Positions 1 through 64,000 of a stretch of DNA of 64,000 nucleotides are shown here, in pieces. A program made the translations under genes and the position numbers. The stretch is from Thermocaproicibacter melissae. Lineage in GTDB: Bacteria; Bacillota; Clostridia; Oscillospirales; Acutalibacteraceae. The notes beneath the pieces were generated by a model. That model searched no databases and was not told where the DNA came from. It saw only the letters and a program-made list of their open reading frames with translations. How positions within the stretch are numbered: position 1 is the first letter of the stretch; every line of letters begins with the position of its first letter. The DNA lies in NCBI RefSeq assembly GCF_024498295.1, contig NZ_CP101827.1:1740001-1804000 (forward strand), given 5' to 3'.

Positions 1-832
1 CGTTAATACTGACTGTTTTGCACACATTGTCAATCTGGTTCCGGTCCACCGCCTGCAGGATATCTGTACTGGATGGCTGTGTACCGACAGACGGTGCTGC
101 GTTGTAAATCACGTTTTTGTGGTTGTCCGTCAGCAGAATTGTTGTGGACTCAGCGTACTGTGGCATCTGAATCTGCTGGGCAAAAGCATTCGGCGAAACC
201 ACAAACAGTGCAACGCCGATGGAATCCGAAAAAATATAGGGGTTAATAATCAGCTTGGAAATATAAATCTCATTTGTCTTGTCTTCGTCTTTCTGCACGG
301 TAAAAACCAATTCACCGTGCGTTTCGACCGCCTGCCGATACCAGGATGCGTCTTTTACTGCGTCAGTGTTGTAAACGCCGCTTTCCATATTCTCGCTGGT
401 GATATTGTAGGACGGAAGCCACTTTGCAAGCGGTTCGTTGGGGTTTAAAAACAGATACGCGCGGTAAACCGTATTCAGGTCGGTTGCGGGCAGGTCGATA
501 AAATTTGTGAACTGCTGCTTAAGCAGGCGGATGTAGTTATACGCCGACACTGTGTCCAAATCCTGATGATTCAGGATTTCCGCCGTGTACTGGTCTGCGC
601 TCATATACACAAACGCATAGTTGATATTGCTCACCAGCAGATCGATATTTTCCTGGCTCTGCTTGAGCAGGTGCTCGTGGTCCGTCATAACCTGCTGCGT
701 CAGCGTCTTTTGGAAAATCACGTACGTCATGCCGCCGAGGAAAGAGAGAAATGCCGTAAACACCAGTATGTATATAATTGCGATTCTTTTCTGTATGCTG
801 TGCACCCGGCCGCGCCGCTTTTTAGATGGCAT
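1..832 (-). CDS. YesM-type sensor histidine kinase, N-terminal part (cut by window edge)
   Basis: Membrane sensor kinase of a two-component system. The visible 277 residues begin MPSKKRRGRVHSIQKR, followed by a membrane segment at about residues 16-38 and then a long extracytoplasmic domain without Cys pairs, as in dCache-type sensors of the YesM family. The HAMP, His-kinase and ATPase domains lie outside the window. The start is the ATG at 832. It overlaps the stop of the upstream response regulator by 11 bases, so the two are translationally coupled. The frame is open with no stop to base 2. It is the last visible gene of the sugar importer/glycosidase operon and probably senses the imported glycan or a product of it; the ligand is inference. 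The kinase assignment rests on pairing with a YesN regulator and on the N-terminal architecture. Confidence 0.85.
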   Translation of the reverse strand, partial: MPSKKRRGRVHSIQKRIAIIYILVFTAFLSFLGGMTYVIFQKTLTQQVMTDHEHLLKQSQENIDLLVSNINYAFVYMSADQYTAEILNHQDLDTVSAYNYIRLLKQQFTNFIDLPATDLNTVYRAYLFLNPNEPLAKWLPSYNITSENMESGVYNTDAVKDASWYRQAVETHGELVFTVQKDEDKTNEIYISKLIINPYIFSDSIGVALFVVSPNAFAQQIQMPQYAESTTILLTDNHKNVIYNAAPSVGTQPSSTDILQAVDRNQIDNVCKTVSIN

Positions 833-1880
833 TCAAAATTCCTCCGCTGACGTTGCGGTACTCCGACGGTGTCAGGTTGACAACCCGCTTGAACACCTTG
901 GCAAAGTAATGGGAATCTGTGTAGCCGACCATACTGCCGATCTCGTCAATTTTCAGTGAAAAATCCTTGAGCAGCTCCTGCGCTTTTGTGATGCGCACCT
1001 GTGCAAGGTAAGAGCTGAAATTCACACCGAAGGCTTTGTGGAACAGCACACTTAGGCGGCTTGGCGTTACACCGAGCTTGTCCGCAACATACTGCAGCGA
1101 AAAGCTACAGTTTGCAAACTCCTGCTCCATCATCTGCTTTGCCGCATTGGCCAAAATCGCTCCACGGTCCGCTTTCTCTTTCGACACAAAGGTAAAAATA
1201 TCGCAGAACAGGCAATGCGTCACGCTGCAGATTTCCTGCGCGGACTTCAGCTCCATAATTTTGTCAATTGCTTCCAACTGAAAGCTGCGGACCGCGTTCA
1301 GGTTTAGCCCGATATTCTCATAGTAGCTGAAAAGCAATTCCACCAGCTTCAAGCACATGCTTCTCACATCTTCGATGGAAGCGTGCTCGCTGTATTGTTT
1401 GAGCAGTGTCTCAATATCGTCAAGGAGGCCTTCCTTCAAATCTTCAAAAATCCGCGCCTTCAGGTCGCCGTTGTAAAGGTTGCGCATCACGTTGCTTCTG
1501 GCACTTTTAACGTCCCGAATTTCTTTGAGGCGGAGGACCAGCTGATTGATTTTATCCAGGTCAATCGGCTTCAGAATATAATCGGACACCCCGTAACGCA
1601 TCGCAGAACGCGCATACTCGAAATCCTCGTAAGCGCTCATGATAATCACAGAAACCCCGTCCATTGTTTCATGAATCTTTCGCGCAAGATCCAACCCGTC
1701 CATAACCGGCATGCGAATATCCGTTATGATAACATCGGGGTTTTCGGCGACCGCCTTTTGGTAGGCTTCCTCGCCGTTTTTTGCACTGATTACCTCGCAG
1801 AACCCAAGGGTATCCCACGGAATCACCGTATGAAGGCCCTGAAGAACAACTTCGTCGTCGTCAACCACAATTGCTTTCAT
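822..1880 (-). CDS. YesN-type response regulator (REC + AraC DNA-binding domain)
   Basis: Cytoplasmic transcription regulator of 352 residues. The N-terminal receiver domain (about 1-120) has the acidic pocket VDDDE (D7-D9) and phosphoacceptor D54 in TDIRMPVMDG, with a conserved Lys in YILKPID. A helical linker follows. The last ~100 residues form an AraC-type double helix-turn-helix (SLQYVADKLGVTPSRLSVLFH and IGSMVGYTDSHYFAKVFKR). The start is the ATG at 1880, with AAAGGAG seven bases upstream; a TTG one codon earlier is less likely. It overlaps the following YesM-type kinase gene. Paired YesMN systems usually control nearby ABC sugar importers, so the importer-glycosidase operon here is the likely target (inference). 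Confidence 0.95.
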   Translation of the reverse strand: MKAIVVDDDEVVLQGLHTVIPWDTLGFCEVISAKNGEEAYQKAVAENPDVIITDIRMPVMDGLDLARKIHETMDGVSVIIMSAYEDFEYARSAMRYGVSDYILKPIDLDKINQLVLRLKEIRDVKSARSNVMRNLYNGDLKARIFEDLKEGLLDDIETLLKQYSEHASIEDVRSMCLKLVELLFSYYENIGLNLNAVRSFQLEAIDKIMELKSAQEICSVTHCLFCDIFTFVSKEKADRGAILANAAKQMMEQEFANCSFSLQYVADKLGVTPSRLSVLFHKAFGVNFSSYLAQVRITKAQELLKDFSLKIDEIGSMVGYTDSHYFAKVFKRVVNLTPSEYRNVSGGILNAI

Positions 1881-1912
1881 CAACTTACTCCTTTCTGTTG
1901 AGCGGAAACGCT

Positions 1913-2938
1913 TTACGCTTCGGAAAGGTTGTCTGCCATTGCCCGCAGCAATTGACGGGTGCTGTCTCCGCCGTGTTCCCAGTAGAACAAGCCTGCCAAA
2001 TCACGCTGTTTGACATATTCGCACTTGCAGCGAATCGACTCTGGGTCGTCATAGGAAATGAACGTACTGCCGTTAAACAGCCACGGTGCCTTTGCTTCAT
2101 CGTCCCAATACCGGACATAGCCGTTCTTGTTGATATAGGATTCCACAAGCTCGTCATAATTCGGGCCGTAGCCACCCGCGGACTCCGTCAGCTGCAGAAA
2201 ACCGTGATTGCGGTCCTGCACATGCTCCCACTTGCGGGAATACATTGCCGCGCCGAGAACAATTTTGTTCTTCGGTACACCGGCCTGCTCAAATAAACGG
2301 ACAGCGGCATCTCCGCTGGTGCGGTTCAGGTCGCCTGTTACCGTGTAAAGATTGGTGTGGTGCCCGGTCAACGTATGAAATCCGCACCGCAGGTCGTAGG
2401 TCATGACAAAGACAAGGTCCAAGTACAGCTGGACTAAATCCATCTGCGTATTTTCAATGTAGTACCGGTCTGCTCCGGCTGCTATGGTCAACAGGCGGTG
2501 CTGCGGGAATGCGGCATCAAACGCATTTCGGATTTCGCGGCACAGCAGCGTAAAATTCTGTTTATCCTCAGGGCGGGCTTTAATGAAGTTTTCCGGGCAA
2601 CAGGGGTACTCCCAGTCTAAGTCGACGCCGTCGAGTCCGAATTTCTTGACCGTCTCCACACAAGACTGCGCGATTTTCCGCCGACCGGCTTCCGTCGCAC
2701 TGCCGTCCGAAAAAGAGCCTTCCTCCTTTCCCACCAATGAAAGCAGAATTTTTAAGTTCGGATTCCACTGCCGAATCTGCTCGATTTGATCCAGTCCGGT
2801 CATGTGTCCTGTATAAATTGCCCCGTCGTCAATTTGTCCGAACGCCAGCATCAGGTGTGTCAGCTTCTGCGCATCCTCACGGGTAAAGTGCGCAGGGACA
2901 AACTGGCTGAGCATATAACCTGCCAAAACACGTTTCAC
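1913..2938 (-). CDS. GH18 glycosidase, cytoplasmic (chitinase / endo-beta-GlcNAcase type)
   Basis: Glycoside hydrolase family 18 TIM-barrel of 341 residues. The catalytic signature DGVDLDWEYP gives D103, D106, D108 and the acid E110. The other family motifs are present (KLTHLMLAF near the N-terminus, VMTYDL, and a final GLFYWEHGGD). The family cleaves beta-1,4 bonds after GlcNAc with help from the substrate N-acetyl group. There is no signal peptide, sorting signal or binding module, so it should act in the cytoplasm on imported oligosaccharide. The start is a GTG that shares one base with the TAG stop of the upstream GH18 gene (TAGTG). It resembles that neighbour along its whole length, so the pair arose by tandem duplication. 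Whether it is a chitinase or an endo-N-acetylglucosaminidase cannot be told by eye. Confidence 0.93.
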   Translation of the reverse strand: MKRVLAGYMLSQFVPAHFTREDAQKLTHLMLAFGQIDDGAIYTGHMTGLDQIEQIRQWNPNLKILLSLVGKEEGSFSDGSATEAGRRKIAQSCVETVKKFGLDGVDLDWEYPCCPENFIKARPEDKQNFTLLCREIRNAFDAAFPQHRLLTIAAGADRYYIENTQMDLVQLYLDLVFVMTYDLRCGFHTLTGHHTNLYTVTGDLNRTSGDAAVRLFEQAGVPKNKIVLGAAMYSRKWEHVQDRNHGFLQLTESAGGYGPNYDELVESYINKNGYVRYWDDEAKAPWLFNGSTFISYDDPESIRCKCEYVKQRDLAGLFYWEHGGDSTRQLLRAMADNLSEA

Positions 2939-3957
2939 TAATGTTCATCCCCAATATACAAAGACTCGTGTGCTGCACGCAGAAGCGTGCGGGTTGTGTC
3001 GCAGCCGTGTTCCCAGTAAAACACACCCGCGTAGCCCTGCTGACGCACATAATCGCATTTGCATCGAATCGATTGTTCATCATCGTAAGAAATAAAGGTG
3101 TCCCCGTTAAAAAGATACGGTGCTTTACAAACGTCGTCCCAATAACGCTTATATCCGTTCTTGTCAATATAATCGGCCAGCAGCTCGTCGTAATGCGGGC
3201 CGTATTCACCGCGCGTCTTGGCGATCTGCAGATAGCCGTTGTAGCGATTCGGTACCCCTTTCCACATCCGTGTGTAGAACGCCATGCCGATTGCGATTTT
3301 TTCCTTCGGCACACCGGCGGCAACAAATGCACGTGCCGCCGAGTCGGCACTATCTAAGAAGATATCCCCAACAGGCGTATACAAATTGGTGTGGTGCCCA
3401 GTCAGGATTTGGAACGCCCCGCGCAAATCATATGTCATGATATATACGTAATCGAGGTACTTCTGCACGTCCTTCATCTGGGTGCTGTCAAGAAAATATT
3501 GCCCCGCACCCACTGCGCTGGTTAGGAGCAAATGGTCTCCGACAGCATTCAGCTGGTTGCGGATAGCCTCAAGCAAGAGGGTGTAAGTCTTGCGGTCTGC
3601 TGGGTTTGCTTCCAGTCCGTTTTCTCCGCAGCATGGATACTCCCAATCGATGTCTACTCCGTCTAAGCCGTAACGGCGGACAATTGCCGCCAAATCTTCG
3701 GCAATCTGCAGGCGGCCCTCCTGCGTCAGGCAGGGGGTGGAAAATTCTCCGCCAAAACAGACCGAGCATTTTAGCTCCGGGTTCCATTTGCGAATCTGCG
3801 GAATGCAGGAAACCCCCTCCTCCGAAACCAGAACTGCCCGACCATCACGGACCGTACCGGCAGCAATATTCAAATGCGTCAGTTTTCGTGCATCGTCAGC
3901 TGTTAAGTCCTTTACGTTTTCGTTAATGCAATACCCTGCTAGAATTTTTTTTGACAT
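2938..3957 (-). CDS. GH18 glycosidase, second tandem copy
   Basis: Family 18 hydrolase of 339 residues, paralogous to the next gene downstream. The catalytic signature DGVDIDWEYP gives D99, D102, D104 and the acid E106. The YDL barrel motif (IMTYDLRGAF) and the C-terminal GVFYWEHGCD motif are also present. It has no signal peptide. The start ATG at 3957 follows an AGGGGCGG ribosome site. It lies 24 bases after GH20 and overlaps the next gene by one base, so it is clearly co-transcribed. Keeping two intact copies suggests different chain-length or linkage preferences (inference). With GH20 and GH130 it could process a chitobiose-containing core. Confidence 0.93.
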   Translation of the reverse strand: MSKKILAGYCINENVKDLTADDARKLTHLNIAAGTVRDGRAVLVSEEGVSCIPQIRKWNPELKCSVCFGGEFSTPCLTQEGRLQIAEDLAAIVRRYGLDGVDIDWEYPCCGENGLEANPADRKTYTLLLEAIRNQLNAVGDHLLLTSAVGAGQYFLDSTQMKDVQKYLDYVYIMTYDLRGAFQILTGHHTNLYTPVGDIFLDSADSAARAFVAAGVPKEKIAIGMAFYTRMWKGVPNRYNGYLQIAKTRGEYGPHYDELLADYIDKNGYKRYWDDVCKAPYLFNGDTFISYDDEQSIRCKCDYVRQQGYAGVFYWEHGCDTTRTLLRAAHESLYIGDEH

Positions 3958-3981
3958 TTTGTTCCGCCCCTGTTGATAAAA

Positions 3982-5835
3982 TCAAACACAGTCCCGCAGG
4001 AATGCGCACAAATCCTGCACCGTAGCACGAATGCGGTATAGTTCGCTTTCCTTGTTGCGGATACGCCACAATTCGGTGAAGCACTGCAGCCACAGCTCCA
4101 ATTCAACGGCAAGGGTGCCGCAGTCCAGCGCTAGCGGAGTTGTTTCCGCGTGATACGCATATTTCTTCAGCGCGAGGCAGGCGGCGTTCATCAAAGCTGC
4201 GCCGCGAGCCGCGCAGAGGAATTCTTTAAAATCCGTGCGGCGCGGTTCCGGCGCAGTAAAGCCGACAAGCTGCTGTTCAATTTCTAAAATTTTTTTATAA
4301 CCGTTTAGCGCTTTGTCGGCATCCATGTGCTCGATACGCTCGGAATCCTGCTTTGCGCGTTCAATGGAGAGCAGCTGCGACTCTCGCCAGCAAACAACGT
4401 CCTGCCAAGTGCCGACCTGATTCATCTCCAACTCGGTGAGCAAATCCATCAGCTTTTCGGACTGTTCGCCGAACTCCAAGCGAGCATAAGCGCGGCAGAT
4501 TTCCTGCCAGCTGCGCCGGTCGCCGGGATTCCAAGAGAGTGCGGCGCCGGTCGCCATGCCGGGCATGGAGTTGGCAAACAGGTTAATGTGCCCGTAGTCG
4601 CCCCAGTCCGTATTAAGCATTCCTCGCGCACCGTACTTGGTTCCGTACTTTGCCATCTGCCCGATATTTTCATACGCCCCGTCCAAAATGTTCATCATCA
4701 CATTCCAACCGCATACACCGGGGCAAACCATGAAATCAATGCCGGAATCCGCAAGGACTTTGATCTCCTGCTCGTTAACCTTGCGTCCGTAGTTCCAATA
4801 CAAACAGGTGGTGCCTCTGGGCAATTCGCGAAGATACTGAGGGCTTTTCAGGATAATGTCACTCCAGAAAAGGACCTTTTTCCCTTTGCTCTGCACATAT
4901 GCGATAATCTGCTTAAGGAAGTCCACGTAAAGACGGTCCTTCCCTATTTTTTCGGCAAGCGCCGCACTCTTGCCGCAGCCGATGTCAAAAGTTTCGTCAC
5001 AGCCGATGTTGACCTGATTGGAGGTAAACAACGGCAGGTACTGATCCAGCATTTCTTTCACGAGCTGCAGACTGTCGGGATTGGACGCATCCAAGGTGTG
5101 GTGGGTCATACGGTCATACCACGCAAACGGTGCCGCGTCGTCAACCTCCAATTCACAGAAACGGCGCCATGTTTTGGTTTTCAAGACCTCATAAAGATGC
5201 CCGAACGTGGCAATGGACGGCACCAGCTCAATGTGACGTTCACGGCAGTATTCGTCCAGCTCCAGAATTTCTTCCGCAGTCAGTGGGTCCTTGCCGGTCC
5301 ATGCTTCGCTGAAGCCACGGAATGCAAAGGTGTGTTCCACATAAAGCTGCAGTTGATTGATCTTATAGAAGGCAAGTCGTTCGGCAAGTTCTTTGAGTGT
5401 TTGCAGAGTCGGCACTTTTCCGCGTGTCACATCGTGGAAAAAGCCGCGCGTCTGCATACCGGGTGCATCTTCAATGAGCAGACCGGGCCACTGAGTACCG
5501 CATTGGCGCACAAGCTGCCGCAGCGTTTGAATTCCCCAAAAGATGCCGGCGCTGCCGCCGCTGAGTTCCGCCCCCGATGAAGTGATTTTCAGGCAGTATG
5601 CGCCTTCTTCCTCCTCATCGCGCAGGCGCAGAAAAAGTCCCGGGCCAACCGGCTGCGGAGCCTTCTCAATGGAGATTTCGGTGCAGACCGTGCGGCAAAG
5701 CTCCGAACGGAACTGCTTTGCCGCGCAGAATTCGCTGTAGCCGCAGTTGGTATCCAGCGTAATTACGAACTTCGGACCTATAAGAAAAGATTCACCGGTT
5801 TCCGTCAATTTTTTCGGAAGGGGGAGAAATTGCAT
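3982..5835 (-). CDS. GH20 beta-N-acetylhexosaminidase, cytoplasmic
   Basis: Glycoside hydrolase family 20 enzyme of 617 residues that removes terminal beta-linked GlcNAc or GalNAc. An N-terminal GH20b-like domain occupies about residues 1-125. The catalytic barrel starts near LLIEDAPGMQTRGFFHDVTR. The paired catalytic Asp-Glu are D280-E281 in VNIGCDETFD. Downstream aromatic and Asp motifs (VLFWSDI, NTDWGDYGH) line the substrate pocket in this family. The C-terminal ~170 residues are helical, as in large clostridial GH20 proteins. There is no signal peptide, so it should act on imported glycan. Start ATG 5835 has GGAGATGGG upstream. It is followed 24 bases later by GH18. The region just before it holds a broken GH35 gene. 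Confidence 0.93.
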   Translation of the reverse strand: MQFLPLPKKLTETGESFLIGPKFVITLDTNCGYSEFCAAKQFRSELCRTVCTEISIEKAPQPVGPGLFLRLRDEEEEGAYCLKITSSGAELSGGSAGIFWGIQTLRQLVRQCGTQWPGLLIEDAPGMQTRGFFHDVTRGKVPTLQTLKELAERLAFYKINQLQLYVEHTFAFRGFSEAWTGKDPLTAEEILELDEYCRERHIELVPSIATFGHLYEVLKTKTWRRFCELEVDDAAPFAWYDRMTHHTLDASNPDSLQLVKEMLDQYLPLFTSNQVNIGCDETFDIGCGKSAALAEKIGKDRLYVDFLKQIIAYVQSKGKKVLFWSDIILKSPQYLRELPRGTTCLYWNYGRKVNEQEIKVLADSGIDFMVCPGVCGWNVMMNILDGAYENIGQMAKYGTKYGARGMLNTDWGDYGHINLFANSMPGMATGAALSWNPGDRRSWQEICRAYARLEFGEQSEKLMDLLTELEMNQVGTWQDVVCWRESQLLSIERAKQDSERIEHMDADKALNGYKKILEIEQQLVGFTAPEPRRTDFKEFLCAARGAALMNAACLALKKYAYHAETTPLALDCGTLAVELELWLQCFTELWRIRNKESELYRIRATVQDLCAFLRDCV

Positions 5836-5943
5836 AAAAACCCATCTCCGTCATATATCAACAGTATAGTAAAATCTGCCGGTCTAAAACTTTCGGATGA
5901 GAAAAACAGGCAAAAACCGGAAGTTCAGGCGCACCCGCTTACA

Positions 5944-6084
5944 TCAAGCGGTATTCAGTCCACACGCCGCAAACTTCCGAAGGCGGTCTTCCCAGTATTC
6001 GGGAACCACATGGAAATAATGAATCGCTCCGGACAGAATCCGGAACGGTTTTCCATCCAATAGGAAACAATCACCATTTATCAC
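5944..6084 (-). pseudogene. GH35 beta-galactosidase remnant (N-terminal ~46 residues only)
   Basis: Reading the minus strand from a GTG at 6084 gives a 46-residue stretch containing FLLDGKPFRILSGAIHYFHV, then VPEYWEDRLRKFAACGLNTA, and a TGA at 5944-5946. This is the hallmark N-terminus of GH35 beta-galactosidases, where the same motif normally continues into VETYVPWNLHE and several hundred more residues. Here nothing after GLNTA fits the family in any frame, and the next 110 bases lead straight into GH20. No good ribosome site is seen at the GTG. I read it as the leftover of a deleted galactosidase gene. It lies in operon order between GH130 and GH20, so the pathway probably once removed terminal beta-galactose. 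Confidence 0.8.
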
Positions 6085-6124
6085 AAATTGACGCAAAAAT
6101 GCATTTATTTCCTAATTAGGTGAG

Positions 6125-6201
6125 CGGCAGGATATGTCCCTGATGAAATGTCCGAGTGAACGTAAACGCTCGGCACATTTTTGCATAGACACATCCTGCC
6201 G
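6125..6201. repeat. Nested inverted repeat, 77 bp, unexplained structured element
   Basis: Two nested stems are visible. The outer arms are 6125-6138 and 6188-6201 (13 of 14 bases pair, one A/C mismatch at 6134/6192). The inner arms are 6146-6151 with 6175-6180, continuing as 6152-6158 with 6167-6173 after a one-base bulge. The internal loop on the plus strand holds CTGATGA (6140-6146). No U-run follows on either strand, so it is not a simple terminator. It lies between GH130 and the GH35 remnant. It could be a structured RNA, a processing hairpin within the operon mRNA, or a small REP/MITE-like element. No second copy was noticed in this window. Confidence 0.6.
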
Positions 6202-6272
6202 GTTTTCACCATTGTCCTCAAGCACACAACAGCACTAAAAAGTTTTTCAGGCTGGGATTCTGCGGTTCGGCA

Positions 6273-7268
6273 TCACCCAAGCTCCAGCGGATATTTTTTC
6301 ATGTGCTCAATCAAGTCATCGACTGTTGTGAAGGCAAGTCCCGTAACCGTATCGGCACAGCCATAATAAATCGCAATCCGGCCGGTTGCAGGATCCGCTA
6401 GAGCAGCACACGGGAAGGTTACGTTTGGTACGTCTCCAACACGTTCATAAAGTTCCTGCGGTCCCAGAATGTAGAACCGTGAACGCCGCTTGACAATCCA
6501 CGGCTTTTCCAAATCCAACAGCGCACAGCCCACGCGGTAAACGAAACCGTTGCAGGTGTTGATGACGCCGTGGTAAATCAGCAGCCAGCCTTCATCCGTC
6601 TCTAACGGCGTAGGGCCTGGGCCGATTTTCTTGGATTGCCAAGCTGTGCAGTCCTGATTAACTGCACCCATCACATAGCGGTGTTTGCCCCAGAAAGTAA
6701 GGTCGGGGCTGAAGCTGCAGAAAATATCGCCGAACGGCGTATGACCCGTGTCGCTCGGGCGGCTCAGCATTGCATAGTACCCGCCGATTTTTCTGGGGAA
6801 CAGCACGCCGTTGCGATTGTACGGCAGGAAGGCGTTTTCCAACTGATAAAAGGTCTTGAAGTCAAAAGTGTATCCGACGCCGATGGTGGGGCCGTGGTAG
6901 CCGTTGCACCATGTGATATAATACCGATCCTCCAGGAAGCAAACACGCGGGTCGTAGCGGTATTCCCGCACAGTGACCTCGGGATCGCCTTCAAACCGGA
7001 TTGGGTCAGGGGAAATATTCCAATGTATTCCGTCGTCACTGAAACCGGGGTAAATATCCATGCTGACACCCCGACTGTCGCAGCGGAATACACCGGCGAA
7101 TTCGGAGCCGAACGGCACCACAGCCGAATTGAAGACACTATTCGACGTCGGAATCGCGTTGCTCTGAATCACAGGGTTGCCGCTGTAACGCCAAACCGGT
7201 GCCGTGCAGCCGGCCGGGCGATCCTCCCAGGGAATATTTTTCAATTCCTTGCCGATTAATTTACTCAT
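6273..7268 (-). CDS. GH130 glycoside phosphorylase (beta-mannosyl type)
   Basis: Five-bladed propeller phosphorylase of 331 residues. Family GH130 enzymes split beta-1,4-mannosides (Man-GlcNAc, Man-Glc or mannooligosaccharides) with phosphate, giving mannose-1-phosphate. Visible family motifs are [16 protein letters not shown], the YDPRV segment with the likely catalytic Asp D106, [12 protein letters not shown] and [21 protein letters not shown]. Length is usual for the family and there is no signal peptide. The start ATG at 7268 has GGAGA eight bases upstream. It lies 77 bases after the importer lipoprotein gene. Beside GH18 and GH20 genes, the mannosyl-GlcNAc specificity (N-glycan core) is the most economical reading, but the subfamily cannot be fixed by eye. 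Confidence 0.92.
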
Positions 7269-7345
7269 AATGTCATCTCCAGTTCGTTTATCAACAGATG
7301 CTCTGAGAGGGATTCAGAACAACTTCATATTTCGACTTTTTGAAC

Positions 7346-8863
7346 TTACTTCTTGCTGCTCAGGAACTTGTCTACCTGCTCCTGCTCAACCTTCAACAGC
7401 TCGTCCGCGCCGTTCTGTTTCAGGCTGTCGAGGAATTTACCCAGCATCTGGTCAGGATCAGCCACACCCAAAGTAAGCGGATCGTAGTACTGCTTAATTA
7501 CATTGGACAATGCGGCAATCTGATTCTTCACATTGGTATCATCAAACTTATAGCCGAGCAGCGGATTGGCGACAGCCTGTGCGTTCCAGTCTTTGTAAAC
7601 CTGTGCAATGTCTGACGGATAGCTAATGACCCAGTCTTGGTTAAACACGCTGCCGAACTGCCAGCCCATATCGTAGCCGTAGGCTTTGCTGATCTGCTTG
7701 ACCTGGCCGTTCTCCAAGATGTAATGTGTTCCTTCGATGCCGTGACGCAGGAAATTACCGACGGCCTTATCTGTGTTCACAAGGTTAAGGAACTGCAGAG
7801 CAACTTCTTTGTGCTGAGAGTTTGCGGAAATGCAGTGGAAGTCGGAAGCGCCCGTGAAAAAAACTGGTGTCAGCGGGACATAATCCTCAGTGTGTCCAAC
7901 CGTATTGGAATATGTCTTTTCAAAATCCGGCGCATAGCCGATGATCCATGAGAACAGGCGGCCGGCCTTGTCATCAGCGTTACGGGTATCGTCCGAGTAG
8001 GCCTGCGGGTTCTGTACCAGATATCCTGCTTTGTACCACTGATGCACGGTGGAGCAGAATTCCTTGAATTCCGGTGTTGCATACTGGTTGAAAACGGTGT
8101 TTTCCTTCTGGTTTGCAAAAGCTTCATGGCCCGGAATGTTTACCTCACCAACAACGCCAGAACCAGCATCAACGGCAAAGCCGGCGGCACGCCAGAGGGA
8201 AGCTGCGCAGAGGCCGATAATGTTCGGAGCTTTCTGATGAAGTTCGCCCAGAACGCCGCCCAAATCTTTCCAGCTCTTTATCTTGCTGTAGTCGATGTCG
8301 TACTTTTTAGCAATATCGGCATTGACCATCAGTACGTACTGCAGTCCCTCTTCCTTGTAGATCGGAATGCCGTAGATATCTCCGTTAACTTTTGCACTAT
8401 CCCACACATTTTCCGGAATGGTAGAATAGGTCTCCGGCGCGTATTTCTTGAGTGTCTCTTCATCCAGTTTCATAAACGCGCCTATGGTTGCAGTCTGTGT
8501 GTAGTTCGGGGTACCCCATGTGGACGAGTAGCAAATGTCGTAGTTTTGACCGGAAGAAATGATAACCGGCATCTTGGTGCCGTATTCGCCCGCCTGGAAG
8601 AAGTGAGCGTTTACGGTCGCGTTAATTTTGTCCTTGACATATTCGTTCATCTTGTCAATAACTTTGGACTGATCCGGCTGAATCGTATCCAGGAACATAT
8701 ACCAATCCAGGGTAACAGTCTTTCCGCTTTTTGTTGCGGCCGCATTCGAGTCTGCCGTTGATGAACTGGTTGTCGAACCGTTACTGCAGGCAGTGAGAGA
8801 GAGAATCATCGCCGCAGAAAGCACTGCACTAACGGCTCTTTTGATTCGGGTTGATGCTTTCAT
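7346..8863 (-). CDS. Sugar ABC importer, solute-binding lipoprotein (LplA-like)
   Basis: Extracellular binding protein of 505 residues that captures an oligosaccharide for the two permeases encoded just upstream. A lipoprotein signal is clear: MKASTRIKR, a hydrophobic stretch, then the lipobox LTAC with C26 as the lipidated residue, followed by a Ser/Thr-rich linker. The mature part has the periplasmic-binding-protein fold features of family 1 carbohydrate receptors. The ATG at 8863 is chosen because GGGAGGA lies six bases upstream; a longer reading to 8914 lacks a ribosome site. No ATPase gene is in the cluster, as is normal for LplABC/YtcP systems that share a common MsmX-type ATPase (family knowledge). 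Confidence 0.95.
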   Translation of the reverse strand: MKASTRIKRAVSAVLSAAMILSLTACSNGSTTSSSTADSNAAATKSGKTVTLDWYMFLDTIQPDQSKVIDKMNEYVKDKINATVNAHFFQAGEYGTKMPVIISSGQNYDICYSSTWGTPNYTQTATIGAFMKLDEETLKKYAPETYSTIPENVWDSAKVNGDIYGIPIYKEEGLQYVLMVNADIAKKYDIDYSKIKSWKDLGGVLGELHQKAPNIIGLCAASLWRAAGFAVDAGSGVVGEVNIPGHEAFANQKENTVFNQYATPEFKEFCSTVHQWYKAGYLVQNPQAYSDDTRNADDKAGRLFSWIIGYAPDFEKTYSNTVGHTEDYVPLTPVFFTGASDFHCISANSQHKEVALQFLNLVNTDKAVGNFLRHGIEGTHYILENGQVKQISKAYGYDMGWQFGSVFNQDWVISYPSDIAQVYKDWNAQAVANPLLGYKFDDTNVKNQIAALSNVIKQYYDPLTLGVADPDQMLGKFLDSLKQNGADELLKVEQEQVDKFLSSKK

Positions 8864-8931
8864 GTTTTTTCCTCCCAATAAAATTTCTATATTTATAAAA
8901 AATATAGAGTGCAATAAAATCAGCTAGGTAA

Positions 8932-9867
8932 TTAACCCTTTACGCTGCCAATCGTAATGCCGCGCACGAAGTACTTTTGGAAGAACGGATATGCGAACAG
9001 AATCGGCGTCATAATGAGTACGGTCAACGCCATGCGGACACTGTCAGTCGGCATATTCAGTGCCATGCGAATACCGTCTGCTGAACTTGCGAAGGAAGCG
9101 TTCGTTGTTAAGTAATCAAGAGTCGACTGCAGCTTCTGCAGCAGCACCTGCAGCGGTTCCTTGGACGGTGTATTGATATAAAGCAGACCGGTAAACCAGT
9201 CGTTCCACAGGCCGACCATAGAAAACAGGGCAATGGTTGCGAGCGCCGGCCTTGCAATCGGAATCACAATTCTGAAGAAGATTACCCATTCGTCGGCGCC
9301 GTCAATTTTCGCCGCTTCAATCAGCGAATCCGGAATTGTCTGAGTGTAAAACGTGCGCAGGATGATTGCATTCCACGCGCTGCACAACGTCGGCAGAAAC
9401 AGAATCAGAATGTTGTCACCCAAATGCAGCAGATTTGTGTTGACAATGTAGGACGGAACCATGCCGCCTGAAAAAAGCATCGTGAAGAACAGATAAAAAG
9501 TAAGCTGCTTTCTGTACTTGAAATCTTTTCGGTAAATAACGTAGGCAATCATGCCCGTTACCACAACGGTCAGCACCGTACCGACCACCGTTACAAACAC
9601 AGAAACGCCCAAAGAACTCAACAGCTGCTCCGAACTTCCGAGCAGGTATATGTATCCATCTAGCGACCATGATTTTGGAACAAAGCTGTAGCCGATTTCT
9701 CGAATACTTTCCGCGCTGCTGAAAGATATAATATACACCAGCGCCACGGGAGCCAAAAAGATGATAGATAAAATCACCATTATGGCATTTAGAATGATAT
9801 CGTGCAACAGAACCTTTTGGCCGACTCTGGCAACTTTAGTTCCGAACTCGTCCGAATTTCTATCCAT
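8932..9867 (-). CDS. Sugar ABC importer permease (YtcP/LplC family)
   Basis: Inner-membrane permease of 311 residues of the CUT1 carbohydrate class. About six hydrophobic segments are seen, the first near residues 28-50. The ATPase-contact EAA loop is EAAKIDGADEWVIFFRIVIP. The conserved C-terminal end FFQKYFVRGITIGSVKG is typical of YtcP/LplC proteins. ATG at 9867 has AGGAG nine bases upstream. It sits between the other permease and the lipoprotein gene, in the usual lplB-lplC-lplA order. Confidence 0.95.
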   Translation of the reverse strand: MDRNSDEFGTKVARVGQKVLLHDIILNAIMVILSIIFLAPVALVYIISFSSAESIREIGYSFVPKSWSLDGYIYLLGSSEQLLSSLGVSVFVTVVGTVLTVVVTGMIAYVIYRKDFKYRKQLTFYLFFTMLFSGGMVPSYIVNTNLLHLGDNILILFLPTLCSAWNAIILRTFYTQTIPDSLIEAAKIDGADEWVIFFRIVIPIARPALATIALFSMVGLWNDWFTGLLYINTPSKEPLQVLLQKLQSTLDYLTTNASFASSADGIRMALNMPTDSVRMALTVLIMTPILFAYPFFQKYFVRGITIGSVKG

Positions 9868-9889
9868 ACTGCTTACACTCCTATATCAA

Positions 9890-10810
9890 TTAGAACAAAG
9901 CGTTTTCATTGTCGATCTTCCGAATTGCTGCGTTGGCAAGCAAAATTGTTACAAATCCGACGGCGGACTGGAACACGCTGGCCGCAGCGGACATATTGAT
10001 GTTGCCCATCGACTGCAGCGCATTGTAAACATAAACGTCAATTGTTTCCGTTGCCGGGTAAAGCTGTCCCTGATTCATGGGCATCTGATAGAAAAGGCCG
10101 AAATCCGAATTGAAAATATGGCCCAATGCCATAATCGTGGTAATCACCATCATCGGTTTCAGTGACGGCAGCGTGATGTACCAAATCTGCTGCCACTTGG
10201 ATGCACCGTCCAAAATTGCCGCTTCGTAATACTCTACGCTGATGCCGCAGATGCACGCAAGGTATACCACGCTGCTATAGCCGATGCTCTTCCACTGACT
10301 CGTCAAAATTAAAATGGCCGGCCAGTATTTTGGGTCAGCGTAAAAATAAACGGGGTCTTTGCCAAACATCTGCAGTACAGAATTGAAAAATCCATTGGTG
10401 TCTAAAAGCGCCAACCCTATGTAAGACATGATGACCCAGGACAGGAAGTTCGGCATAATGGAAATCGTCTGGTAAATCTTTGACGCCAGAGGACGCCGAA
10501 CTTCGTTGAATGCCAGCGCCAGAATCACCGGCAGTACAAGACCTAAAAGAATAAAAAGGAAATTGTAGCCCAGCGTTAATTTTGTAATCTCCCACGCCGT
10601 GTTCGACGCAAACAGGAACTGGAAGTTTTTAAATCCGCACCACGGACTTCCCAGAAGGCCCTGTTCGTAATTGTAGCTCTTAAATGCAATTACAATGCCG
10701 AACATCGGCAAATATGCAAAAAGGAACACTAGAATTACGCCAGGTGTAGCCAACAGAAACAGCTGCCAGTTTTTTTTGAACTCTTTTTTGAATCCTTGAA
10801 GAAAATGCAA
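9890..10810 (-). CDS. Sugar ABC importer permease (LplB family)
   Basis: Inner-membrane permease of 306 residues, partner of the YtcP-like permease. It begins with a basic segment (FKKEFKKNWQLF) and a first membrane helix at about 18-38, and has an EAA loop EAAILDGASKWQQIWYITLP. I prefer the TTG at 10810 because GAGGAG lies eight bases upstream. The GTG three codons earlier (10819) overlaps that ribosome site. This is the first clear gene of the glycan operon. It follows a ~250-base leader from the -10 box near 11060. Confidence 0.93.
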   Translation of the reverse strand: MHFLQGFKKEFKKNWQLFLLATPGVILVFLFAYLPMFGIVIAFKSYNYEQGLLGSPWCGFKNFQFLFASNTAWEITKLTLGYNFLFILLGLVLPVILALAFNEVRRPLASKIYQTISIMPNFLSWVIMSYIGLALLDTNGFFNSVLQMFGKDPVYFYADPKYWPAILILTSQWKSIGYSSVVYLACICGISVEYYEAAILDGASKWQQIWYITLPSLKPMMVITTIMALGHIFNSDFGLFYQMPMNQGQLYPATETIDVYVYNALQSMGNINMSAAASVFQSAVGFVTILLANAAIRKIDNENALF

Positions 10811-10850
10811 TATTCTCACTCCTCAGAAATTATCACTGCTGCATAACTTT

Positions 10851-10958
10851 CTACTTTTCGTCCTGACGCGTGAAGATACGTCTAATTCGAATGTGTAAAA
10901 GCTTTTCAAAAAATCTGCTGTATCCATCGATGGGATCGGTATATACTTCCTTTTTCAA
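10851..10958 (-). CDS. Possible short leader ORF or gene-end remnant before the importer operon
   Basis: On the minus strand a frame open from 10996 reads protein-like residues to a TAG at 10851-10853, including the run KKEVYTDPIDGYSRFFEKLL and then a basic tail. From the TTG at 10958 it would be 35 residues, with only a weak ribosome site. The composition (charged, aromatic, no simple repeats) looks more like coding sequence than random DNA. It could be a regulatory leader peptide in the ~250-base 5' leader, or the C-terminal end of a deleted gene. I do not recognise a family. Confidence 0.25.
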   Translation of the reverse strand: MKKEVYTDPIDGYSRFFEKLLHIRIRRIFTRQDEK

Positions 10959-11004
10959 TAACCCAAAGCGTTCCGGAAGGTCCCTGCTTGGAATTCAAGA
11001 TCAT

Positions 11005-11029
11005 TTAATTGTGAAATATAAACAATTAA
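11005..11029. repeat. Short inverted repeat in the importer operon leader
   Basis: TTAATTG (11005-11011) and CAATTAA (11023-11029) form a 7-base inverted repeat with an 11-base spacer, about 35 bases downstream of the TATAAT box. It could be an operator for the YesN-type regulator or a weak mRNA hairpin. Nothing in the sequence decides between these. Confidence 0.3.
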
Positions 11030-11059
11030 TTTGTTGATCTGCCACTCTTTTCATTTGTA

Positions 11060-11065
11060 ATTATA
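11060..11065 (-). promoter_or_regulatory. -10 box of the glycan importer operon
   Basis: Minus-strand TATAAT at 11060-11065. No good -35 hexamer lies 16-18 bases upstream, as expected of a promoter needing an activator such as an AraC-type response regulator. Transcription from here would give a leader of about 250 bases before the first permease gene. Confidence 0.5.
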
Positions 11066-11262
11066 CCATCGCTATCTTAGAGAACACATCGGTAAGATTT
11101 TTATAATACGTGTACTTTTTTCATAGAAATTCTGTATTTGTCTTTTTAAGAACAACAGCCAAGGGGTAATGATTTCGCATCTCTGGCATGAGTTGCCATT
11201 AAATTTGATATTCAAAGGAAAAAATTTCGGTCCATCGTTCTGGTGGAACACGATGGACATCA

Positions 11263-11303
11263 CACAAAAAAGAGTAACGCCGACAATTTTCAGCGTTACT
11301 CTT
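11263..11303 (-). terminator. Terminator of the uxaB-uxaA operon
   Basis: An 11-base perfect stem (11270-11280 with 11293-11303) is followed on the minus strand by a run of six T. It lies 81 bases after the uxaA stop. A second hairpin (TCCATC-GTTC arms at about 11231-11256) lies just beyond it. Confidence 0.85.
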
Positions 11304-11383
11304 CTCTCTGATTTTACCTTTAAAAAGTTACTTATATTTTTAGTTGCATAAGGCTTGCCACGCATCATCCGATAGCCTGAGAG

Positions 11384-12868
11384 CTATAACGTGACTCCAT
11401 CCTTAAAGATTGCCAATTCGCGCTTATCGAACGCTTCGGATTTTGTTGTCTGCTTTCCGGAAGCGACATTGATGACATAATCGAGCAATTCCTGTGCGAG
11501 CTCCGAAAGTTCGGTGCCAGTCAATAATTTCCCTGCGTCGAAGTCAATCCATCTTGCCTTTTTGCGAGCTAGTTCCGAGTTGCTCGAGATTTTTACCGTT
11601 GGAACCGGGCAGCCGAAAGGAGTACCGCGCCCTGTGGTGAACAAAACCATGTGCGCTCCCGAAACAGCGAGAGCCGTAGAAGCTACAAGGTCATTGCCGG
11701 GTGCCTGTAGTAGATTGAGGCCGTTTTCATGAACCGACTGGCCATAACGAAGCACATCGTTAACCGGCGCCGTTCCTCCCTTTTGGACACAGCCGAGGGA
11801 CTTATCCTCCAAAGTGGTAATTCCACCCGCCTTGTTGCCGGGAGACGGGTTGGAATCAATTTTTTCGTTGTATCTCATGAAATATTTTTTGAAGTTGTTG
11901 ATGAGGTCTACGGTTTTATCAAAGACTTCCTTGCTGCGGCAGCGGTTCATCAAAATCGTTTCCGCGCCGAACATTTCCGGCACTTCCGTTAAAATCGCCG
12001 TACCTCCCTGCGCAATCAGCAAGTCGGGCAAAGCACCCACAAGCGGATTTGCCGTAATTCCGGAGAAGCCGTCTGACCCGCCGCATTTTAAGCCTATGGT
12101 AAGATGCTCAACACTGCACGGCTCCCGCTTAAACTGCGAAGCATACCGGCATAATTCCTCCACAATCTTTACGGCGTCTTCTACTTCATCCTCGTGTTCC
12201 TGGCAAACCAGAAATTTCACACGGTCACTGTCATAATCGCCCAGTACTTTTTTCAACTCGTCAATATTGCTGTTTTCACAGCCAAGGCCGAGGACGAGCA
12301 CAGCTCCTGCGTTCGGATGATGAATCAGTCCGGACAGTGCCAATTCCGTGTTCCGCTTGTCCTGTGAAAGCTGTGAGCAGCCGTACGGATGGCTATATGA
12401 ATAAATCCCGTCCAATTCCGGAGTTAAAAATTTCTGAGATTCCTCTTCAATCAATTTGGCTATGGAATTGACGCAGCCAACCGTCGGAATAATCCACACT
12501 TCATTGCGGATTCCGACCTTGCCGTCTTTCCTCTTATAGCCCAGAAAAGTTCTGGGGGTTTGGGGTTCCAGCGGCTTGAAGCTGGGCTCATAGGAATAAT
12601 CCAGCAAATCTCCCAGCCTGGTTTTGGTATTGTGAGTATGGACCCAATCGCCGGCAGCGATATTGCAGGCCGCTGTGCCGATTGGAAAGCCATACTTTAC
12701 GATGCATTCGCCTTCCGGAATATTTGCTATGGCAATCTTGTGGCCTGCGGCGATGTTCGCGTTCAGCGTGATCGTTTTTCCGTCTGCCGGAATGTTCTCG
12801 CCTTTTTTCAGGTCTTGCAGAGCAACAACTACATTATCCTTCGGATTGATTTTATAAATTGCTTTCAT
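11384..12868 (-). CDS. uxaA: Altronate dehydratase
   Basis: Cytoplasmic Fe-dependent hydro-lyase of 494 residues turning D-altronate into 2-keto-3-deoxygluconate. An N-terminal SAF-like domain (about 1-95, ending near GDWVHTHNTKTRL) precedes the large catalytic UxaA domain (FLGYKRKDGKVGIRNEVWII, GCSQLSQD, GLKCGGSDGFSGITANP, TTGRGTPFGCPVPTVKIS). Full family length. One base separates its ATG from the uxaB stop (TAAGATG). Its ribosome site AAAGGA lies inside uxaB, so the two are coupled. Confidence 0.97.
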   Translation of the reverse strand: MKAIYKINPKDNVVVALQDLKKGENIPADGKTITLNANIAAGHKIAIANIPEGECIVKYGFPIGTAACNIAAGDWVHTHNTKTRLGDLLDYSYEPSFKPLEPQTPRTFLGYKRKDGKVGIRNEVWIIPTVGCVNSIAKLIEEESQKFLTPELDGIYSYSHPYGCSQLSQDKRNTELALSGLIHHPNAGAVLVLGLGCENSNIDELKKVLGDYDSDRVKFLVCQEHEDEVEDAVKIVEELCRYASQFKREPCSVEHLTIGLKCGGSDGFSGITANPLVGALPDLLIAQGGTAILTEVPEMFGAETILMNRCRSKEVFDKTVDLINNFKKYFMRYNEKIDSNPSPGNKAGGITTLEDKSLGCVQKGGTAPVNDVLRYGQSVHENGLNLLQAPGNDLVASTALAVSGAHMVLFTTGRGTPFGCPVPTVKISSNSELARKKARWIDFDAGKLLTGTELSELAQELLDYVINVASGKQTTKSEAFDKRELAIFKDGVTL

Positions 12869-12869
12869 C

Positions 12870-14339
12870 TTATGATTCCTTTACAAGCGCCTCGACTGTC
12901 GCTTTCATGCCGTTCTTTTTCATACTGTCCAGATCTTCGCAAACCATATCCACGAAATGATTGTACTTAGTGAGGTCCTCGCCCCAGAAATCCGTGTTCG
13001 AGGCAAACGCGGTAACGAATTCGCGGGTAGGCTTGCTTTTGCTGTTTGCCGCAAAGAATTCCAGAACCTTCCGGTCGTCTTTAATCTCATAGCGCTCGCC
13101 GTTACGGTCGCCGACCAGCACGCCGTTCTCCAGCTTATCGGAAGTGTAAAACGCCATCAAAGCGGCGAAGGAGAAGGTTAAAAATTTTGGCGGAGTCTGA
13201 TTCTTTGCATAGTCATCTTTGAACGTCGGCAAGATTCTCGTTTTCCACTTGGAAACGGAATTCAGTGAAATGGAAAGCAGCGCATGGTCGACAAACGGAT
13301 TGTCGAAACGCTCATAGACTGCTTTTGCAAAGTCGATTGCTTCCTGCCACGGCAGTTTGACCGTGGGAACGATTTCATCAAACACGATTTTGTCCATCAG
13401 TTTACGGACAAGGGCATCGTTCATGCACTCACGCACAATGTTTTTGCCCATAAGGTAAGCGGCAAGAACCGTGGAAGTATGTGCACCGTTTAAGATGCGG
13501 ACTTTTCTTTCGCGATACGGCTTCTGATTATCGGTAAAAATGACATGCATACCGACTTTGTCCAGCGGGAACTTCTCAGAAATATCCTTGTCGCTTTCGA
13601 TAACCCAAAGGGCAAACGGTTCACCGGTATCGAGCAGCTGATCTTCATATCCCAGCTGTTCGCAGATTTCCGCTGCCTGATTTTGGGGATATCCGGTAAC
13701 AATGCGGTCAACCAGTGTGCTGCAAAAGATATTGTTTTCGCAAATCCACTTTTTGAACTCTTCGCCCAGGTTCCACAAATCGACGTACTTCAGCACGCAC
13801 TCTTTGAGGCGGATTCCGTTGTCCTCGATCAGCTCAACCGGCAGAATGATGAGGCCCTTGCTAGGGTCGCCGTGGAATGTTTTGAATCTTTCGTACAGGA
13901 ACTTTGTCAGCTTCCCCGGATAAGTGTTCGGCGGGGTCAATTCAAATTTATCATCCGCATCAAACACAATTCCCGCTTCCGTTGTGTTGGAAACTACGAA
14001 CTGCACCGTGTCAAGACGGGCAAGCGCCATATATTCCTCATAGTCGTTATAAGAACTTATCGCTTTCTGCACGCTAGTAATGACGCGGTTTTCCACATAG
14101 ATTTTCCCGTTTCTCTTGCCGCGTAGGGAGACGGTGTAAATGTTATTCTGCGCGTGAAAGCGTTCCATGTCTCCGAACGGTCTCGGTTTCACGATGGCAA
14201 TATCGCCGTTGAAAACTCCTTTTTCATTGGCAACATCAATCATATAATCGACGAAGCCTCTTAAAAAGTTGCCTTCACCGAATTGCACTACTTTGATTAT
14301 TCTGGGTTTACGAGTGTAAAGTTCGTTGATTTTCTTCAT
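12870..14339 (-). CDS. uxaB: Tagaturonate reductase (altronate oxidoreductase)
   Basis: NAD-dependent oxidoreductase of the mannitol dehydrogenase family, 489 residues, reducing D-tagaturonate to D-altronate. The N-terminal nucleotide-binding segment VVQFGEGNFLRGFVDYMIDV and the catalytic stretch RKVRILNGAHTSTVLAAYLMG are clear. Length matches UxaB rather than the shorter UxuB. First gene of the uxaBA operon, read from a consensus promoter at 14379-14407. A LacI-type operator lies between promoter and gene, so galacturonate-responsive repression by the divergent regulator is expected. Confidence 0.96.
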   Translation of the reverse strand: MKKINELYTRKPRIIKVVQFGEGNFLRGFVDYMIDVANEKGVFNGDIAIVKPRPFGDMERFHAQNNIYTVSLRGKRNGKIYVENRVITSVQKAISSYNDYEEYMALARLDTVQFVVSNTTEAGIVFDADDKFELTPPNTYPGKLTKFLYERFKTFHGDPSKGLIILPVELIEDNGIRLKECVLKYVDLWNLGEEFKKWICENNIFCSTLVDRIVTGYPQNQAAEICEQLGYEDQLLDTGEPFALWVIESDKDISEKFPLDKVGMHVIFTDNQKPYRERKVRILNGAHTSTVLAAYLMGKNIVRECMNDALVRKLMDKIVFDEIVPTVKLPWQEAIDFAKAVYERFDNPFVDHALLSISLNSVSKWKTRILPTFKDDYAKNQTPPKFLTFSFAALMAFYTSDKLENGVLVGDRNGERYEIKDDRKVLEFFAANSKSKPTREFVTAFASNTDFWGEDLTKYNHFVDMVCEDLDSMKKNGMKATVEALVKES

Positions 14340-14359
14340 GTCGTTATACCTCTTATGTT

Positions 14360-14373
14360 TGTAAGCGCTTACA
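14360..14373. promoter_or_regulatory. LacI-family operator at uxaB
   Basis: Perfect 14-base palindrome TGTAAGCGCTTACA, with the central CG pair usual for LacI-family sites. It starts about where transcription from the uxaB promoter should begin, so a bound repressor would block the start. The identical sequence occurs at 14586-14599. A catabolite-control (cre-like) role is possible because cre sites are related, but the paired placement points to the local regulator. Confidence 0.85.
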
Positions 14374-14378
14374 TTCTC

Positions 14379-14407
14379 ATTCTAGCTACCATAAATGAAA
14401 AAATCAA
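14379..14407 (-). promoter_or_regulatory. uxaB promoter
   Basis: Minus-strand -35 TTGATT (14402-14407), 17-base spacer, -10 TAGAAT (14379-14384). Expected start near 14372, within the operator. Confidence 0.8.
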
Positions 14408-14552
14408 TGCGCTCAAAAAAAGTATTTATTATTTTGCGGTTACTTTATACGTTTTGGAAATTCAGCAGATAAATTTGCAATTTGTATAGATAGTACTATC
14501 TTTCATCTATTGAAAATATCTAAAAAAGCCCATGTATTTTCTATATTTACTA

Positions 14553-14581
14553 TTGATTTATCAGCAGAAATACATTATACT
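14553..14581 (+). promoter_or_regulatory. Promoter of the LacI-type regulator and uxaC
   Basis: Plus-strand -35 TTGATT (14553-14558), exactly 17 bases, -10 TATACT (14576-14581). The operator at 14586 follows four bases after the -10 box, implying autoregulation. Confidence 0.85.
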
Positions 14582-14585
14582 CTTT

Positions 14586-14599
14586 TGTAAGCGCTTACA
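14586..14599. promoter_or_regulatory. LacI-family operator at the regulator gene
   Basis: Second copy of TGTAAGCGCTTACA, here extended to a 16-base palindrome (14585-14600). It overlaps the expected transcription start of the regulator-uxaC unit. With the uxaB site 226 bases away, looping between the two is conceivable. Confidence 0.85.
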
Positions 14600-14613
14600 A
14601 CAGAGGCGGTTGT

Positions 14614-15597
14614 ATGAACATTTATGACATCGCAAAGCGAAGCGGCGTGTCGATTGCAACGGTTTCGCGCGTGCTCAACGGAAGCGAGAAAGTCAGCCCA
14701 AAAACACGGGAAAAAGTTCTGAAGGTCATGCAGGAAGAAGGATATACGCCGAATATATTTGCCCGCGGGCTTGGACTGAACTCCATAAAGATGATTGGCA
14801 TTTTGTGTACGGATGTTTCAGACATCTTCTACGCCAAAGCTGTTTCGCTGGTGGAAGGGCTGTTAAGGCAGAACGGCTTTGACGCGCTGCTGTGCTGCAC
14901 CGGAAACGAACTGGAGAACAAGAAAAAAAGCCTGGATCTTTTGCTGAAAAAAAGAGTGGACGCCGTAATCCTGATCGGCTCTGCCTTCAAGGAAAACACA
15001 GACAACTCCCACATTGAAAATGCCGCAAAACAGGTTCCGGTCATCATCATAAACGGTTTGGTTGAGCTGCCAAACACATACTGCGTTCTGTGCGATGAAC
15101 AATCCGCGGTGAGCCAAAATGTCCAACTTCTGCATAAGCAGGGTTACGACGATATACTATATCTGTATGATGTCCTCACTTACAGCGGTTGTATTAAAAT
15201 TTCAGGCTACAAGGATGGTCTGAAAAAATGCAATCTTCCGTTTCAGGAAACGCTAATGGTTAAGGTGCCGAAATCCATTGACGGCGTTACGGCAAAAGTT
15301 ACCGAACTGCTGGGTGAGGGACTGAAATTTTCCGCCGTGATGGCATCGGAGGATTTACTGGCAATCGGCGCGCTGAAAGCGCTGCAGAAATTTAATCTGA
15401 CAATGCCGGTGATTGGATTCAACAACTCGATTCTGGCACAATGTTCGTCCCCTGCCCTGACTACGGTGGACAATATGCTGGATACGCTGTGCCCGACCGC
15501 CGTTCAATTATTGGTCGACATCCTTGAAAATAAAACAGTGCCGCAAAAAATCGTAATTTCTTCAAAATTGATTGAACGAGATACCTTTCCTATTTAG
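14614..15597 (+). CDS. LacI-family regulator of hexuronate genes
   Basis: Transcription repressor of 327 residues. The N-terminal helix-turn-helix and hinge are clear (YDIAKRSGVSIATVSRVLNG, then a YTPN segment). Residues from about 58 form a periplasmic-binding-like effector domain (IGILCTDVSDIFYAKAVSLVEG). Start ATG 14614 follows AGAGGCGG. It is divergent from uxaBA and 35 bases before uxaC. Two copies of one palindrome flank it, so it most likely represses both units until a hexuronate intermediate binds. The effector is inference; UxuR/ExuR-like roles in Clostridia are often filled by LacI proteins. Confidence 0.93.
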   Translation: MNIYDIAKRSGVSIATVSRVLNGSEKVSPKTREKVLKVMQEEGYTPNIFARGLGLNSIKMIGILCTDVSDIFYAKAVSLVEGLLRQNGFDALLCCTGNELENKKKSLDLLLKKRVDAVILIGSAFKENTDNSHIENAAKQVPVIIINGLVELPNTYCVLCDEQSAVSQNVQLLHKQGYDDILYLYDVLTYSGCIKISGYKDGLKKCNLPFQETLMVKVPKSIDGVTAKVTELLGEGLKFSAVMASEDLLAIGALKALQKFNLTMPVIGFNNSILAQCSSPALTTVDNMLDTLCPTAVQLLVDILENKTVPQKIVISSKLIERDTFPI

Positions 15598-15632
15598 GAA
15601 TTAAATTAACAAATATACGGAGGAACTCAAAA

Positions 15633-17039
15633 ATGAAGCAATTTATGGATGAAGATTTCTTACTGTCCAACGAAACTGCGAAAACCCTGTATCATGACTA
15701 TGCGGAAAAAATGCCGATTGTGGATTATCACTGCCACATCAATCCGCAGGAGATTGCGGAAGACCGCCAATTCTCAAATATCACACAGGTTTGGCTCGGC
15801 GGCGACCACTACAAGTGGCGTATGATTCGTTCCAACGGCGTCGAGGAAAAGTATATCACCGGCGACGGCACCGACCGCGAGAAATTCCAGAAATTTGCGG
15901 AATCTCTGCCGAGAGCAATCGGCAACCCGCTTTATCACTGGACGCATCTGGAGCTGAAGCGGTATTTCGGCTATGACGGCGTATTAAACGGCGACACAGC
16001 CGAAGAAGTCTGGAATCTCTGCAACGCGAAGCTGCAGACCAAAGAGCTGAGCGTTCGCGGCATCATTGAGAAGTCCAATGTAAAGCTGATTGGCACAACC
16101 GACGACCCGATTGATTCTCTGAAATGGCACAAAGCCATCAAAGAGGACAGCACTTGCAAGGTGAAAGTGGTTCCGACATGGCGTCCGGACAAAATCATGA
16201 ACATTGAAAAGCCTACTTTCGCCGAGTATGTTTCCTCCCTTGCCAAGGCCAGCGGAATGGAAATCAAAACGGTCAAGGATGTATGCGCTGCGCTGGAAAA
16301 ACGGCTGAATCACTTCGAGGAAATGGGCTGCAAAGCCTCCGACCACGGCATGAACTATGTCATTTACAATCCGGCAAGCGAAGCCGAAGTTGAAGAAATC
16401 TTCAAAAAAGGCTTAAACGGCGAAGCACTGACCCAAGATGAAGTGGACAAATACAAATATGCCGTTTTGATGTTCCTGGCAAAGCAGTACGCAAAGCGCG
16501 GCTGGGTCATGCAGATTCACTACGGAACCATCCGCGACACAAACACCGCCATGTTTGAGCGTCTCGGCCCCGACACCGGCTTCGACTGCATCGGAACCCC
16601 GAACTGCGCAGAAGCGATTACCAAGTTCATGGATGCGCTGAATCAAACCAATGAGCTGCCGAAGACCATTCTGTACTCCCTCAATCCGATCGACAACCAG
16701 ATGCTTGACTCGGTTATCGGATGCTTCCAAGGGACTGAAGCGGCCGGAAAGATTCAGCACGGCGCAGCCTGGTGGTTCAATGACAACAAGACCGGCATGA
16801 TTGACCAGATGACAAGCCTCGCGAACCTTTCCGTTCTGGGCAACTTTGTCGGCATGTTGACGGATTCGCGCAGCTTCCTGTCTTACACAAGGCATGAGTA
16901 TTTCCGACGCATCCTTTGCAACCTGATTGGCACATGGGTGGAAAACGGCGAGTATCCTTGCGACATGAAAACACTTGGCCAAATGGTACAGGATATTTCC
17001 TACAACAACGCTGTGCGCTATTTCGGATTCGACGTGTAA
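15633..17039 (+). CDS. uxaC: Glucuronate / galacturonate isomerase
   Basis: Uronate isomerase of 468 residues converting D-galacturonate to D-tagaturonate and D-glucuronate to D-fructuronate. It belongs to the amidohydrolase superfamily; the metal-binding HxH is in VDYHCHINP near the N-terminus. Other family motifs are WVMQIHYGTIRDTN and MLTDSRSFLSYTRHEYFRR. ATG 15633 is preceded by GGAGGA. It is co-transcribed with the regulator. With uxaB and uxaA across the divergent promoter it completes galacturonate to 2-keto-3-deoxygluconate. KdgK and KdgA are not in this window. Confidence 0.97.
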   Translation: MKQFMDEDFLLSNETAKTLYHDYAEKMPIVDYHCHINPQEIAEDRQFSNITQVWLGGDHYKWRMIRSNGVEEKYITGDGTDREKFQKFAESLPRAIGNPLYHWTHLELKRYFGYDGVLNGDTAEEVWNLCNAKLQTKELSVRGIIEKSNVKLIGTTDDPIDSLKWHKAIKEDSTCKVKVVPTWRPDKIMNIEKPTFAEYVSSLAKASGMEIKTVKDVCAALEKRLNHFEEMGCKASDHGMNYVIYNPASEAEVEEIFKKGLNGEALTQDEVDKYKYAVLMFLAKQYAKRGWVMQIHYGTIRDTNTAMFERLGPDTGFDCIGTPNCAEAITKFMDALNQTNELPKTILYSLNPIDNQMLDSVIGCFQGTEAAGKIQHGAAWWFNDNKTGMIDQMTSLANLSVLGNFVGMLTDSRSFLSYTRHEYFRRILCNLIGTWVENGEYPCDMKTLGQMVQDISYNNAVRYFGFDV

Positions 17040-17052
17040 TTTCATCATAGCG

Positions 17053-17089
17053 AAAGCGGAGTACCGGCAAACGGTACTCCGCTTTTTTA
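17053..17089 (+). terminator. Terminator after uxaC
   Basis: A 14-base perfect stem (17053-17066 with 17072-17085) and 5-base loop GCAAA, ending in a T-run to 17088. It lies 13 bases after the uxaC stop. Confidence 0.95.
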
Positions 17090-17117
17090 TATTCCTCAAG
17101 TTTTTATATTCCTCAAG
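17084..17117. repeat. Perfect 17-bp tandem duplication
   Basis: TTTTTATATTCCTCAAG occurs twice head to tail (17084-17100 and 17101-17117). The first copy starts in the terminator T-run. Likely a replication-slippage duplication with no function. Confidence 0.8.
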
Positions 17118-17225
17118 GCAGAACTCTGTTCTATATTTTCTTATAGTGCAATAAAATCATCCTTGAAATATGCTATGCTGATGGTACAAATTCATCTGCG
17201 GAAGAGATTTGAGGATGATGATGTT

Positions 17226-18323
17226 ATGAAAAAAATCTGCACCCCAATTAAAATCGGTTCCAAAACTGTGCGCAATCGCATCACCTTTGCTCCGACCGTC
17301 AAATTTGATTGGACAGACGGTTCGGGAATTCCGATTGAACGCTTTGCCCGGCACTACGAGCTGCGTGCCAAAGGCGGCGCGGGTCTCATTGTGGTTGAGG
17401 CTACCTGCGTTACGCCGTCCGGCAGGCTTGCTCCGACACAGCTCGGCCTATGGGACGATTCCCAGATTGCCGGACACCGCGCCATCGCCGAAGCCTGCCA
17501 CAAACACGGTGCGGTCGTTCTGGTACAAATTCACCACGGCGGATATAACACCCACCCCGAATGTGGCCATGCAAAAGGCCCCTCTGCTGGACTTACAATC
17601 CACGGGCGAACAACGGAAGCGCTCACCGTAGACGAAATTGAAACCATCTGCGCCCAGTTCATCCGTGCCGCGGAGCGTGCCCATGAAGCAGGCTATGACG
17701 GAGTTCAGCTGCACGGGTGCCACGGATATCTTCTGAACCAATTTGCAAGCCCGCTGTCGAATCTTCGCACCGATGAATACGGCGGAACGGTCGAGAACCG
17801 CACCCGCTTGGCCTGCCGAATCATCCGCGGCATCAAAGAATCCTGCGGCAGTGATTTCATCGTTTCCGTCCGCACGCCCGGAGCGGAGCCTACCTTGGAG
17901 GATGCGTGGGCCATCGCGGATGCGTACATAGCCGCCGGCGCGGACTACCTTCAGGTATCCAGCGGAATGGGCTCGGAACAGATTAACTGCCCCGAGGGCC
18001 TGCCGTACACGCCAATCGTCTGGCAGGGAACCGAAATGCACCGGCATATCAACGGCAGGGTGCCCGTTTCGGTCGTAAACGGTATTCTGAAGCCCGAGCT
18101 TGCAACCTATATCATTGAAAACAATTTGGCCGATACCATCGACTCCGCACGCGCCATGCTTGCCGACCCAAACTGGCCGAACGCCGTGCTGACGGGGTCT
18201 TCTTACGTACCATGCAGAAACTGCAAAATCTGCTTTTGGAGTCCGTTTATGCCGCACCGCTGCCCCGCTGTTGCGGAGCGCCACAAAACCGACCCCGACT
18301 GCGTTGATTACAACGAAGCATAA
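17226..18323 (+). CDS. Old yellow enzyme-type FMN reductase with C-terminal Cys cluster
   Basis: NADH:flavin oxidoreductase of 365 residues, a TIM-barrel FMN protein. Family motifs include IKIGSKTVRNRITFAPTVKF, GLIVVEATCVTPSGR, VLVQIHHGG, DGVQLHGCHGYLLNQFASP (with the His/His substrate pair) and NRTRLACRIIRGIKE. The C-terminal Cys series CRNCKIC followed by a Cys nine residues after the third resembles the 4Fe-4S site of enoate and 2,4-dienoyl-CoA reductases. The FAD/NAD domains of those long enzymes are absent. The ATG at 17226 is preferred (GAGG upstream); an extension to 17163 is unlikely. Substrate unknown. Single gene between two terminator-bounded units. Confidence 0.88.
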   Translation: MKKICTPIKIGSKTVRNRITFAPTVKFDWTDGSGIPIERFARHYELRAKGGAGLIVVEATCVTPSGRLAPTQLGLWDDSQIAGHRAIAEACHKHGAVVLVQIHHGGYNTHPECGHAKGPSAGLTIHGRTTEALTVDEIETICAQFIRAAERAHEAGYDGVQLHGCHGYLLNQFASPLSNLRTDEYGGTVENRTRLACRIIRGIKESCGSDFIVSVRTPGAEPTLEDAWAIADAYIAAGADYLQVSSGMGSEQINCPEGLPYTPIVWQGTEMHRHINGRVPVSVVNGILKPELATYIIENNLADTIDSARAMLADPNWPNAVLTGSSYVPCRNCKICFWSPFMPHRCPAVAERHKTDPDCVDYNEA

Positions 18324-18382
18324 ACTTTCAAAACTGCCTTGAAACTTTTCGACATTTTTTGGGAAATCCCGATGGCAAACCT

Positions 18383-18411
18383 TTGACAGAAAAAATAGCG
18401 TTTGATATAAT
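18383..18411 (+). promoter_or_regulatory. Consensus promoter of the cation antiporter
   Basis: TTGACA (18383-18388), exactly 17 bases, TATAAT (18406-18411): a full sigma-A consensus. Such a strong promoter placed 110 bases before the gene suggests control at the leader rather than at initiation. Confidence 0.92.
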
Positions 18412-18433
18412 ATTTTATATAATAAAATATAGA

Positions 18434-18517
18434 ATTCGGTTGGGCGGCTGCTGCCGCTTCAAGAAGTTACTCCTTGGGTGGGGAGTCCGTTTGGGCTCCC
18501 CACTTTTATTCTTTTTT
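18434..18517 (+). promoter_or_regulatory. Folded leader with terminator: candidate cation-sensing riboswitch
   Basis: The transcript from the consensus promoter would begin near 18418. It contains a GCGGC-TGCT-GCCGC hairpin (18445-18458), an ACTCC segment (18470-18474, just before 18475), and a terminator (18478-18503 plus T-rich tail). ACTCC can pair with GGAGT at 18482-18486 in the 5' arm of the terminator, giving mutually exclusive folds. Layout and target gene match known Na+ (DUF1646) or Li+ (nhaA) riboswitch leaders, but I cannot assign a class by eye. Confidence 0.5.
18478..18517 (+). terminator. Leader terminator before the antiporter
   Basis: An 11-base stem (18478-18488 with 18493-18503, one U-G pair), loop GTTT, then a T-rich tract TTTTATTCTTTTTT. 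It ends 12 bases before the start codon, overlapping the region of the ribosome site, so read-through would need an alternative fold. Confidence 0.85.
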
Positions 18518-18528
18518 GGAGGATGAGT

Positions 18529-19698
18529 ATGGAAAAAATATTGTTGAATCTGGCACTGATTTTAGTTACTACAAAACTCGGAGGGCTGTTGAGCCGAAAA
18601 GTAAAAATGCCGGAAGTGCTCGGCGCCCTTTTGGCAGGCGTTATCATCGGACCGGTCTGCCTGAACCTCGTCAGCTATGACAGCGACATCAAGCTCCTCG
18701 CAAATCTTGGCGTAATCTTCCTGATGTTTCTGGCCGGTCTTGAAACCGACCTCGAACAGTTCAAAAAAGCCGGCAAATCTTCGTTTATGATTGCGCTGTT
18801 TGGAATTCTTGTTCCGCTGATTTTAGGTACTCTAAGTGCCTTTCTGTTCTACGACAACGTGATTGAGAACCTCTTCATCGGCATTATCCTCACGGCCACA
18901 AGCGTAAGCATCACCGTGGAGACGCTGACCGAACTCGGCAAACTGAACACGACAGCCGGAATCAACATCCTCGGTGCCGCCGTGATTGACGACATTCTCG
19001 GAATCATTCTCGTGTCGGCGCTGCTTTCCGCAAACAACAGCAGCGATGGGGGCTCCCTTGTGCGGAGTCTTGTTGGTATCCTTCTGTTCTGCGCAGTCGG
19101 AATTCTCGCAATTCTATTCGCGCCGAAGCTGATGGAACGGTTTCAGGACAGAATCCACCCTGGCCATACATACTTTACGATTGCCCTTGCCGCTGTGCTT
19201 GTGATTGCATTTCTAGCCGAGGGCCTTGGTATTGCGGCCATTACGGGCGCCTACCTCTGCGGGCTGCTGCTTTCGCAGTTCCCGCACAAGCAGTACCTCC
19301 AGAAAAATGTGAAAGCGATTTCTTCCGGTTTTCTCTCCCCCATATTCTTTGCGAGCGTAGGGCTTGAGGCCAGCCTGAACGGATTCAGCATGCGCGAGGT
19401 GCTGATTACCTTTATTATGTTCGTGATTGCGGTAATCGGGAAAGTCCTTGGCTGCGGGGCTGGGGCGCGCATCTTCAAAATCAGCAAACGGGAATCGCTT
19501 CAAATCGGCGTGGGAATGGTCTCCCGCGGCGAAGTTGCAATCATCACCGCAAACATCGGCCTTCAGGCGAAAATCATCTCGCAGGAGGTTTTTATTCCCA
19601 CAATTCTGGTTGTTCTACTGACTACAATCATCACTCCGATTCTGCTGAAACTCACCTTTACGCACCGCAGAATGCGCATGGTTGACAGCGAAAATTGA
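18529..19698 (+). CDS. CPA2-family Na+(K+)/H+ antiporter (Kef/NapA-like)
   Basis: Membrane cation/proton antiporter of 389 residues with about 11-12 hydrophobic segments. Family features are GGLLSRKVKMPEVLGALLAGVIIGP in the first helices, FLMFLAGLETDLEQF, LGAAVIDDILGIILVS (the DD-type ion-binding pair) and MVSRGEVAII. There is no TrkA-N/RCK cytoplasmic domain, unlike full KefB/KefC. The start is the ATG at 18529, six bases after GGAGG. Expression is probably set by the upstream leader. Single-gene unit ending at a shared terminator. Confidence 0.92.
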   Translation: MEKILLNLALILVTTKLGGLLSRKVKMPEVLGALLAGVIIGPVCLNLVSYDSDIKLLANLGVIFLMFLAGLETDLEQFKKAGKSSFMIALFGILVPLILGTLSAFLFYDNVIENLFIGIILTATSVSITVETLTELGKLNTTAGINILGAAVIDDILGIILVSALLSANNSSDGGSLVRSLVGILLFCAVGILAILFAPKLMERFQDRIHPGHTYFTIALAAVLVIAFLAEGLGIAAITGAYLCGLLLSQFPHKQYLQKNVKAISSGFLSPIFFASVGLEASLNGFSMREVLITFIMFVIAVIGKVLGCGAGARIFKISKRESLQIGVGMVSRGEVAIITANIGLQAKIISQEVFIPTILVVLLTTIITPILLKLTFTHRRMRMVDSEN

Positions 19699-19742
19699 CC
19701 TACTCATGAATATTTCACACAGGTCATGTTTCCAGAAAGCAC

Positions 19743-19781
19743 AAAAGCGGCTGCCCGAATTCGGGCAGCCGCTCATTTTTT
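19743..19781. terminator. Bidirectional terminator between antiporter and lysC
   Basis: A perfect 26-base palindrome (13-base arms at 19747-19759 and 19760-19772) with A-run on the left and T-run on the right, serving both converging genes. Confidence 0.93.
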
Positions 19782-19791
19782 CTAGAAAGAA

Positions 19792-21012
19792 TTAGTGTTG
19801 TTCCATTTCATCGAAGAATCTCTCGTGAATCATGCTGACCGCTCTGTCTGCATCTTTGCGGTCAATCAAAACCGAAATCTTGATTTCGCTCGTAGCAATC
19901 ATCTGAATGTTGATGTTGGCGTCATAAAGTGCCTCAAACATCTTGGCGGCAGTTCCGGGGTGTGATTCCATACCTGCGCCGACGATGGACACCTTGGCGA
20001 CGTTTTCGTCATAAACAATCGAATTGGCGCCAATCTGCTCCAGATAGTCGGAAAGCAGGTCAACCGTTGTCTTGAGGTTCGCGCGGCTCACGGTGAAGCT
20101 GATATCTTTCGTTCCGTTTCTACCGACAGACTGAAGAATAATATCGACATTGATGTTTTTCGCTGCAAGCTTTGAGAAAATCTTGAATGCAAGGCCCGGG
20201 CGGTCCGGTACACCGATAATTGAAACGCGGGCAACATCCTCATCTTTTGCAACGCCGCTAATCAGCATTTCTTCCATTTTTACTGCCTCCTTGACAATCG
20301 TTCCCGGTTTTCTGGTCAAGCTTGAAAGCACTTCTAGCTCTATGCCATATTTCTTTGCCATTTCAACAGAGCGATTATTCAGTACCTGCGCACCGAGCGA
20401 CGCAAGCTCAAGCATTTCATCGTAGGAAATTTCACTCAGTTTCCGCGCATTCTTCACTTTCCGCGGATCGGCAGTAAACACGCCCTCAACATCGGTGTAA
20501 ATCTGGCACAAATCGGCATGCATGGCGGCGGCAAGTGCCACAGCACTCGTGTCGGAGCCTCCGCGCCCAAGCGTCGTCATGTCATCGTAGCGGTTGATGC
20601 CCTGAAAGCCCGTAACAACAACGATGTTCTTCTTATCAAGTTCTTTGCGGATGCGGTCCGGCTCTATGCGCTTAATGCGGGCGCTGCCGTAAGCCGAACT
20701 TGTGATAAACCCGGCCTGCCATCCGAGCAGAGAAATCACGGGGTAACCGAGCTTTTCAATCGCCATGGCAAGCAGGGCAGCAGACATTTGTTCGCCTGCC
20801 GTCAAAAGCATATCCATTTCACGCTTGGAAGCATCTTCGTTGATTTCTTTCGCCTTTGCGATAAGATCATCGGTCGTATCTCCCTGCGCGGAAACGACTA
20901 CAATGACCTTGTTTCCCGCTTCGTAGGTGCGGGTAACGATATCCGCCACATTGAACAGACGATCCTTGTCCGCGACGGAACTGCCTCCGAATTTTTGAAC
21001 AATCAAGGCCAT
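19792..21012 (-). CDS. lysC: Aspartate kinase
   Basis: First enzyme of the aspartate pathway, phosphorylating L-aspartate; 406 residues. The kinase domain opens with MALIVQKFGGSSV and contains TLGRGGSDTSAVALAAA and YTDVEGVFTADPR. Two ACT domains follow (from about residue 260: VSIIGVPDRPG and VSIVGAGMESHPG), the site of Lys/Thr feedback. The ATG at 21012 gives the usual N-terminus; a six-codon longer start overlaps the GGAGG ribosome site. Last gene of hom-thrB-lysC, suggesting a threonine-dedicated isozyme. Confidence 0.96.
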   Translation of the reverse strand: MALIVQKFGGSSVADKDRLFNVADIVTRTYEAGNKVIVVVSAQGDTTDDLIAKAKEINEDASKREMDMLLTAGEQMSAALLAMAIEKLGYPVISLLGWQAGFITSSAYGSARIKRIEPDRIRKELDKKNIVVVTGFQGINRYDDMTTLGRGGSDTSAVALAAAMHADLCQIYTDVEGVFTADPRKVKNARKLSEISYDEMLELASLGAQVLNNRSVEMAKKYGIELEVLSSLTRKPGTIVKEAVKMEEMLISGVAKDEDVARVSIIGVPDRPGLAFKIFSKLAAKNINVDIILQSVGRNGTKDISFTVSRANLKTTVDLLSDYLEQIGANSIVYDENVAKVSIVGAGMESHPGTAAKMFEALYDANINIQMIATSEIKISVLIDRKDADRAVSMIHERFFDEMEQH

Positions 21013-21053
21013 ATATGTTCCATCCTCCATCTATTTCTGTGATTTAGCGCCAC

Positions 21054-21950
21054 TCACTCTGTGAAGATCTGTGCACCGTTGGGGTCAGCAGTAAGCGTTT
21101 CAATTTTCCAGCCATTAATTCCTTTTTCCTTCAAGCGGGATTTGGCCAGAGCGGAAAAGCGCTCCGCCTCATTGGAAGATACCATGGATATGATGGTTGG
21201 GCCTGCACCGCTGACATATGTACCGAGTGAACCAAGCTCATAACTCATGCGGAATACATCGTCGAGATGCTCAATGAGGCCTGAACGGTACGGCTGGTGA
21301 ATCTTATCCTGCACAGCCACCCGCAGATTTTCAAGTTTACCGGAAAAAAGAGATGCCGTCATAAGCGCAGAACGGGAAAGATTGTAGACCGCATCGTCGC
21401 GCGAATACTGCTGTGGCAAAACAGAACGCGCTTTTTCCGTTTTGAGTTCAAACGGCGGAATGAACAGCACAAAGCGAATCTTCTCGGAAACGGGGACACT
21501 GACGCTGTAAACGCGCCCGGCCTCCATTGCGGAAGCAACCAAACCGCCTTCAATGGCCGGAGTGGTATTGTCCGGGTGACCTTCGATTTCCGCCGCAAGG
21601 TCGGTCAGTTCCTTCTGGCTCAAAGGGCTGCCGAGCATTCGGTTGGCGCCGAGAATACCGGCCACGATGCAAGCGGAGCTGCTTCCAAGCCCGCGTGCCA
21701 TCGGAATATTGTTTAACTGGATGATTTTCAAACCGGGGAGCTTATGCCCGCATCTTTCATAAAGGCTCTTAGCGGCCCAATAGATGAGGTTTGTTTCATC
21801 CTTCGGAATTGGAACATCGTCTTTGCTTGTGATGCTAATGGTGTCGGATTCTTCCATCCAGACTTGGTTATAAAGATTCAGCGCAATGCCCAGCGAATCA
21901 AAGCCCGAACCCAGATTGGCGCTGGTTGCGGGAACCTGAATGCGTATCAT
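21054..21950 (-). CDS. thrB: Homoserine kinase
   Basis: GHMP-family kinase of 298 residues phosphorylating L-homoserine on the way to threonine. Motifs are VPATSANLGSGFDSLGIAL at the start, the ATP-binding GLGSSSACIVAGI, and GTYVSGAGPTIISM near the C-terminus. It sits 16 bases after hom and 41 before lysC on the same strand. Usual length. Confidence 0.97.
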   Translation of the reverse strand: MIRIQVPATSANLGSGFDSLGIALNLYNQVWMEESDTISITSKDDVPIPKDETNLIYWAAKSLYERCGHKLPGLKIIQLNNIPMARGLGSSSACIVAGILGANRMLGSPLSQKELTDLAAEIEGHPDNTTPAIEGGLVASAMEAGRVYSVSVPVSEKIRFVLFIPPFELKTEKARSVLPQQYSRDDAVYNLSRSALMTASLFSGKLENLRVAVQDKIHQPYRSGLIEHLDDVFRMSYELGSLGTYVSGAGPTIISMVSSNEAERFSALAKSRLKEKGINGWKIETLTADPNGAQIFTE

Positions 21951-21966
21951 GATAACATCCCCAAAC

Positions 21967-23205
21967 TTACAGATCGCCGATGCGGATTGTGTTCAGAATT
22001 TCCACACCGGATTCGGACAAACGTGCAATTCTCTCCACAATGTCTTTTTCTTTCATGACAGGAGTGACAAATGCCGCTTCTCCCGGTTCCGCGTGTTTGC
22101 GGGTTATCTGCTCCGCTGTTCCGAACAGTTCCTTCACCTTGCCGGAAACGTCGCTTTCCGATTTCAGGCAAATATACATGGCTGTTTCGTTTTCGAGGTA
22201 ATCCTCCACATAATCGGGAGCACCATCGTCCCAATACAGATATTTTCTCGCCTTGAAATGCTTGACACAGTCGATGACGTCCGCTACAACCGCACTTGCC
22301 GTAGGAAGCTTTCCGGCACCCTTTCCGTAAAACACAACGTCTCCGGTGGAGTCGCCGCGGACCATGATGCCGTTGAACACATCATCGACGTTTGCAAGCT
22401 GGCTTTCACGCGGAAGGAACATCGGGCAAACAATAATCTGCACTTTTCCACTTGGGACGCGCTTTACCATTCCGATGAGCTTTACGACACCGCCCCAGGC
22501 TGCGGCATATTCAACATCGCGCAGAGTAATCTTTGTAATCCCCTCGGTATGCACCTGCTCGGGGTAAACGTGCTTGCCGTAAGCAAGAGACGCAAGGATA
22601 CAGATTTTGCGGCACGCGTCGGCGCCCTCAATATCCGCGGCGGGATTGCGTTCCGCATAGCCGAGCTTCTGTGCAAGCGCAAGCGCTTCGTCAAAGCCCA
22701 TCTTCTCGCGAATCATTTTTGTGAGAATGAAATTGGTCGTGCCGTTCAAAATACCGGCGATCTCAACCACTTCGTTTGCAGCCAAGCACTGGCTGATCGG
22801 GCGGATAATCGGAATTCCGCCTCCGACACTCGCTTCAAACAAGAAGTTGAGGTTGTTCCGCTGTGCAATTTTTAGAAGCTCTGCGCCTTTTGCCGCCACG
22901 AGCTCCTTGTTGGAGGTTACGACGCTCTTGCCGTTCTCCAGGCACATTTTCACATAATCGTATGCCGGGTGGAGTCCGCCCATAACTTCCACAACAATCC
23001 GCACTTCGGGATCATTGAGAATGGTATCGAACGACTTGATGAACTTGCTTTCAAACGGGCTTCCCGGGAAATCACGAAGATCCAGAATGTATTTTATGTT
23101 AATCTGCTCTTTGGCACGCACAGCAATGCTGTCTGCGTGTTTTGTCAGCACTTCAACGACACCCGAACCAACCGTGCCGTAACCCATAACTGCTATTTGA
23201 ACCAT
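21967..23205 (-). CDS. hom: Homoserine dehydrogenase
   Basis: NAD(P)-dependent reductase of aspartate semialdehyde, 412 residues. The Rossmann motif GYGTVGSGV, the catalytic segment ASVGGGIPIIRPISQCL with GILNGTTNFILT, and AGKLPTASAVVADVID are clear. A C-terminal ACT domain (about 340-412) gives feedback by threonine. First gene of hom-thrB-lysC; AAGGGGTG lies six bases before ATG 23205. Confidence 0.97.
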   Translation of the reverse strand: MVQIAVMGYGTVGSGVVEVLTKHADSIAVRAKEQINIKYILDLRDFPGSPFESKFIKSFDTILNDPEVRIVVEVMGGLHPAYDYVKMCLENGKSVVTSNKELVAAKGAELLKIAQRNNLNFLFEASVGGGIPIIRPISQCLAANEVVEIAGILNGTTNFILTKMIREKMGFDEALALAQKLGYAERNPAADIEGADACRKICILASLAYGKHVYPEQVHTEGITKITLRDVEYAAAWGGVVKLIGMVKRVPSGKVQIIVCPMFLPRESQLANVDDVFNGIMVRGDSTGDVVFYGKGAGKLPTASAVVADVIDCVKHFKARKYLYWDDGAPDYVEDYLENETAMYICLKSESDVSGKVKELFGTAEQITRKHAEPGEAAFVTPVMKEKDIVERIARLSESGVEILNTIRIGDL

Positions 23206-23297
23206 ACAAGCACCCCTTGTTGTCCATTTCCCACAACATTTGCCAATGATTTTGCACTTTAACAGTTTAACATGATTTCAGTTCGGATTCAACTGTG

Positions 23298-25679
23298 TTA
23301 CTCGCCAAAAAACGCAGCACTATTGCTCAGTTTCATGTGCTGCTTGGTTCCTCCTGTTTTGCGGGATGTGGTTGAGCTGCTGCTACTGCTGCTATCGTCA
23401 TTATTACTACTACTAAAGTCGCTGCTCGTTTCCTGAGAATCCGCTGAAGAAGGATTGCTCTCGGGAGGAACAAAGGAAGAAGCAGGAGCCGGTGTGGACA
23501 TCGGGCTGCTGACCTCGCTGGAAACAACAGCCGAACTCGGGCTTGAGGAACCGTCACCGGTGCAAAGCCCCGGCATGCTGTTTTTGTCATACCATCCTGT
23601 TCCGATTTCCAGACATTGGCCGGGAACTGCCAGCAGCCCCGTCTTTTTGCAGAAGGTGGCGGAAACCACACTGGAATCAAACTGGAATGTCTTTTTCGCC
23701 TTGCCGGAAAGGTACTCGGTCATAATGTTTTTCCAAATTCGTTTTGCGGCATTGGCATCTTTAATCTCGGAAGGATTTAGGTAGCCGGTCCATACGCCGG
23801 CGACAGCATACGGGGTGCCGCCCACGAACCAGCTGTCCTTGTTGCTGTCGGTTGTACCGGTCTTGCCAAAGGTCTGCCAGCCGCTGATATTTGCTGATTT
23901 ACCGGTACCGGATGTCATAACGTGATTCAGCAGCTTGTTCATGACTGTGGCGGCGGAAGGCGAAATCGCCTGCGTAAAGGTAACATTGCGGTTATCCATG
24001 CCTTCGATGACGTTCCCGTCGTGGTCGGTCACGTAATAGTACGTGTATGGCTTATAGTATTTACCGCCGTTTCCGAAAATTTGATACGCCGCGGTCATCT
24101 CTCGAACCGTGACACCGTGCGTCAAACCGCCGATACCCGAAGCGAGGTTGTAATCTCCGTTTTCAATGCTGGTAAAATCGAGTTTTTTGCGCATAAAATC
24201 GAGGCCGATCTTCGGCGTGAGCTGTTTGTAAAGGGAAATGGCCGCTGCGTTGTATGACTGCTCAAGGGCATATTCCACTGTAATCATGCCATGATAATCG
24301 TGGTCTGCGCTGTCCCAGTTTTTCGGGCCGGGCTTGCCTTTTCCGAAGTAATCCGGCTGCGGCTCGTCGTTGATAAGGCTTGAATAATTCACAATGCCGG
24401 AATTAATGGCCGGTGCATAGATTGCTAAAGGCTTAATGGAAGAACCGGGCTGCCTCTTTGCGTCTGTTGCAAGGTTAAACAGGCGGTTCTGAGTTTTTGT
24501 TCCGCGGGCACCTTCCACTGCGAGGACTCGGCCTTTGTAATCCATTGCCACAAAACCGGCCTGCAGCTTTAAATCCGACTGTGAAAAAAGCTTCTTGCTG
24601 GTAAAGACATCATCAGCCGCCTTTTGCATCTCCACGTTCATCGCAGAATAAATGTGCAGGCCGCCGCGATAAATGAGGTCGATAGCGTGTTCGGCGGAAC
24701 AGTTGTAGGCCTTCATGAGGCCTTCCTTTACATCGTTGAACAGAGTCTCGGTGTACCAGTTCCAAACTTCGTTTTCGTCGATGACTTCTTCCTTTTTCTT
24801 GCCGACGAACTGCATATGATTAGACTCCGCCATGGCACTCTTGTACTCGCTTTCCGTGATTTTCTTCTGCTCGTACATTTCGGTGAGCACCGTCTGCTGG
24901 CGTTTCCTGTTTGCCTCCGGATGGAGCAAAGGATTATAAGCGGTTGGGTTCCGCGTAATTCCTGCGATTGCTGCGCATTGGGCAAGGTCGCAATCCTTAA
25001 TACTTTTGCCGAAATAGAGATTTGCCGCCGCCTCAACGCCGTTGCATCCGCTGCCAAAGTTTACGACGTTCAGGTAGGCCGTTAATATTTCATCTTTCGA
25101 GTACTTTTTCTCAAGGTTGATTGCGCGGAAAATCTCTTTGACTTTCCTCGTAATGCTGACGTCGTCCTCACCGGTCAGGTTTTTAATGAGCTGCTGGGTG
25201 ATGGTCGAACCGCCATAACCGCTGCCACTGTTGGTAAGGTGAAGAAGACTTGCCGCCGCACCGATTGTACGCTTCCAGTCCACGCCTTTATGATCATTGA
25301 AGCGCTTATCCTCAATCGCAATAATGGCGTTCTTCATATTGGCCGGGATTTTATCGGAATCCACCCAGACACGGTTCTCTGTGCTGTAAAGGCTTTGGTA
25401 TTTTACCGGCTTGGTGGGATCGTCATTTTCGCCGTTCACATAGATAAACGAAGTGTAGTTCAGTTGCAGCTTCTGAAGGTCGAGGTCTACGGACGAGTTC
25501 CTCATGCTGAGCACGTATGAAGTTATGGTAACCACAACAATTACCGCAGCAATGACACAAATGACAAAAAAGGTGAGAAGGCCCTTCAAAAGCATATGAA
25601 CAATCGACTTGCCTGTCGAAATTCTATCACCCTGAACCATGACCGGGCCGGCGTATTGATTGATATCGGTTTTTCTCAT
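23298..25679 (-). CDS. Class A penicillin-binding protein (PBP1A type)
   Basis: Bifunctional peptidoglycan synthase of 793 residues. Short cytoplasmic N-terminus, membrane anchor at about 34-56, GT51 glycosyltransferase (catalytic E123 in AIEDKRFNDHKGVDW, then GSTITQQLIKNL), and transpeptidase with SxxK (S413 to K416 in QPGSSIKPL), SYN in EQSYNAA, and GKTGTTDSNKD. The last ~80 residues are Ser/Pro-rich low complexity, a disordered outer tail, with LSNSAAFFGE at the end. Divergent from the BofC-like gene. Single-gene unit as far as can be seen. Confidence 0.96.
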   Translation of the reverse strand: MRKTDINQYAGPVMVQGDRISTGKSIVHMLLKGLLTFFVICVIAAVIVVVTITSYVLSMRNSSVDLDLQKLQLNYTSFIYVNGENDDPTKPVKYQSLYSTENRVWVDSDKIPANMKNAIIAIEDKRFNDHKGVDWKRTIGAAASLLHLTNSGSGYGGSTITQQLIKNLTGEDDVSITRKVKEIFRAINLEKKYSKDEILTAYLNVVNFGSGCNGVEAAANLYFGKSIKDCDLAQCAAIAGITRNPTAYNPLLHPEANRKRQQTVLTEMYEQKKITESEYKSAMAESNHMQFVGKKKEEVIDENEVWNWYTETLFNDVKEGLMKAYNCSAEHAIDLIYRGGLHIYSAMNVEMQKAADDVFTSKKLFSQSDLKLQAGFVAMDYKGRVLAVEGARGTKTQNRLFNLATDAKRQPGSSIKPLAIYAPAINSGIVNYSSLINDEPQPDYFGKGKPGPKNWDSADHDYHGMITVEYALEQSYNAAAISLYKQLTPKIGLDFMRKKLDFTSIENGDYNLASGIGGLTHGVTVREMTAAYQIFGNGGKYYKPYTYYYVTDHDGNVIEGMDNRNVTFTQAISPSAATVMNKLLNHVMTSGTGKSANISGWQTFGKTGTTDSNKDSWFVGGTPYAVAGVWTGYLNPSEIKDANAAKRIWKNIMTEYLSGKAKKTFQFDSSVVSATFCKKTGLLAVPGQCLEIGTGWYDKNSMPGLCTGDGSSSPSSAVVSSEVSSPMSTPAPASSFVPPESNPSSADSQETSSDFSSSNNDDSSSSSSSTTSRKTGGTKQHMKLSNSAAFFGE

Positions 25680-25767
25680 GGAGTACCGCCTTTCCGTTTG
25701 ACAAATGCCAATTATGGTGAATAATTTGGAATATTTTACAAATTATAAAGATTGAGGTGATGGGCTG

Positions 25768-26163
25768 TTGAAAAAAATAAATATCTTATTGTATAGTATT
25801 GCCGCAGCCGCAATCTGCACAATCATATATGTGAAAGCCGGCAACACACTCAGCCTCGAAAACCGGCAATACAATTCGTCAACACCTGGAAACAGTATGT
25901 CAAGTTATTTTACCTCAAAAGCGCCTTCAAGTCAAGAAAACGAGAGCATCGCGCCGGCATCGGAAAGCAGCGCCGACGTCTACATTGTAAAAGCTTATAA
26001 AGGGCACATTGCTGTCTTTCACGGCGATGATCCGAACCCGATTGAAGAAATCAATACCGATGTGTCGATCCTTCCGAAAGAGGACCAAAACGTGTTGGAA
26101 AAGGGAAAGGTTCTCTACTCAATTGCCGAAGTGAAGAAACTTATGGAAGACTATGACAGTTAA
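25768..26163 (+). CDS. Small membrane-anchored BofC C-terminal-like protein
   Basis: Protein of 131 residues with one N-terminal membrane segment (about 6-24), a Ser-rich linker, and a compact C-terminal domain (about 70-131: YIVKAYKGHIAVFHGDD, LPKEDQNVLEKG, EVKKLMEDY). That domain resembles the BofC C-terminal domain, which in Bacillus spores takes part in signalling to sigma-K processing. Many Clostridia have such short proteins of unknown role. Start is TTG 25768, eight bases after GAGGTGA. The exported location and the family are inference from pattern. Confidence 0.75.
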   Translation: MKKINILLYSIAAAAICTIIYVKAGNTLSLENRQYNSSTPGNSMSSYFTSKAPSSQENESIAPASESSADVYIVKAYKGHIAVFHGDDPNPIEEINTDVSILPKEDQNVLEKGKVLYSIAEVKKLMEDYDS

Positions 26164-26175
26164 AATCGGAAAAGA

Positions 26176-26220
26176 TCAAAAAGCGCCGCCCCATCTATGA
26201 TGGAACGGCGCTTTTGTCTT
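26176..26220. terminator. Bidirectional terminator between BofC-like gene and secF
   Basis: Ten-base arms (26179-26188 and 26206-26215) with A-run and T-run flanks, between the converging genes. Confidence 0.88.
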
Positions 26221-26221
26221 G

Positions 26222-27337
26222 TTAATGCTTTTTCTTCTTAGATTTTGACTTTTTCTTTTGGCCGCCGGTGGTTTTCGCCTTCGGAGCAGCCGATTTGGAA
26301 GAAGTGCTCGTCTGAGGCTTCTGTGCAGGAAGCTCCTCTGCCTTTCCAGCCGGTTTTTCAACTGCCTTTTCCCCGCCTTTGGAGGCATTTGCTGCCGCAA
26401 GCTTCTTCGCCTTGTGGTTCTCCCACATGACGTAAAGAGGTCCGGCTATGCAGATAGAAGAATAGCAGCCCGTAACAATACCGACCATCATCGGCAGGGC
26501 AAACGAAGTAACACTTGGGAGATTATACACCAAGCCAACAACATAAACCGTTGTAATTGACACAAACGTGCAGGCAGCCGTATAGATCGAACGGGTAAGG
26601 GTCTGGTTGATGCTGGTGTTGACTAACGCAGCATACCCGGCCTTGAGGCCCATCAGCCTGCGGTTCTCGCGGATACGGTCATAAATAACGATGGTGTCGT
26701 TCAGAGAATAACCCAGAATGGTAAGAACAACAGCAATGAAGTTGTCGTTCAGCGGGATGCCTGCAATGATAAACGTAAAGTAAACCATCACGACATCGTG
26801 CAGCAGCGCTACAATGCCGAAGAAACCAGCCGCACTGCCGCCGATCTTGCGGAAACGGAACGCAACGTAGATATCGAGCAGAAGGAATGTGATGATGACT
26901 GCAACAATGCACTTCTGGAAGAAGCTCGTACCCATAGTCGGGTCAACCGAGTTTGAAGAGTTAAGTTTGAAGTTTGCCTTCGGGTAAAGCGATTGCAGCG
27001 TTGAGAGCAAAGTTTTTTGGTCATCAACCGAAAGCGCCTCGTTGCCGGCAAAAGTGAGCGTTACATTGTTCTGCGTTTTGTCACTGTCCGCAGACTTCAC
27101 ATTCATGTTCGTCGCAACAGAGACATCACGTTTGATTGCACTTTCGACAGCCTGTTCGATTTTGTTAGGTTCGACATCGCCTGTGTAAGAATACTTAATC
27201 ATGGCACCGCCTTTGAACTGAACGTCAAGCTGTGTGCCAAAGATGATGTTAAAGATGAGGCCCACCAGCATGATGCCGATGGATATGCCAAAATAAATTT
27301 TTCTGTTTTCGTAGAAACGGATATGGAATGTTTTCAT
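26222..27337 (-). CDS. secF: Protein translocase subunit SecF
   Basis: Membrane partner of SecD that uses proton flow to help complete protein export; 371 residues. Family marks are GIMLVGLIFNIIFGTQLDVQFKGG near the N-terminus and the later helices with GYSLNDTIVIYDRIRENRR. About six membrane segments. After the last helix a ~70-residue cytoplasmic tail rich in Ala, Pro and Lys ends in KKKSKSKKKKH, longer than in E. coli. The ATG overlaps the secD stop by four bases. Confidence 0.96.
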   Translation of the reverse strand: MKTFHIRFYENRKIYFGISIGIMLVGLIFNIIFGTQLDVQFKGGAMIKYSYTGDVEPNKIEQAVESAIKRDVSVATNMNVKSADSDKTQNNVTLTFAGNEALSVDDQKTLLSTLQSLYPKANFKLNSSNSVDPTMGTSFFQKCIVAVIITFLLLDIYVAFRFRKIGGSAAGFFGIVALLHDVVMVYFTFIIAGIPLNDNFIAVVLTILGYSLNDTIVIYDRIRENRRLMGLKAGYAALVNTSINQTLTRSIYTAACTFVSITTVYVVGLVYNLPSVTSFALPMMVGIVTGCYSSICIAGPLYVMWENHKAKKLAAANASKGGEKAVEKPAGKAEELPAQKPQTSTSSKSAAPKAKTTGGQKKKSKSKKKKH

Positions 27338-28788
27338 GCTTCAGAACCTCCGTTCATTAAAGCTTCACGGGATTCTGAAGGCCCGCCGTACAGCCATTTC
27401 TTGCGTGCAAAGCTGAACGCTGAAAGAGATCTGGTCATCAAGCGGGTGGTAACAACGCCAAACACGAAGTTACCCACAATACCGATCAGCAGCGTGTAGC
27501 CGAACGAATAGATGGAACCGGTCGTAGAGGGACCGAACATGAACGAGAGAATGTTCTGCGGGCCAAAGACCAGCATCAAAATCACAGCCACGATGATGAC
27601 CGTGATGTTGCCGTCGAAAATTGCGGAAAAGCTGTTGTCGTCGCCTTTTGTAATAGCGCTATCAAGCGTTTTGCCCATCCACAGCTCTTCCTTGATGCGG
27701 GTTGCCGTAATGATGTTCGCGTCGACGCCCATGCCGATGGAAAGGATGATACCAGCAATACCGGGGAGCGTCAGCGTAAAGCTGTTTACAAACGGGAAGA
27801 AACCGGAAACTGCCGCAAAGGACAAAGCAATCTGCCCAAGCAGGGAAATGATTGCCACAAAACCCGGCAGGCGGAAAACAATTAGCATGAACAACGCAAC
27901 AAGCGAAAATGCAATAATGCCTGCAACGAGCATTGCCCTGAGCGAAGATTGGCCGAGCGTCGGGCTGATGGTATTGGAGTTGGTGACCGTCAGCTTAAAC
28001 GGAAGGGCACCTGCATTAATCTTATTGGCAAGCGAGGAAGCCTCAGCAGCCGTAAAGCCTTTGGAACCGCCCTCAATCTCACATTCGCCGTTGGTGATTA
28101 CCTGATTGACCTTCGGCCAAGAAATCATCGTGTCGTCCATCCAGATGGAGATGATCTGGTCTTTGAGCCTTTTGGTAGCTTCCGCGAATTTCTTCGCGCC
28201 ATCCGAGCTGAGTTTCAGGGTAACCACATAAGTCGAAGTTCCGGTTGTCGGGTTTGTCGTAATTTGCGGCTCAGCCTTTACAATATCACTTCCCTGAAGA
28301 ATAATCGTGGAAGCGGTCTTCCCCTTTGGAGTCTTGTATATCGGTTCACCGTCGGAACCGGTTGTTTCGGTTGTATATTCCATGCCTTCACGGAAAGTGA
28401 CCTGCGCCGTTGCGGCAAGTTCTTCAATCGATTTCTCAGGATCAAAGTCCTTTTCGTCCGTTTTCCATGGGAAACGGACAATAATCCGGCTGTGGTTGTA
28501 GTCTTTGTAGAGTTCGTAGTCGGTAATGTTTTCAAGAACCAAACGCTGTTCAATGATTGATTCTGCAGCATCCATCTGCGCATTTGTCGGCTTCGTAGAT
28601 GTTGCCGGTGCAAAGGTTGCTTCTACGCCGCCGTGAATGTCAATTCCCCATCTAATATCGTTGACACCTTTGATATAGGTGACCGTATTATCCCCATTTT
28701 TTCCTTTGATACCGAAAATAGAGGCGTAAGTAAAAAATAGGATGAGGAGGGCAACGATGAAGAACACAGGTTTTTTAGCTCGCTTCAT
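27334..28788 (-). CDS. secD: Protein translocase subunit SecD
   Basis: Export-assisting membrane protein of 484 residues, RND superfamily. The first helix is followed by KGVNDIRWGIDIHGGVEATF (the D-hyd-GG motif), a large external P1 region, and five more helices including GIAGIILSIGMGVDANIITATRIKEEL. Start ATG 28788 has GGGGGAT six bases upstream; an in-frame codon at 28803 lacks a site. Coupled to secF. Confidence 0.96.
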   Translation of the reverse strand: MKRAKKPVFFIVALLILFFTYASIFGIKGKNGDNTVTYIKGVNDIRWGIDIHGGVEATFAPATSTKPTNAQMDAAESIIEQRLVLENITDYELYKDYNHSRIIVRFPWKTDEKDFDPEKSIEELAATAQVTFREGMEYTTETTGSDGEPIYKTPKGKTASTIILQGSDIVKAEPQITTNPTTGTSTYVVTLKLSSDGAKKFAEATKRLKDQIISIWMDDTMISWPKVNQVITNGECEIEGGSKGFTAAEASSLANKINAGALPFKLTVTNSNTISPTLGQSSLRAMLVAGIIAFSLVALFMLIVFRLPGFVAIISLLGQIALSFAAVSGFFPFVNSFTLTLPGIAGIILSIGMGVDANIITATRIKEELWMGKTLDSAITKGDDNSFSAIFDGNITVIIVAVILMLVFGPQNILSFMFGPSTTGSIYSFGYTLLIGIVGNFVFGVVTTRLMTRSLSAFSFARKKWLYGGPSESREALMNGGSEA

Positions 28789-28931
28789 TCGGAAATCCCC
28801 CAATGTAGTGGTGTTCTGCGAAAAATGCAGACGTACAAGCCTAATTATATTGTGAATGGCCTAAAAAGTCAATCGTTTCGGGAATAACTTTGTCCATATT
28901 GCACGCAAGAATTGCAATCTGTGCTTTAGCA

Positions 28932-28978
28932 AACAAAATGGCTGTTTCGCAGTTCAGAAACTCTCTGCGGAACAGCCG
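28932..28978 (-). terminator. Terminator of the aminotransferase gene
   Basis: A 13-base stem (28941-28953 with 28966-28978, one mismatch) followed on the minus strand by ATTTTGTTTG. It lies just after the aminotransferase stop at 28997. Confidence 0.8.
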
Positions 28979-28996
28979 TATAGAAAGCAATTGTTT

Positions 28997-30268
28997 TTAG
29001 GCGAGCAGCTTTTCGACTGCTGCCAGCTGAACGGAAATGCAGAACAATTCCATGGCCTGCTCCAATTCCGAAATCGGAGGGAAGGTCGGTGCCACGCGGA
29101 TATTGGAATCCTGCGGATCCTTGCCATAGGGGAAAGTCGCTCCGGCATCCGTCAGCTTGACGCCTGCTTCGGCGCACAGCTGAACGACGCGCTTTGCACA
29201 GCCCGGCAGGACATCAACGCTGATGAAATAGCCGCCGTTCGGCTTCGACCATGTAGCCACGCCCTTGCCGGAAAGCTCCTTTTCGAGCTTAGACAGAACC
29301 GTATGGAACTTGGGTTCAAGCAAGGCACGGTGTTTCGCCATCTGCGCTTTGACCCCGTTGAAATCTTTCAGGAAGTAAAGATGACGCAGCTCATTCAGCT
29401 TGTCAGGGCCAATCGTCTGGAATGAGTTGCGGCGGCGCAGCTGCTTATAGTTCTCGTCCCCACAGGCCATTGCGGCAATGCCGGCACCCGGGAACGTGAT
29501 TTTGCTGGTCGAAGCAAAGAAGAATACATTTTCCAGCGTTCCAGCCTTCTTACATTCGTCCCAGAGGCTGAGCAGATGGTCCGGGGTATCCGTAAGGTCA
29601 TGGACACAGTAGGCGTTATCCCAGAAAATGCGGAAATCCTTTGCGGCCGGTTTCAAGTTTGCGATGCGGCGCACGGTTTCATCGGAATATGTAATTCCGG
29701 TGGGATTGGAATACTTCGGTACGCACCACATTCCTTTCACCGTGGGATCCTTGACGTACTCCTCGACTTCGTCCATGTCCGGGCCTTCCGGCGTCATCTT
29801 TACCGTGATGAGCTCAAAGCCAAAATACTCCGTCACAGCAAAATGACGGTCATATCCCGGCGACGGGCAAAGAAACTTCAGGTGGTCCTGTCGGCCCCAC
29901 GGTTCACATCCGCCGAAACCTTTCGTCATCCCGAGGGAAACGGTGTCGAACATCATATTCAGGCTGGAGTTGCCTCCGAGTATCACATGGTCCGCATCAA
30001 CGTCCATCATCTGTGCAAAAATGGTTCGGAGTTCCGGTAGGCCATTCGGCAAACCGTAATTTCGACAATCTTCACCCGTTGAGGCGTGCAAATTGGAATC
30101 CGAAGTGAGAATATTCAGCATCTCCTCGGAAAGACGAAGCTGGTCCGTTCCGGGTTTTCCGCGAGCCATATTGAGGTTCAGTTTTTTCGCCTGAAAGTCG
30201 CGATAACGTTCTTGCAGAGATTGTTTCTTTTTCTCAAGCTCCGTTTTGGGCAATGATGTGAAATCCAC
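28997..30268 (-). CDS. PLP aminotransferase, MocR-like aspartate aminotransferase type
   Basis: Fold-type I pyridoxal-phosphate enzyme of 423 residues, resembling the clostridial/corynebacterial aspartate aminotransferase family (Aminotran_MocR). Visible parts are NMARGKPGTDQLRLS, the cofactor region LGGNSSLNMMFD, CVPKYSNPTGITYSDE, WDNAYCVHDL, and the Schiff-base lysine in FASTSKITFPGAGIAA. No DNA-binding domain. I favour GTG 30268 because AAAGGAGA lies about ten bases upstream; TTG 30295 is the longer alternative. Probably makes aspartate/glutamate by transamination; substrate inferred from family. Confidence 0.88.
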   Translation of the reverse strand: MDFTSLPKTELEKKKQSLQERYRDFQAKKLNLNMARGKPGTDQLRLSEEMLNILTSDSNLHASTGEDCRNYGLPNGLPELRTIFAQMMDVDADHVILGGNSSLNMMFDTVSLGMTKGFGGCEPWGRQDHLKFLCPSPGYDRHFAVTEYFGFELITVKMTPEGPDMDEVEEYVKDPTVKGMWCVPKYSNPTGITYSDETVRRIANLKPAAKDFRIFWDNAYCVHDLTDTPDHLLSLWDECKKAGTLENVFFFASTSKITFPGAGIAAMACGDENYKQLRRRNSFQTIGPDKLNELRHLYFLKDFNGVKAQMAKHRALLEPKFHTVLSKLEKELSGKGVATWSKPNGGYFISVDVLPGCAKRVVQLCAEAGVKLTDAGATFPYGKDPQDSNIRVAPTFPPISELEQAMELFCISVQLAAVEKLLA

Positions 30269-30424
30269 CGAAAGAGCATCTCCTTTGAGTTGCAAAATAA
30301 ATTAACACGTAATTCATATTTTACTCGCAGAAGTGCAGTTTTGCAAGCGGATTTTCAAATTTATGCATTTGTTCAAAAATTTCTTTCAGTTTTGCCCCTC
30401 TTTGAACGTTTGGAATATCTTATT

Positions 30425-30811
30425 TTATTTTATATATGTAGCAAGTTCCTTGTCGACTTTCTGGATATGATTGATGAGCCAATTCATCAGGAAGAAGTTG
30501 GTATCCGAGATATTCGCGATATTTGCGCCGTTTTCGTCGAGGCTCTTTTTCAGGTCAGCAACCTTCGCCTTGAAATATTCATGCATTTCCTTGTGCTCCG
30601 CGCATTTCGGGTATCCCGAGCTGCGCTGGAGACGTTCTTCGTCGGAAAAATGCTTGATGGTATACTCCTCGAGGAATGCAACCGTCTTTACAATTTCAGC
30701 ACGGCCCTGCCCCTTGTTGCAGGCATCGAGGAGCTGGTCAATCCTCGAGCAGAGCTCCTTGTGCTCGCTGTCAATCAGCGGTACTCCTATTTTCAGCCCA
30801 TCATTCCACAT
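30425..30811 (-). CDS. Bacteriohemerythrin
   Basis: Di-iron oxygen-binding four-helix protein of 128 residues. All seven iron ligands of the family can be placed: H17 (IDSEHKEL), H54 and E58 (HFSDEE), H73 and H77 (EHKEMH), H115 and D120 (NHIQKVD). Single domain, cytoplasmic. In anaerobes such proteins store, move or sense O2 or iron. Start ATG 30811 follows AAAGGGAG; a TTG one codon earlier is possible. Same strand and 33 bases downstream of asnS, so possibly co-transcribed. Confidence 0.95.
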   Translation of the reverse strand: MWNDGLKIGVPLIDSEHKELCSRIDQLLDACNKGQGRAEIVKTVAFLEEYTIKHFSDEERLQRSSGYPKCAEHKEMHEYFKAKVADLKKSLDENGANIANISDTNFFLMNWLINHIQKVDKELATYIK

Positions 30812-30847
30812 CAATGTTAAGACTCCCTTTCTTTTTTATGATGTGTA

Positions 30848-32242
30848 TTAGAATTCCGCAGAACCTGTCGTTCTCGGGAACGGCAGGACATCGCGGATAT
30901 TTGAGATGCCGGTTAGATACATGACAAGGCGTTCAAATCCAAGGCCGAAGCCGGCATGTTTCGGGCCGCCGTAACGACGCAGGTCGAGGTACCAGCGGTA
31001 ATTTTCTTCATTCATTCCAAGCTCGGCCATGCGCTTTTGCAGCAGTTCCAGACGTTCTTCGCGCTGGCTACCGCCGATGATTTCGCCGATTCCCGGCACA
31101 AGGCAGTCCACAGCGGCGACCGTCTTGCCGTCGTCGTTCTGGCGCATATAGAACGCCTTAATTTCCTTCGGATAGTCGGTGACAAACACCGGCCCGCCGA
31201 AAATCTGCTCGGTGAGGTATTTTTCGTGCTCGGTCTGGAGATCGGAGCCCCAAGAAACGGGGTACTCAAACTTGGCGTTGTTCTTCTCCAACAGCTTAAC
31301 TGCTTCGGTGTACGGAACACGAACAAATTCGGAGGAGACAAGATGGTTCAGGCGCTCCAAAAGACCGTTGTCCACAAATTTGTTGAAGAATTCAAGGTCA
31401 TCAGGGCAGCGCTCCATCACAGCACGGATGACATACTTCATCATATCCTCGGCAAGCGCCATGTCATCGTTCAGGTCGGCAAACGCCATCTCCGGCTCAA
31501 TCATCCAAAACTCCGCCGCGTGGCGCTGCGTGTAGGATTTCTCGGCGCGGAAAGTCGGGCCGAACGTGTAAACATTGCCGTAAGCCATCGCCATGCACTC
31601 AGCTTCCAACTGCCCGGAAACCGTCAGCGAGGTATGCTTGCCGAAGAAGTCCTGCGTGAAATCGGTCTTGCCGTCTTCCGTTTTGGGAAGATTGTCAAGG
31701 TCGAACGAGGTGACGGTGAACATCTCGCCCGCGCCCTCGCAGTCGCTTCCGGTGATGAGCGGCGTATGCACATAGACAAAGCCGCGCTCCTGGAAAAAGC
31801 GGTGAATTTCATAAGCGGCTGCCGAACGCACGCGGAAAGCGGCTCCGCAGAGGTTCGTGCGCGCGCGCAAATGAGCGACCGAGCGAAGGTATTCGACTGT
31901 ATGGCGCTTTTTCTGCAGCGGGTAATCCGGCGTGGATGCGCCTTCTACGTTGATCGAATCGGCATGGATTTCAAAAGGCTGTTTTGCCTGCGGCGTTAAC
32001 AGCACGCTTCCGGTAACGGAAATAGCCGTGCCGACGTTCATCTTGGCAACTTCCTTAAAATTCGGCAGTTTGCCGTCTTCAAAAACAATCTGTATCCCCT
32101 TGAAGCAGCTTCCATCGTTCAGGTCAATAAATCCGAATGTTTTAGAAGAACGCACGGAGCGAATCCACCCACAGACGGTAACGGTTTTGCCACCGAATTG
32201 CTCCGGCGCCGCGTGGATGGCAGAAATCTGAGTTCTTGTCAA
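30848..32242 (-). CDS. asnS: Asparaginyl-tRNA synthetase
   Basis: Class IIb synthetase charging tRNA-Asn, 464 residues. N-terminal OB-fold anticodon-binding domain ([25 protein letters not shown]). Catalytic domain with motif 2 ([25 protein letters not shown]) and motif 3 ([22 protein letters not shown]). Length and absence of the AspRS insertion favour Asn. The start is TTG 32242 with GGGGATG upstream. No T-box is evident in the upstream 180 bases. Confidence 0.96.
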
Positions 32243-32359
32243 TTATTTCATCCCCAAAACAATAATTATTTCTAATTTCGTTTATTTTACCTCATTTATG
32301 ACCGTTTTACAACCATTCAAAAGATTTTTAGGAAATTCTGATTTTCTGAAATCTAGGGC

Positions 32360-32388
32360 TTGATTTTTTCGCTCACCTTGGTTATAAT
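32360..32388 (+). promoter_or_regulatory. tRNA-Ser promoter
   Basis: TTGATT (32360-32365), 17 bases, TATAAT (32383-32388), about 40 bases before the tRNA. Confidence 0.85.
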
Positions 32389-32428
32389 TATAGAGCTCCT
32401 CGATAGAGGAACAATAATATTGCCAGTT

Positions 32429-32515
32429 GGAGAGGTATTCTAATTGGTAAGGAGCTACATTGGAAATGTAGTGCACCGAAAGGTGTTGCGTGTTCGAGTC
32501 ACGTCCTCTCCGCCA
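32429..32515 (+). tRNA. tRNA-Ser (anticodon GGA)
   Basis: Seven-base acceptor stem GGAGAGG/CCTCTCC, anticodon stem CTACA/TGTAG around loop TTGGAAA giving GGA (reads UCC/UCU), a long variable arm (CACC-GAAA-GGTG type) as in serine tRNAs, T-loop TTCGAGT, and encoded CCA at 32513-32515. Confidence 0.96.
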
Positions 32516-32518
32516 AAG

Positions 32519-32549
32519 AAAAAGGCACCCGTTTTCGGGTGCCTTTTTC
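32519..32549 (+). terminator. tRNA-Ser terminator
   Basis: Strong hairpin with arms AAAGGCACCCG and CGGGTGCCTTT, loop TTTT and a T-run, directly after the CCA end. Confidence 0.95.
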
Positions 32550-32595
32550 ATTTTCGCAGCGCATGAAACAAATTTTAAGCCTCATACGCAATTCA

Positions 32596-32622
32596 GCTTC
32601 TCACATTGTGAGGAGCCTTTTT
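32596..32622 (+). terminator. Second terminator-like hairpin before tspO
   Basis: Nine-base stem GCTTCTCAC/GTGAGGAGC with one G-U pair, 3-base loop, then CTTTTT. It lies 75 bases past the tRNA and could isolate tspO from upstream transcription. Confidence 0.6.
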
Positions 32623-32736
32623 ATGCCTTTCCGCATATCTGCCTCAGCCGATGAATAGGATTAATTGCGGCTGTGCCGTTTCATAGCCTGCCTGCAAGAA
32701 GCAGAACCCAAATTTTTAAGAAAGCTGGCTGAGGTT

Positions 32737-33216
32737 ATGTACTCCGTATAACACATCAGGTGGAAACCGCTGATCATCTTCCTCGCCGTCACGCTGGGCA
32801 CCGGCACACTTGCCAATTTGCTGACGCAGGGGAGCATGGAAACCTACCAGCAGTTTCAAAAACCGCCGCTGTCTCCGCCTGCAATCGTATTCCCTATTGT
32901 GTGGACAATTCTGTTCATCCTGATGGGCATTTCCGCCTATCAGATTTATGTATCGGACTTGGACTGCCGCCGACCCGCCCTGATTGTTTTCGGCGTACAG
33001 CTTGCATTCAATTTCCTGTGGTCGATTTTCTTCTTCAATCTGCGCGCATACCTGTTCGCTTTTCTCTGGCTGATTCTTCTCTGGGCACTCGTGCTTGCGA
33101 TGATTCTTCTGTTTTACCGCTGCCGTCGAAGTGCGGCGCTACTGCAAATTCCCTATCTGCTGTGGGTAACCTTTGCGGTTTACCTGAGCTATTCCGTGTG
33201 GATGCTGAACCGCTGA
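32737..33216 (+). CDS. TspO/MBR family membrane protein, with an in-frame stop at codon 5
   Basis: Five-helix membrane protein related to TspO (tryptophan-rich sensory protein, porphyrin binding). The frame from 32752 reads on without a break to TGA at 33214-33216. It begins HIRWKPLIIFLAVTLGTGTL, then LLTQGSMETYQQFQKPPLSPPAIVFPIVWTILF, FNFLWSIFFF and VYLSYSVWMLNR, all typical. The only ATG in frame before helix 1 is at 32737, but codon 5 is TAA (32749-32751). The next usual start, TTG 32818, would delete most of helix 1. Either translation starts at a rare codon near 32755-32770 (AGGTGG at 32758), or a single base change has recently damaged the gene. Confidence 0.75.
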
Positions 33217-33220
33217 ACAA

Positions 33221-33266
33221 CGGCCCTCTCACATGCCGCAAGGCATCTGGGAGGGCCGACTCTTTA
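33221..33266 (+). terminator. tspO terminator
   Basis: Arms GGCCCTC (33222-33228) and GAGGGCC (33251-33257) enclose an inner TGCC-GCAA-GGCA hairpin; ACTCTTT follows. Confidence 0.7.
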
Positions 33267-33326
33267 TTGTGCATATTTCAGGGAGTACCGCACATAATAG
33301 CAAAAAACGGAAAAGGAGATTGCTAA

Positions 33327-33665
33327 ATGGGAGTTGTTTCCACCTGCACAGATCAATATCAAACCTGCATTGACCAGTGCAACCGGTGTGCTCAAGCGTG
33401 CCATGAGTGCATCATGCTCTGCCTGAAAGAACCGGATGTGGCTGCCAGAAAAGACCACATTGCGATGATGATGGACTGCACCAGCCTCTGCAAAGAAGCC
33501 GCCTGCCTGATGTCATCGAATTCCAAACATGTAAAGGAAATCTGCCAGTTGTGCGCAACAGTCTGCGATGAATGTTCAACCGGCTGCGCACAGTTCAAAG
33601 ACGACCACTGCCAGAAATGCGCGGCCGAATGTAAAAAATGCGCTGATCTCTGCCGTTCCATGTAA
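33327..33665 (+). CDS. Cys-rich four-helix copper-binding-type protein (DUF326/Csp-like)
   Basis: Small protein of 112 residues with 20 cysteines spaced CxxC or CxxxC through its length (CIDQCNRCAQACHECIMLC; CQLCATVCDECSTGC; CQKCAAECKKCADLC). The first His-Cys motifs and Cys-lined helices are as in Csp-type copper storage proteins, whose helix bundle holds many Cu(I) ions in its core. No signal peptide, so cytosolic (Csp3-like). ATG 33327 has AAAAGGAG upstream. Stand-alone gene between terminators. The metal is inferred from family. Confidence 0.9.
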   Translation: MGVVSTCTDQYQTCIDQCNRCAQACHECIMLCLKEPDVAARKDHIAMMMDCTSLCKEAACLMSSNSKHVKEICQLCATVCDECSTGCAQFKDDHCQKCAAECKKCADLCRSM

Positions 33666-33687
33666 CGCTTGTTGCCTTTCGGGGAAT

Positions 33688-33735
33688 TGAAAAAGCCGCT
33701 GCAGCCTTTTGTAGACTGCAGCGGCCTATTGTTTT
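33688..33735. terminator. Bidirectional terminator between Cys-rich protein and pepP-like gene
   Basis: Ten-base arms GCCGCTGCAG (33695-33704) and CTGCAGCGGC (33716-33725). A-run on the left makes it strongest for the minus-strand opp-peptidase operon. Confidence 0.85.
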
Positions 33736-33740
33736 ATTAA

Positions 33741-34817
33741 TTAAGGAACGATGGTAAGCTCTTTTGAGTAGCTGTTGAGAACTTCGCAGCCCGTCTCGGT
33801 AACAAGGACAAGGTCCTCAATGCGGACGCCGAGTTCTCCCTCGAGGTAAATGCCGGGCTCAATGGAAAAAATCATACCCGGGCGAACCTCGTTTCGGTTG
33901 GAAGCGGAAACGTCCTCCCCTTCATGAACCTCAAGCCCGATGGAATGGCCAAGACGGTGCGTAAAGGCTTCGCCGTAGCCCTCTTTGGTGATGAGGTCTC
34001 TCGCGGCCGCATCAATGTCGCAGAACCGCACGCCCGGCTTAATCATCGCTTCGGCGGCCTCATTGGCGCGCTTCACAATGTCATACACCTGTTTGGCGTG
34101 GTCAGAGGCACTGCGGTAAAAGAAGGTGCGCGTCATATCGGAGCAATAGCCGTCTTTGCGGCAACCCACGTCAATCAGCACGCAGTCGCCTTCGTGCAGA
34201 GGCGTATTATCCGGCGCATGGTGTCCCAAAGCGGCGTTTTTGCCGAATGCGACAAGCGGCTCGAACGAATAACCCTGCGCGCCGTTTTTCCGGTAGATTT
34301 TCAGCATGGATTCCGCGAGGGACAATTCCGTAATGCCCGGGCGGATACCTGCGAAAAATTCCGCCATGGAAGCGTCGTTGATGCGAGTTGCTTCCTTCAT
34401 CAGCGCTATCTCTGTCTCGTCCTTGCAGGAACGCACTGCGCCTACGCAGTCGGAGGCGAGCACATAACCCGTTGCGGCTTTGCGGTCAATGAGCGGCAGC
34501 AAAAAGCGCGCCGCAAAGTTGCGGTCGATACCGAGCGGCTGGGTATGGTCGATGCCGTCAAATAGAAGGCCAATGGAATCATCGGAATCCGAAAAACGGA
34601 TTTTCTCTGCTCCGAGGTCTTCCGGGACGGTGAAAAGGTTATTGATATAGATTTTGCGCACACCGCTGCGGTTGAGGTAAAGGGCAAGCAGCCTCTCACC
34701 GGGGTCAATCAGGCGCCCGGTAAGGAAGAAAATATCCGACGGGCTGCTAATAAGAATCTGGGAAAGGCCCTTCGCCTCCATATTTTGCAAAACGCGGCTG
34801 ACACGTCTTTCATTCAT
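33741..34817 (-). CDS. M24 aminopeptidase, Xaa-Pro type
   Basis: Metallopeptidase of 358 residues removing N-terminal residues before proline. An N-terminal creatinase-like domain (about 1-125) precedes the pita-bread domain. All five metal-ligand sites are seen: LIDVGCRKDGYCSDMTRTF (two Asp), HRLGHSIGLEVHE (His), FSIEPGIYLEGE (Glu) and GVRIEDLVLVTE (Glu). It follows oppF by eight bases, so imported peptides are likely its substrates. Proline specificity is from family resemblance. Confidence 0.93.
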   Translation of the reverse strand: MNERRVSRVLQNMEAKGLSQILISSPSDIFFLTGRLIDPGERLLALYLNRSGVRKIYINNLFTVPEDLGAEKIRFSDSDDSIGLLFDGIDHTQPLGIDRNFAARFLLPLIDRKAATGYVLASDCVGAVRSCKDETEIALMKEATRINDASMAEFFAGIRPGITELSLAESMLKIYRKNGAQGYSFEPLVAFGKNAALGHHAPDNTPLHEGDCVLIDVGCRKDGYCSDMTRTFFYRSASDHAKQVYDIVKRANEAAEAMIKPGVRFCDIDAAARDLITKEGYGEAFTHRLGHSIGLEVHEGEDVSASNRNEVRPGMIFSIEPGIYLEGELGVRIEDLVLVTETGCEVLNSYSKELTIVP

Positions 34818-34825
34818 CGTACCGA

Positions 34826-35830
34826 TTACGCTTCCTTTTTGGCATCGTCCGGCATGCCGTTCTCATACAGCTTGCACGCAACATGATGGTTCGGGGCTAC
34901 TTCTCTTAACATGCAATCGAAGGTCTCACAACCATCCATTCGCTTGAAGCAGCGGGAGCAGAATCTGCAGCCCTCCGGCGGATCAATCGGGCTAGGCACA
35001 TCGCCTTCCAGAACAATACGCTTTTTGCGCTTGTTGGGGTCGATGGACGGAATGGCCGAGAGAAGGGCCTGCGTGTACGGATTGAGCGGATTATGATACA
35101 GTTCGTTCTTCGGCGCAATTTCCATCAGCTTGCCGAGGTACATAACGCCCACTCGGTCGCTGATATGTTTCACGACATTGAGGCCGTGTGCGATAAACAG
35201 GTATGTTAGGTTGAATTCTTCCTTCAATTCATCAAGGAGGTTCAACACCTGCGCCTGAATGGAAACGTCAAGAGCGGAAACAGGCTCATCGCAGACAATC
35301 AGCTTCGGCTCAACTGCAAGGGCGCGTGCAATGCCGACACGCTGACGCTGGCCGCCGGAAAATTCATACGGGTAGCGGTTGCGGTAGGCGCTGGAAAGTC
35401 CAACATAATTGAGCAGCTGCTCCACGCGCTTCTCCACTTCGTTTCTGGGGCGCAGCTTGTTAATGATAATCGGCTCAGCGATAATGTCGCCGATTGTCAT
35501 GCGCGGATTCAAAGAAGCGTACGGGTCTTGGAAAATCAGTTGAATGTCTTTGCAGTATTTTCTGCGTTCCTTTTTGGGAAGCGCAGTGAGATCGGTTCCT
35601 TCAAAGATAATCTTGCCGCTGGTAGGCTGGTAAAGGTCCACAATCATTTTGCCGATTGTACTCTTGCCGCAGCCTGATTCACCGACAAGGCCAAATGCTT
35701 CGCCCTTCTTAATCTGGAACGAAACATCGTCGACAGCCTTCAAAATGGAAGTAGGTTTCCCGAAAAAGCTCTTCTCCACAACGAAGTACTTTTTCAGGTG
35801 CTGGACATCAAGTAAAACTTCTTCGCTCAT
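34826..35830 (-). CDS. oppF: Oligopeptide ABC importer ATPase
   Basis: ATPase of 334 residues. Walker A GLVGESGCGKSTIGK, Q-loop IFQDPYASLNPRM, signature SGGQRQRVGIARAL, Walker B LIVCDEPVSALD. A C-terminal Cys cluster (CRFCSRCFKRMDGCETFDC) is that of Opp/Dpp ATPases, some of which bind an Fe-S cluster. Overlaps oppD by four bases. Confidence 0.96.
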   Translation of the reverse strand: MSEEVLLDVQHLKKYFVVEKSFFGKPTSILKAVDDVSFQIKKGEAFGLVGESGCGKSTIGKMIVDLYQPTSGKIIFEGTDLTALPKKERRKYCKDIQLIFQDPYASLNPRMTIGDIIAEPIIINKLRPRNEVEKRVEQLLNYVGLSSAYRNRYPYEFSGGQRQRVGIARALAVEPKLIVCDEPVSALDVSIQAQVLNLLDELKEEFNLTYLFIAHGLNVVKHISDRVGVMYLGKLMEIAPKNELYHNPLNPYTQALLSAIPSIDPNKRKKRIVLEGDVPSPIDPPEGCRFCSRCFKRMDGCETFDCMLREVAPNHHVACKLYENGMPDDAKKEA

Positions 35831-36804
35831 TTTGTCTCCTCCCCGCTTTCATACAGGAAACACCGCACCATGTGATCTCCGACCTGGCGGAGCTCCGGTT
35901 TTTTCTTGCGGCAGATTTCCATGCAGCGGTCACAGCGGTCGCTGAACGGGCATCCCTGCGGCATATGGAGCGGGTTCGGAACCATGCCCTTAATCATGTA
36001 GAGTGGTTCCTTGCTTTCATCCTCAAGGCGCGGAATAGATTTCAGAAGTCCGAGCGTATAAGGATGCATCGGATTTGCAAACAATGACTTTACTTCTGCG
36101 CTTTCCACAATCTGACCGCAGTACATCACGATAACGCGGTCGGCTGCCTCGGCAACAACGCCGAGGTCATGCGTGATAAGCATGACGGACATATTAAATT
36201 TCTCGCGCATTTCGTAAAGGAGCTCCAGAATCTGAGCCTGAATGGTTACGTCAAGGGCCGTAGTAGGCTCGTCGGCAATCAACAGGTCAGGCTGGCAGGC
36301 AAGCGCCATGGCAATCATGACGCGCTGGCGCATACCGCCGCTCATCTCGTGCGGGTAATCGTATGCGCGCTCTTCCGGAGAAGGAATACCTACCGTGCGG
36401 AGCATTTCTATGGTGTGCTGGAGCGCTTCCTTCTTTGTCATTTTGCTGTTGTGCGTCAGGATGCTCTCCATGATTTGATCTTTAATGCGGTAAACCGGAT
36501 TGAGGCTCGTCATCGGCTCCTGAAAAATCATGCTGATTTTGTCGCCTTTAATTGCGCGCATTTCACTCTCTGATTTTTTCAGCAGGTCTTCGCCTCGGTA
36601 GAGGATCTCACCGCCGGTTACTTTGCCGTTAGGCGGCAGAAGTCCCATGATGGAAAGCGAAGTAACACTCTTTCCGGAACCGGATTCACCGACAATTGCA
36701 AGAATCTCGCCTTCATTGACATGGAAGCTGAGGTTATTCACTGCACGAACGGTGCCGTGCTTTACCTTGAATTCCGTGGTAAGATTTTTAACTTCAAGCA
36801 ACAT
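35827..36804 (-). CDS. oppD: Oligopeptide ABC importer ATPase
   Basis: ATPase of 325 residues, partner of OppF. Walker [18 protein letters not shown] (Ser-Val after GK, typical of OppD), Q-loop [13 protein letters not shown], signature [14 protein letters not shown], Walker [13 protein letters not shown], and a C-terminal oligopeptide domain with [14 protein letters not shown]. The ATG at 36804 is chosen over an upstream TTG by spacing to GAGG. Confidence 0.96.
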
Positions 36805-36815
36805 AATTTCACGCC

Positions 36816-37727
36816 TCAATTCTGTCTGGATTTCGGGTCGAGAGCGTCGCGCAGGCCGTCACCGAGCAGATTGAACGCGAGAACGGACAGCGAAATGGCA
36901 AGGCCCGGGAAAATCATCGAATACGGGGCCATCAGGATGTAGTTACGCGCACGGCCGAGCATGTCGCCCCATTCGGCTGCCGGCGGCTGAACGCCGAGGC
37001 CGAGGAACCCAAGTGCCGAAGCATCCAGAATTGCTGAGGAAATACCGAGCGTAGCACGGACAATAATCGAAGACAAAACATTCGGAAGAATGTGATGGAA
37101 AACAATTCGTGAATCCTTGTTGCCGATTACCTTTGCCGCCTGAACATAGTCGTTCTGCTTTACGGAAAGAATTTCACCGCGGACAATGCGGGCATATTCC
37201 GGAATGGAAACAAGGCTGATGGCTATGATAGCTTTGTCAATACCCTGTCCAAGAGCAGCCATGAAGGCAATTGCCAGAAGAATGGACGGGATGGAAAGCA
37301 TAATATCCATAATACGCATGATGAGCGTATCCACCCAGCCGCCGATGTAACCGGCGAGGGAACCCAGCAGGATGCCGAATGTCAGAGCAACGGCAACCGC
37401 AATGACGCCAACCGAGAGGCTGACGCGGGTTCCAATCATAATTCTGCTGAAAATATCTCTTCCCAACTGGTCAGTACCAAACCAATACTCCGAATTGGGG
37501 GAAACAAACGCTTTGGTAAGGTCTTGTTTATATGGGTCATGCGGAAGAATTCCCGGGAATATCGCCGTGACAATCGCAATGAGGACCAAAATACCGATGA
37601 AAACAAGGCTGACCATTGCCGCCTTGTTCTTTTTAAGGCTGTCCCACATTGATTTCCAGACGGATTCCGGTTTTTCCTGGAGCTCCGTTACTGAGGAGTT
37701 CTCCATGATTTCATTTGTCTCATCCAT
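36816..37727 (-). CDS. oppC: Oligopeptide ABC importer permease
   Basis: Permease of 303 residues with an N-terminal cytoplasmic stretch, about six helices, and the DppC/OppC N-terminal extension (ESVWKSMWDSLKKNKAAMVS). The ATPase-contact loop includes QAAKVIGNKDSRIVFHHILP. It lies five bases after oppB. Confidence 0.96.
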   Translation of the reverse strand: MDETNEIMENSSVTELQEKPESVWKSMWDSLKKNKAAMVSLVFIGILVLIAIVTAIFPGILPHDPYKQDLTKAFVSPNSEYWFGTDQLGRDIFSRIMIGTRVSLSVGVIAVAVALTFGILLGSLAGYIGGWVDTLIMRIMDIMLSIPSILLAIAFMAALGQGIDKAIIAISLVSIPEYARIVRGEILSVKQNDYVQAAKVIGNKDSRIVFHHILPNVLSSIIVRATLGISSAILDASALGFLGLGVQPPAAEWGDMLGRARNYILMAPYSMIFPGLAISLSVLAFNLLGDGLRDALDPKSRQN

Positions 37728-37732
37728 GTTGA

Positions 37733-38749
37733 TTACCCCTCCTCCTTTGAATACTTGATACGGGGATCCAGGAAGGCATAGATCAAGTCAACAATCAGGT
37801 TGATAATCACATAAATCGTTGCAATGATCAACACGACAGCCTGTACCACAGGGAAGTCCGATTTTTGAATACACTCTACTGTGTATTTGCCGATGCCCGG
37901 CCATGCAAACACTGTTTCGGTCAACACGGCGCCGCCGAGCAGGGAACCGAACTGCAGGCCGATGACCGTTGTAATCGGAATCATGGCGTTGCGAAGCGCA
38001 TGGTGACGAATGACACGTCTGTTTGTAATGCCCTTTGCACGTGCGGTACGGATATAGTCCTGATTCAGCGTGTCAAGCATGCTGGAACGAGTCATGCGGG
38101 TGATGATTGCCATGGAATACAGCGAAAGCGCAAGCGTAGGCATAATAAGATGCTGTACTGCATTTCCGAAGGCTTCAAAATCTCCGGCAGTAAGCGTATC
38201 CCAGAGATAGAGGCCGGTACCGCCGACCGGCTGGAGCATCGGGTCGATTCTTCCGGAACTGGGCAGAATATGAAGTGCACCTGTAAACAGAAGAATGAAC
38301 AGAATGCCGAGCCAGAAAATCGGCATGGAGATGCCGGCAAGAGCAAGCAGGGTGCTGGCATAATCCGCAATCGTGTTTTTATGTACAGCAGCGACTGTGC
38401 CCAAAATAACACCCAGCACGGCAGCGATGATGATTGCGCAGATGGCAAGCTCAACGGTTGCCGGAAAACGCGCAAAGATTTCTTGTGAGACAGGCTTATT
38501 TGTGTAATATGATGTTCCGAAATTTCCCGTTAACGCATTTTTCAGAAAGTCGAAATACTGAACCAGAATTGGCTGGTTCAGGCCGTGACTCTCTCTCCAT
38601 GCATCCATTGCCTCTTGGCTGGCATGTTCACCAAGTACAACTGGCGCCGGATCCGGTGAGAAAACGCGCATGATCAGAAAAACCACGAGCGAAACACCAA
38701 GTAACACCGGGATCAGCATCAATATTCGTTTGATGGTGTATTTTACCAA
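37733..38749 (-). CDS. oppB: Oligopeptide ABC importer permease
   Basis: Permease of 338 residues with the conserved start VKYTIKRILMLIPVLLGVSL, six helices and the inner loop TARAKGITNRRVIRHHALRN. A TTG at 38749 is the preferred start (AGGAAAGGG upstream); the longer reading to 38782 starts with a charged stretch that is not typical. Preceded by a hairpin separating it from oppA. Confidence 0.93.
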   Translation of the reverse strand: MVKYTIKRILMLIPVLLGVSLVVFLIMRVFSPDPAPVVLGEHASQEAMDAWRESHGLNQPILVQYFDFLKNALTGNFGTSYYTNKPVSQEIFARFPATVELAICAIIIAAVLGVILGTVAAVHKNTIADYASTLLALAGISMPIFWLGILFILLFTGALHILPSSGRIDPMLQPVGGTGLYLWDTLTAGDFEAFGNAVQHLIMPTLALSLYSMAIITRMTRSSMLDTLNQDYIRTARAKGITNRRVIRHHALRNAMIPITTVIGLQFGSLLGGAVLTETVFAWPGIGKYTVECIQKSDFPVVQAVVLIIATIYVIINLIVDLIYAFLDPRIKYSKEEG

Positions 38750-38814
38750 ATCAAATGCATCCCTTTCCTTTGCCCGTCTCAAACAGAAGAACAGGCATAA
38801 GCTAATAAAATGAA

Positions 38815-38843
38815 CTGAAAGCTGCAGAACCTGCAGCTTTCAG
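38815..38843 (-). other. Intra-operon hairpin between oppA and oppB
   Basis: Perfect 13-base arms (38815-38827 and 38831-38843) with a 3-base loop, followed on the minus strand by TTCATTTTATTAG rather than a pure U-run. Such hairpins after the binding-protein gene stabilise its mRNA or partly terminate, so more OppA than permease is made. Confidence 0.75.
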
Positions 38844-38871
38844 TACGGCAGTTATTCCGAATGATTTTTAC

Positions 38872-40488
38872 TTATTTTGAAACAGTCACACCAGCAAAAC
38901 GGGTAACGCCCGTCTGATGATAGAAGTAACCGCTTACCTTTGGATTGTAGGCAGCGAGGTTCTTGGAGTGCGAAATGACAAGCCATACATTGTCATCGGC
39001 AGCCATCTGCTCAAGCTGCGTATAAATCTTTTCACGCTCTTCGCCCTCGGGGGTCTGCTGGCCCTTGAGAATCAGCTTGTGGTATTCCGGATTGTTGTAA
39101 CGGGAAACATTCATGGAAACATCCTTGTCGTCAAGCAGGTTCATGAAGTTGTCCGGGTCACCGTTGTCACCGGTCCAGCCGTAGAAGCAGATATCGTAAT
39201 CGCCCTTCTTAACGACGGACTTATACGTTGTCCAGTCATAGGTGCTGATCTTGCAGGTCACACCGACTTCTTTCAGATAACCCTGAATTGCTTCTGCAAG
39301 GACCTGACCGCCAACCGTATTGTACGGACGCGGGTTGGAATAGGTAATCATGTTGACGGAAGTAATACCCGCCTTGGCAAGTCCTGCTTTTGCCGCAGCT
39401 TTGTCATACGTAGTCGACTTGACATTCTTGCTGCCTGGATTCATGAAGAACGGCATAATGCTCGTAGCCGGAGTTGCGTAGTCTTTGTAAAGGCTCTTGA
39501 CAAGCTCAGGAACGTTGACTGCCTGGCTGAATGCTTTACGTGCTGCAACATCCTTGAATTTCTCAGAGGTTGTGTTGTATGCCATGTAGTTGATGGTCAT
39601 ACCGTCAGCGGAGAAAATCTTTTCACCGGCATTTTTCAGCTGATCAACATCGGATGCGGAGATTCCGTCGATTGCATCCACTTCACCGGAAGTCAGAGCA
39701 ATGTCGCGGGCGGAGTTTTCGCTGATGAAGCGGAAAACAATGTTCTTCGTTTTGGCTTTTTCGCCCCAGTAATCGTCATTGCGTACCAGTTTGATGTTCT
39801 GGTTCTTGTCCCAGGAAACGAACTTATACGGCCCTGTACCAACCGGATGCTCATTCAAGTTGCCGTTGTATTTTTCCAGCGCCGTCGGGCTGACGATCGG
39901 TGCTGCCATAATCATGGCAATATTCTTAATGAAGGAAGTCTGCGGGGTGAACAGAATGATCTGTACCGTGTAGTCGTCTACAACCTTAACTTCCTTAACA
40001 CCGGTCTTTGCCTTTTTTGAGCCGAAGACGAAAGAAGCATAAGGCATATCGTCAGAAACATTCGGCTCGAGCAACCGGTCAATGGACTTCTTAACAGCGT
40101 CAGCGTTGAAATCCGTGCCGTCGTGGAATTTGACGCCTTTGCGAAGATGGAACGTATATGTCACGCCGTCGTCGCTGACCTCATAGCTCTCTGCAAGCCA
40201 CGGCTCAATTTCGGTGGAATCGTTCTTGTATCTCAGAAGTCCTTCGTAAATGTTGCACATGACCTTGGCAGACTCGCCATCATCCACATATGCCGGATCA
40301 AGTCCGCGCGGATCGGCACCCTGAGCATAGGTAAAAGTATCTTTGAGGGCTGCGTCAGTTCCACTTGTGCTACCGGAGTTCACTTCGGATGCACGCTGGC
40401 TTTTTGTGCAGCCTGTCATAGCCGTTCCAATGATAGCTGCAGTTAGAATCAATGCGGAAAGTTTCTTGAATTTGCAGTTCTTTTTCAT
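38872..40488 (-). CDS. oppA: Oligopeptide-binding lipoprotein
   Basis: Extracellular receptor of the peptide importer, 538 residues, SBP family 5. Lipoprotein signal: basic start MKKNCKFKK, hydrophobic core, MTGC lipobox. The family-5 motif RKGVKFHDGTDFNADAVKKS and the domain FVFGSK...VKVVDDYTVQ are clear. First gene of oppABCDF-pepP, read from the promoter at 40695-40723 through a 200-base leader. Confidence 0.96.
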   Translation of the reverse strand: MKKNCKFKKLSALILTAAIIGTAMTGCTKSQRASEVNSGSTSGTDAALKDTFTYAQGADPRGLDPAYVDDGESAKVMCNIYEGLLRYKNDSTEIEPWLAESYEVSDDGVTYTFHLRKGVKFHDGTDFNADAVKKSIDRLLEPNVSDDMPYASFVFGSKKAKTGVKEVKVVDDYTVQIILFTPQTSFIKNIAMIMAAPIVSPTALEKYNGNLNEHPVGTGPYKFVSWDKNQNIKLVRNDDYWGEKAKTKNIVFRFISENSARDIALTSGEVDAIDGISASDVDQLKNAGEKIFSADGMTINYMAYNTTSEKFKDVAARKAFSQAVNVPELVKSLYKDYATPATSIMPFFMNPGSKNVKSTTYDKAAAKAGLAKAGITSVNMITYSNPRPYNTVGGQVLAEAIQGYLKEVGVTCKISTYDWTTYKSVVKKGDYDICFYGWTGDNGDPDNFMNLLDDKDVSMNVSRYNNPEYHKLILKGQQTPEGEEREKIYTQLEQMAADDNVWLVISHSKNLAAYNPKVSGYFYHQTGVTRFAGVTVSK

Positions 40489-40608
40489 ACTAACTAACTC
40501 CCTCTCTTTCTCTCGTTCAAACCGTGCGAATTGACAAACTCTAACTGTAATATAACCAACGAATTTTGCAGAAATAACGTGTTAATACATTAAATCATTA
40601 ACTATAAA

Positions 40609-40646
40609 AGCAGCGCTTCTTTCAGCCAAATCAAAGAAGCGCTGCT
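40609..40646 (-). terminator. Attenuator-like hairpin in the opp leader
   Basis: Fourteen-base perfect arms (40609-40622 and 40633-40646), 10-base loop, followed on the minus strand by TTTTATAG. It lies about 40-80 bases after the expected opp transcript start and 120 bases before oppA, so it would act as an attenuator. A 20-codon minus-strand ORF (ATG CAT GAA at about 40665 to TAG at 40603) runs through it, possibly by chance. Confidence 0.7.
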
Positions 40647-40694
40647 GCCAATTATTTCATGCATCAGCCGTTTTTGAATTCGGCGGTTTGAAAG

Positions 40695-40723
40695 AGTATA
40701 ATATATTTCCCCATTCTTTTCAA
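40695..40723 (-). promoter_or_regulatory. opp operon promoter
   Basis: Minus-strand TTGAAA (40718-40723), 17 bases, TATACT (40695-40700). Start expected near 40688. Confidence 0.85.
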
Positions 40724-40737
40724 GGCTGTTTTAAGAA

Positions 40738-40755
40738 AAATGCAAGATTGCATTT
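40738..40755. promoter_or_regulatory. Palindrome upstream of the opp promoter, possible operator
   Basis: AAATGCAA-GA-TTGCATTT, 8-base perfect arms, about 15 bases upstream of the -35 box. Position suits an activator or a repressor site; the protein is unknown. Confidence 0.4.
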
Positions 40756-41253
40756 GATTTCATCCAAATCAACAAATTTAAAGCGTTCCAATTTTGCAGG
40801 ATTAAAGCATTTTGCTCGCAGAAAACGGTTTTCCGAACGTCTGGCTCAAATTCCAAAAGTTGCAAGCCCGCAAAACCTGTGGAAACGGATGCAGAAAAGC
40901 AGTCGTTTTTCGCGACCGTTCTGACTTTTTTGACTTTTGTGCAGACGTAAAATCATTTAACCGCTGACTGCACTCCTGTTTCCCTGCCTACAAAACAAAG
41001 CTTTTTGAATGCTTCAATAAATTGTGATAAATCGAATTTTCGCAAAGCGTTATGCTTTCGATACATGTTTGCAGTGAAACTTTTTTGCTTTGAAAATTCA
41101 TACTTTCAAAATTCATAAAAATTTTACATAGCATTTATAAAATCATAATTCGCGGCATGCATAATGAACGTTTGAAAAACAGCCAAAGGAAACAAGAAAG
41201 CACAAAAAGACCGCATGAATACTCGATTCTCAGCATCCATGCGGAATGGATTT
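40756..41253. other. A/T-rich intergenic stretch without recognisable genes
   Basis: Between the opp promoter and tRNA-Gly. Open frames here are short, lack ribosome sites and look random. Directly repeated pieces such as CTTTCAAAATTCAT-type words occur near 41090-41120. Nothing else supported. Confidence 0.5.
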
Positions 41254-41328
<75 letters not shown>

Positions 41329-41610
41329 AGAAACGCATCTTGAATTTTACCATAAATTTTGCTTTCATGCAAGCCTTTTTTGATACATATATTGCGGCAG
41401 TGTTCCGCAGATGAAATATTTTCCTCTTTATTTCTGAATATAAGCTATTTCATATTTCTCTTTCCTGTTTTTCCCCTTGCTTTAAACAAGCTATTAGTAT
41501 AAAATACCTTAGGTTTGTCCTTTAACCTTTTCTTCGATGATTTTGCTCTCTCCATCAACCAAAAAGAAATCTGAAAACAGTCTCTTTTCAAAGGAACAGG
41601 GGGATTGAAT

Positions 41611-42369
41611 ATGCCCGTTTCGCCTTCACCTCAAACGATTGCTTATGATATTAAAAATTCACATAAGGTAGCCGACTTAAAATTATATCCGTCCATTTCA
41701 TTTACACCCAGCCAACGGAGATACTGTGTTGTAAAACGCGCTTTAGATATCATTCTTTCCAGTCTGCTATTACTGCTTCTTTCGCCTCTTTTCTTAACAA
41801 TAGCTTTAATAGTTAAAGCCACTTCACGCGGTCCAGTATTGTTCCGTCAGAAACGAATGGGACAATTTGGAAAAACAATTCTCGTTTATAAATTCCGCAC
41901 GATGTACTGCAGTGCCCCTAATGTGGCGACCTGCAAACTGCATAATCCGGACCAATATATAACACCTGTGGGGCGTTTCCTCCGCGTGACAAGTCTGGAT
42001 GAGCTTCCTCAGTTGATCAACATTCTGCACGGCGATATGAGCTTTATCGGGCCGCGTCCATTGATTCTCTCGGAGACAGAGATTCACACAGGCAGAATGC
42101 AGAGAGGTATTTACTATCTCCGTCCGGGGCTTACTGGTCTTGCACAAATCAACGGACGTGACCTTGTTTCGCAGAGACAAAAAATCCGTTATGACGAAGA
42201 ATATCTTCATTCCTTTTCCTTTAAGATGGATTGCAAAATCTTTTTCCAGACAATTAAAGCTGTGTTAAAACGAGATGGAATCTCGGAAGGGGATTCGGCA
42301 TTCCGCGGAAATTCCGATGCTTCTTCTGAATCAAAAGATTTTTCACAAAGCGATAACGTGAGAACATAA
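41611..42369 (+). CDS. Undecaprenyl-phosphate sugar-phosphotransferase (polyprenyl sugar transferase)
   Basis: Membrane-associated initiating transferase of 252 residues that moves a sugar-1-phosphate onto undecaprenyl phosphate for surface glycan synthesis. After ~45 cytoplasmic residues there is one hydrophobic hairpin (VKRALDIILSSLLLLLLSPL) followed by the family motifs GPVLFRQKRMGQFGKTILVYKFRTM, SLDELPQLINILHGDMSFIGPRP and YLRPGLTGLAQINGRD. The long N-terminal membrane domain of WbaP/WcaJ is absent (short PglC-like form). ATG 41611 follows GGGGGA. No other polysaccharide genes are nearby, so it is an orphan. Sugar specificity unknown. Confidence 0.92.
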   Translation: MPVSPSPQTIAYDIKNSHKVADLKLYPSISFTPSQRRYCVVKRALDIILSSLLLLLLSPLFLTIALIVKATSRGPVLFRQKRMGQFGKTILVYKFRTMYCSAPNVATCKLHNPDQYITPVGRFLRVTSLDELPQLINILHGDMSFIGPRPLILSETEIHTGRMQRGIYYLRPGLTGLAQINGRDLVSQRQKIRYDEEYLHSFSFKMDCKIFFQTIKAVLKRDGISEGDSAFRGNSDASSESKDFSQSDNVRT

Positions 42370-42411
42370 CCGACTTAGCACCGATAAAATGTTGCACGCA
42401 AACGCAACATG

Positions 42412-42448
42412 AAAAAAGACGCGGAGAAAAATCTCCGCGTCTTTTTTC
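42412..42448. terminator. Bidirectional terminator shared with rnpB
   Basis: Sixteen-base arms (42412-42427 and 42432-42447) including A6 and T6 tracts. It ends both the sugar transferase and, four bases away, RNase P RNA. A smaller ATGTTGC/GCAACAT hairpin precedes it. Confidence 0.93.
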
Positions 42449-42451
42449 TGT

Positions 42452-42793
42452 GACCAGGTCTATAAGCCGAGTTCTGTCTTGGACAGCCATCTATCTTGGC
42501 CGGGTGTTGCCACCGCGGCTCAATGCCACCTTCTCGGGACACGCCGGGCAAGCGTTATATGTCCCTCTGCGGTGTTGCTCCGAATAGGGTTTGCATAGCC
42601 GCACAGTCTCCTGTGCGCTGGTGGGCTCTTACCCCGCCTTTCCACCCTTGCCGCAAAAGCGGCGGTATATCTCTGTTGCACTTTCCCTGGGGTCGCCCCC
42701 GGCGGCCGTTAGCCGCTATTCTGCCCTGTGGGGCTCGGACTTTCCTCGGGCGCGCACTTTCGCGCTGCGTCCGCGGCTGCCCGACCTGCTCAC
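42452..42793 (-). ncRNA. rnpB: RNase P RNA (class A)
   Basis: Minus strand. Universal core segments are present: GAGGAAAGTCCGAGC and ACAGGGCAG in the 5' part, AGAGATATACCG-type P10/P11 region, and ACAGAACTCGGCTTATAGACC near the 3' end. The 5' AGCAGGTC pairs with 3' GACCTGGT as helix P1. Ends are set from that pairing and may be off by a few bases. Confidence 0.93.
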
Positions 42794-42837
42794 GCATTAG
42801 CGATTATAACCTTCTCGGGGAATCTTGTCAATGTTTT

Positions 42838-44295
42838 TCAGCTGGAATATTTTGAAATCATTTCGTTCTTCAGATTCCAGAGCTTCGGAGAAAGGTCCAC
42901 ATAATAACGGTGCGGATTCTCAAAGCGTTTGACTTCTTCCCAAAGCGTATCCACCTGACGGAAACAATACTCTCGAATCTCTTTTAGCGGGCGTTTCTCA
43001 ACAATGCAGCGTCCGTTGCGGAAAATTTGTTTGCGAATCTCAACAGCCCTAAAGTTGGTAAGGGTTTTCTTCTTCCAGACAAAATCCGGGTCAAAAATCA
43101 CATAGGGATGCTCGGTGTCTATTTTCTCGCCGAACAACGTGATAACGTCGGCAATTGCTTTTTCGGTTTCATTATCGTATAAACGATAAATTGTTTTGAA
43201 ACCGGGAGTCGTAATCTTTGTTACGTTCTCGCTAATTTTAATTTTCGGTATCACATTGCCCTCTTCGTCTTCCACGCCGCAGAGCTTGTAGACTCCGCCG
43301 AAAACCGGATGGCTTGAAGACGTAATCATGCGCTCGCCGACGCCAAAGATGTCAACGCATGCCCCTTGAGTAAGCATATCTCGAATAATATATTCGTCAA
43401 GGGAATTGGAGGCACAGATTTTGCAATCCGGGAAGCCAGCATCGTCAAGCATTCTGCGGGCTTTTCGCGACAGGTATGTGATGTCACCGCTGTCGATCCG
43501 AATTCCTGCCGGACGGTACCCACGGGGAACAATTTCTTCGCGGAAAACGCGGATTGCGTTTGGAACACCGGATTTTAGGACATTGTAAGTATCAACAAGC
43601 AGGGTGCAGTTTTGCGGATATTGGCGCGCATAAGCGCGGAATGCATCCAGCTCGCTATCGAACAGCTGAACCCAGCTGTGCGCCATGGTTCCGAGCGCCG
43701 GAATGCCGTATTCCTTTCCGCAGAGGGTGCATGCTGTACCGCAGCAACCGCCGATATACGCCGCTCTAGCTCCAAGGACGGCTCCGTCAGGCCCCTGTGC
43801 GCGGCGGGAACCGAACTCCATGACAGGCCTTCCGTTCGCAGCGCGGCAAATGCGGTTCGCCTTTGTTGCAATCAAGCTCTGGTGGTTGATGGTGAGTAGA
43901 ATCATCGTCTCCACAAACTGTGCCTGTATTGCCGGTCCGCGCACGGTGATAATTGGTTCACCCGGGAAAATCGGCATTCCTTCCGGAACAGCCCAGACAT
44001 CGCAGGTAAAATGGAAATTGGCAAGATACGACAGGAACTCCTCGCTGAAGATGCCGCAGCTGCGCAGATAAGCGATATCATCTTCGGTAAAAGTGAGATT
44101 ATTGAGATACTCAATCAGCTGCTGTACGCCCGCCATAATGGCAAAGCCGCCGCCGTCAGGAAGCTCACGGAAAAACATATCAAAATAAACAATCTTATCC
44201 TTAAAGCCGTTTTCAAAGTATCCGTTTGCCATGGTGAGCTCGTAGAAATCCGTAAGCATCGTCAGATTCGTTTTAATCGGTTCCTTGTTTTTCAT
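42838..44295 (-). CDS. pncB: Nicotinate phosphoribosyltransferase
   Basis: NAD salvage enzyme joining nicotinate and PRPP, 485 residues. Opening TNLTMLTDFYELTMANGYFENG is that of bacterial NAPRTases; EFGSRRAQGPDGAVLGARAAYIGGC holds the conserved Arg/His environment; RIDSGDITYLSRKARRMLDDAG and VFGVGERMITSSSHPVFGGVYKL-type motifs complete the barrel. Full length, single-gene unit; AGGGGGA before ATG 44295. Confidence 0.95.
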   Translation of the reverse strand: MKNKEPIKTNLTMLTDFYELTMANGYFENGFKDKIVYFDMFFRELPDGGGFAIMAGVQQLIEYLNNLTFTEDDIAYLRSCGIFSEEFLSYLANFHFTCDVWAVPEGMPIFPGEPIITVRGPAIQAQFVETMILLTINHQSLIATKANRICRAANGRPVMEFGSRRAQGPDGAVLGARAAYIGGCCGTACTLCGKEYGIPALGTMAHSWVQLFDSELDAFRAYARQYPQNCTLLVDTYNVLKSGVPNAIRVFREEIVPRGYRPAGIRIDSGDITYLSRKARRMLDDAGFPDCKICASNSLDEYIIRDMLTQGACVDIFGVGERMITSSSHPVFGGVYKLCGVEDEEGNVIPKIKISENVTKITTPGFKTIYRLYDNETEKAIADVITLFGEKIDTEHPYVIFDPDFVWKKKTLTNFRAVEIRKQIFRNGRCIVEKRPLKEIREYCFRQVDTLWEEVKRFENPHRYYVDLSPKLWNLKNEMISKYSS

Positions 44296-44546
44296 TGATA
44301 AGTCCCCCTAAAAAAGATTCATGAGTTTCGGTTGCCCTCTGTGTACCTGCTTTCATATTATAGAGTGAAGTCAAAAAAGCTCCAACATTCGATTAATCAA
44401 TAAGTGGTCTGAGGAAATTTAAATAATCTTCTGAATAATTAAATTCTCTTTTTGATAAAATAAGAAAAGCCGCTATGCATATTTCACATATTGTAATATA
44501 AATTTTGACATTTTTCTTTTTTGTGTGAAAATAATCCAATTATTTG

Positions 44547-44575
44547 TTGTAAGAATACTAAAAACGTATTATACT
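44547..44575 (+). promoter_or_regulatory. Promoter of the small XRE regulator
   Basis: TTGTAA (44547-44552), 17 bases, TATACT (44570-44575). The 400-base gap from pncB otherwise shows only A/T-rich sequence. Confidence 0.7.
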
Positions 44576-44701
44576 ATTAAATGACAACGGAAGACATCAG
44601 CATCTGACTATTTTGAAAGTAATCCGATGACTTTTGTTGCAAATGTTTTGTGGAAAAGCGGTAGTCAATCTGCAACCAATTTTTGTGAGGAGATGAATGA
44701 T

Positions 44702-44953
44702 TTGAGACTGCGCAAACAGGCATTAGGCACTCGCAATTTGGTGGGCGCCCGCGTGGAAATGGCACGCAAAAATCAAGGCATGAAGCAGAAAGAATTGCTG
44801 GCTCAACTTCAAGTCAACGGTATTGACATGAACGCTTCCGGTCTTTCTAAACTGGAAGGACAAATCCGTTACGTAACGGACTATGAGCTTTCTGCTCTTG
44901 CTAACATTCTGAATGTTTCCGTTGACTGGCTTCTCGGAAGAGAAGAAAAGTAA
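44702..44953 (+). CDS. Small XRE-family DNA-binding protein
   Basis: Helix-turn-helix protein of 83 residues. The HTH_XRE fold reads LVGARVEMARKNQGMKQKELLAQL through DYELSALANILNVSVDWLLGREE, with NGIDMNASGLSKLEGQIRYV as the recognition region. It is the whole protein; no effector domain. TTG 44702 is eight bases after GAGGAG. ATG 44693 is immediately against that site and less likely. Common in this family of Clostridia; target unknown. Confidence 0.88.
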   Translation: MRLRKQALGTRNLVGARVEMARKNQGMKQKELLAQLQVNGIDMNASGLSKLEGQIRYVTDYELSALANILNVSVDWLLGREEK

Positions 44954-44971
44954 CGATCGCTTCATGTGAAA

Positions 44972-45008
44972 GGAACGCTCCGCATTCGCGGAGCGTTTGT
45001 TTTTTTGA
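44972..45008 (+). terminator. Terminator after the XRE gene
   Basis: Arms AACGCTCCGC (44974-44983) and GCGGAGCGTT (44988-44997), loop ATTC, then TGTTTTTTTG. Confidence 0.93.
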
Positions 45009-45113
45009 AGTTTCAAGCTGTTATCATACACGAAATATTCGCAAATAGTAAATTTTGGATAATGTCAATATTGGTGTAAAGACATTGTAGCGCTTTTCTA
45101 CCATCTAGTCAAC

Positions 45114-47732
45114 TCATCCTGCAATCAGTTTTTTCCGGGAGGTTTTGCGATACTCTGCTCGGATGCGCAGAACGGCCTTTTCCAGTTCGATGACCGCAAG
45201 CGGCGCAAGGGACAGAATCGCTACGACAAGCCATTCCGTCAGATTCAGCGCAGATGTTTTGAAGATTGCCCCGAGCGGAGGTATGGCGATGACAGCAGCC
45301 TGCATCAGGGTGCAAAGAATCGCCGCGGGAAGCAGCTTATGGTTCGGCGTAAGCTGTTTATCAAACACAGAACGCTCTGTGCGGACATTAAAGGTATGCA
45401 CAACCTGTGAGAGGCTCAGGACTGCAAATCCCATCGTTCTGCCCACAATCGGCGAACCGGGGGCAACGTCGAAAAAGACTCTGCCGATGCTGTACGCCAG
45501 CAAAGAAAGCGCACCGATGAGGCAGCCTTCGACGACGATATTGTACGCCATTCCTCCGGAGAAGATACTTTCGCCGCGCCGAACCGGTTTGCGGTCCATA
45601 ATGCCGGGGTCAAGCGGCTCCACACCGAGGGCAAGCGCAGGCAAAGAATCCGTGACGAGGTTCACCCACAAAAGCTGAATTGCCGCAAGCGGCAGCGGAA
45701 GCCGAAGCAGGAAGCTGACAAAAACAGCTAAGATTTCGCCGATATTGCAGCTCAGCAGGAAATGTACCGTTTTGCGGATATTATCATAGATGCCGCGTCC
45801 CTCCCGCACGGCAGCGACAATTGTCGCAAAGTTGTCGTCCGTCAGAATCATGTCCGCAGCAGATTTTGCGACTTCGGTTCCGCTTTTGCCCATGGCACAG
45901 CCGATATCCGCTGCGCGCAGAGCAGGTGCGTCGTTGACGCCGTCGCCCGTCATGGCGACGACTTCCCCGTGTGACTGGTAGGCCCGTACAATACGAACCT
46001 TATGTTCCGGCGATACGCGCGCAAATACGCTGTAATCATAGATTTTCCGTGCCAACTCTCCATCCGACATACGGTCAAGCTGTGAGCCGGAGAGAACCTC
46101 TCGGGTACTTTTCGCGATGCCGAGCTTCATGGCGATGGCCGCAGCGGTTGCCGCATAGTCGCCGGTAATCATGACCGGGCGGATGCCGGCCCTTTTGCAG
46201 GTCTCCACAGCAGCGGCAGCTTCCGGACGCGGCGGGTCTTCCATGCCGATTAGCCCCGCGAATATCATATCCCGTTCCGCATCTTCTGCTTTTGCGGGAA
46301 GCGTATCCAGCTTGCGGTATGCGACACCGATAACACGCAGGGCTTTCGACGCCATGATATCATTCTGCCGCGGTGCTGCACCCGAAACACAGAGCGGGAA
46401 AAGCAGGTCCGGCGCTCCTTTTGTTACCGCGAGATACCCGCCTCCCTCCATACGGTGGATGGTCGTCATGCGCTTGCGTGTGCTGGAAAACGGCACTTCC
46501 ATGACACGGCGGTATTTGTTTCGGTCGTGCAAATAATCCGACGGGGAGACCGCTCTTACGATTGCGGTTTCCGTTGGGTCGCCCCGGATACTGCCTTTCG
46601 GCGTAATTTCACAGTCGGTGCAAAGTGCAGCGAGGCGCAGAAGGCGTTTTGCTTCCGGAGAACCGAGCGCCAGCTCCCCTTCCGCATTGCGAAGTTCCGC
46701 CACCGTCATGCGGTTCATGGTGAGCGTTCCCGTTTTGTCGGAGCAAATCACGCTTGCGCTGCCGAGCGTTTCCACGGCAGGCATACGCCGCACAATGGCA
46801 CGCTTTGCTGCCATGCGTCGGACGCCGATGGAAAGCGTAATGGTAACGACGGCAGGCAGCCCCTCCGGAATAGCCGCTACGGCAAGGCTAATGGATATCA
46901 GGAACATTTCAAGCGGGGGAACATGCTGAATCAAACCCATAACAAAGATGGCAAAGCAGATAACAAGTGCGCCGATGCCAAGGTATTTTCCCGTCTGTGC
47001 CAGTTTTCGCTGGAGCGGTGTCTGAGGCGGCGTCTGACTGCCTATCATTCCGGCAATCCGACCCACCTGCGTATGCATGCCGGTTTCCGTCACAATTCCT
47101 TTGCCGCGGCCTCCCGTTACGGCAGTAGCGGAAAACAGCAGATTACGGCAATCCCCGATGGGCGTTTTGGGCGGCAAAACGATGTCAGCGACTTTGTGCA
47201 CGGGCAGGCTTTCCCCCGTTAACGCACTTTCCTCTACCTGCAAGTCATACGATTCCGTAATCCGCAAATCGGCAGGAACCAAGTCGCCGGCCTTGAGAAC
47301 TACCAAGTCGCCGGGTACGAGCTTCGAGGCATCAATGACGACTTCTTTTCCGTCCCGCACCACATGGGCCGTGGGGCTGGACATCTTCCGAAGCGCCTCA
47401 ATCGCACGTTCCGCGCGGCTTTCCTGAATCACTCCGATAATCGCATTGACCGTTACAATCGCAAGAATGATAATGGAATCGATGTAATCGCCGTCTTGCT
47501 GCCAATAAGAAACAGCGAATGAAATTGCCGCAGCCACCAGCAGGATGATAACCATGAAGTCGCAGAACTGCGCCAGGAAGCGGACAAAGAGGTTTTGTTT
47601 CTTTGGCGGGGTCAATTCGTTTGCACCGTATTCCCGCAAACGTCTTTCCGCCTGTCTGGCGGACAGCCCGACCTTCGTGCTGGTGCTCAGCCTTTTTGCG
47701 CATTCCTCTACGGTCAGGTTCTGCCAATCCAA
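45114..47732 (-). CDS. Calcium-transporting P-type ATPase (P2A/P2B-like)
   Basis: Membrane cation pump of 872 residues. Order: N-terminal cation-ATPase domain (VEECAKRLSTSTKVGLSARQAERRLREYGANEL), actuator TGES, helix 4 PEGLPAVVTITLS, phosphorylation site DKTGTLTMNRM, ATP-binding KGAPD, hinge TGDGVNDAPALRAADIG, then C-terminal helices with NLVTDSLPALALG. The PEGL motif in helix 4 and NLVTDSLPA in helix 6 are those of Ca2+ pumps (LMCA1-like). TTG 47732 is the start, with GGAG ten bases upstream. Single-gene unit divergent from the PAP2 gene. Confidence 0.94.
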   Translation of the reverse strand: MDWQNLTVEECAKRLSTSTKVGLSARQAERRLREYGANELTPPKKQNLFVRFLAQFCDFMVIILLVAAAISFAVSYWQQDGDYIDSIIILAIVTVNAIIGVIQESRAERAIEALRKMSSPTAHVVRDGKEVVIDASKLVPGDLVVLKAGDLVPADLRITESYDLQVEESALTGESLPVHKVADIVLPPKTPIGDCRNLLFSATAVTGGRGKGIVTETGMHTQVGRIAGMIGSQTPPQTPLQRKLAQTGKYLGIGALVICFAIFVMGLIQHVPPLEMFLISISLAVAAIPEGLPAVVTITLSIGVRRMAAKRAIVRRMPAVETLGSASVICSDKTGTLTMNRMTVAELRNAEGELALGSPEAKRLLRLAALCTDCEITPKGSIRGDPTETAIVRAVSPSDYLHDRNKYRRVMEVPFSSTRKRMTTIHRMEGGGYLAVTKGAPDLLFPLCVSGAAPRQNDIMASKALRVIGVAYRKLDTLPAKAEDAERDMIFAGLIGMEDPPRPEAAAAVETCKRAGIRPVMITGDYAATAAAIAMKLGIAKSTREVLSGSQLDRMSDGELARKIYDYSVFARVSPEHKVRIVRAYQSHGEVVAMTGDGVNDAPALRAADIGCAMGKSGTEVAKSAADMILTDDNFATIVAAVREGRGIYDNIRKTVHFLLSCNIGEILAVFVSFLLRLPLPLAAIQLLWVNLVTDSLPALALGVEPLDPGIMDRKPVRRGESIFSGGMAYNIVVEGCLIGALSLLAYSIGRVFFDVAPGSPIVGRTMGFAVLSLSQVVHTFNVRTERSVFDKQLTPNHKLLPAAILCTLMQAAVIAIPPLGAIFKTSALNLTEWLVVAILSLAPLAVIELEKAVLRIRAEYRKTSRKKLIAG

Positions 47733-47823
47733 TGTTCATCATCTCCAGTTTTTAATTATGTATATTCGCATTGGACATAAAATATGGTATAATAAGCGGT
47801 ATAAAGACTGCGGAGGATGACGT

Positions 47824-48321
47824 ATGGACGTAACAATTTTGAATTATGTGCAGGATCACTGCCATAACCGATTCACGGATTTCATTTTCACTCTCCTCTC
47901 ACGGTTGGGAAACGGCGGCGCGGTTTGGTTCAGTTTTGCACTTTACCTTATTGTTTTTCCCCATCAACGCCAGCAAGCGCTGATGCTTTGTTTTGCTCTT
48001 GCACTTTCGCACCTCATCAGCCAAATCCTAAAACCGATTATCGGGCGCCCCCGCCCGTTTGTGACATATCCCGGCAAAACACTTCTCATCCATACCCCGA
48101 GCGGATACTCGTGCCCATCCGGTCATTCTGCAACCTCGTTTGCAGCAGCCACCATTCTTTGCTTGGCCGGAAAACAGTTTGCCATTGCCGCGTTCTTTCT
48201 AGCGTTCGGCATCGCCTTCTCAAGGGTATTTCTCTTTGTCCACTACCCTTCCGACACACTGATTGGTGCAGGACTCGGTGTTGCGTGTGCTTTTCTCATC
48301 ATGCTGTTATATCAATTCTGA
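47824..48321 (+). CDS. PAP2-family membrane phosphatase
   Basis: Integral membrane lipid phosphatase of 165 residues. The three signature motifs are all present: KPIIGRPRP, PSGHSATS, and SRVFLFVHYPSDTLIGA. About five helices; active site outside. Likely removes phosphate from undecaprenyl diphosphate or a similar lipid. GGAGG lies eight bases before ATG 47824. Confidence 0.94.
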   Translation: MDVTILNYVQDHCHNRFTDFIFTLLSRLGNGGAVWFSFALYLIVFPHQRQQALMLCFALALSHLISQILKPIIGRPRPFVTYPGKTLLIHTPSGYSCPSGHSATSFAAATILCLAGKQFAIAAFFLAFGIAFSRVFLFVHYPSDTLIGAGLGVACAFLIMLLYQF

Positions 48322-48340
48322 ATTTTCAATTTCCCTTTCT

Positions 48341-48367
48341 GCCGCGCTTTTGCGCGGCTTTTTTTTG
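48341..48367 (+). terminator. Terminator after the PAP2 gene
   Basis: Arms GCCGCGC (48341-48347) and GCGCGGC (48352-48358), then a 7-9 base T-run. Confidence 0.92.
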
Positions 48368-48477
48368 CGAAACTTTTCCGAGAGACACAAGATATAAACA
48401 ATCTTTTCTTTTTTACCGATTATTTTGCGGTTATTCTAAATTTGCATTAAATTGGAAGAAAAATCCCCATTTTTCTA

Positions 48478-48506
48478 TTGATTTTGCAAAAATATTGGAA
48501 TAAAAT
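48478..48506 (+). promoter_or_regulatory. Promoter of the DUF6514-like gene
   Basis: TTGATT (48478-48483), 17 bases, TAAAAT (48501-48506). Confidence 0.75.
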
Positions 48507-48563
48507 AGAAGTACTTTATCACCTATTTGTGAATATTTTTCACTGAAAAGAGGAGGCGGAACT

Positions 48564-48824
48564 TTGGTAAAGTTTGTTGGCAATGCAGACATTCCGGGGG
48601 TGAATGTCAAATATTTTGTGTTTGGAAATCGGAGAAAAGGCTATAGTATCCGAATTGTCGAAAACAACGTGAATAGCGCGAACTGTTTTGTTTCGTCTAA
48701 ACTTTCTGAAACGCTTGACATTGCATACATGCTCCGAAGGTGCTCCGTTTTCCCTGAGAATTTACCCGAAATTATGGAAGATTTGCGTTATGCAGCCATG
48801 CAGGAAATTATGTGTCAATCATGA
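48564..48824 (+). CDS. DUF6514-like small protein, unknown function
   Basis: Protein of 86 residues. The core YSIRIVENNVNSANCFVSS...AYMLRRCSVFPENLPEIMEDL resembles the DUF6514 family of Clostridia (a short beta-hairpin region then a helix with a LxxxCxVxPxxL motif). Soluble, no signal or membrane segment. Start TTG 48564 follows GAGGAGGCGG. Own promoter and terminator. Function unknown. Confidence 0.75.
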   Translation: MVKFVGNADIPGVNVKYFVFGNRRKGYSIRIVENNVNSANCFVSSKLSETLDIAYMLRRCSVFPENLPEIMEDLRYAAMQEIMCQS

Positions 48825-48852
48825 ACTACACTAAACTTTCTACCCCGTATAA

Positions 48853-48884
48853 CAAAGGTGTCCGGCGTAAGCCGGACACCTTTG
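48853..48884. terminator. Bidirectional terminator between DUF6514-like and LysR genes
   Basis: Fourteen-base perfect arms (48853-48866 and 48871-48884), loop GTAA, between converging genes. Confidence 0.88.
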
Positions 48885-48890
48885 TTGTGT

Positions 48891-49781
48891 TTATGGGCAG
48901 TTTTCCGGTTTTCCAACACCGGAGCGGAACAAGTCTACGAATCGGCGGGCAAGCGGCGACAAGTAGCGCCCTTTTTCCCAAATCACCGCAATTTGCGTCA
49001 CGAGACGTTCACATTGAATGGTGCGGCAAATCAGCCCATGCGGGTTAAGGACGGTAAGCTCAGAAAGCGGAAGAATTCCCACTCCAAAGCCCTTCATGGC
49101 CCATGTGTAGGTTGTACGGGCATCGTCATTCAAACAGCAGATGTTGAGCGGAAGCCCCTTTGAAGCAAACGTCTCGCGAATCAGTCCCTCAAACCTGCGG
49201 TAAAGAATCAGCGGATGGCGGGAAAGTTCCTCCAGCGTTACACCGTTTTCTCCGCCGAGCGAACGCTCGGGCGTAGTGACCGCAGCCATCGGTTCGGGCC
49301 GCGAGAAGCAACAGTGAAACCGCTCTGCCTGAAATGGAGTTCTCACCACGCCAAGGTCGATGATTCCCTTTTCCAGCATTTCAATAATTGCGTATGTATT
49401 CCCTTCATGGATTTCAAAACGCACTTCTGGGTAATCCTTCGTGAAAGCCAGCATCTCCGGGCAAGGCACCGTTCCGCCGGAGGAGGACACGGCACCGATG
49501 GAAAGCACCCCGTGCATTCCTTTGCCGAAGCTCTCCGCCTCACGCACTGCGGAAGCCGCCATGTCTAGAATCTGTTTTGCCCTGCGGCAGAACAGCTCAC
49601 CGGCATCGGTCAGTTCCACACCGTGCGGGCCGCGCTTCAGCAAAAGAACCCCCAGCTCATTTTCCAGTATGGCAAGCTGATGGCTCAGCGGCGGCTGTGC
49701 AATGTGCAATTTCTGCGCTGCTGCGGTAATCTGCCGCTCCTCCGCGACCGTTGTAAAATAGCGCAACTGCTTCAGAGTCAT
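48891..49781 (-). CDS. LysR-family transcription regulator
   Basis: Regulator of 296 residues. N-terminal winged helix MTLKQLRYFTTVAEERQITAAAQKLHIAQPPLSHQLAILE; the remaining ~220 residues form the two-lobed effector domain (LSIGAVSSSGGTVPCP, DLGVVRTPF). ATG 49781 is chosen because GGGGAA lies five bases upstream (inside the longer reading to 49793). Divergent from the ABC exporter genes, which it probably controls along with itself. Effector unknown. Confidence 0.94.
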   Translation of the reverse strand: MTLKQLRYFTTVAEERQITAAAQKLHIAQPPLSHQLAILENELGVLLLKRGPHGVELTDAGELFCRRAKQILDMAASAVREAESFGKGMHGVLSIGAVSSSGGTVPCPEMLAFTKDYPEVRFEIHEGNTYAIIEMLEKGIIDLGVVRTPFQAERFHCCFSRPEPMAAVTTPERSLGGENGVTLEELSRHPLILYRRFEGLIRETFASKGLPLNICCLNDDARTTYTWAMKGFGVGILPLSELTVLNPHGLICRTIQCERLVTQIAVIWEKGRYLSPLARRFVDLFRSGVGKPENCP

Positions 49782-49802
49782 GGTATTCCCCATTTCATAG
49801 GT

Positions 49803-49817
49803 ATACTTTTTTCGTAT
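49803..49817. promoter_or_regulatory. Possible LysR-type binding site
   Basis: ATAC-N7-GTAT at 49803-49817 fits the T-N11-A pattern of LysR sites. It lies between the LysR start codon and its minus-strand -10 box TATAAT (49818-49823). A plus-strand TATAAT for the exporter is at 49863-49868. Confidence 0.45.
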
Positions 49818-49897
49818 ATTATACCATGAATTTTAGTATTTCCAATATATCTCGGATGCGGGTATAATAGCTTTTGTATCATAATGGGGTGAATTTT

Positions 49898-51628
49898 GTG
49901 GGGAAACTTCTTGTTTACTTAAAAAAATACCGAAAAGAGTGCATTATCGGACCAATTTTTAAATTTCTCGAGGCTTGCTTTGAGCTTTTGCTGCCAACGA
50001 TTATGGCGACGATTATCAATGAGGGCGTTGACCAAAAAGACGCGAACTATGTACTGCAAAAGGGCGGCCTTATGATTCTGATGGCGGTGTTCGGGTACGG
50101 CTGTGCGCTCGTCTGCCAATACCTTGCGGCGCACGCTTCCCAGGGCTTCGGAACCGACCTGCGCAACGCCGTGTTTGAACGGATTCTCTCCTATTCGTTC
50201 AAGCAGTCCGATAAATTCGGCGCACCGACGCTCACAAACCGCATCACAAACGATATCAACCAGCTTCAGGTGTTCGTTGCCATGATGATTCGCCTGATGA
50301 TTCGCGCGCCGTTTATCTGCATCGGCTCCATCATCATGGCGTTTTTTCTGGACTGGCACCTTGCGCTGATTCTGCTTGCTGCCACGCCGGTGTTGGCGGC
50401 AATTATCTGGTTTATTACCTCCAAGACCGCGCCGCTGTACCGCAGCTACCAGAAAAAGCTCGATTCGCTCGGCTCTGTTCTTCGGGAAACTCTCTCCGGC
50501 ATCCGCGTCATTCGGGCGTTTTCCAAAACCGAGCAGCAGACGGGCCGCTTCCGTGCATCGAATGACGACCTGACGGAAAACGGCCTCGCCATTGCCCGAA
50601 TTTCATCTCTGTTCAACCCGATGACTTCGATGGCAGTCAATCTCGTGATTATTGTGCTCCTTTGGCAGGGAAATATCCGGATTCAGTTCGGCAATCTTTC
50701 GCAGGGGCAGATCATTGCGTTCATCAACTACGCGAACCAGATCCTTCTGGCGCTGCTCGTTGTCTCCAACCTAATTCTTATCATTACGAAATCCATGGCC
50801 TCCGCCGCACGCATCAACGAAATTTTGGACACACTGCCGGATATGCAAAGCCCTGCTGTGGAGCCTTCGGAAAATCCCGACGCGCCGGCAATCGAGTTCC
50901 GAAATGTATCGTTCGGGTATCACAAAACCGGCGAGCACGCACTCGAAAATATCAATCTCACGATTCGGCGCGGCGAAACCATTGGCATCATCGGAGGGAC
51001 AGGCTCGGGGAAATCCACCTTTGTGAGCCTGATTCCTCGCTTTTACGACGTAACCTCGGGAACCGTTCTTGTCAACGGAGTGCCGGTGGAACAGTATCCG
51101 CTTGAAAAGCTGCGCGCAAAAATCGGCATGGTGCCGCAGCATGCGCTTCTCTTTACCGGAACCGTGGCCGAAAACATCAGCTGGGGGTACCCAAACGCCA
51201 GCCGCGAAGCCGTAGAGAAGGCGGCAAGAATCGCGCAGGCCTCGGAATTTATTGAAAAACTGCCGGAGGGCTATGACTCCAAAGTAGAGCGCGGCGGAGC
51301 GAACTTTTCCGGCGGGCAGCGCCAGCGCCTGACCATTGCTCGTGCGCTTGTTTCCGACCCGGAAATTTTGATTCTGGACGACGCCTCCAGTGCGCTTGAT
51401 TTTCTCACCGACGCAAACTTACGCAGGGCTATTCGGGAAAACAGCAGGACGCAAACGGTTCTTCTTGTGTCGCAGCGCATCGGCATCGTCCGAGATGCAG
51501 ACCGGATTCTCGTTTTTGATGACGGAGAAATCGTAGGCATCGGCACGCACCGCGAGCTGATGCAGAACTGCGAGACATACCGCGAAATCTGCCTATCCCA
51601 GATGACGGACGAGGAGGCGATGAAATGA
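49898..51628 (+). CDS. ABC exporter half-transporter, degenerate ATP site subunit
   Basis: Membrane-ATPase fusion of 576 residues: six-helix exporter domain (about 10-310), then nucleotide-binding domain. Walker A GIIGGTGSGKSTFVSL, Q-loop MVPQHALLFTG, signature FSGGQRQRLTIARAL, Walker B ILILDDASSALD. The residue after Walker B is Asp rather than the catalytic Glu, the mark of the non-canonical half of heterodimeric exporters (BmrC, TM287). GTG 49898, five bases after GGGGTGA, is preferred over TTG 49874. Overlaps the next gene by four bases. Exported compound unknown (drug or peptide/lipid). Confidence 0.93.
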   Translation: MGKLLVYLKKYRKECIIGPIFKFLEACFELLLPTIMATIINEGVDQKDANYVLQKGGLMILMAVFGYGCALVCQYLAAHASQGFGTDLRNAVFERILSYSFKQSDKFGAPTLTNRITNDINQLQVFVAMMIRLMIRAPFICIGSIIMAFFLDWHLALILLAATPVLAAIIWFITSKTAPLYRSYQKKLDSLGSVLRETLSGIRVIRAFSKTEQQTGRFRASNDDLTENGLAIARISSLFNPMTSMAVNLVIIVLLWQGNIRIQFGNLSQGQIIAFINYANQILLALLVVSNLILIITKSMASAARINEILDTLPDMQSPAVEPSENPDAPAIEFRNVSFGYHKTGEHALENINLTIRRGETIGIIGGTGSGKSTFVSLIPRFYDVTSGTVLVNGVPVEQYPLEKLRAKIGMVPQHALLFTGTVAENISWGYPNASREAVEKAARIAQASEFIEKLPEGYDSKVERGGANFSGGQRQRLTIARALVSDPEILILDDASSALDFLTDANLRRAIRENSRTQTVLLVSQRIGIVRDADRILVFDDGEIVGIGTHRELMQNCETYREICLSQMTDEEAMK

Positions 51629-53370
51629 AAAAGACTTTTTTGCGATTATTCCAATACGTCAGTCAGTACAAAGCCTCCCTGCTTCTTGCCGCATTCAGCG
51701 CACTCGTCAGCTCGGTGTGCGCGCTGTTCGCCCCGTTGCTGGTCGGGCGGGCAATCGACGACATGGTAAATGCCGAAGGCAGCCGTTTGGAATCGGTGAC
51801 GCACGTGCTTCTGCTCCTTCTGCTTGTTTACTTCAGCTCGAACTTCTTTCTATGGCTTCTCAACTACCTGACGAACAAAATCTCCTACCGTACGGTCAAC
51901 CGCCTGCGCCGCTCCCTGTTTGACAAGCTGAATACCCTTCCGCTCGAATTCTACGACCGAAACGCACGCGGCGATACGGTGAGCCGCTTCATCAACGACG
52001 TTGACATCATCGCAGACGGCCTTCTGCAGGGCTTTATGGCACTTCTGCAGGGCGTGTTCACCATCTTGGGCGCCATTGTATTCATGCTCACTCTGAACCC
52101 GTGGATGACTTTGATTGTCATTCTTTCCGCCCCCGCCTCCTTCTTTACCGCGCGGTTTATCACCACACATTCCCAGAAGATGTTCAAGGAGCAGGCGTCC
52201 TGCCTCGGCGAACTGAACGGCTATGCGGAGGAAATCATCGAAGGGCACAAAGTTGTTAAGGCCTTCCGCTATGAGCCGCGCGCGATGGAAAAATTCCGCG
52301 AGATTAATGCAAGGCTGTATGAAACCGGCGTGAAGTCCCAGTTTATTTCTTCGCTCTCCAATCCATCCACCCGTGTGGTCAACAACATTGCTTACACGGT
52401 TGTAGGCGTTTTCGGCAGTCTTGCCGCTATCCGCGGCGAACTGACCGCTGGCGGCATTTCGAGTTTTCTGATTTACGCCGTGCTTTTTGCAAAGCCGTTC
52501 AACGACATTACCAACGTGCTTGCGCAGATGCAGTCTGCCGCAGCATCGGCACAGCGCGTTTTCCGCATCCTCGACCTGAAACCCGAAATCCCGGACCCCG
52601 AACCTGCGGTGCATCTTGAAAGCTGTAGCGGCCATGTGGAATTCCGCGATGTATCATTCTCCTACACGCCCGACCAAAAGCTGATTGAGCACTTCGACCT
52701 TGACGTTGCGCCGGGCAGCAGCATTGCCATTGTGGGCCATACGGGGGCCGGCAAAACGACACTGGTAAATCTTCTCATGCGCTTCTATGACGTTCAAGCG
52801 GGAGAAATTCGCATTGACGGCGTTGATATCCGCAGAATGAAGCGCGACGACCTGCGTTCCCTGTTTGGCATGGTTCTGCAGGACACATGGCTGTTTGACG
52901 GCACCATCCGGGAGAACATCGCTTATGCAAAGCCGAATGCGACCCTCGAGGAAGTTATCCGCGCCGCCAAAGAAGCCGGTGCCCACGGGTTCATCCGCCG
53001 CCTTGAAAACGGCTACGACACCGTGATTTCCGCCGAAGGCGGCAACATTTCTGAGGGACAGAAACAGTTGCTGACCATCGCCCGCGTCATGCTGGCAAAT
53101 CCGCCCATGCTGATTCTTGACGAAGCGACAAGCAACATTGACACCTACACGGAGGTAAAGATTCAGAAAGCCTTCTCCGCCCTGACCGAAGGAAGAACAA
53201 GCTTTGTAATTGCACACCGGCTTTCCACCGTATTGACAGCCGACAAAATTCTTGTCATGGATCACGGCCGCATTGTGGAAAGCGGAACACACGAGGAGCT
53301 CCTTCAAAAAAACGGAAGCTATGCGAAACTCTACAACAGTCAATTCCGCCAAATGAATTCTCCAGAATAG
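51625..53370 (+). CDS. ABC exporter half-transporter, catalytic subunit
   Basis: Partner of the preceding protein, 581 residues, same layout. Walker A AIVGHTGAGKTTLVNLLMRF, Q-loop MVLQDTWLFDGTIRENIAYA, Walker B LILDEATSNID with the catalytic Glu. Its signature is altered (ISEGQKQLLTIARV instead of SGGQ), which faces the partner's Asp site, as in TM288/BmrD. So the pair has one full and one degenerate ATP site. ATGA overlap with the upstream stop. Confidence 0.93.
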   Translation: MKKTFLRLFQYVSQYKASLLLAAFSALVSSVCALFAPLLVGRAIDDMVNAEGSRLESVTHVLLLLLLVYFSSNFFLWLLNYLTNKISYRTVNRLRRSLFDKLNTLPLEFYDRNARGDTVSRFINDVDIIADGLLQGFMALLQGVFTILGAIVFMLTLNPWMTLIVILSAPASFFTARFITTHSQKMFKEQASCLGELNGYAEEIIEGHKVVKAFRYEPRAMEKFREINARLYETGVKSQFISSLSNPSTRVVNNIAYTVVGVFGSLAAIRGELTAGGISSFLIYAVLFAKPFNDITNVLAQMQSAAASAQRVFRILDLKPEIPDPEPAVHLESCSGHVEFRDVSFSYTPDQKLIEHFDLDVAPGSSIAIVGHTGAGKTTLVNLLMRFYDVQAGEIRIDGVDIRRMKRDDLRSLFGMVLQDTWLFDGTIRENIAYAKPNATLEEVIRAAKEAGAHGFIRRLENGYDTVISAEGGNISEGQKQLLTIARVMLANPPMLILDEATSNIDTYTEVKIQKAFSALTEGRTSFVIAHRLSTVLTADKILVMDHGRIVESGTHEELLQKNGSYAKLYNSQFRQMNSPE

Positions 53371-53443
53371 CTTTACATGTTATTTTTTGGAATATATAAT
53401 TGAAACAGGTATAATAGGTGCAAAATGAAAGGGGCGGAAATGG

Positions 53444-53998
53444 ATGGCTCAATACATCGACAAGATGCTTGTCCCAAGCGTCGGTATCATTCGACACATT
53501 GTAGGCTTCGGCATGGGAGACCCTGGTTACAACGTGCTCGACACCCAGTCCAAAGACTATGTCCCTTGTGTCGTCTATTATTTTCGGCGCGGCATGGAAA
53601 AGCGCAGTGTTTCCGTTACGAAATATCAAGGAAAGTATTTTCTAGAATACTGTACTTACAGCAGTCTGGATGCCGTTCTGACCACACAAAAAAAGAGTTA
53701 CACACTTCGCACCGTAACACGCGATTTCCTCTTTGAAGCCGTAAAAGCCTACCGTGCTTACCGGCTGCTCTACAATGAATACCCCGGATTTCGGGAAGAC
53801 ATTTACGACGCGCTGAGACAAGGCATTGGCTGCGTCTACCTCGGCAGCCTCGGCAAAGACAGGACGCGGCTGATTGACCTGATGACACGTTCCGGTTTCC
53901 ATGTGACCTCATACAATTTCGACACGGTCACCACAAAAGAGGGCATCTGTGTTACTTTAGACGGCCTGTGCTTCCGGCCGGATGAAGTCATTCCCTAA
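53444..53998 (+). CDS. Conserved-looking protein of unknown function (184 residues)
   Basis: Not recognised. Soluble, mixed alpha/beta composition, no signal, helix-turn-helix or metal motif. Aromatic and basic residues are frequent (CVVYYFRRGMEKRSVSVTKY; VKAYRAYRLLYNEYPGFRED). The C-terminal third has short beta-like runs (GICVTLDGLCFRPDEVIP). ATG 53444 is 10 bases after AAAGGGGCGG, and a TATAAT at 53410-53415 suggests its own promoter after the exporter genes. It might be an accessory of the exporter only by proximity. Confidence 0.75.
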   Translation: MAQYIDKMLVPSVGIIRHIVGFGMGDPGYNVLDTQSKDYVPCVVYYFRRGMEKRSVSVTKYQGKYFLEYCTYSSLDAVLTTQKKSYTLRTVTRDFLFEAVKAYRAYRLLYNEYPGFREDIYDALRQGIGCVYLGSLGKDRTRLIDLMTRSGFHVTSYNFDTVTTKEGICVTLDGLCFRPDEVIP

Positions 53999-54106
53999 AG
54001 CGAACAAAATTCTGTGCGCCATATTGCTCCTGCAAAGAAAAATATTCCTGCTAATGTACCAACCATTTCGACCGATTTCTACTGATTTCCGCTAAATGAC
54101 TGCGAA

Positions 54107-54143
54107 AAAAGTGCAGGCACCCAAAATGGATGCCTGCACTTTT
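54107..54143. terminator. Bidirectional terminator
   Basis: Arms AAAAGTGCAGGCA (54107-54119) and TGCCTGCACTTTT (54131-54143) between the unknown gene and the NrdD-tail protein. Confidence 0.9.
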
Positions 54144-54155
54144 GTTGTCAGGAAG

Positions 54156-54452
54156 TTAGCAGCAGGAAACGCTATGATGGACGCGGTCACGCTCTTCGGC
54201 GCGTTTCGCGTTGTTCCAGCGGTCCATGGTTCCTACCAAATAACCAGTAATGCGGCGGACCCTTTCAAACGGAACCGGCTCAAACTCGTAACTCAAATCG
54301 GCATACTCGCCATCCAGTTTCACATTCAGATATTTGAGCTTGCGGTTCGGGTACTGCTCAGCAATATGATTGAGATATGCTTCCAGTTCCTTCTCGGAGG
54401 CCTCCCCGCCTTCGACTGTAATCTTATCTTTTTCCACAATTGTTCCTACCAT
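54156..54452 (-). CDS. Small protein with an NrdD C-terminal tail-like motif
   Basis: Protein of 98 residues. The C-terminal part, RVRRITGYLVGTMDRWNNAKRAEERDRV, matches the end of anaerobic ribonucleotide reductase (NrdD), which has a similar R-x-GYL...FN-x-GK-x-E-x-x-R-V segment. The NrdD zinc-binding Cys pairs, glycyl radical and ATP-cone are missing; only a terminal CC is present. The N-terminal 60 residues are acidic and helical (EKELEAYLNHIAEQYPNRKL). AAAGGAG precedes ATG 54452. It cannot be a reductase by itself; it may be a regulator or partner using the tail fold. Confidence 0.8.
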   Translation of the reverse strand: MVGTIVEKDKITVEGGEASEKELEAYLNHIAEQYPNRKLKYLNVKLDGEYADLSYEFEPVPFERVRRITGYLVGTMDRWNNAKRAEERDRVHHSVSCC

Positions 54453-54540
54453 GGTTCATTCTCCTTTCAGCTGCACCAAGTATACAGCATATAGTATCAT
54501 TTGTCAATATTAAATCCTATATATTGTAATCCAGTGCAGT

Positions 54541-54570
54541 AAAAAAGCCCGGACGAGCCGGGCATTTTTT
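54541..54570. terminator. Terminator after glnS
   Basis: Arms GCCCGG (54547-54552) and CCGGGC (54558-54563), A6 on the left and T6 on the right. Confidence 0.92.
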
Positions 54571-54581
54571 ACACAGGATAT

Positions 54582-56264
54582 TTATTTCTTGTAACTGTCT
54601 TTCAAGGAGACTGAACGGTTGAAAACAGGGTGGTCATGCGTAAAATCGCGGTTATCGGCACAGAAGTAACCATGCCGCAGGAACTGGAACGACTCGTTCT
54701 TCTTTGCATCGGCAAGCCAAGGTTCCACCTTGCAGCCCTTTCGTACAATTAGGGAATTCGGGTTCAGTTCATTAATGTAATCGCCGTCTTCCGGGTTCGG
54801 AACGGTAAAGAGCCTATCGTAGAGGCGTACTTCTGCGTCAATTGCCGTTTTGACATCGAGCCAGTGAATCGTGCTTTTCACCTTGCGGCCGTCGGGCGTA
54901 TTGCCGCCGCTAGTTGCGGGGTCATATTCGGCGTAGACGGTTGTAACATTGCCGTCGGCGTCTTTTTCACAGCCGGTGCACTTGACGACGTACGCCGCTT
55001 TCAGGCGAACCTCGTTGCCGGGGAACAGACGGAAGTATTTCTTCTCGGGGACTTCCATGAAATCCTCGCGTTCAATCCACAGTTCGCGGGAGAACGTAAC
55101 GCTACGCGTGCCGGCCTCAGGCTTCTGCGGGTTGTTTTCCAGCTCAAAGGTCTCCGTTTTCCCTTGGGGGTAATTGGTGATGACAAGACGGATTGGGTCC
55201 AGCACGGCCATTGCGCGGCGGGCGTTTTCATTGAGGTCTTCCCTCAGGCAATGCTCCAAAAATGCGTAGTCAACCGTGCTGTTGACCTTGGCCACACCGA
55301 TGCGTTCGCAGAAATTGCGAATGGATGCCGGCGTATATCCGCGGCGGCGAAGGCCGCAAAGGGTCGGCATACGCGGATCGTCCCAGCCGGAAACATAACC
55401 TTCCTCCACAAGTCTGCGCAGCTTGCGCTTACTCATGACGGTGTTGTTGATGTTGAGGCGTGCAAATTCAATCTGACGCGGTTTGGAAGGCAGATTGACA
55501 TGTTCAATCACCCAATCGTAAAGCGGGCGATGATCCTCAAATTCCAGAGAACAGAGCGAATGTGTCACGCCTTCCAGGGCGTCTTCAATCGGGTGCGCAA
55601 AGTCGTACATCGGGTAAATGCACCACGTTGTTCCTGTGCGGTGGTGCGGCTGATGATTGATGCGGTAGATGACCGGGTCGCGCAGATTGAAGTTGCCTGA
55701 CGCGAGGTCGATTTTCGCCCGCAGCGTCATTTTTCCGTCTTCAAACTCCCCATCTCTCATGCGGCGGAAAAGGTCAAGGCTTTCTTCAATCGGACGATCA
55801 CGGTATGGGCTGATGGCCGGGTGCGTCAAATCACCGCGGTATTCGCGCATCTGCTCCGGTGTAAGTTCGCACACATAGGCAAGGCCGCGTTTGATGAGGT
55901 CCACCGCAAGTTCGTACATCTTCGGGAAGTAATCGGAAGCATAGTAAAAGCGGTCTTCCCAGTCGAAACCGAGCCACTTGATATCTTCCTTGATGGCTTC
56001 GACATACTCCTCGTCTTCCTTGGTGGGGTTTGTGTCGTCCATGCGAAGATTACACAAACCGCCGTACTTTTCCGCTGTGCCGAAATCAATGCAAATCGCT
56101 TTGGCGTGACCGATGTGCAGATATCCGTTCGGTTCCGGAGGAAAACGCGTGTGCACTCGTTTTCCCTCAAATCTTCCGCCGGGTGCAATGTCCTTTTCAA
56201 TCAGGGTATGGATAAAGTTGCCGGAGCTTTCTTCCGCTCCGTTTGTTACGATTTCTTCGCTCAT
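54582..56264 (-). CDS. glnS: Glutaminyl-tRNA synthetase
   Basis: Class I synthetase charging tRNA-Gln directly, 560 residues. HIGH motif in [26 protein letters not shown]-like [14 protein letters not shown], then two anticodon-binding beta-barrels from about residue 345. Full length like E. coli GlnRS. Beside gltX (12-base gap), so the two paralogous synthetases are co-transcribed. Confidence 0.97.
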
Positions 56265-56276
56265 CTTGCAGACTCC

Positions 56277-57737
56277 TTATGCACCTAATTTTTTCAGTCC
56301 GAGATTCAACCGTCTGAGGGATTCTTCCCTACCGAGGATGCAGAGGATTTCAAACGCCCCGCCCGGGGTTACCAGCTGCCCTGACGCAGCGATGCGCACA
56401 GGCCACAGGAGGGTACCGTTCTTAACCCCGAGCTTGGGCACAAGATCCATCATGGAGTCATGAATCGCATTCAGCGTCCACTCAGGCAGATTCTGGAGCA
56501 CCGGAATGGCAGCTTTCAGCATATCTGCCGAATTCTCGAGCGTCGTTTTGCTCTTTTTGTTGACGAACAGTTCTACGGGGTAATCCGGAAGTTCCCGGAA
56601 AAAGCCGAGCATTTCGGGGATGTCCGTCAGCCGAGTGACACGGGGCTGCAGAATCATCGTCAGCACATCCCACGGGCGCTCGTCCTTTGGGAAAACTTCT
56701 TTGTAATACGGCATCGCACGGCGGGTAAACTCCTCCGGCGTCATGGCACGCAGATATTCTCCGTTGAGCCACTGGAGTTTTTCATAGTCAAACACGGCCG
56801 GCGATTTGCTGATTCCATCAATCGAGAAATTCTGAATCAGCTCATCCAGCGTGAAAATCTCGCGATTGTCTTTCGGGCACCAGCCTAGAAGCGCTATGTA
56901 GTTCACAATCACTTCCGGCAGGTATCCTTCTTTTACGAGATCCTCAAATCCGGTTGAGCCGTGGCGCTTGGACAGCTTGGAAACGGAACCGTCCGCATTT
57001 TTGCCCATAATCAGCGGAAGGTGGATGTAAGTCGGCACCTCCCACCCGAAGGCTTCATAAAGCAGGTTATATTTCGGCGTGGAGGTCAGATATTCGCACC
57101 CGCGCACCACATGCGTAATTTTCATCAAATGGTCGTCAATGACGTTCGCGAAGTTATAGGTTGGGAATCCGTCAGACTTCAGCAGGATTTGGTCTTCCAG
57201 TTCCTTGTTTTCGATGGTAATTGGCCCGTAGACCACATCGTTGAAGGTGGTGGAGCCTTCTGTGGGCATCTTCTGGCGGATGACATACGGCGTTCCGGCA
57301 GCCAAAAGGCGTTCCACTTCTTCTTTCGGCAGATTGCGGCAGTGGCGGTCATAGCCTCCGCCGTTTTCGCCCTTGTTCTCATGCAGCGCGTCAAGCCGCT
57401 CCTTGGAGCAGAAGCAGTAGTAGGCTTTGCCTTCCTTCACGAGCTGCTCCGCGTATTTTTTGTAAATCTCTTTGCGCTCGCTCTGCACATAGGGGCCGTA
57501 CTCGCCGCCGATATCCGGCCCTTCATCGTGCTTTATGCCGACCTGTTCGAGTGTGTGGTAGATAACGTTCACAGCGCCCTCAACATAACGTTCCCGGTCG
57601 GTATCCTCAATGCGGAGTACAAAGTCTCCCCCGTTTGATTTTGCGATCAGGTATTCAAAAAGTGCCGTCCGCAGGTTGCCGACGTGCATGAAGCCCGTCG
57701 GACTCGGGGCGAACCTTGTCCGAACTTTCTCCGGCAT
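56277..57737 (-). CDS. gltX: Glutamyl-tRNA synthetase
   Basis: Class I synthetase of 486 residues. RTRFAPSPTGFMHVGNLRTALFEYL carries the HIGH-equivalent HVGN, and KLSKRHGSTGFEDL the KMSKS loop; a helical anticodon-binding end follows. The ATG at 57737 has AGGAGG upstream, so the longer frame to 57776 is not used. First of the gltX-glnS pair. Confidence 0.97.
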   Translation of the reverse strand: MPEKVRTRFAPSPTGFMHVGNLRTALFEYLIAKSNGGDFVLRIEDTDRERYVEGAVNVIYHTLEQVGIKHDEGPDIGGEYGPYVQSERKEIYKKYAEQLVKEGKAYYCFCSKERLDALHENKGENGGGYDRHCRNLPKEEVERLLAAGTPYVIRQKMPTEGSTTFNDVVYGPITIENKELEDQILLKSDGFPTYNFANVIDDHLMKITHVVRGCEYLTSTPKYNLLYEAFGWEVPTYIHLPLIMGKNADGSVSKLSKRHGSTGFEDLVKEGYLPEVIVNYIALLGWCPKDNREIFTLDELIQNFSIDGISKSPAVFDYEKLQWLNGEYLRAMTPEEFTRRAMPYYKEVFPKDERPWDVLTMILQPRVTRLTDIPEMLGFFRELPDYPVELFVNKKSKTTLENSADMLKAAIPVLQNLPEWTLNAIHDSMMDLVPKLGVKNGTLLWPVRIAASGQLVTPGGAFEILCILGREESLRRLNLGLKKLGA

Positions 57738-57815
57738 GAATTTTCCTCCTGACATTTCCCCAATAAATTGCGGCAAACGCCGTATTGTTAATTATAGCAA
57801 AGATACACCGCAGAA

Positions 57816-58619
57816 TCAACGAGAGGTACTTGTTTTTCCGGCGATATACTCCTCTAAACACTGGCCGGACTTTTTCATGGCCGCTGCGGCCTCTGTTCCG
57901 ACATAGCGGTAATGCCACGGCTCGTACTTGATGTTGGTAACATTCTCTTTATCCTTGGGGTAGCGAAGAATGAAACCGTATTCGTGTGCATGCTTTTGCA
58001 GCCAGCGGAATGCCGGCGTTCTGTCGAAATCATCTTCGACCCCGTTGAGGTCAATCGCTAACCCCGTGGCATGCTCGCTGAAACCGGGTTTTGCGACGGA
58101 ATGTTCGGCGGCGGCGACTGCTTCCGAATAGGTGGGTGACGTTTTCGCGTACTGCTCCACCTCGCGCTGAAAGAGGGTGCTCTGCTCCGAATCGCTCCGG
58201 TAGCCTGAGGAAATCCAGAGAGCGATGCCGTCTTTTGAGGCATCGGTCCGCATTTCGGTAAACGGCTGGACTACCGCCTTGTCAACCTTGATTCCAAAAA
58301 TCTCCGTCAGTTCGGGCTGATACCACGATGGGAACGGATTGCCCGGCCCAACCAGAACAAGGCAGCGATTCTGTGGATTCTGTGTTACCGTCGCTACGGC
58401 AGACGATATTTGCGTTGATGAATCCGCCCCTGACGTCGCATCGGTCTGGGACGCTGCCTGCGATACAGAGGTCTTTTGAGCCGCTGTAGAAGACAACGCG
58501 GCGAGCTGCGCCGAACGCACTCCTGCATCGTAAGCGGTGGAAAGCAAAAAGGTACACACGAAAATGCCGCCGACAATCAGCAGCACATAAGCGACAGCAT
58601 GCAGAAAAATTTTCTTCAT
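57816..58619 (-). CDS. D-alanyl-D-alanine carboxypeptidase, VanY/M15B type
   Basis: Membrane-anchored cell-wall peptidase of 267 residues. N-terminal helix at about 6-30, a Ser/Ala/Thr linker, then the M15B domain with SGYRSDSEQSTLFQ, the zinc motif SEHATGLAIDLNG (His and Asp ligands) and EPWHYRYVG (His ligand). It trims the terminal D-Ala of wall peptides. ATG 58619 follows AGGGGGA; no van cluster is nearby, so it is probably housekeeping. Confidence 0.94.
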   Translation of the reverse strand: MKKIFLHAVAYVLLIVGGIFVCTFLLSTAYDAGVRSAQLAALSSTAAQKTSVSQAASQTDATSGADSSTQISSAVATVTQNPQNRCLVLVGPGNPFPSWYQPELTEIFGIKVDKAVVQPFTEMRTDASKDGIALWISSGYRSDSEQSTLFQREVEQYAKTSPTYSEAVAAAEHSVAKPGFSEHATGLAIDLNGVEDDFDRTPAFRWLQKHAHEYGFILRYPKDKENVTNIKYEPWHYRYVGTEAAAAMKKSGQCLEEYIAGKTSTSR

Positions 58620-58705
58620 CACAAAATCCCCCTAACTCTGTCCATGGATAGTATCGGGGGATTTGTGTCATTTCATTCGGTTGTAAGGAATTTTTGCTCC
58701 GCTGG

Positions 58706-59026
58706 TTACTCGATGTGCACTGCGGTTCCGGAAGCGGAAACCATGAGCATGCCGTTGTTTGCGCCGAGAACCTCGTAGTCGAGCTTTACGCCGACAATCG
58801 CATTGGCCCCCATCGCATCCGCGCGCCTGCCCATTTCGTTGATGGCTTCATCACGCGCCCGAATCAGTTCATCTTCATAGGAGCCGGAGCGGCCTCCAAA
58901 AAAGTTGCTGATACCGGCTGCTAAATCGCGCACAAAGTCGACACCCGCGACGACCTCACCGCAGACAATGCCGTAATATCTCGTAATGTGTTTGCCTTCC
59001 ACGGATGGGGTTGTTGTAATAATCAT
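58706..59026 (-). CDS. YbjQ family (UPF0145) protein
   Basis: Small soluble protein of 106 residues that forms a pentameric ring in its family. [26 protein letters not shown] at the start, the central [30 protein letters not shown], and a short C-terminal strand are typical. Full length; function of the family is unclear (metal or lipid binding proposed). Confidence 0.95.
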
Positions 59027-59103
59027 AAATATCCTCCTTGTAATTTCGTTGATACTTTATCCTATGAGGCAATTTGTTTCGCTGTTGCCGGAACCGATTG
59101 GTA

Positions 59104-59133
59104 TAAAAAACGGGCACCCAGAAGTGAGTGCCT
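59104..59133 (-). terminator. Terminator of the ComFB-like gene
   Basis: Seven-base arms (59113-59119 with 59126-59132, one G-U) followed on the minus strand by a T-run (59105-59110). Confidence 0.75.
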
Positions 59134-59165
59134 ATGGAACTGTGCAGCCGGTACAAACCCAAGAA

Positions 59166-59450
59166 CTATTTTGCTTGTTTCTTTCCGTGGCGGGGATTCT
59201 CTTTTACGATTTTCGCTGCCTCGTAAATGGCAGTCAGAATATCAATTTCAAACTGGCTGGACATGGTGTTTACTTTTACGAACGCTTTTCCAAGCTCCGT
59301 GCTGACATAATGCGGTTTCAGCTGATTGAGTGCCAGAGACATAATATCCGTTTTGCACTGGTCGCACTTACAGCAGTCGAGGCTGTCCCACACCTCATTT
59401 AGTGTCTGCTGGACGTATTCCTCCATGACATTATGAACAACTTTGTTCAT
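59166..59450 (-). CDS. ComFB-family late competence protein
   Basis: Small protein of 94 residues. Family marks are NVMEEYVQQTLNE near the N-terminus, the Cys cluster DCCKCDQCKTDIMSLALNQLKPHYV, and a helical end. In cyanobacteria ComFB proteins bind cyclic dinucleotides (family knowledge). The comF neighbours (comFA, comFC) are absent here. ATG 59450 is chosen because GGGGGAG lies four to five bases upstream. Confidence 0.9.
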   Translation of the reverse strand: MNKVVHNVMEEYVQQTLNEVWDSLDCCKCDQCKTDIMSLALNQLKPHYVSTELGKAFVKVNTMSSQFEIDILTAIYEAAKIVKENPRHGKKQAK

Positions 59451-59554
59451 CCAGCTCCCCCCAATCTCGATGCATTTGGAAAATATTTTCACTGTAAATA
59501 TAACATTTCCAGAAAGAAAAGTAAATGTCGATTTAAAGAATCTATCGTTACGGA

Positions 59555-59583
59555 TTGAACTTTTTTTGTGCCTGTGCTATACT
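59555..59583 (+). promoter_or_regulatory. tRNA promoter
   Basis: TTGAAC (59555-59560), 17 bases, TATACT (59578-59583). Confidence 0.85.
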
Positions 59584-59604
59584 GTTAGCGTTGTCTTGAC
59601 GCAT

Positions 59605-59681
59605 GGGCCATTAGCTCAGTTGGTTAGAGCAGCCGGCTCATAACCGGTCGGTCCGGGGTTCGAGTCCCTGATGGCCCACCA
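59605..59681 (+). tRNA. tRNA with CAT anticodon (Met elongator or Ile2)
   Basis: Acceptor GGGCCAT/ATGGCCC, D-arm TAGCTCAGTTGGTTAGAGC, anticodon loop CTCATAA giving CAU, T-loop TTCGAGT, encoded CCA. It lacks the initiator features. A CAU anticodon may be methionine or the lysidine-modified isoleucine tRNA; the two cannot be told apart securely by eye. Confidence 0.95.
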
Positions 59682-59686
59682 AAAAG

Positions 59687-59719
59687 AAATCCCGCTGAAA
59701 ATTCTTTTCAGCGGGATTT
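59687..59719. terminator. tRNA / pfkA terminator
   Basis: Fifteen-base perfect arms (59687-59701 and 59705-59719), 3-base loop, T-run. It also suits the converging pfkA gene. Confidence 0.92.
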
Positions 59720-59772
59720 TTTCATTTAGCTGATGCCGAAGAAAAAACATCAAGCTGCTGCAAAAATTTCAG

Positions 59773-60741
59773 TCAGATGGAAATACGCAAAGCGATATCA
59801 TACAGTTCCTTGTCAAATACGCGCTTCATGTTCAGTGCCTCGGTGATATCGAGGTCAACAATGCGGCCGCCGCGCATGACAATAACACGGTTGCTGTAAC
59901 CTTCATACAGTTTCTTTGCGGCTATCGCACCCATCTGGCTTCCGACGACACGGTCGCGAAGAGTCGGCGAGCCGCCGCGCTGCACATGGCCGAGAACCGT
60001 TGCTCTCGTCTCAATGCCCGTAGCCTGTTCAATATCCTTTGCCAGCTTGTCAACGCCGCCGACACCCTCGGCAACAATGATGATGAAGTGCTTTTTGCCG
60101 GTTTTCTGGGTGAAAGTCATGCGGTCGATAATATCTCTCTGGAAATCGTACGGAATTTCCGGCACAAGGATGCTCGTTGCACCAACCGCAATACCGGTTT
60201 GCAAAGCGAGGTCGCCGCACCTGCGGCCCATAACTTCCACGACACTGCAGCGGTCGTGGGACTCCATGGTATCGCGCAAACGGTCTACCATCTCAACGGC
60301 GGTATTCATGGCCGTGTCAAAACCGATGGTGTATTCGCTCGACGCAATGTCGTTGTCGATGGTACCCGGAATTCCGATGCAAGGAATGCCTGCATTTGTC
60401 AGGTCGCGTGCTCCGCGGAACGAACCGTCGCCGCCGATGACAACGACACCGTCAATGCCCATTTTGCGGCAGTTATCCGCCGCCTTCTGCACACCTTCCG
60501 GTGTATTGAATTCGGGGCTGCGTGCCGTATAGAGAATCGTTCCGCCGCGGTGAATGATATCGGAAACCGAACGGAGATTCATTTCCATAACGTCACCGTT
60601 CAGCAGGCCGTTGTAACCTCTTAAGACTCCTACCACTCGCATTCCGTAAGAAATGCCTGTTCTGACAACTGCGCGCACAGCAGCATTCATGCCGGGAGCG
60701 TCGCCGCCGCTGGTCAAAACGGCAATGGATTTTAGCGCCAT
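59773..60741 (-). CDS. pfkA: ATP-dependent 6-phosphofructokinase
   Basis: Glycolytic kinase of 322 residues. The ATP site is LTSGGDAPGMNAAVRAVVR; GGDGSFRGA and PGTIDNDI carry catalytic residues; MGRRCGDLAL and GHVQRGGSPT bind substrate and effectors. The Gly after GGDGS-type loops is that of ATP rather than PPi enzymes. ATG 60741 has AGGAGG upstream, ruling out the longer frame to 60813. Its own promoter lies at 60855-60884, downstream of dnaE. Confidence 0.96.
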   Translation of the reverse strand: MALKSIAVLTSGGDAPGMNAAVRAVVRTGISYGMRVVGVLRGYNGLLNGDVMEMNLRSVSDIIHRGGTILYTARSPEFNTPEGVQKAADNCRKMGIDGVVVIGGDGSFRGARDLTNAGIPCIGIPGTIDNDIASSEYTIGFDTAMNTAVEMVDRLRDTMESHDRCSVVEVMGRRCGDLALQTGIAVGATSILVPEIPYDFQRDIIDRMTFTQKTGKKHFIIIVAEGVGGVDKLAKDIEQATGIETRATVLGHVQRGGSPTLRDRVVGSQMGAIAAKKLYEGYSNRVIVMRGGRIVDLDITEALNMKRVFDKELYDIALRISI

Positions 60742-60854
60742 GCTGATTCCTCCTATTGTTTGCATTATCCCTGTCGAACTGTTCCGAAGCATACCACAAT
60801 TTGTCGCATCCAAAAGTACGGCTGTAATGCGGTATGATTGAAACCTACATTTTT

Positions 60855-60884
60855 ATTATAAGCGATAAGGCAAAACTCAAGCAA
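60855..60884 (-). promoter_or_regulatory. pfkA promoter
   Basis: Minus-strand TTGCTT (60879-60884), 18 bases, TATAAT (60855-60860), within the dnaE-pfkA gap. Confidence 0.7.
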
Positions 60885-60910
60885 CGCGAAAATATGGATT
60901 ATTCTATCTA

Positions 60911-63900
60911 CTATATGGACTTTTGTTGCATGTTCTCTACAAAGGCAACATTTTTCTCGCCCAAGACCTTCCGAAGCTCCCGCAGAAGGACATCATTGAC
61001 GCTGACGCGCATGGAGAGAGGTGCCGCCATCAGTTTTTTCGATTCCGAAAAATAGATATACAGAGGAGTTGCTCCGTCAAAGATCGCGATATACTGCATC
61101 GCCTTGCGGTAACCCGGGTCGTCCTTGCTGCGCACTTTCAGATAAAGCCCCGGGCGTCTGTTCGGATGAGCGCTTTCCTGCGCCGCAGCACCGCTCTGCC
61201 CCGCTGCCGGAATTTCCTGCACGGTCTGGCAGATGAGTTCCACCTCATTCTCGTCCCGCACACTGATGCGCCCGGACACTTTCAGGATTTTGCCTTCGGC
61301 AATCAATCCGGCGTATTCCGTGAGCGATTTCGGGAAAACGAGCACACGAATCGAGCCGTAGAGGTCTTCCAGCGTAACAAAGGCCATGGTGCTGTTGCTC
61401 TTCGTCACCTTGAGCTGGACTTTGGTGATGATTCCGAGCACATTCACGGTAGCTCCGTCGCGCAGGCTGCCGCTGCCTTCCTTTGCTTCCTCGAGAATAT
61501 CGCCGATGCGCACCGCCTGAAGCTCCGCATACCTGCCGGCATACGCCGCCATCGGATGGCCGGAAAGATACATGCCGGTTGCTTCTTTTTCCATTTCGAG
61601 CTGGTCGTTCATGCTGAGTTCCGGCATGGGCGGAACCTTGAATTCATCCTGTCCGTTCGTTTGGGCCGCATCAAAAAAGCCGATTTGTCCCTCTACATTA
61701 TGCTTTTTATTCTCGGCGAGGGTGTCGAGCACGGACTCTGCCGATGTGAGCATCTGGCGGCGGTTCAACCCGAGATTGTCCAGCGCTCCGCTCTTGACAA
61801 GGTTCTCCAGTGTGCGGCGGTTCAGCCCATCAAACATCCTCTTGCAAAAATCGTAGAAAGAAGTATATGGTCCGTTCTTCTTGCGCTCTGCCACAAGCTG
61901 GTCGATAAAGCCCCTGCCGAGATTGCGAATGGCGAGCAACCCGAAGCGGATATCTTTTCCGGCGACAGTGAAGCCGCTCTCGCTCTCGTTGACATGGGGA
62001 GGAAGAACGCGAATACCCAGCCGCAGGCATTCGGCAATATAAGTGGAAAGCTTATTGGTATTATCCAGCACGCTTGTGAGCAGCGAAGCCATATATTCGC
62101 GCGGATAATGGCACTTGAGGTACGCCGTCTGGTAACTGACAACGGCGTAAGCCGCAGCGTGGGACTTATTGAACGCATACGAAGCGAAACTTGCCATTTC
62201 ACCGTAAATGGCTTCGGCGGTCGCTTCGTCAACGCCGCGGCGCACACAGCCTTCAACGATGACATTTCCGTTCTCATCCGTCAGACCGTGGATGAAAATC
62301 TCCTTTTCACGCGCCATAACATCTTTTTTCTTCTTGCTCATAGCGCGGCGCACGATATCGGCACGGCCGAGCGAATAACCGGCGAGCGTGCGGAAAATCT
62401 GCATCACTTGCTCCTGATAGACGATGCAGCCGTTTGTAACGCTCAGAATATCCTTCAGGAGAGGATGGCGATATGTGATTTTGTCCGGATGATGGCGGTT
62501 TTCGAGGTAGCGCGGAATGGATTCCATCGGGCCGGGGCGGTAAAGCGAAATAACGGCAATGAGGTCTTCAATGCTTTCCGGGTGAAGCTGCACCATCACG
62601 TTGCGCATTCCGCCGGATTCAAACTGGAACACGCCGTCCGTCGTTCCGGCAGCAAGCATCTCAAAGACTTCATGGTCGTCCATCGGGATATTCTCAATGC
62701 GGAAGCCCGGTTCCCGTTTCTCAATCATATCCTGCGCCCTGCGGATAACCGAAAGGTTGCGCAGGCCGAGGAAGTCCATTTTCAGCAGGCCAAGCTCGTC
62801 CAAAGCCGTCATGGTGTACTGCGTTACAACGGAATCGCCGTTCTTGGCAAGCGGAACATATTCCGAAACAGGCCTATCGGTGATAACCACACCGGCGGCG
62901 TGGGTCGAGGCGTTGCGCGGCATGCCCTCGAGCCGACGCGCCATGTCAATCAGTTTTTTCACCTGCGGGTCGGAGTCGTAACGCTGTTTGAGCTCCCCGG
63001 AGGCCTCCAAAGCTTTATCAAGCGTGATATTTAGCTCCGAGGGAATCAGCTTGGCAATTTCATCCACCGCCGCGTACGACATGGCCATCGCCCTGCCGAC
63101 GTCGCGGATGGAGCCCCTTGCCGCCATGGTGCCGAATGTGACAATCTGCGCCACATGGTCGCTGCCGTATTTGTTCACCACATAATCAATCATTTCCGGG
63201 CGGCGGTCATCCGCAAAGTCGATATCGAAATCCGGCATACTGACGCGCTCCGGATTCAGGAAGCGTTCAAACAGCAGATTGTAGCGAATCGGGTCTATGC
63301 CCGTGATTCCAATGCAGTAAGCCGCAAGGCTGCCAGCGCCCGAGCCGCGGCCGGGGCCGACAGGAATACCGACTTCTTTGGCGTGGCGGACAAAATCGTG
63401 CACGATGAGGTAGTAGTTGACGTACCCCATCTTCTCAATCGTTTCAAGCTCGTAATTTAGCCTGTCGCGAATCGACTGGTCTGGATTTTCTCCGTAGCGG
63501 CGGATGAGGCCTTCCATGCAAAGGCGGCGAAAATAGGCGACATTGTCTTCGCCCGTAGGCGTATCGAAACGAGGCAGCTTGGTTTTGCCGAATTCAAACT
63601 CCACATTGCAGCGCTCGGCAATTTTCACTGTGTTGTCAGCGGCCTCCGGCAGCTGCGGGAACAGGGCGCGCATCTCTTCTTCCGTCTTGAAGTAAAACTG
63701 GTCGCTGCCGAACTCCATGCCGTCTTTGTCTTCGATAGTATGGTTCGTCTGGATGCAAAGCAGAATGCGGTGCATTTCGCTGTCTTCGGGGTTGATATAG
63801 TGGCAGTCATTCGTGACCACAAGCGGAATTCCCGTTTCGCGCGCGATGCGGATGATGGAGGGGTTGATTGCTTTCTGTTCCCGTAGGCCGTGGTCCTGCA

Positions 63901-64000
63901 GCTCAAGGTAGAAATTGCCCCTGCCGAAAATGCTGTCATAGTGAAGGGCAGCCTGCTTTGCGGCTTCATAGTCCCCTGCAGTGAGGTCGCGCGCGACCTC
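60911..64000 (-). CDS. dnaE: DNA polymerase III alpha subunit (N-terminus beyond window)
   Basis: Replicative polymerase; 1029 residues visible, open to the last base. The window enters late in the PHP domain (GIPLVVTNDCHYINPEDSE). The palm has PGRGSGAGSLAAYCIGI and the catalytic PDFDIDFADDRRPEMI. Fingers and helix-hairpin-helix follow, and an OB domain is near the C-terminus (VNVLGIITKVQLKVTKSNSTMAFVTLEDL). The PolC-type exonuclease insertion is not seen, so this is the DnaE class. The final residues NMQQKSI are unremarkable. pfkA follows on the same strand, as in many Firmicutes. Confidence 0.97.
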   Translation of the reverse strand, partial: EVARDLTAGDYEAAKQAALHYDSIFGRGNFYLELQDHGLREQKAINPSIIRIARETGIPLVVTNDCHYINPEDSEMHRILLCIQTNHTIEDKDGMEFGSDQFYFKTEEEMRALFPQLPEAADNTVKIAERCNVEFEFGKTKLPRFDTPTGEDNVAYFRRLCMEGLIRRYGENPDQSIRDRLNYELETIEKMGYVNYYLIVHDFVRHAKEVGIPVGPGRGSGAGSLAAYCIGITGIDPIRYNLLFERFLNPERVSMPDFDIDFADDRRPEMIDYVVNKYGSDHVAQIVTFGTMAARGSIRDVGRAMAMSYAAVDEIAKLIPSELNITLDKALEASGELKQRYDSDPQVKKLIDMARRLEGMPRNASTHAAGVVITDRPVSEYVPLAKNGDSVVTQYTMTALDELGLLKMDFLGLRNLSVIRRAQDMIEKREPGFRIENIPMDDHEVFEMLAAGTTDGVFQFESGGMRNVMVQLHPESIEDLIAVISLYRPGPMESIPRYLENRHHPDKITYRHPLLKDILSVTNGCIVYQEQVMQIFRTLAGYSLGRADIVRRAMSKKKKDVMAREKEIFIHGLTDENGNVIVEGCVRRGVDEATAEAIYGEMASFASYAFNKSHAAAYAVVSYQTAYLKCHYPREYMASLLTSVLDNTNKLSTYIAECLRLGIRVLPPHVNESESGFTVAGKDIRFGLLAIRNLGRGFIDQLVAERKKNGPYTSFYDFCKRMFDGLNRRTLENLVKSGALDNLGLNRRQMLTSAESVLDTLAENKKHNVEGQIGFFDAAQTNGQDEFKVPPMPELSMNDQLEMEKEATGMYLSGHPMAAYAGRYAELQAVRIGDILEEAKEGSGSLRDGATVNVLGIITKVQLKVTKSNSTMAFVTLEDLYGSIRVLVFPKSLTEYAGLIAEGKILKVSGRISVRDENEVELICQTVQEIPAAGQSGAAAQESAHPNRRPGLYLKVRSKDDPGYRKAMQYIAIFDGATPLYIYFSESKKLMAAPLSMRVSVNDVLLRELRKVLGEKNVAFVENMQQKSI

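Follow-up and report, generated by a model that had tools for sequence, protein, structure and literature searches.

The GH130-GH20 operon and its GH35 remnant

We analysed a window of 64,000 nucleotides (the whole stretch of DNA under study) from the genome of Thermocaproicibacter melissae, the left end of which carries a probable glycan-degradation operon on the minus strand. In the direction of reading, the operon consists of two ABC permeases (9890-10819 and 8932-9867, both PF00528), a solute-binding protein of the DUF3502 family (7346-8863; PF12010, 75 bits), a GH130 gene (6273-7268; PF04041, 228 bits), a gene of the GH20 beta-hexosaminidase family (3982-5835; PF00728 and PF02838), two GH18 genes (first copy 2938-3957, PF00704, 202 bits; second copy 1913-2938, 227 bits), a response regulator with an AraC-type DNA-binding domain (822-1883; PF00072 and PF12833), and the C-terminal part of a histidine kinase (1-832), all on the minus strand. 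The gene run goes on beyond the window: the adjoining locus to the left (L225, bases 1728000-1742000 of the same contig) contains, according to Pfam, the histidine kinase, GH29, GH38, and a xylosidase-like GH3.

Finer assignment of these enzymes was attempted with NCBIfam models and solved structures. The two GH18 proteins score 136 and 145 bits against ChiD and 28 and 27 bits against Endo-H, all far under the cut-offs. The only NCBIfam match of the GH38 protein is mannosylglycerate hydrolase, again under the cut-off, and its best solved relatives are Ams1 (presumably the yeast-type enzyme) and other alpha-mannosidases. The best models for GH3 are beta-xylosidases (NF041776, 714 bits, under its cut-off of 1250), and the best solved relatives of GH29 are an alpha-L-fucosidase and an exo-alpha-L-galactosidase. 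The nearest solved structure to the GH130 protein is UhgbMP (4udg, E 1.5e-149), a GH130 enzyme acting on Man-beta-1,4-GlcNAc, an activity that is predicted here. Elsewhere in the window, we observed a Na+ riboswitch at 18438-18487 (plus strand; RF03071, 49.9 bits against a gathering score of 40.5).

A remnant of a GH35 gene, covering about codons 1-49, lies between GH130 and GH20 (5944-6096, minus strand). The minus strand of 5944-6084 translates into 46 residues (VINGDCFLLDGKPFRILSGAIHYFHVVPEYWEDRLRKFAACGLNTA, including FLLDGKPFRILSGAIHYF), followed directly by a stop codon (TGA, 5946-5944), while frame 1 of the plus strand gives letters unrelated to this reading; the preliminary description had named no strand. 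The 46 residues match the GH35 profile PF01301 with 46 bits (curated cut-off 27; E 7.3e-12), fragment residues 7-45 aligning to profile positions 2-40 of 319; the complete GH35 catalytic barrel is absent, since the fragment holds just these positions. A search of the whole genome (1,960,795 bases in 2 contigs, 99.97% complete; E <= 0.001) found GH35 at this single place (E 1.1e-10). Given the profile match and the uniqueness of the place, the observation is real and clearly exceeds chance, and the preliminary description was right in seeing here a GH35 N-terminus of 46 residues that ends in a stop. The fragment is a clean 46-codon frame with no internal lesions; a possible in-frame start is the TTG at 6096, which gives an ORF of 50 aa; by eye, AGGAAA precedes this codon by 11 bases. 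A truncated GH35 pseudogene is the best reading of the fragment.

An intact counterpart in another genus

We searched the fragment against 398 genomes of the family (its own included), and 101 of them had a match. The best-scoring other genome is G423, a single contig of 2.9 Mb that belongs to the same family and to another genus. Its locus L185 contains the operon of the window in the same order, with an intact GH35 gene (580 aa, 9796-11538 of the locus) between GH130 and GH20; the full order is permease, permease, solute-binding protein, GH130, BNR_2, GH35, GH20, GH18, GH18, response regulator, histidine kinase, GH29, GH38, and GH3. T. melissae keeps this order, with only stumps at the BNR_2 and GH35 positions. 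Protein identities between the two operons are 91 and 88% for the permeases, 76% for the solute-binding protein, 94% for GH130, 84% for GH20, 86% for each GH18, and 77% for the response regulator, and the histidine kinase, GH29, GH38, and GH3 past the left edge of the window match their G423 counterparts one to one (80-89%).

The GH35 protein of L185 scores 402 bits against PF01301, has the beta-galactosidase accessory domains, and matches PDB entries 4mad (673 bits, query residues 9-564 of 580) and 4e8c (533 bits, residues 2-576), which we take to be the BgaC enzymes of Bacillus circulans and S. pneumoniae, respectively. It is thus like the bacterial BgaC type, from which the window copy differs in retaining only about residues 1-49 of 580. 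The remnant aligns to residues 6-49 of the L185 enzyme (77% amino-acid identity, 44 codons) and, in DNA, shares 80.7% identity over 109 bp without a single indel; the BLAST match stops at 5951, 4 bases ahead of the stop codon. The check proposed beforehand, a related genome with an intact GH35 gene between GH130 and GH20, therefore came out as predicted, and the syntenic gene places the loss of GH35 exactly between these two genes, as had been claimed.

By identity, the fragment is slightly nearer to the GH35 proteins of G110 and G292 (79%, 43 residues) than to that of G423 (77%, 44 residues), which has the top score; no match to GH130, GH20, GH18, or the solute-binding protein was listed in the stretches fetched around the G110 and G292 genes. 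The intact operon was found in one genome only, G423, so the direction of change is read from the stumps and a single reference. Among the matches listed, three frames are shorter than 300 aa: that of the window (55 aa), one in G063 (170 aa, its match starting 353 bp away from the end of a contig), and one in G357 (209 aa, 39% identity). Leaving the latter two out, we saw no comparable short form among the 101 genomes that had a match (398 family genomes searched), so the short form conserved among relatives, which had been named as the observation that would speak against decay, did not turn up.

A scar of two adjacent genes

In L185, a 328-aa gene of the BNR_2 family (a sialidase-like propeller family; 252 bits to BNR_2) lies between GH130 and GH35. 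The gap between GH130 and GH20 in the window is 437 bp, and its pieces align in order to the 2.9 kb of L185, with the middles of BNR_2 and GH35 absent. In the collinear alignment, the region of the BNR_2 start codon is kept and at least 735 bp are then missing; the 3′ piece of BNR_2 follows, and then the start of GH35 up to about codon 49; a further ~1.5-1.67 kb are missing before the alignment resumes in the spacer ahead of GH20. Short blocks within the alignment gaps (6264-6230 and 5927-5907) are insecure, and bases 5950-5907 have no secure partner.

The BNR_2 remnant (6117-6273, minus strand) begins with the start codon and first bases, which overlap the stop codon of GH130; the next 35 bases have no secure partner, and they are followed by the 3′ part (about codons 274-313), the middle being deleted. 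The stretch 6263-6106 aligns to the L185 BNR_2 gene with a score of 65 (the maximum of 1000 dinucleotide shuffles was 53), whereas controls behaved like chance: 152 of 1000 shuffles reached the score against the GH35 body, and 178 of 1000 on the reversed strand. One frame of the remnant reads EDNGENRQDV, where L185 has QDNGESWRNV. The stump also matches the corresponding place of a BNR_2 paralogue in its own genome, more weakly (31 of 1000 shuffles reach the score). The surviving spacer upstream of GH20 (5836-5906, minus strand) shares the stretch TATACTGTTGA with L185 and is 70% identical over 71 columns with 3 indels; 5949-5852 aligns to the L185 spacer with a score of 41.5 (maximum of 1000 shuffles, 37). 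Compared with the remainder of the L185 GH35 gene and the spacer, 5949-5869 scores at chance level (448 of 1000 shuffles do as well); more of the GH35 body was not found there. The loss had been described as that of a single galactosidase step; the loss of GH35 stands, and the BNR_2 stump, aligning as it does to the L185 gene, means that two adjacent genes are gone.

A sialidase function of the lost BNR_2 protein is only putative: its L185 counterpart matches Neuraminidase A (2ya4) by phmmer with E 2.3e-4 in residues 106-303 only; no NCBIfam family was found for it. Sialidases of GH33 carry as a hallmark the arginine of an RIP motif near the N-terminus. We did not see RIP near the N-terminus of the L185 protein, where SCHASS seems to take its place (by eye, unaligned).

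The BNR_2 remnant contains a strong stem-loop (6125-6201, minus strand; -48 kcal/mol, z -6.95 for 6105-6215). A repeated mobile element was considered and rejected, since the stem-loop occurs just once in the genome. In this stretch of the window, no Rfam family reached its gathering score, and a lax Rfam scan of 5830-6275 gave just SNORA69 (E 4), away from the stem-loop. The corresponding coding stretch of L185 folds too, though not unusually (-40.8 kcal/mol, z -1.39); L185 retains 15 of the 39 base pairs of the window fold unaltered, has 10 changed on one side and 4 on both sides, and breaks the other 10, in a comparison of two sequences only.

Age of the loss

The preliminary description called the loss recent, which our comparison does not bear out. 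Over its 44 codons, the GH35 fragment has 15 differences from L185 at codon positions 1 and 2, whereas six intact operon genes, taken in overlapping stretches of this length, show 7.8 +/- 5.1 (mean and sd); the count is elevated, but 10% of these stretches are as high as 15. Identity is 67% in the BNR_2 stump, with 5 indels in its 111 aligned columns, and 81% in the GH35 core, which has no indel over 109 columns. The BNR_2 stump thus looks old, and with it perhaps a part of the scar; the GH35 stump could be of later date or simply short.

The same position in other relatives

The position between GH130 and GH20 was compared in further genomes. In L009 (from the MAG UBA4883), the order is GH130, BNR_2, GH20, and GH38, and the BNR_2 gene is broken (6582-7110 of the locus): residues 9-113 are in one frame and 112-169 in another, with a weak match in the third frame (E 0.03) to residues 283-296. 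Since GH20 starts about 150 bases past the second piece, the second half of this gene is mostly missing. No trace of GH35 was found after the BNR_2 pieces (455 of 500 shuffles reach the score). The frameshift in L009 could be a sequencing error of the MAG, which explains the truncation less easily. The break differs from that in the window, at the same place between GH130 and GH20. In the congener G009 (L184), GH130 adjoins GH20 with a gap of 171 bp, in which no traces of GH35 or BNR_2 were found (122 and 451 of 500 shuffles reach the respective scores). The GH130-GH20 position is thus variable across relatives.

Among 80 GH130 loci (L002-L081), one has a GH35 match (L064) and one a BNR_2 match (L009) at E <= 1e-15, counts that understate the true number because many of the loci are short contigs. 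L064, from a Lachnospiraceae MAG, is another GH130-GH35 neighbourhood, in which GH130, GH35, a BT_1020-like propeller protein, GH125, and an alpha-L-fucosidase-family gene follow one another (9977-17359 of the locus).

Explanations for the fragment

Very likely, in our judgement, a GH35 gene has died and left the fragment as its N-terminal stump, the 437-bp gap being the scar of BNR_2 and GH35, eroded by internal deletions. Internal deletions that leave stumps in otherwise intact operons are known for carbohydrate-utilisation loci; compared with degenerate genes in such loci generally, two adjacent genes are affected here, and L009 shows a second, different break of BNR_2 at this place. The clean frame, its possible TTG start preceded by AGGAAA, and the stable stem-loop just ahead of it would also suit a functional micro-ORF or leader peptide derived from GH35, with its downstream stop placed to regulate GH20. 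That the frame is simply the conserved N-terminus of the enzyme, has no comparable short form among the relatives with a match, and shows differences at codon positions 1 and 2 on the high side makes such a peptide very improbable.

Equally improbable is arrival of the GH35 piece by recombination as a fragment, without a whole gene ever having existed in this lineage, although the sparse distribution of the operon's solute-binding protein would suit it. A search of the 398 family genomes with the solute-binding protein (E <= 1e-100) found five genomes, namely the own genome, G423 (76%), and three at 39-41%, so identities above 41% occur in only two genomes, of different genera; among all 10 remaining genomes of the G423 genus, the top-scoring match reaches 30% identity. 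The G423 operon also lies near two transposase or integrase genes. Against arrival as a fragment, the GH35 piece, the BNR_2 stump, and the GH20 spacer all follow the order of the intact operon, and both stumps start where the intact genes start. The least probable of these readings is an assembly error that deleted parts of two intact genes, since a misjoin does not make separate deletions together with the small indels and substitutions of the BNR_2 stump (67% identity, 5 indels), and the contig is 1.94 Mb long in a genome of 2 contigs.

The two genes on the left flank of the G423 operon (466-2589 of L185) belong to rve/HTH_21 and DDE_Tnp_1/DUF772. The sparse distribution of the solute-binding protein across genera and these flanking genes suggest that the operon as a whole may have moved, and may have done so between genera.

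Candidate substrate and remaining galactose capacity

From its gene content, the operon probably feeds on glycoprotein sugar chains. By Pfam, two GH18, GH20, GH38, and GH130 genes are present in one locus, the role of the GH18 proteins as ENGases being only putative, and a review (PMC10154615) names GH18, GH20, GH38, and GH130 in roles of N-glycan breakdown, with GH130 among the families that break Man-beta-1,4-GlcNAc. Together with GH29 and GH3, these families come near to the full complement required for dismantling complex N-glycans. The set of GH18, GH38, GH130, GH29, and GH3 fits complex N-glycans better than milk sugars, and we infer from it a complex N-glycan substrate, perhaps of plant type. 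Terminal galactose on the ancestral substrate, as proposed in the preliminary description, is a reasonable suggestion from the family membership of GH35, while the human-milk-type sugars offered as one source of it are disfavoured by the same set of glycoside hydrolases.

Under the dead-gene reading, the ABC transporter and the glycosidases, presumed intracellular, would still dismantle complex N-glycans: GH18 would cut the chitobiose core, GH20 would remove antennal GlcNAc, GH38 mannose, GH3 xylose, and GH29 fucose, and GH130 would phosphorolyse Man-beta-1,4-GlcNAc. The lost pair of BNR_2 and GH35 would once have removed the outer caps, with GH35 taking terminal beta-galactose. With this pair lost, the operon of this strain would depend on antennae that carry no galactose or have already been trimmed, or on help from a different galactosidase. 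The genome still has two LacZ-type GH2 genes, so a loss of galactose use by the cell is not borne out; no match to GH42 or GH125 was found in the genome at E <= 0.001. The galactosidase step can be called lost from this operon, but the cell as a whole may still possess it.

The identity of the galactose cap can be narrowed tentatively. The lost GH35 was perhaps a BgaC-like beta-1,3-galactosidase, judging from its nearest solved relatives 4mad and 4e8c. GH35 enzymes such as those of S. pneumoniae are described as acting specifically on beta-1,3 linkages (PMC5295233), and a plant complex N-glycan pathway is described in Bacteroides massiliensis with GH29, a beta-1,3-galactosidase, GH20, a mannosidase, and a GH3 beta-1,2-xylosidase (Crouch et al. 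2022, PMC9522356). There, GH29 fucosidases, the beta-1,3-galactosidase, GH20, the alpha-mannosidase, and the GH3 beta-xylosidase act one after another on a single glycan, as the predicted counterparts in the operon here would do; the Bacteroides pathway uses PNGase release, a GH2 galactosidase, and a GH92 mannosidase, where here GH18, GH35 (lost), and GH38 stand, and, unlike it, the genes here form one run with an ABC transporter and GH130. This resemblance, the position of 4mad and 4e8c as the closest solved relatives of the lost GH35, and the beta-1,3 specificity described for GH35 enzymes of the S. pneumoniae type make antennae of the plant type a fair guess.

A second BNR_2 gene, the paralogue mentioned above, is present at ~389.8-390.8 kb of the same contig (7814-8842 of L222); it is open through 342 aa and 63% identical to the BNR_2 protein of L185. 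Near it are ABC transporter-like genes, nagA, nagB, a NanE-like epimerase gene, and a DHDPS-family gene, whose protein matches nanA models only far under the cut-off. These surroundings suggest sialic-acid-like sugars and animal-type glycans, counter to the plant-type reading. That reading is weakened by this neighbourhood and by the review's statement that no GH18 or GH85 with activity on plant N-glycans had then been described (PMC10154615).

Meaning of the gene loss

As gene decay, the scar is an ordinary event of a well-known kind. Its value lies in being a concrete case of pathway trimming, in which the site is fixed, two genes are lost, another genus supplies the intact reference, and a further genome has a different break. 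A wider picture would be a Gram-positive, ABC-transporter-based system for plant-type N-glycans, in which the BNR_2 and GH35 genes form a removable cap module that is repeatedly lost, lineages split into users of whole antennae and users of trimmed glycans, and the stem-loop is a retained spacer that sets downstream expression; we regard this picture as speculative and, taken as a whole, unlikely. The locus also brings to light a compact operon, a candidate for the use of complex N-glycans, whose enzymes can be tested one by one. Given that the review states that no GH18 or GH85 active on plant N-glycans was then described (PMC10154615), the plant-type reading would be either new or wrong, and it is testable. 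The locus is thus a useful, testable example of gene loss within an operon.
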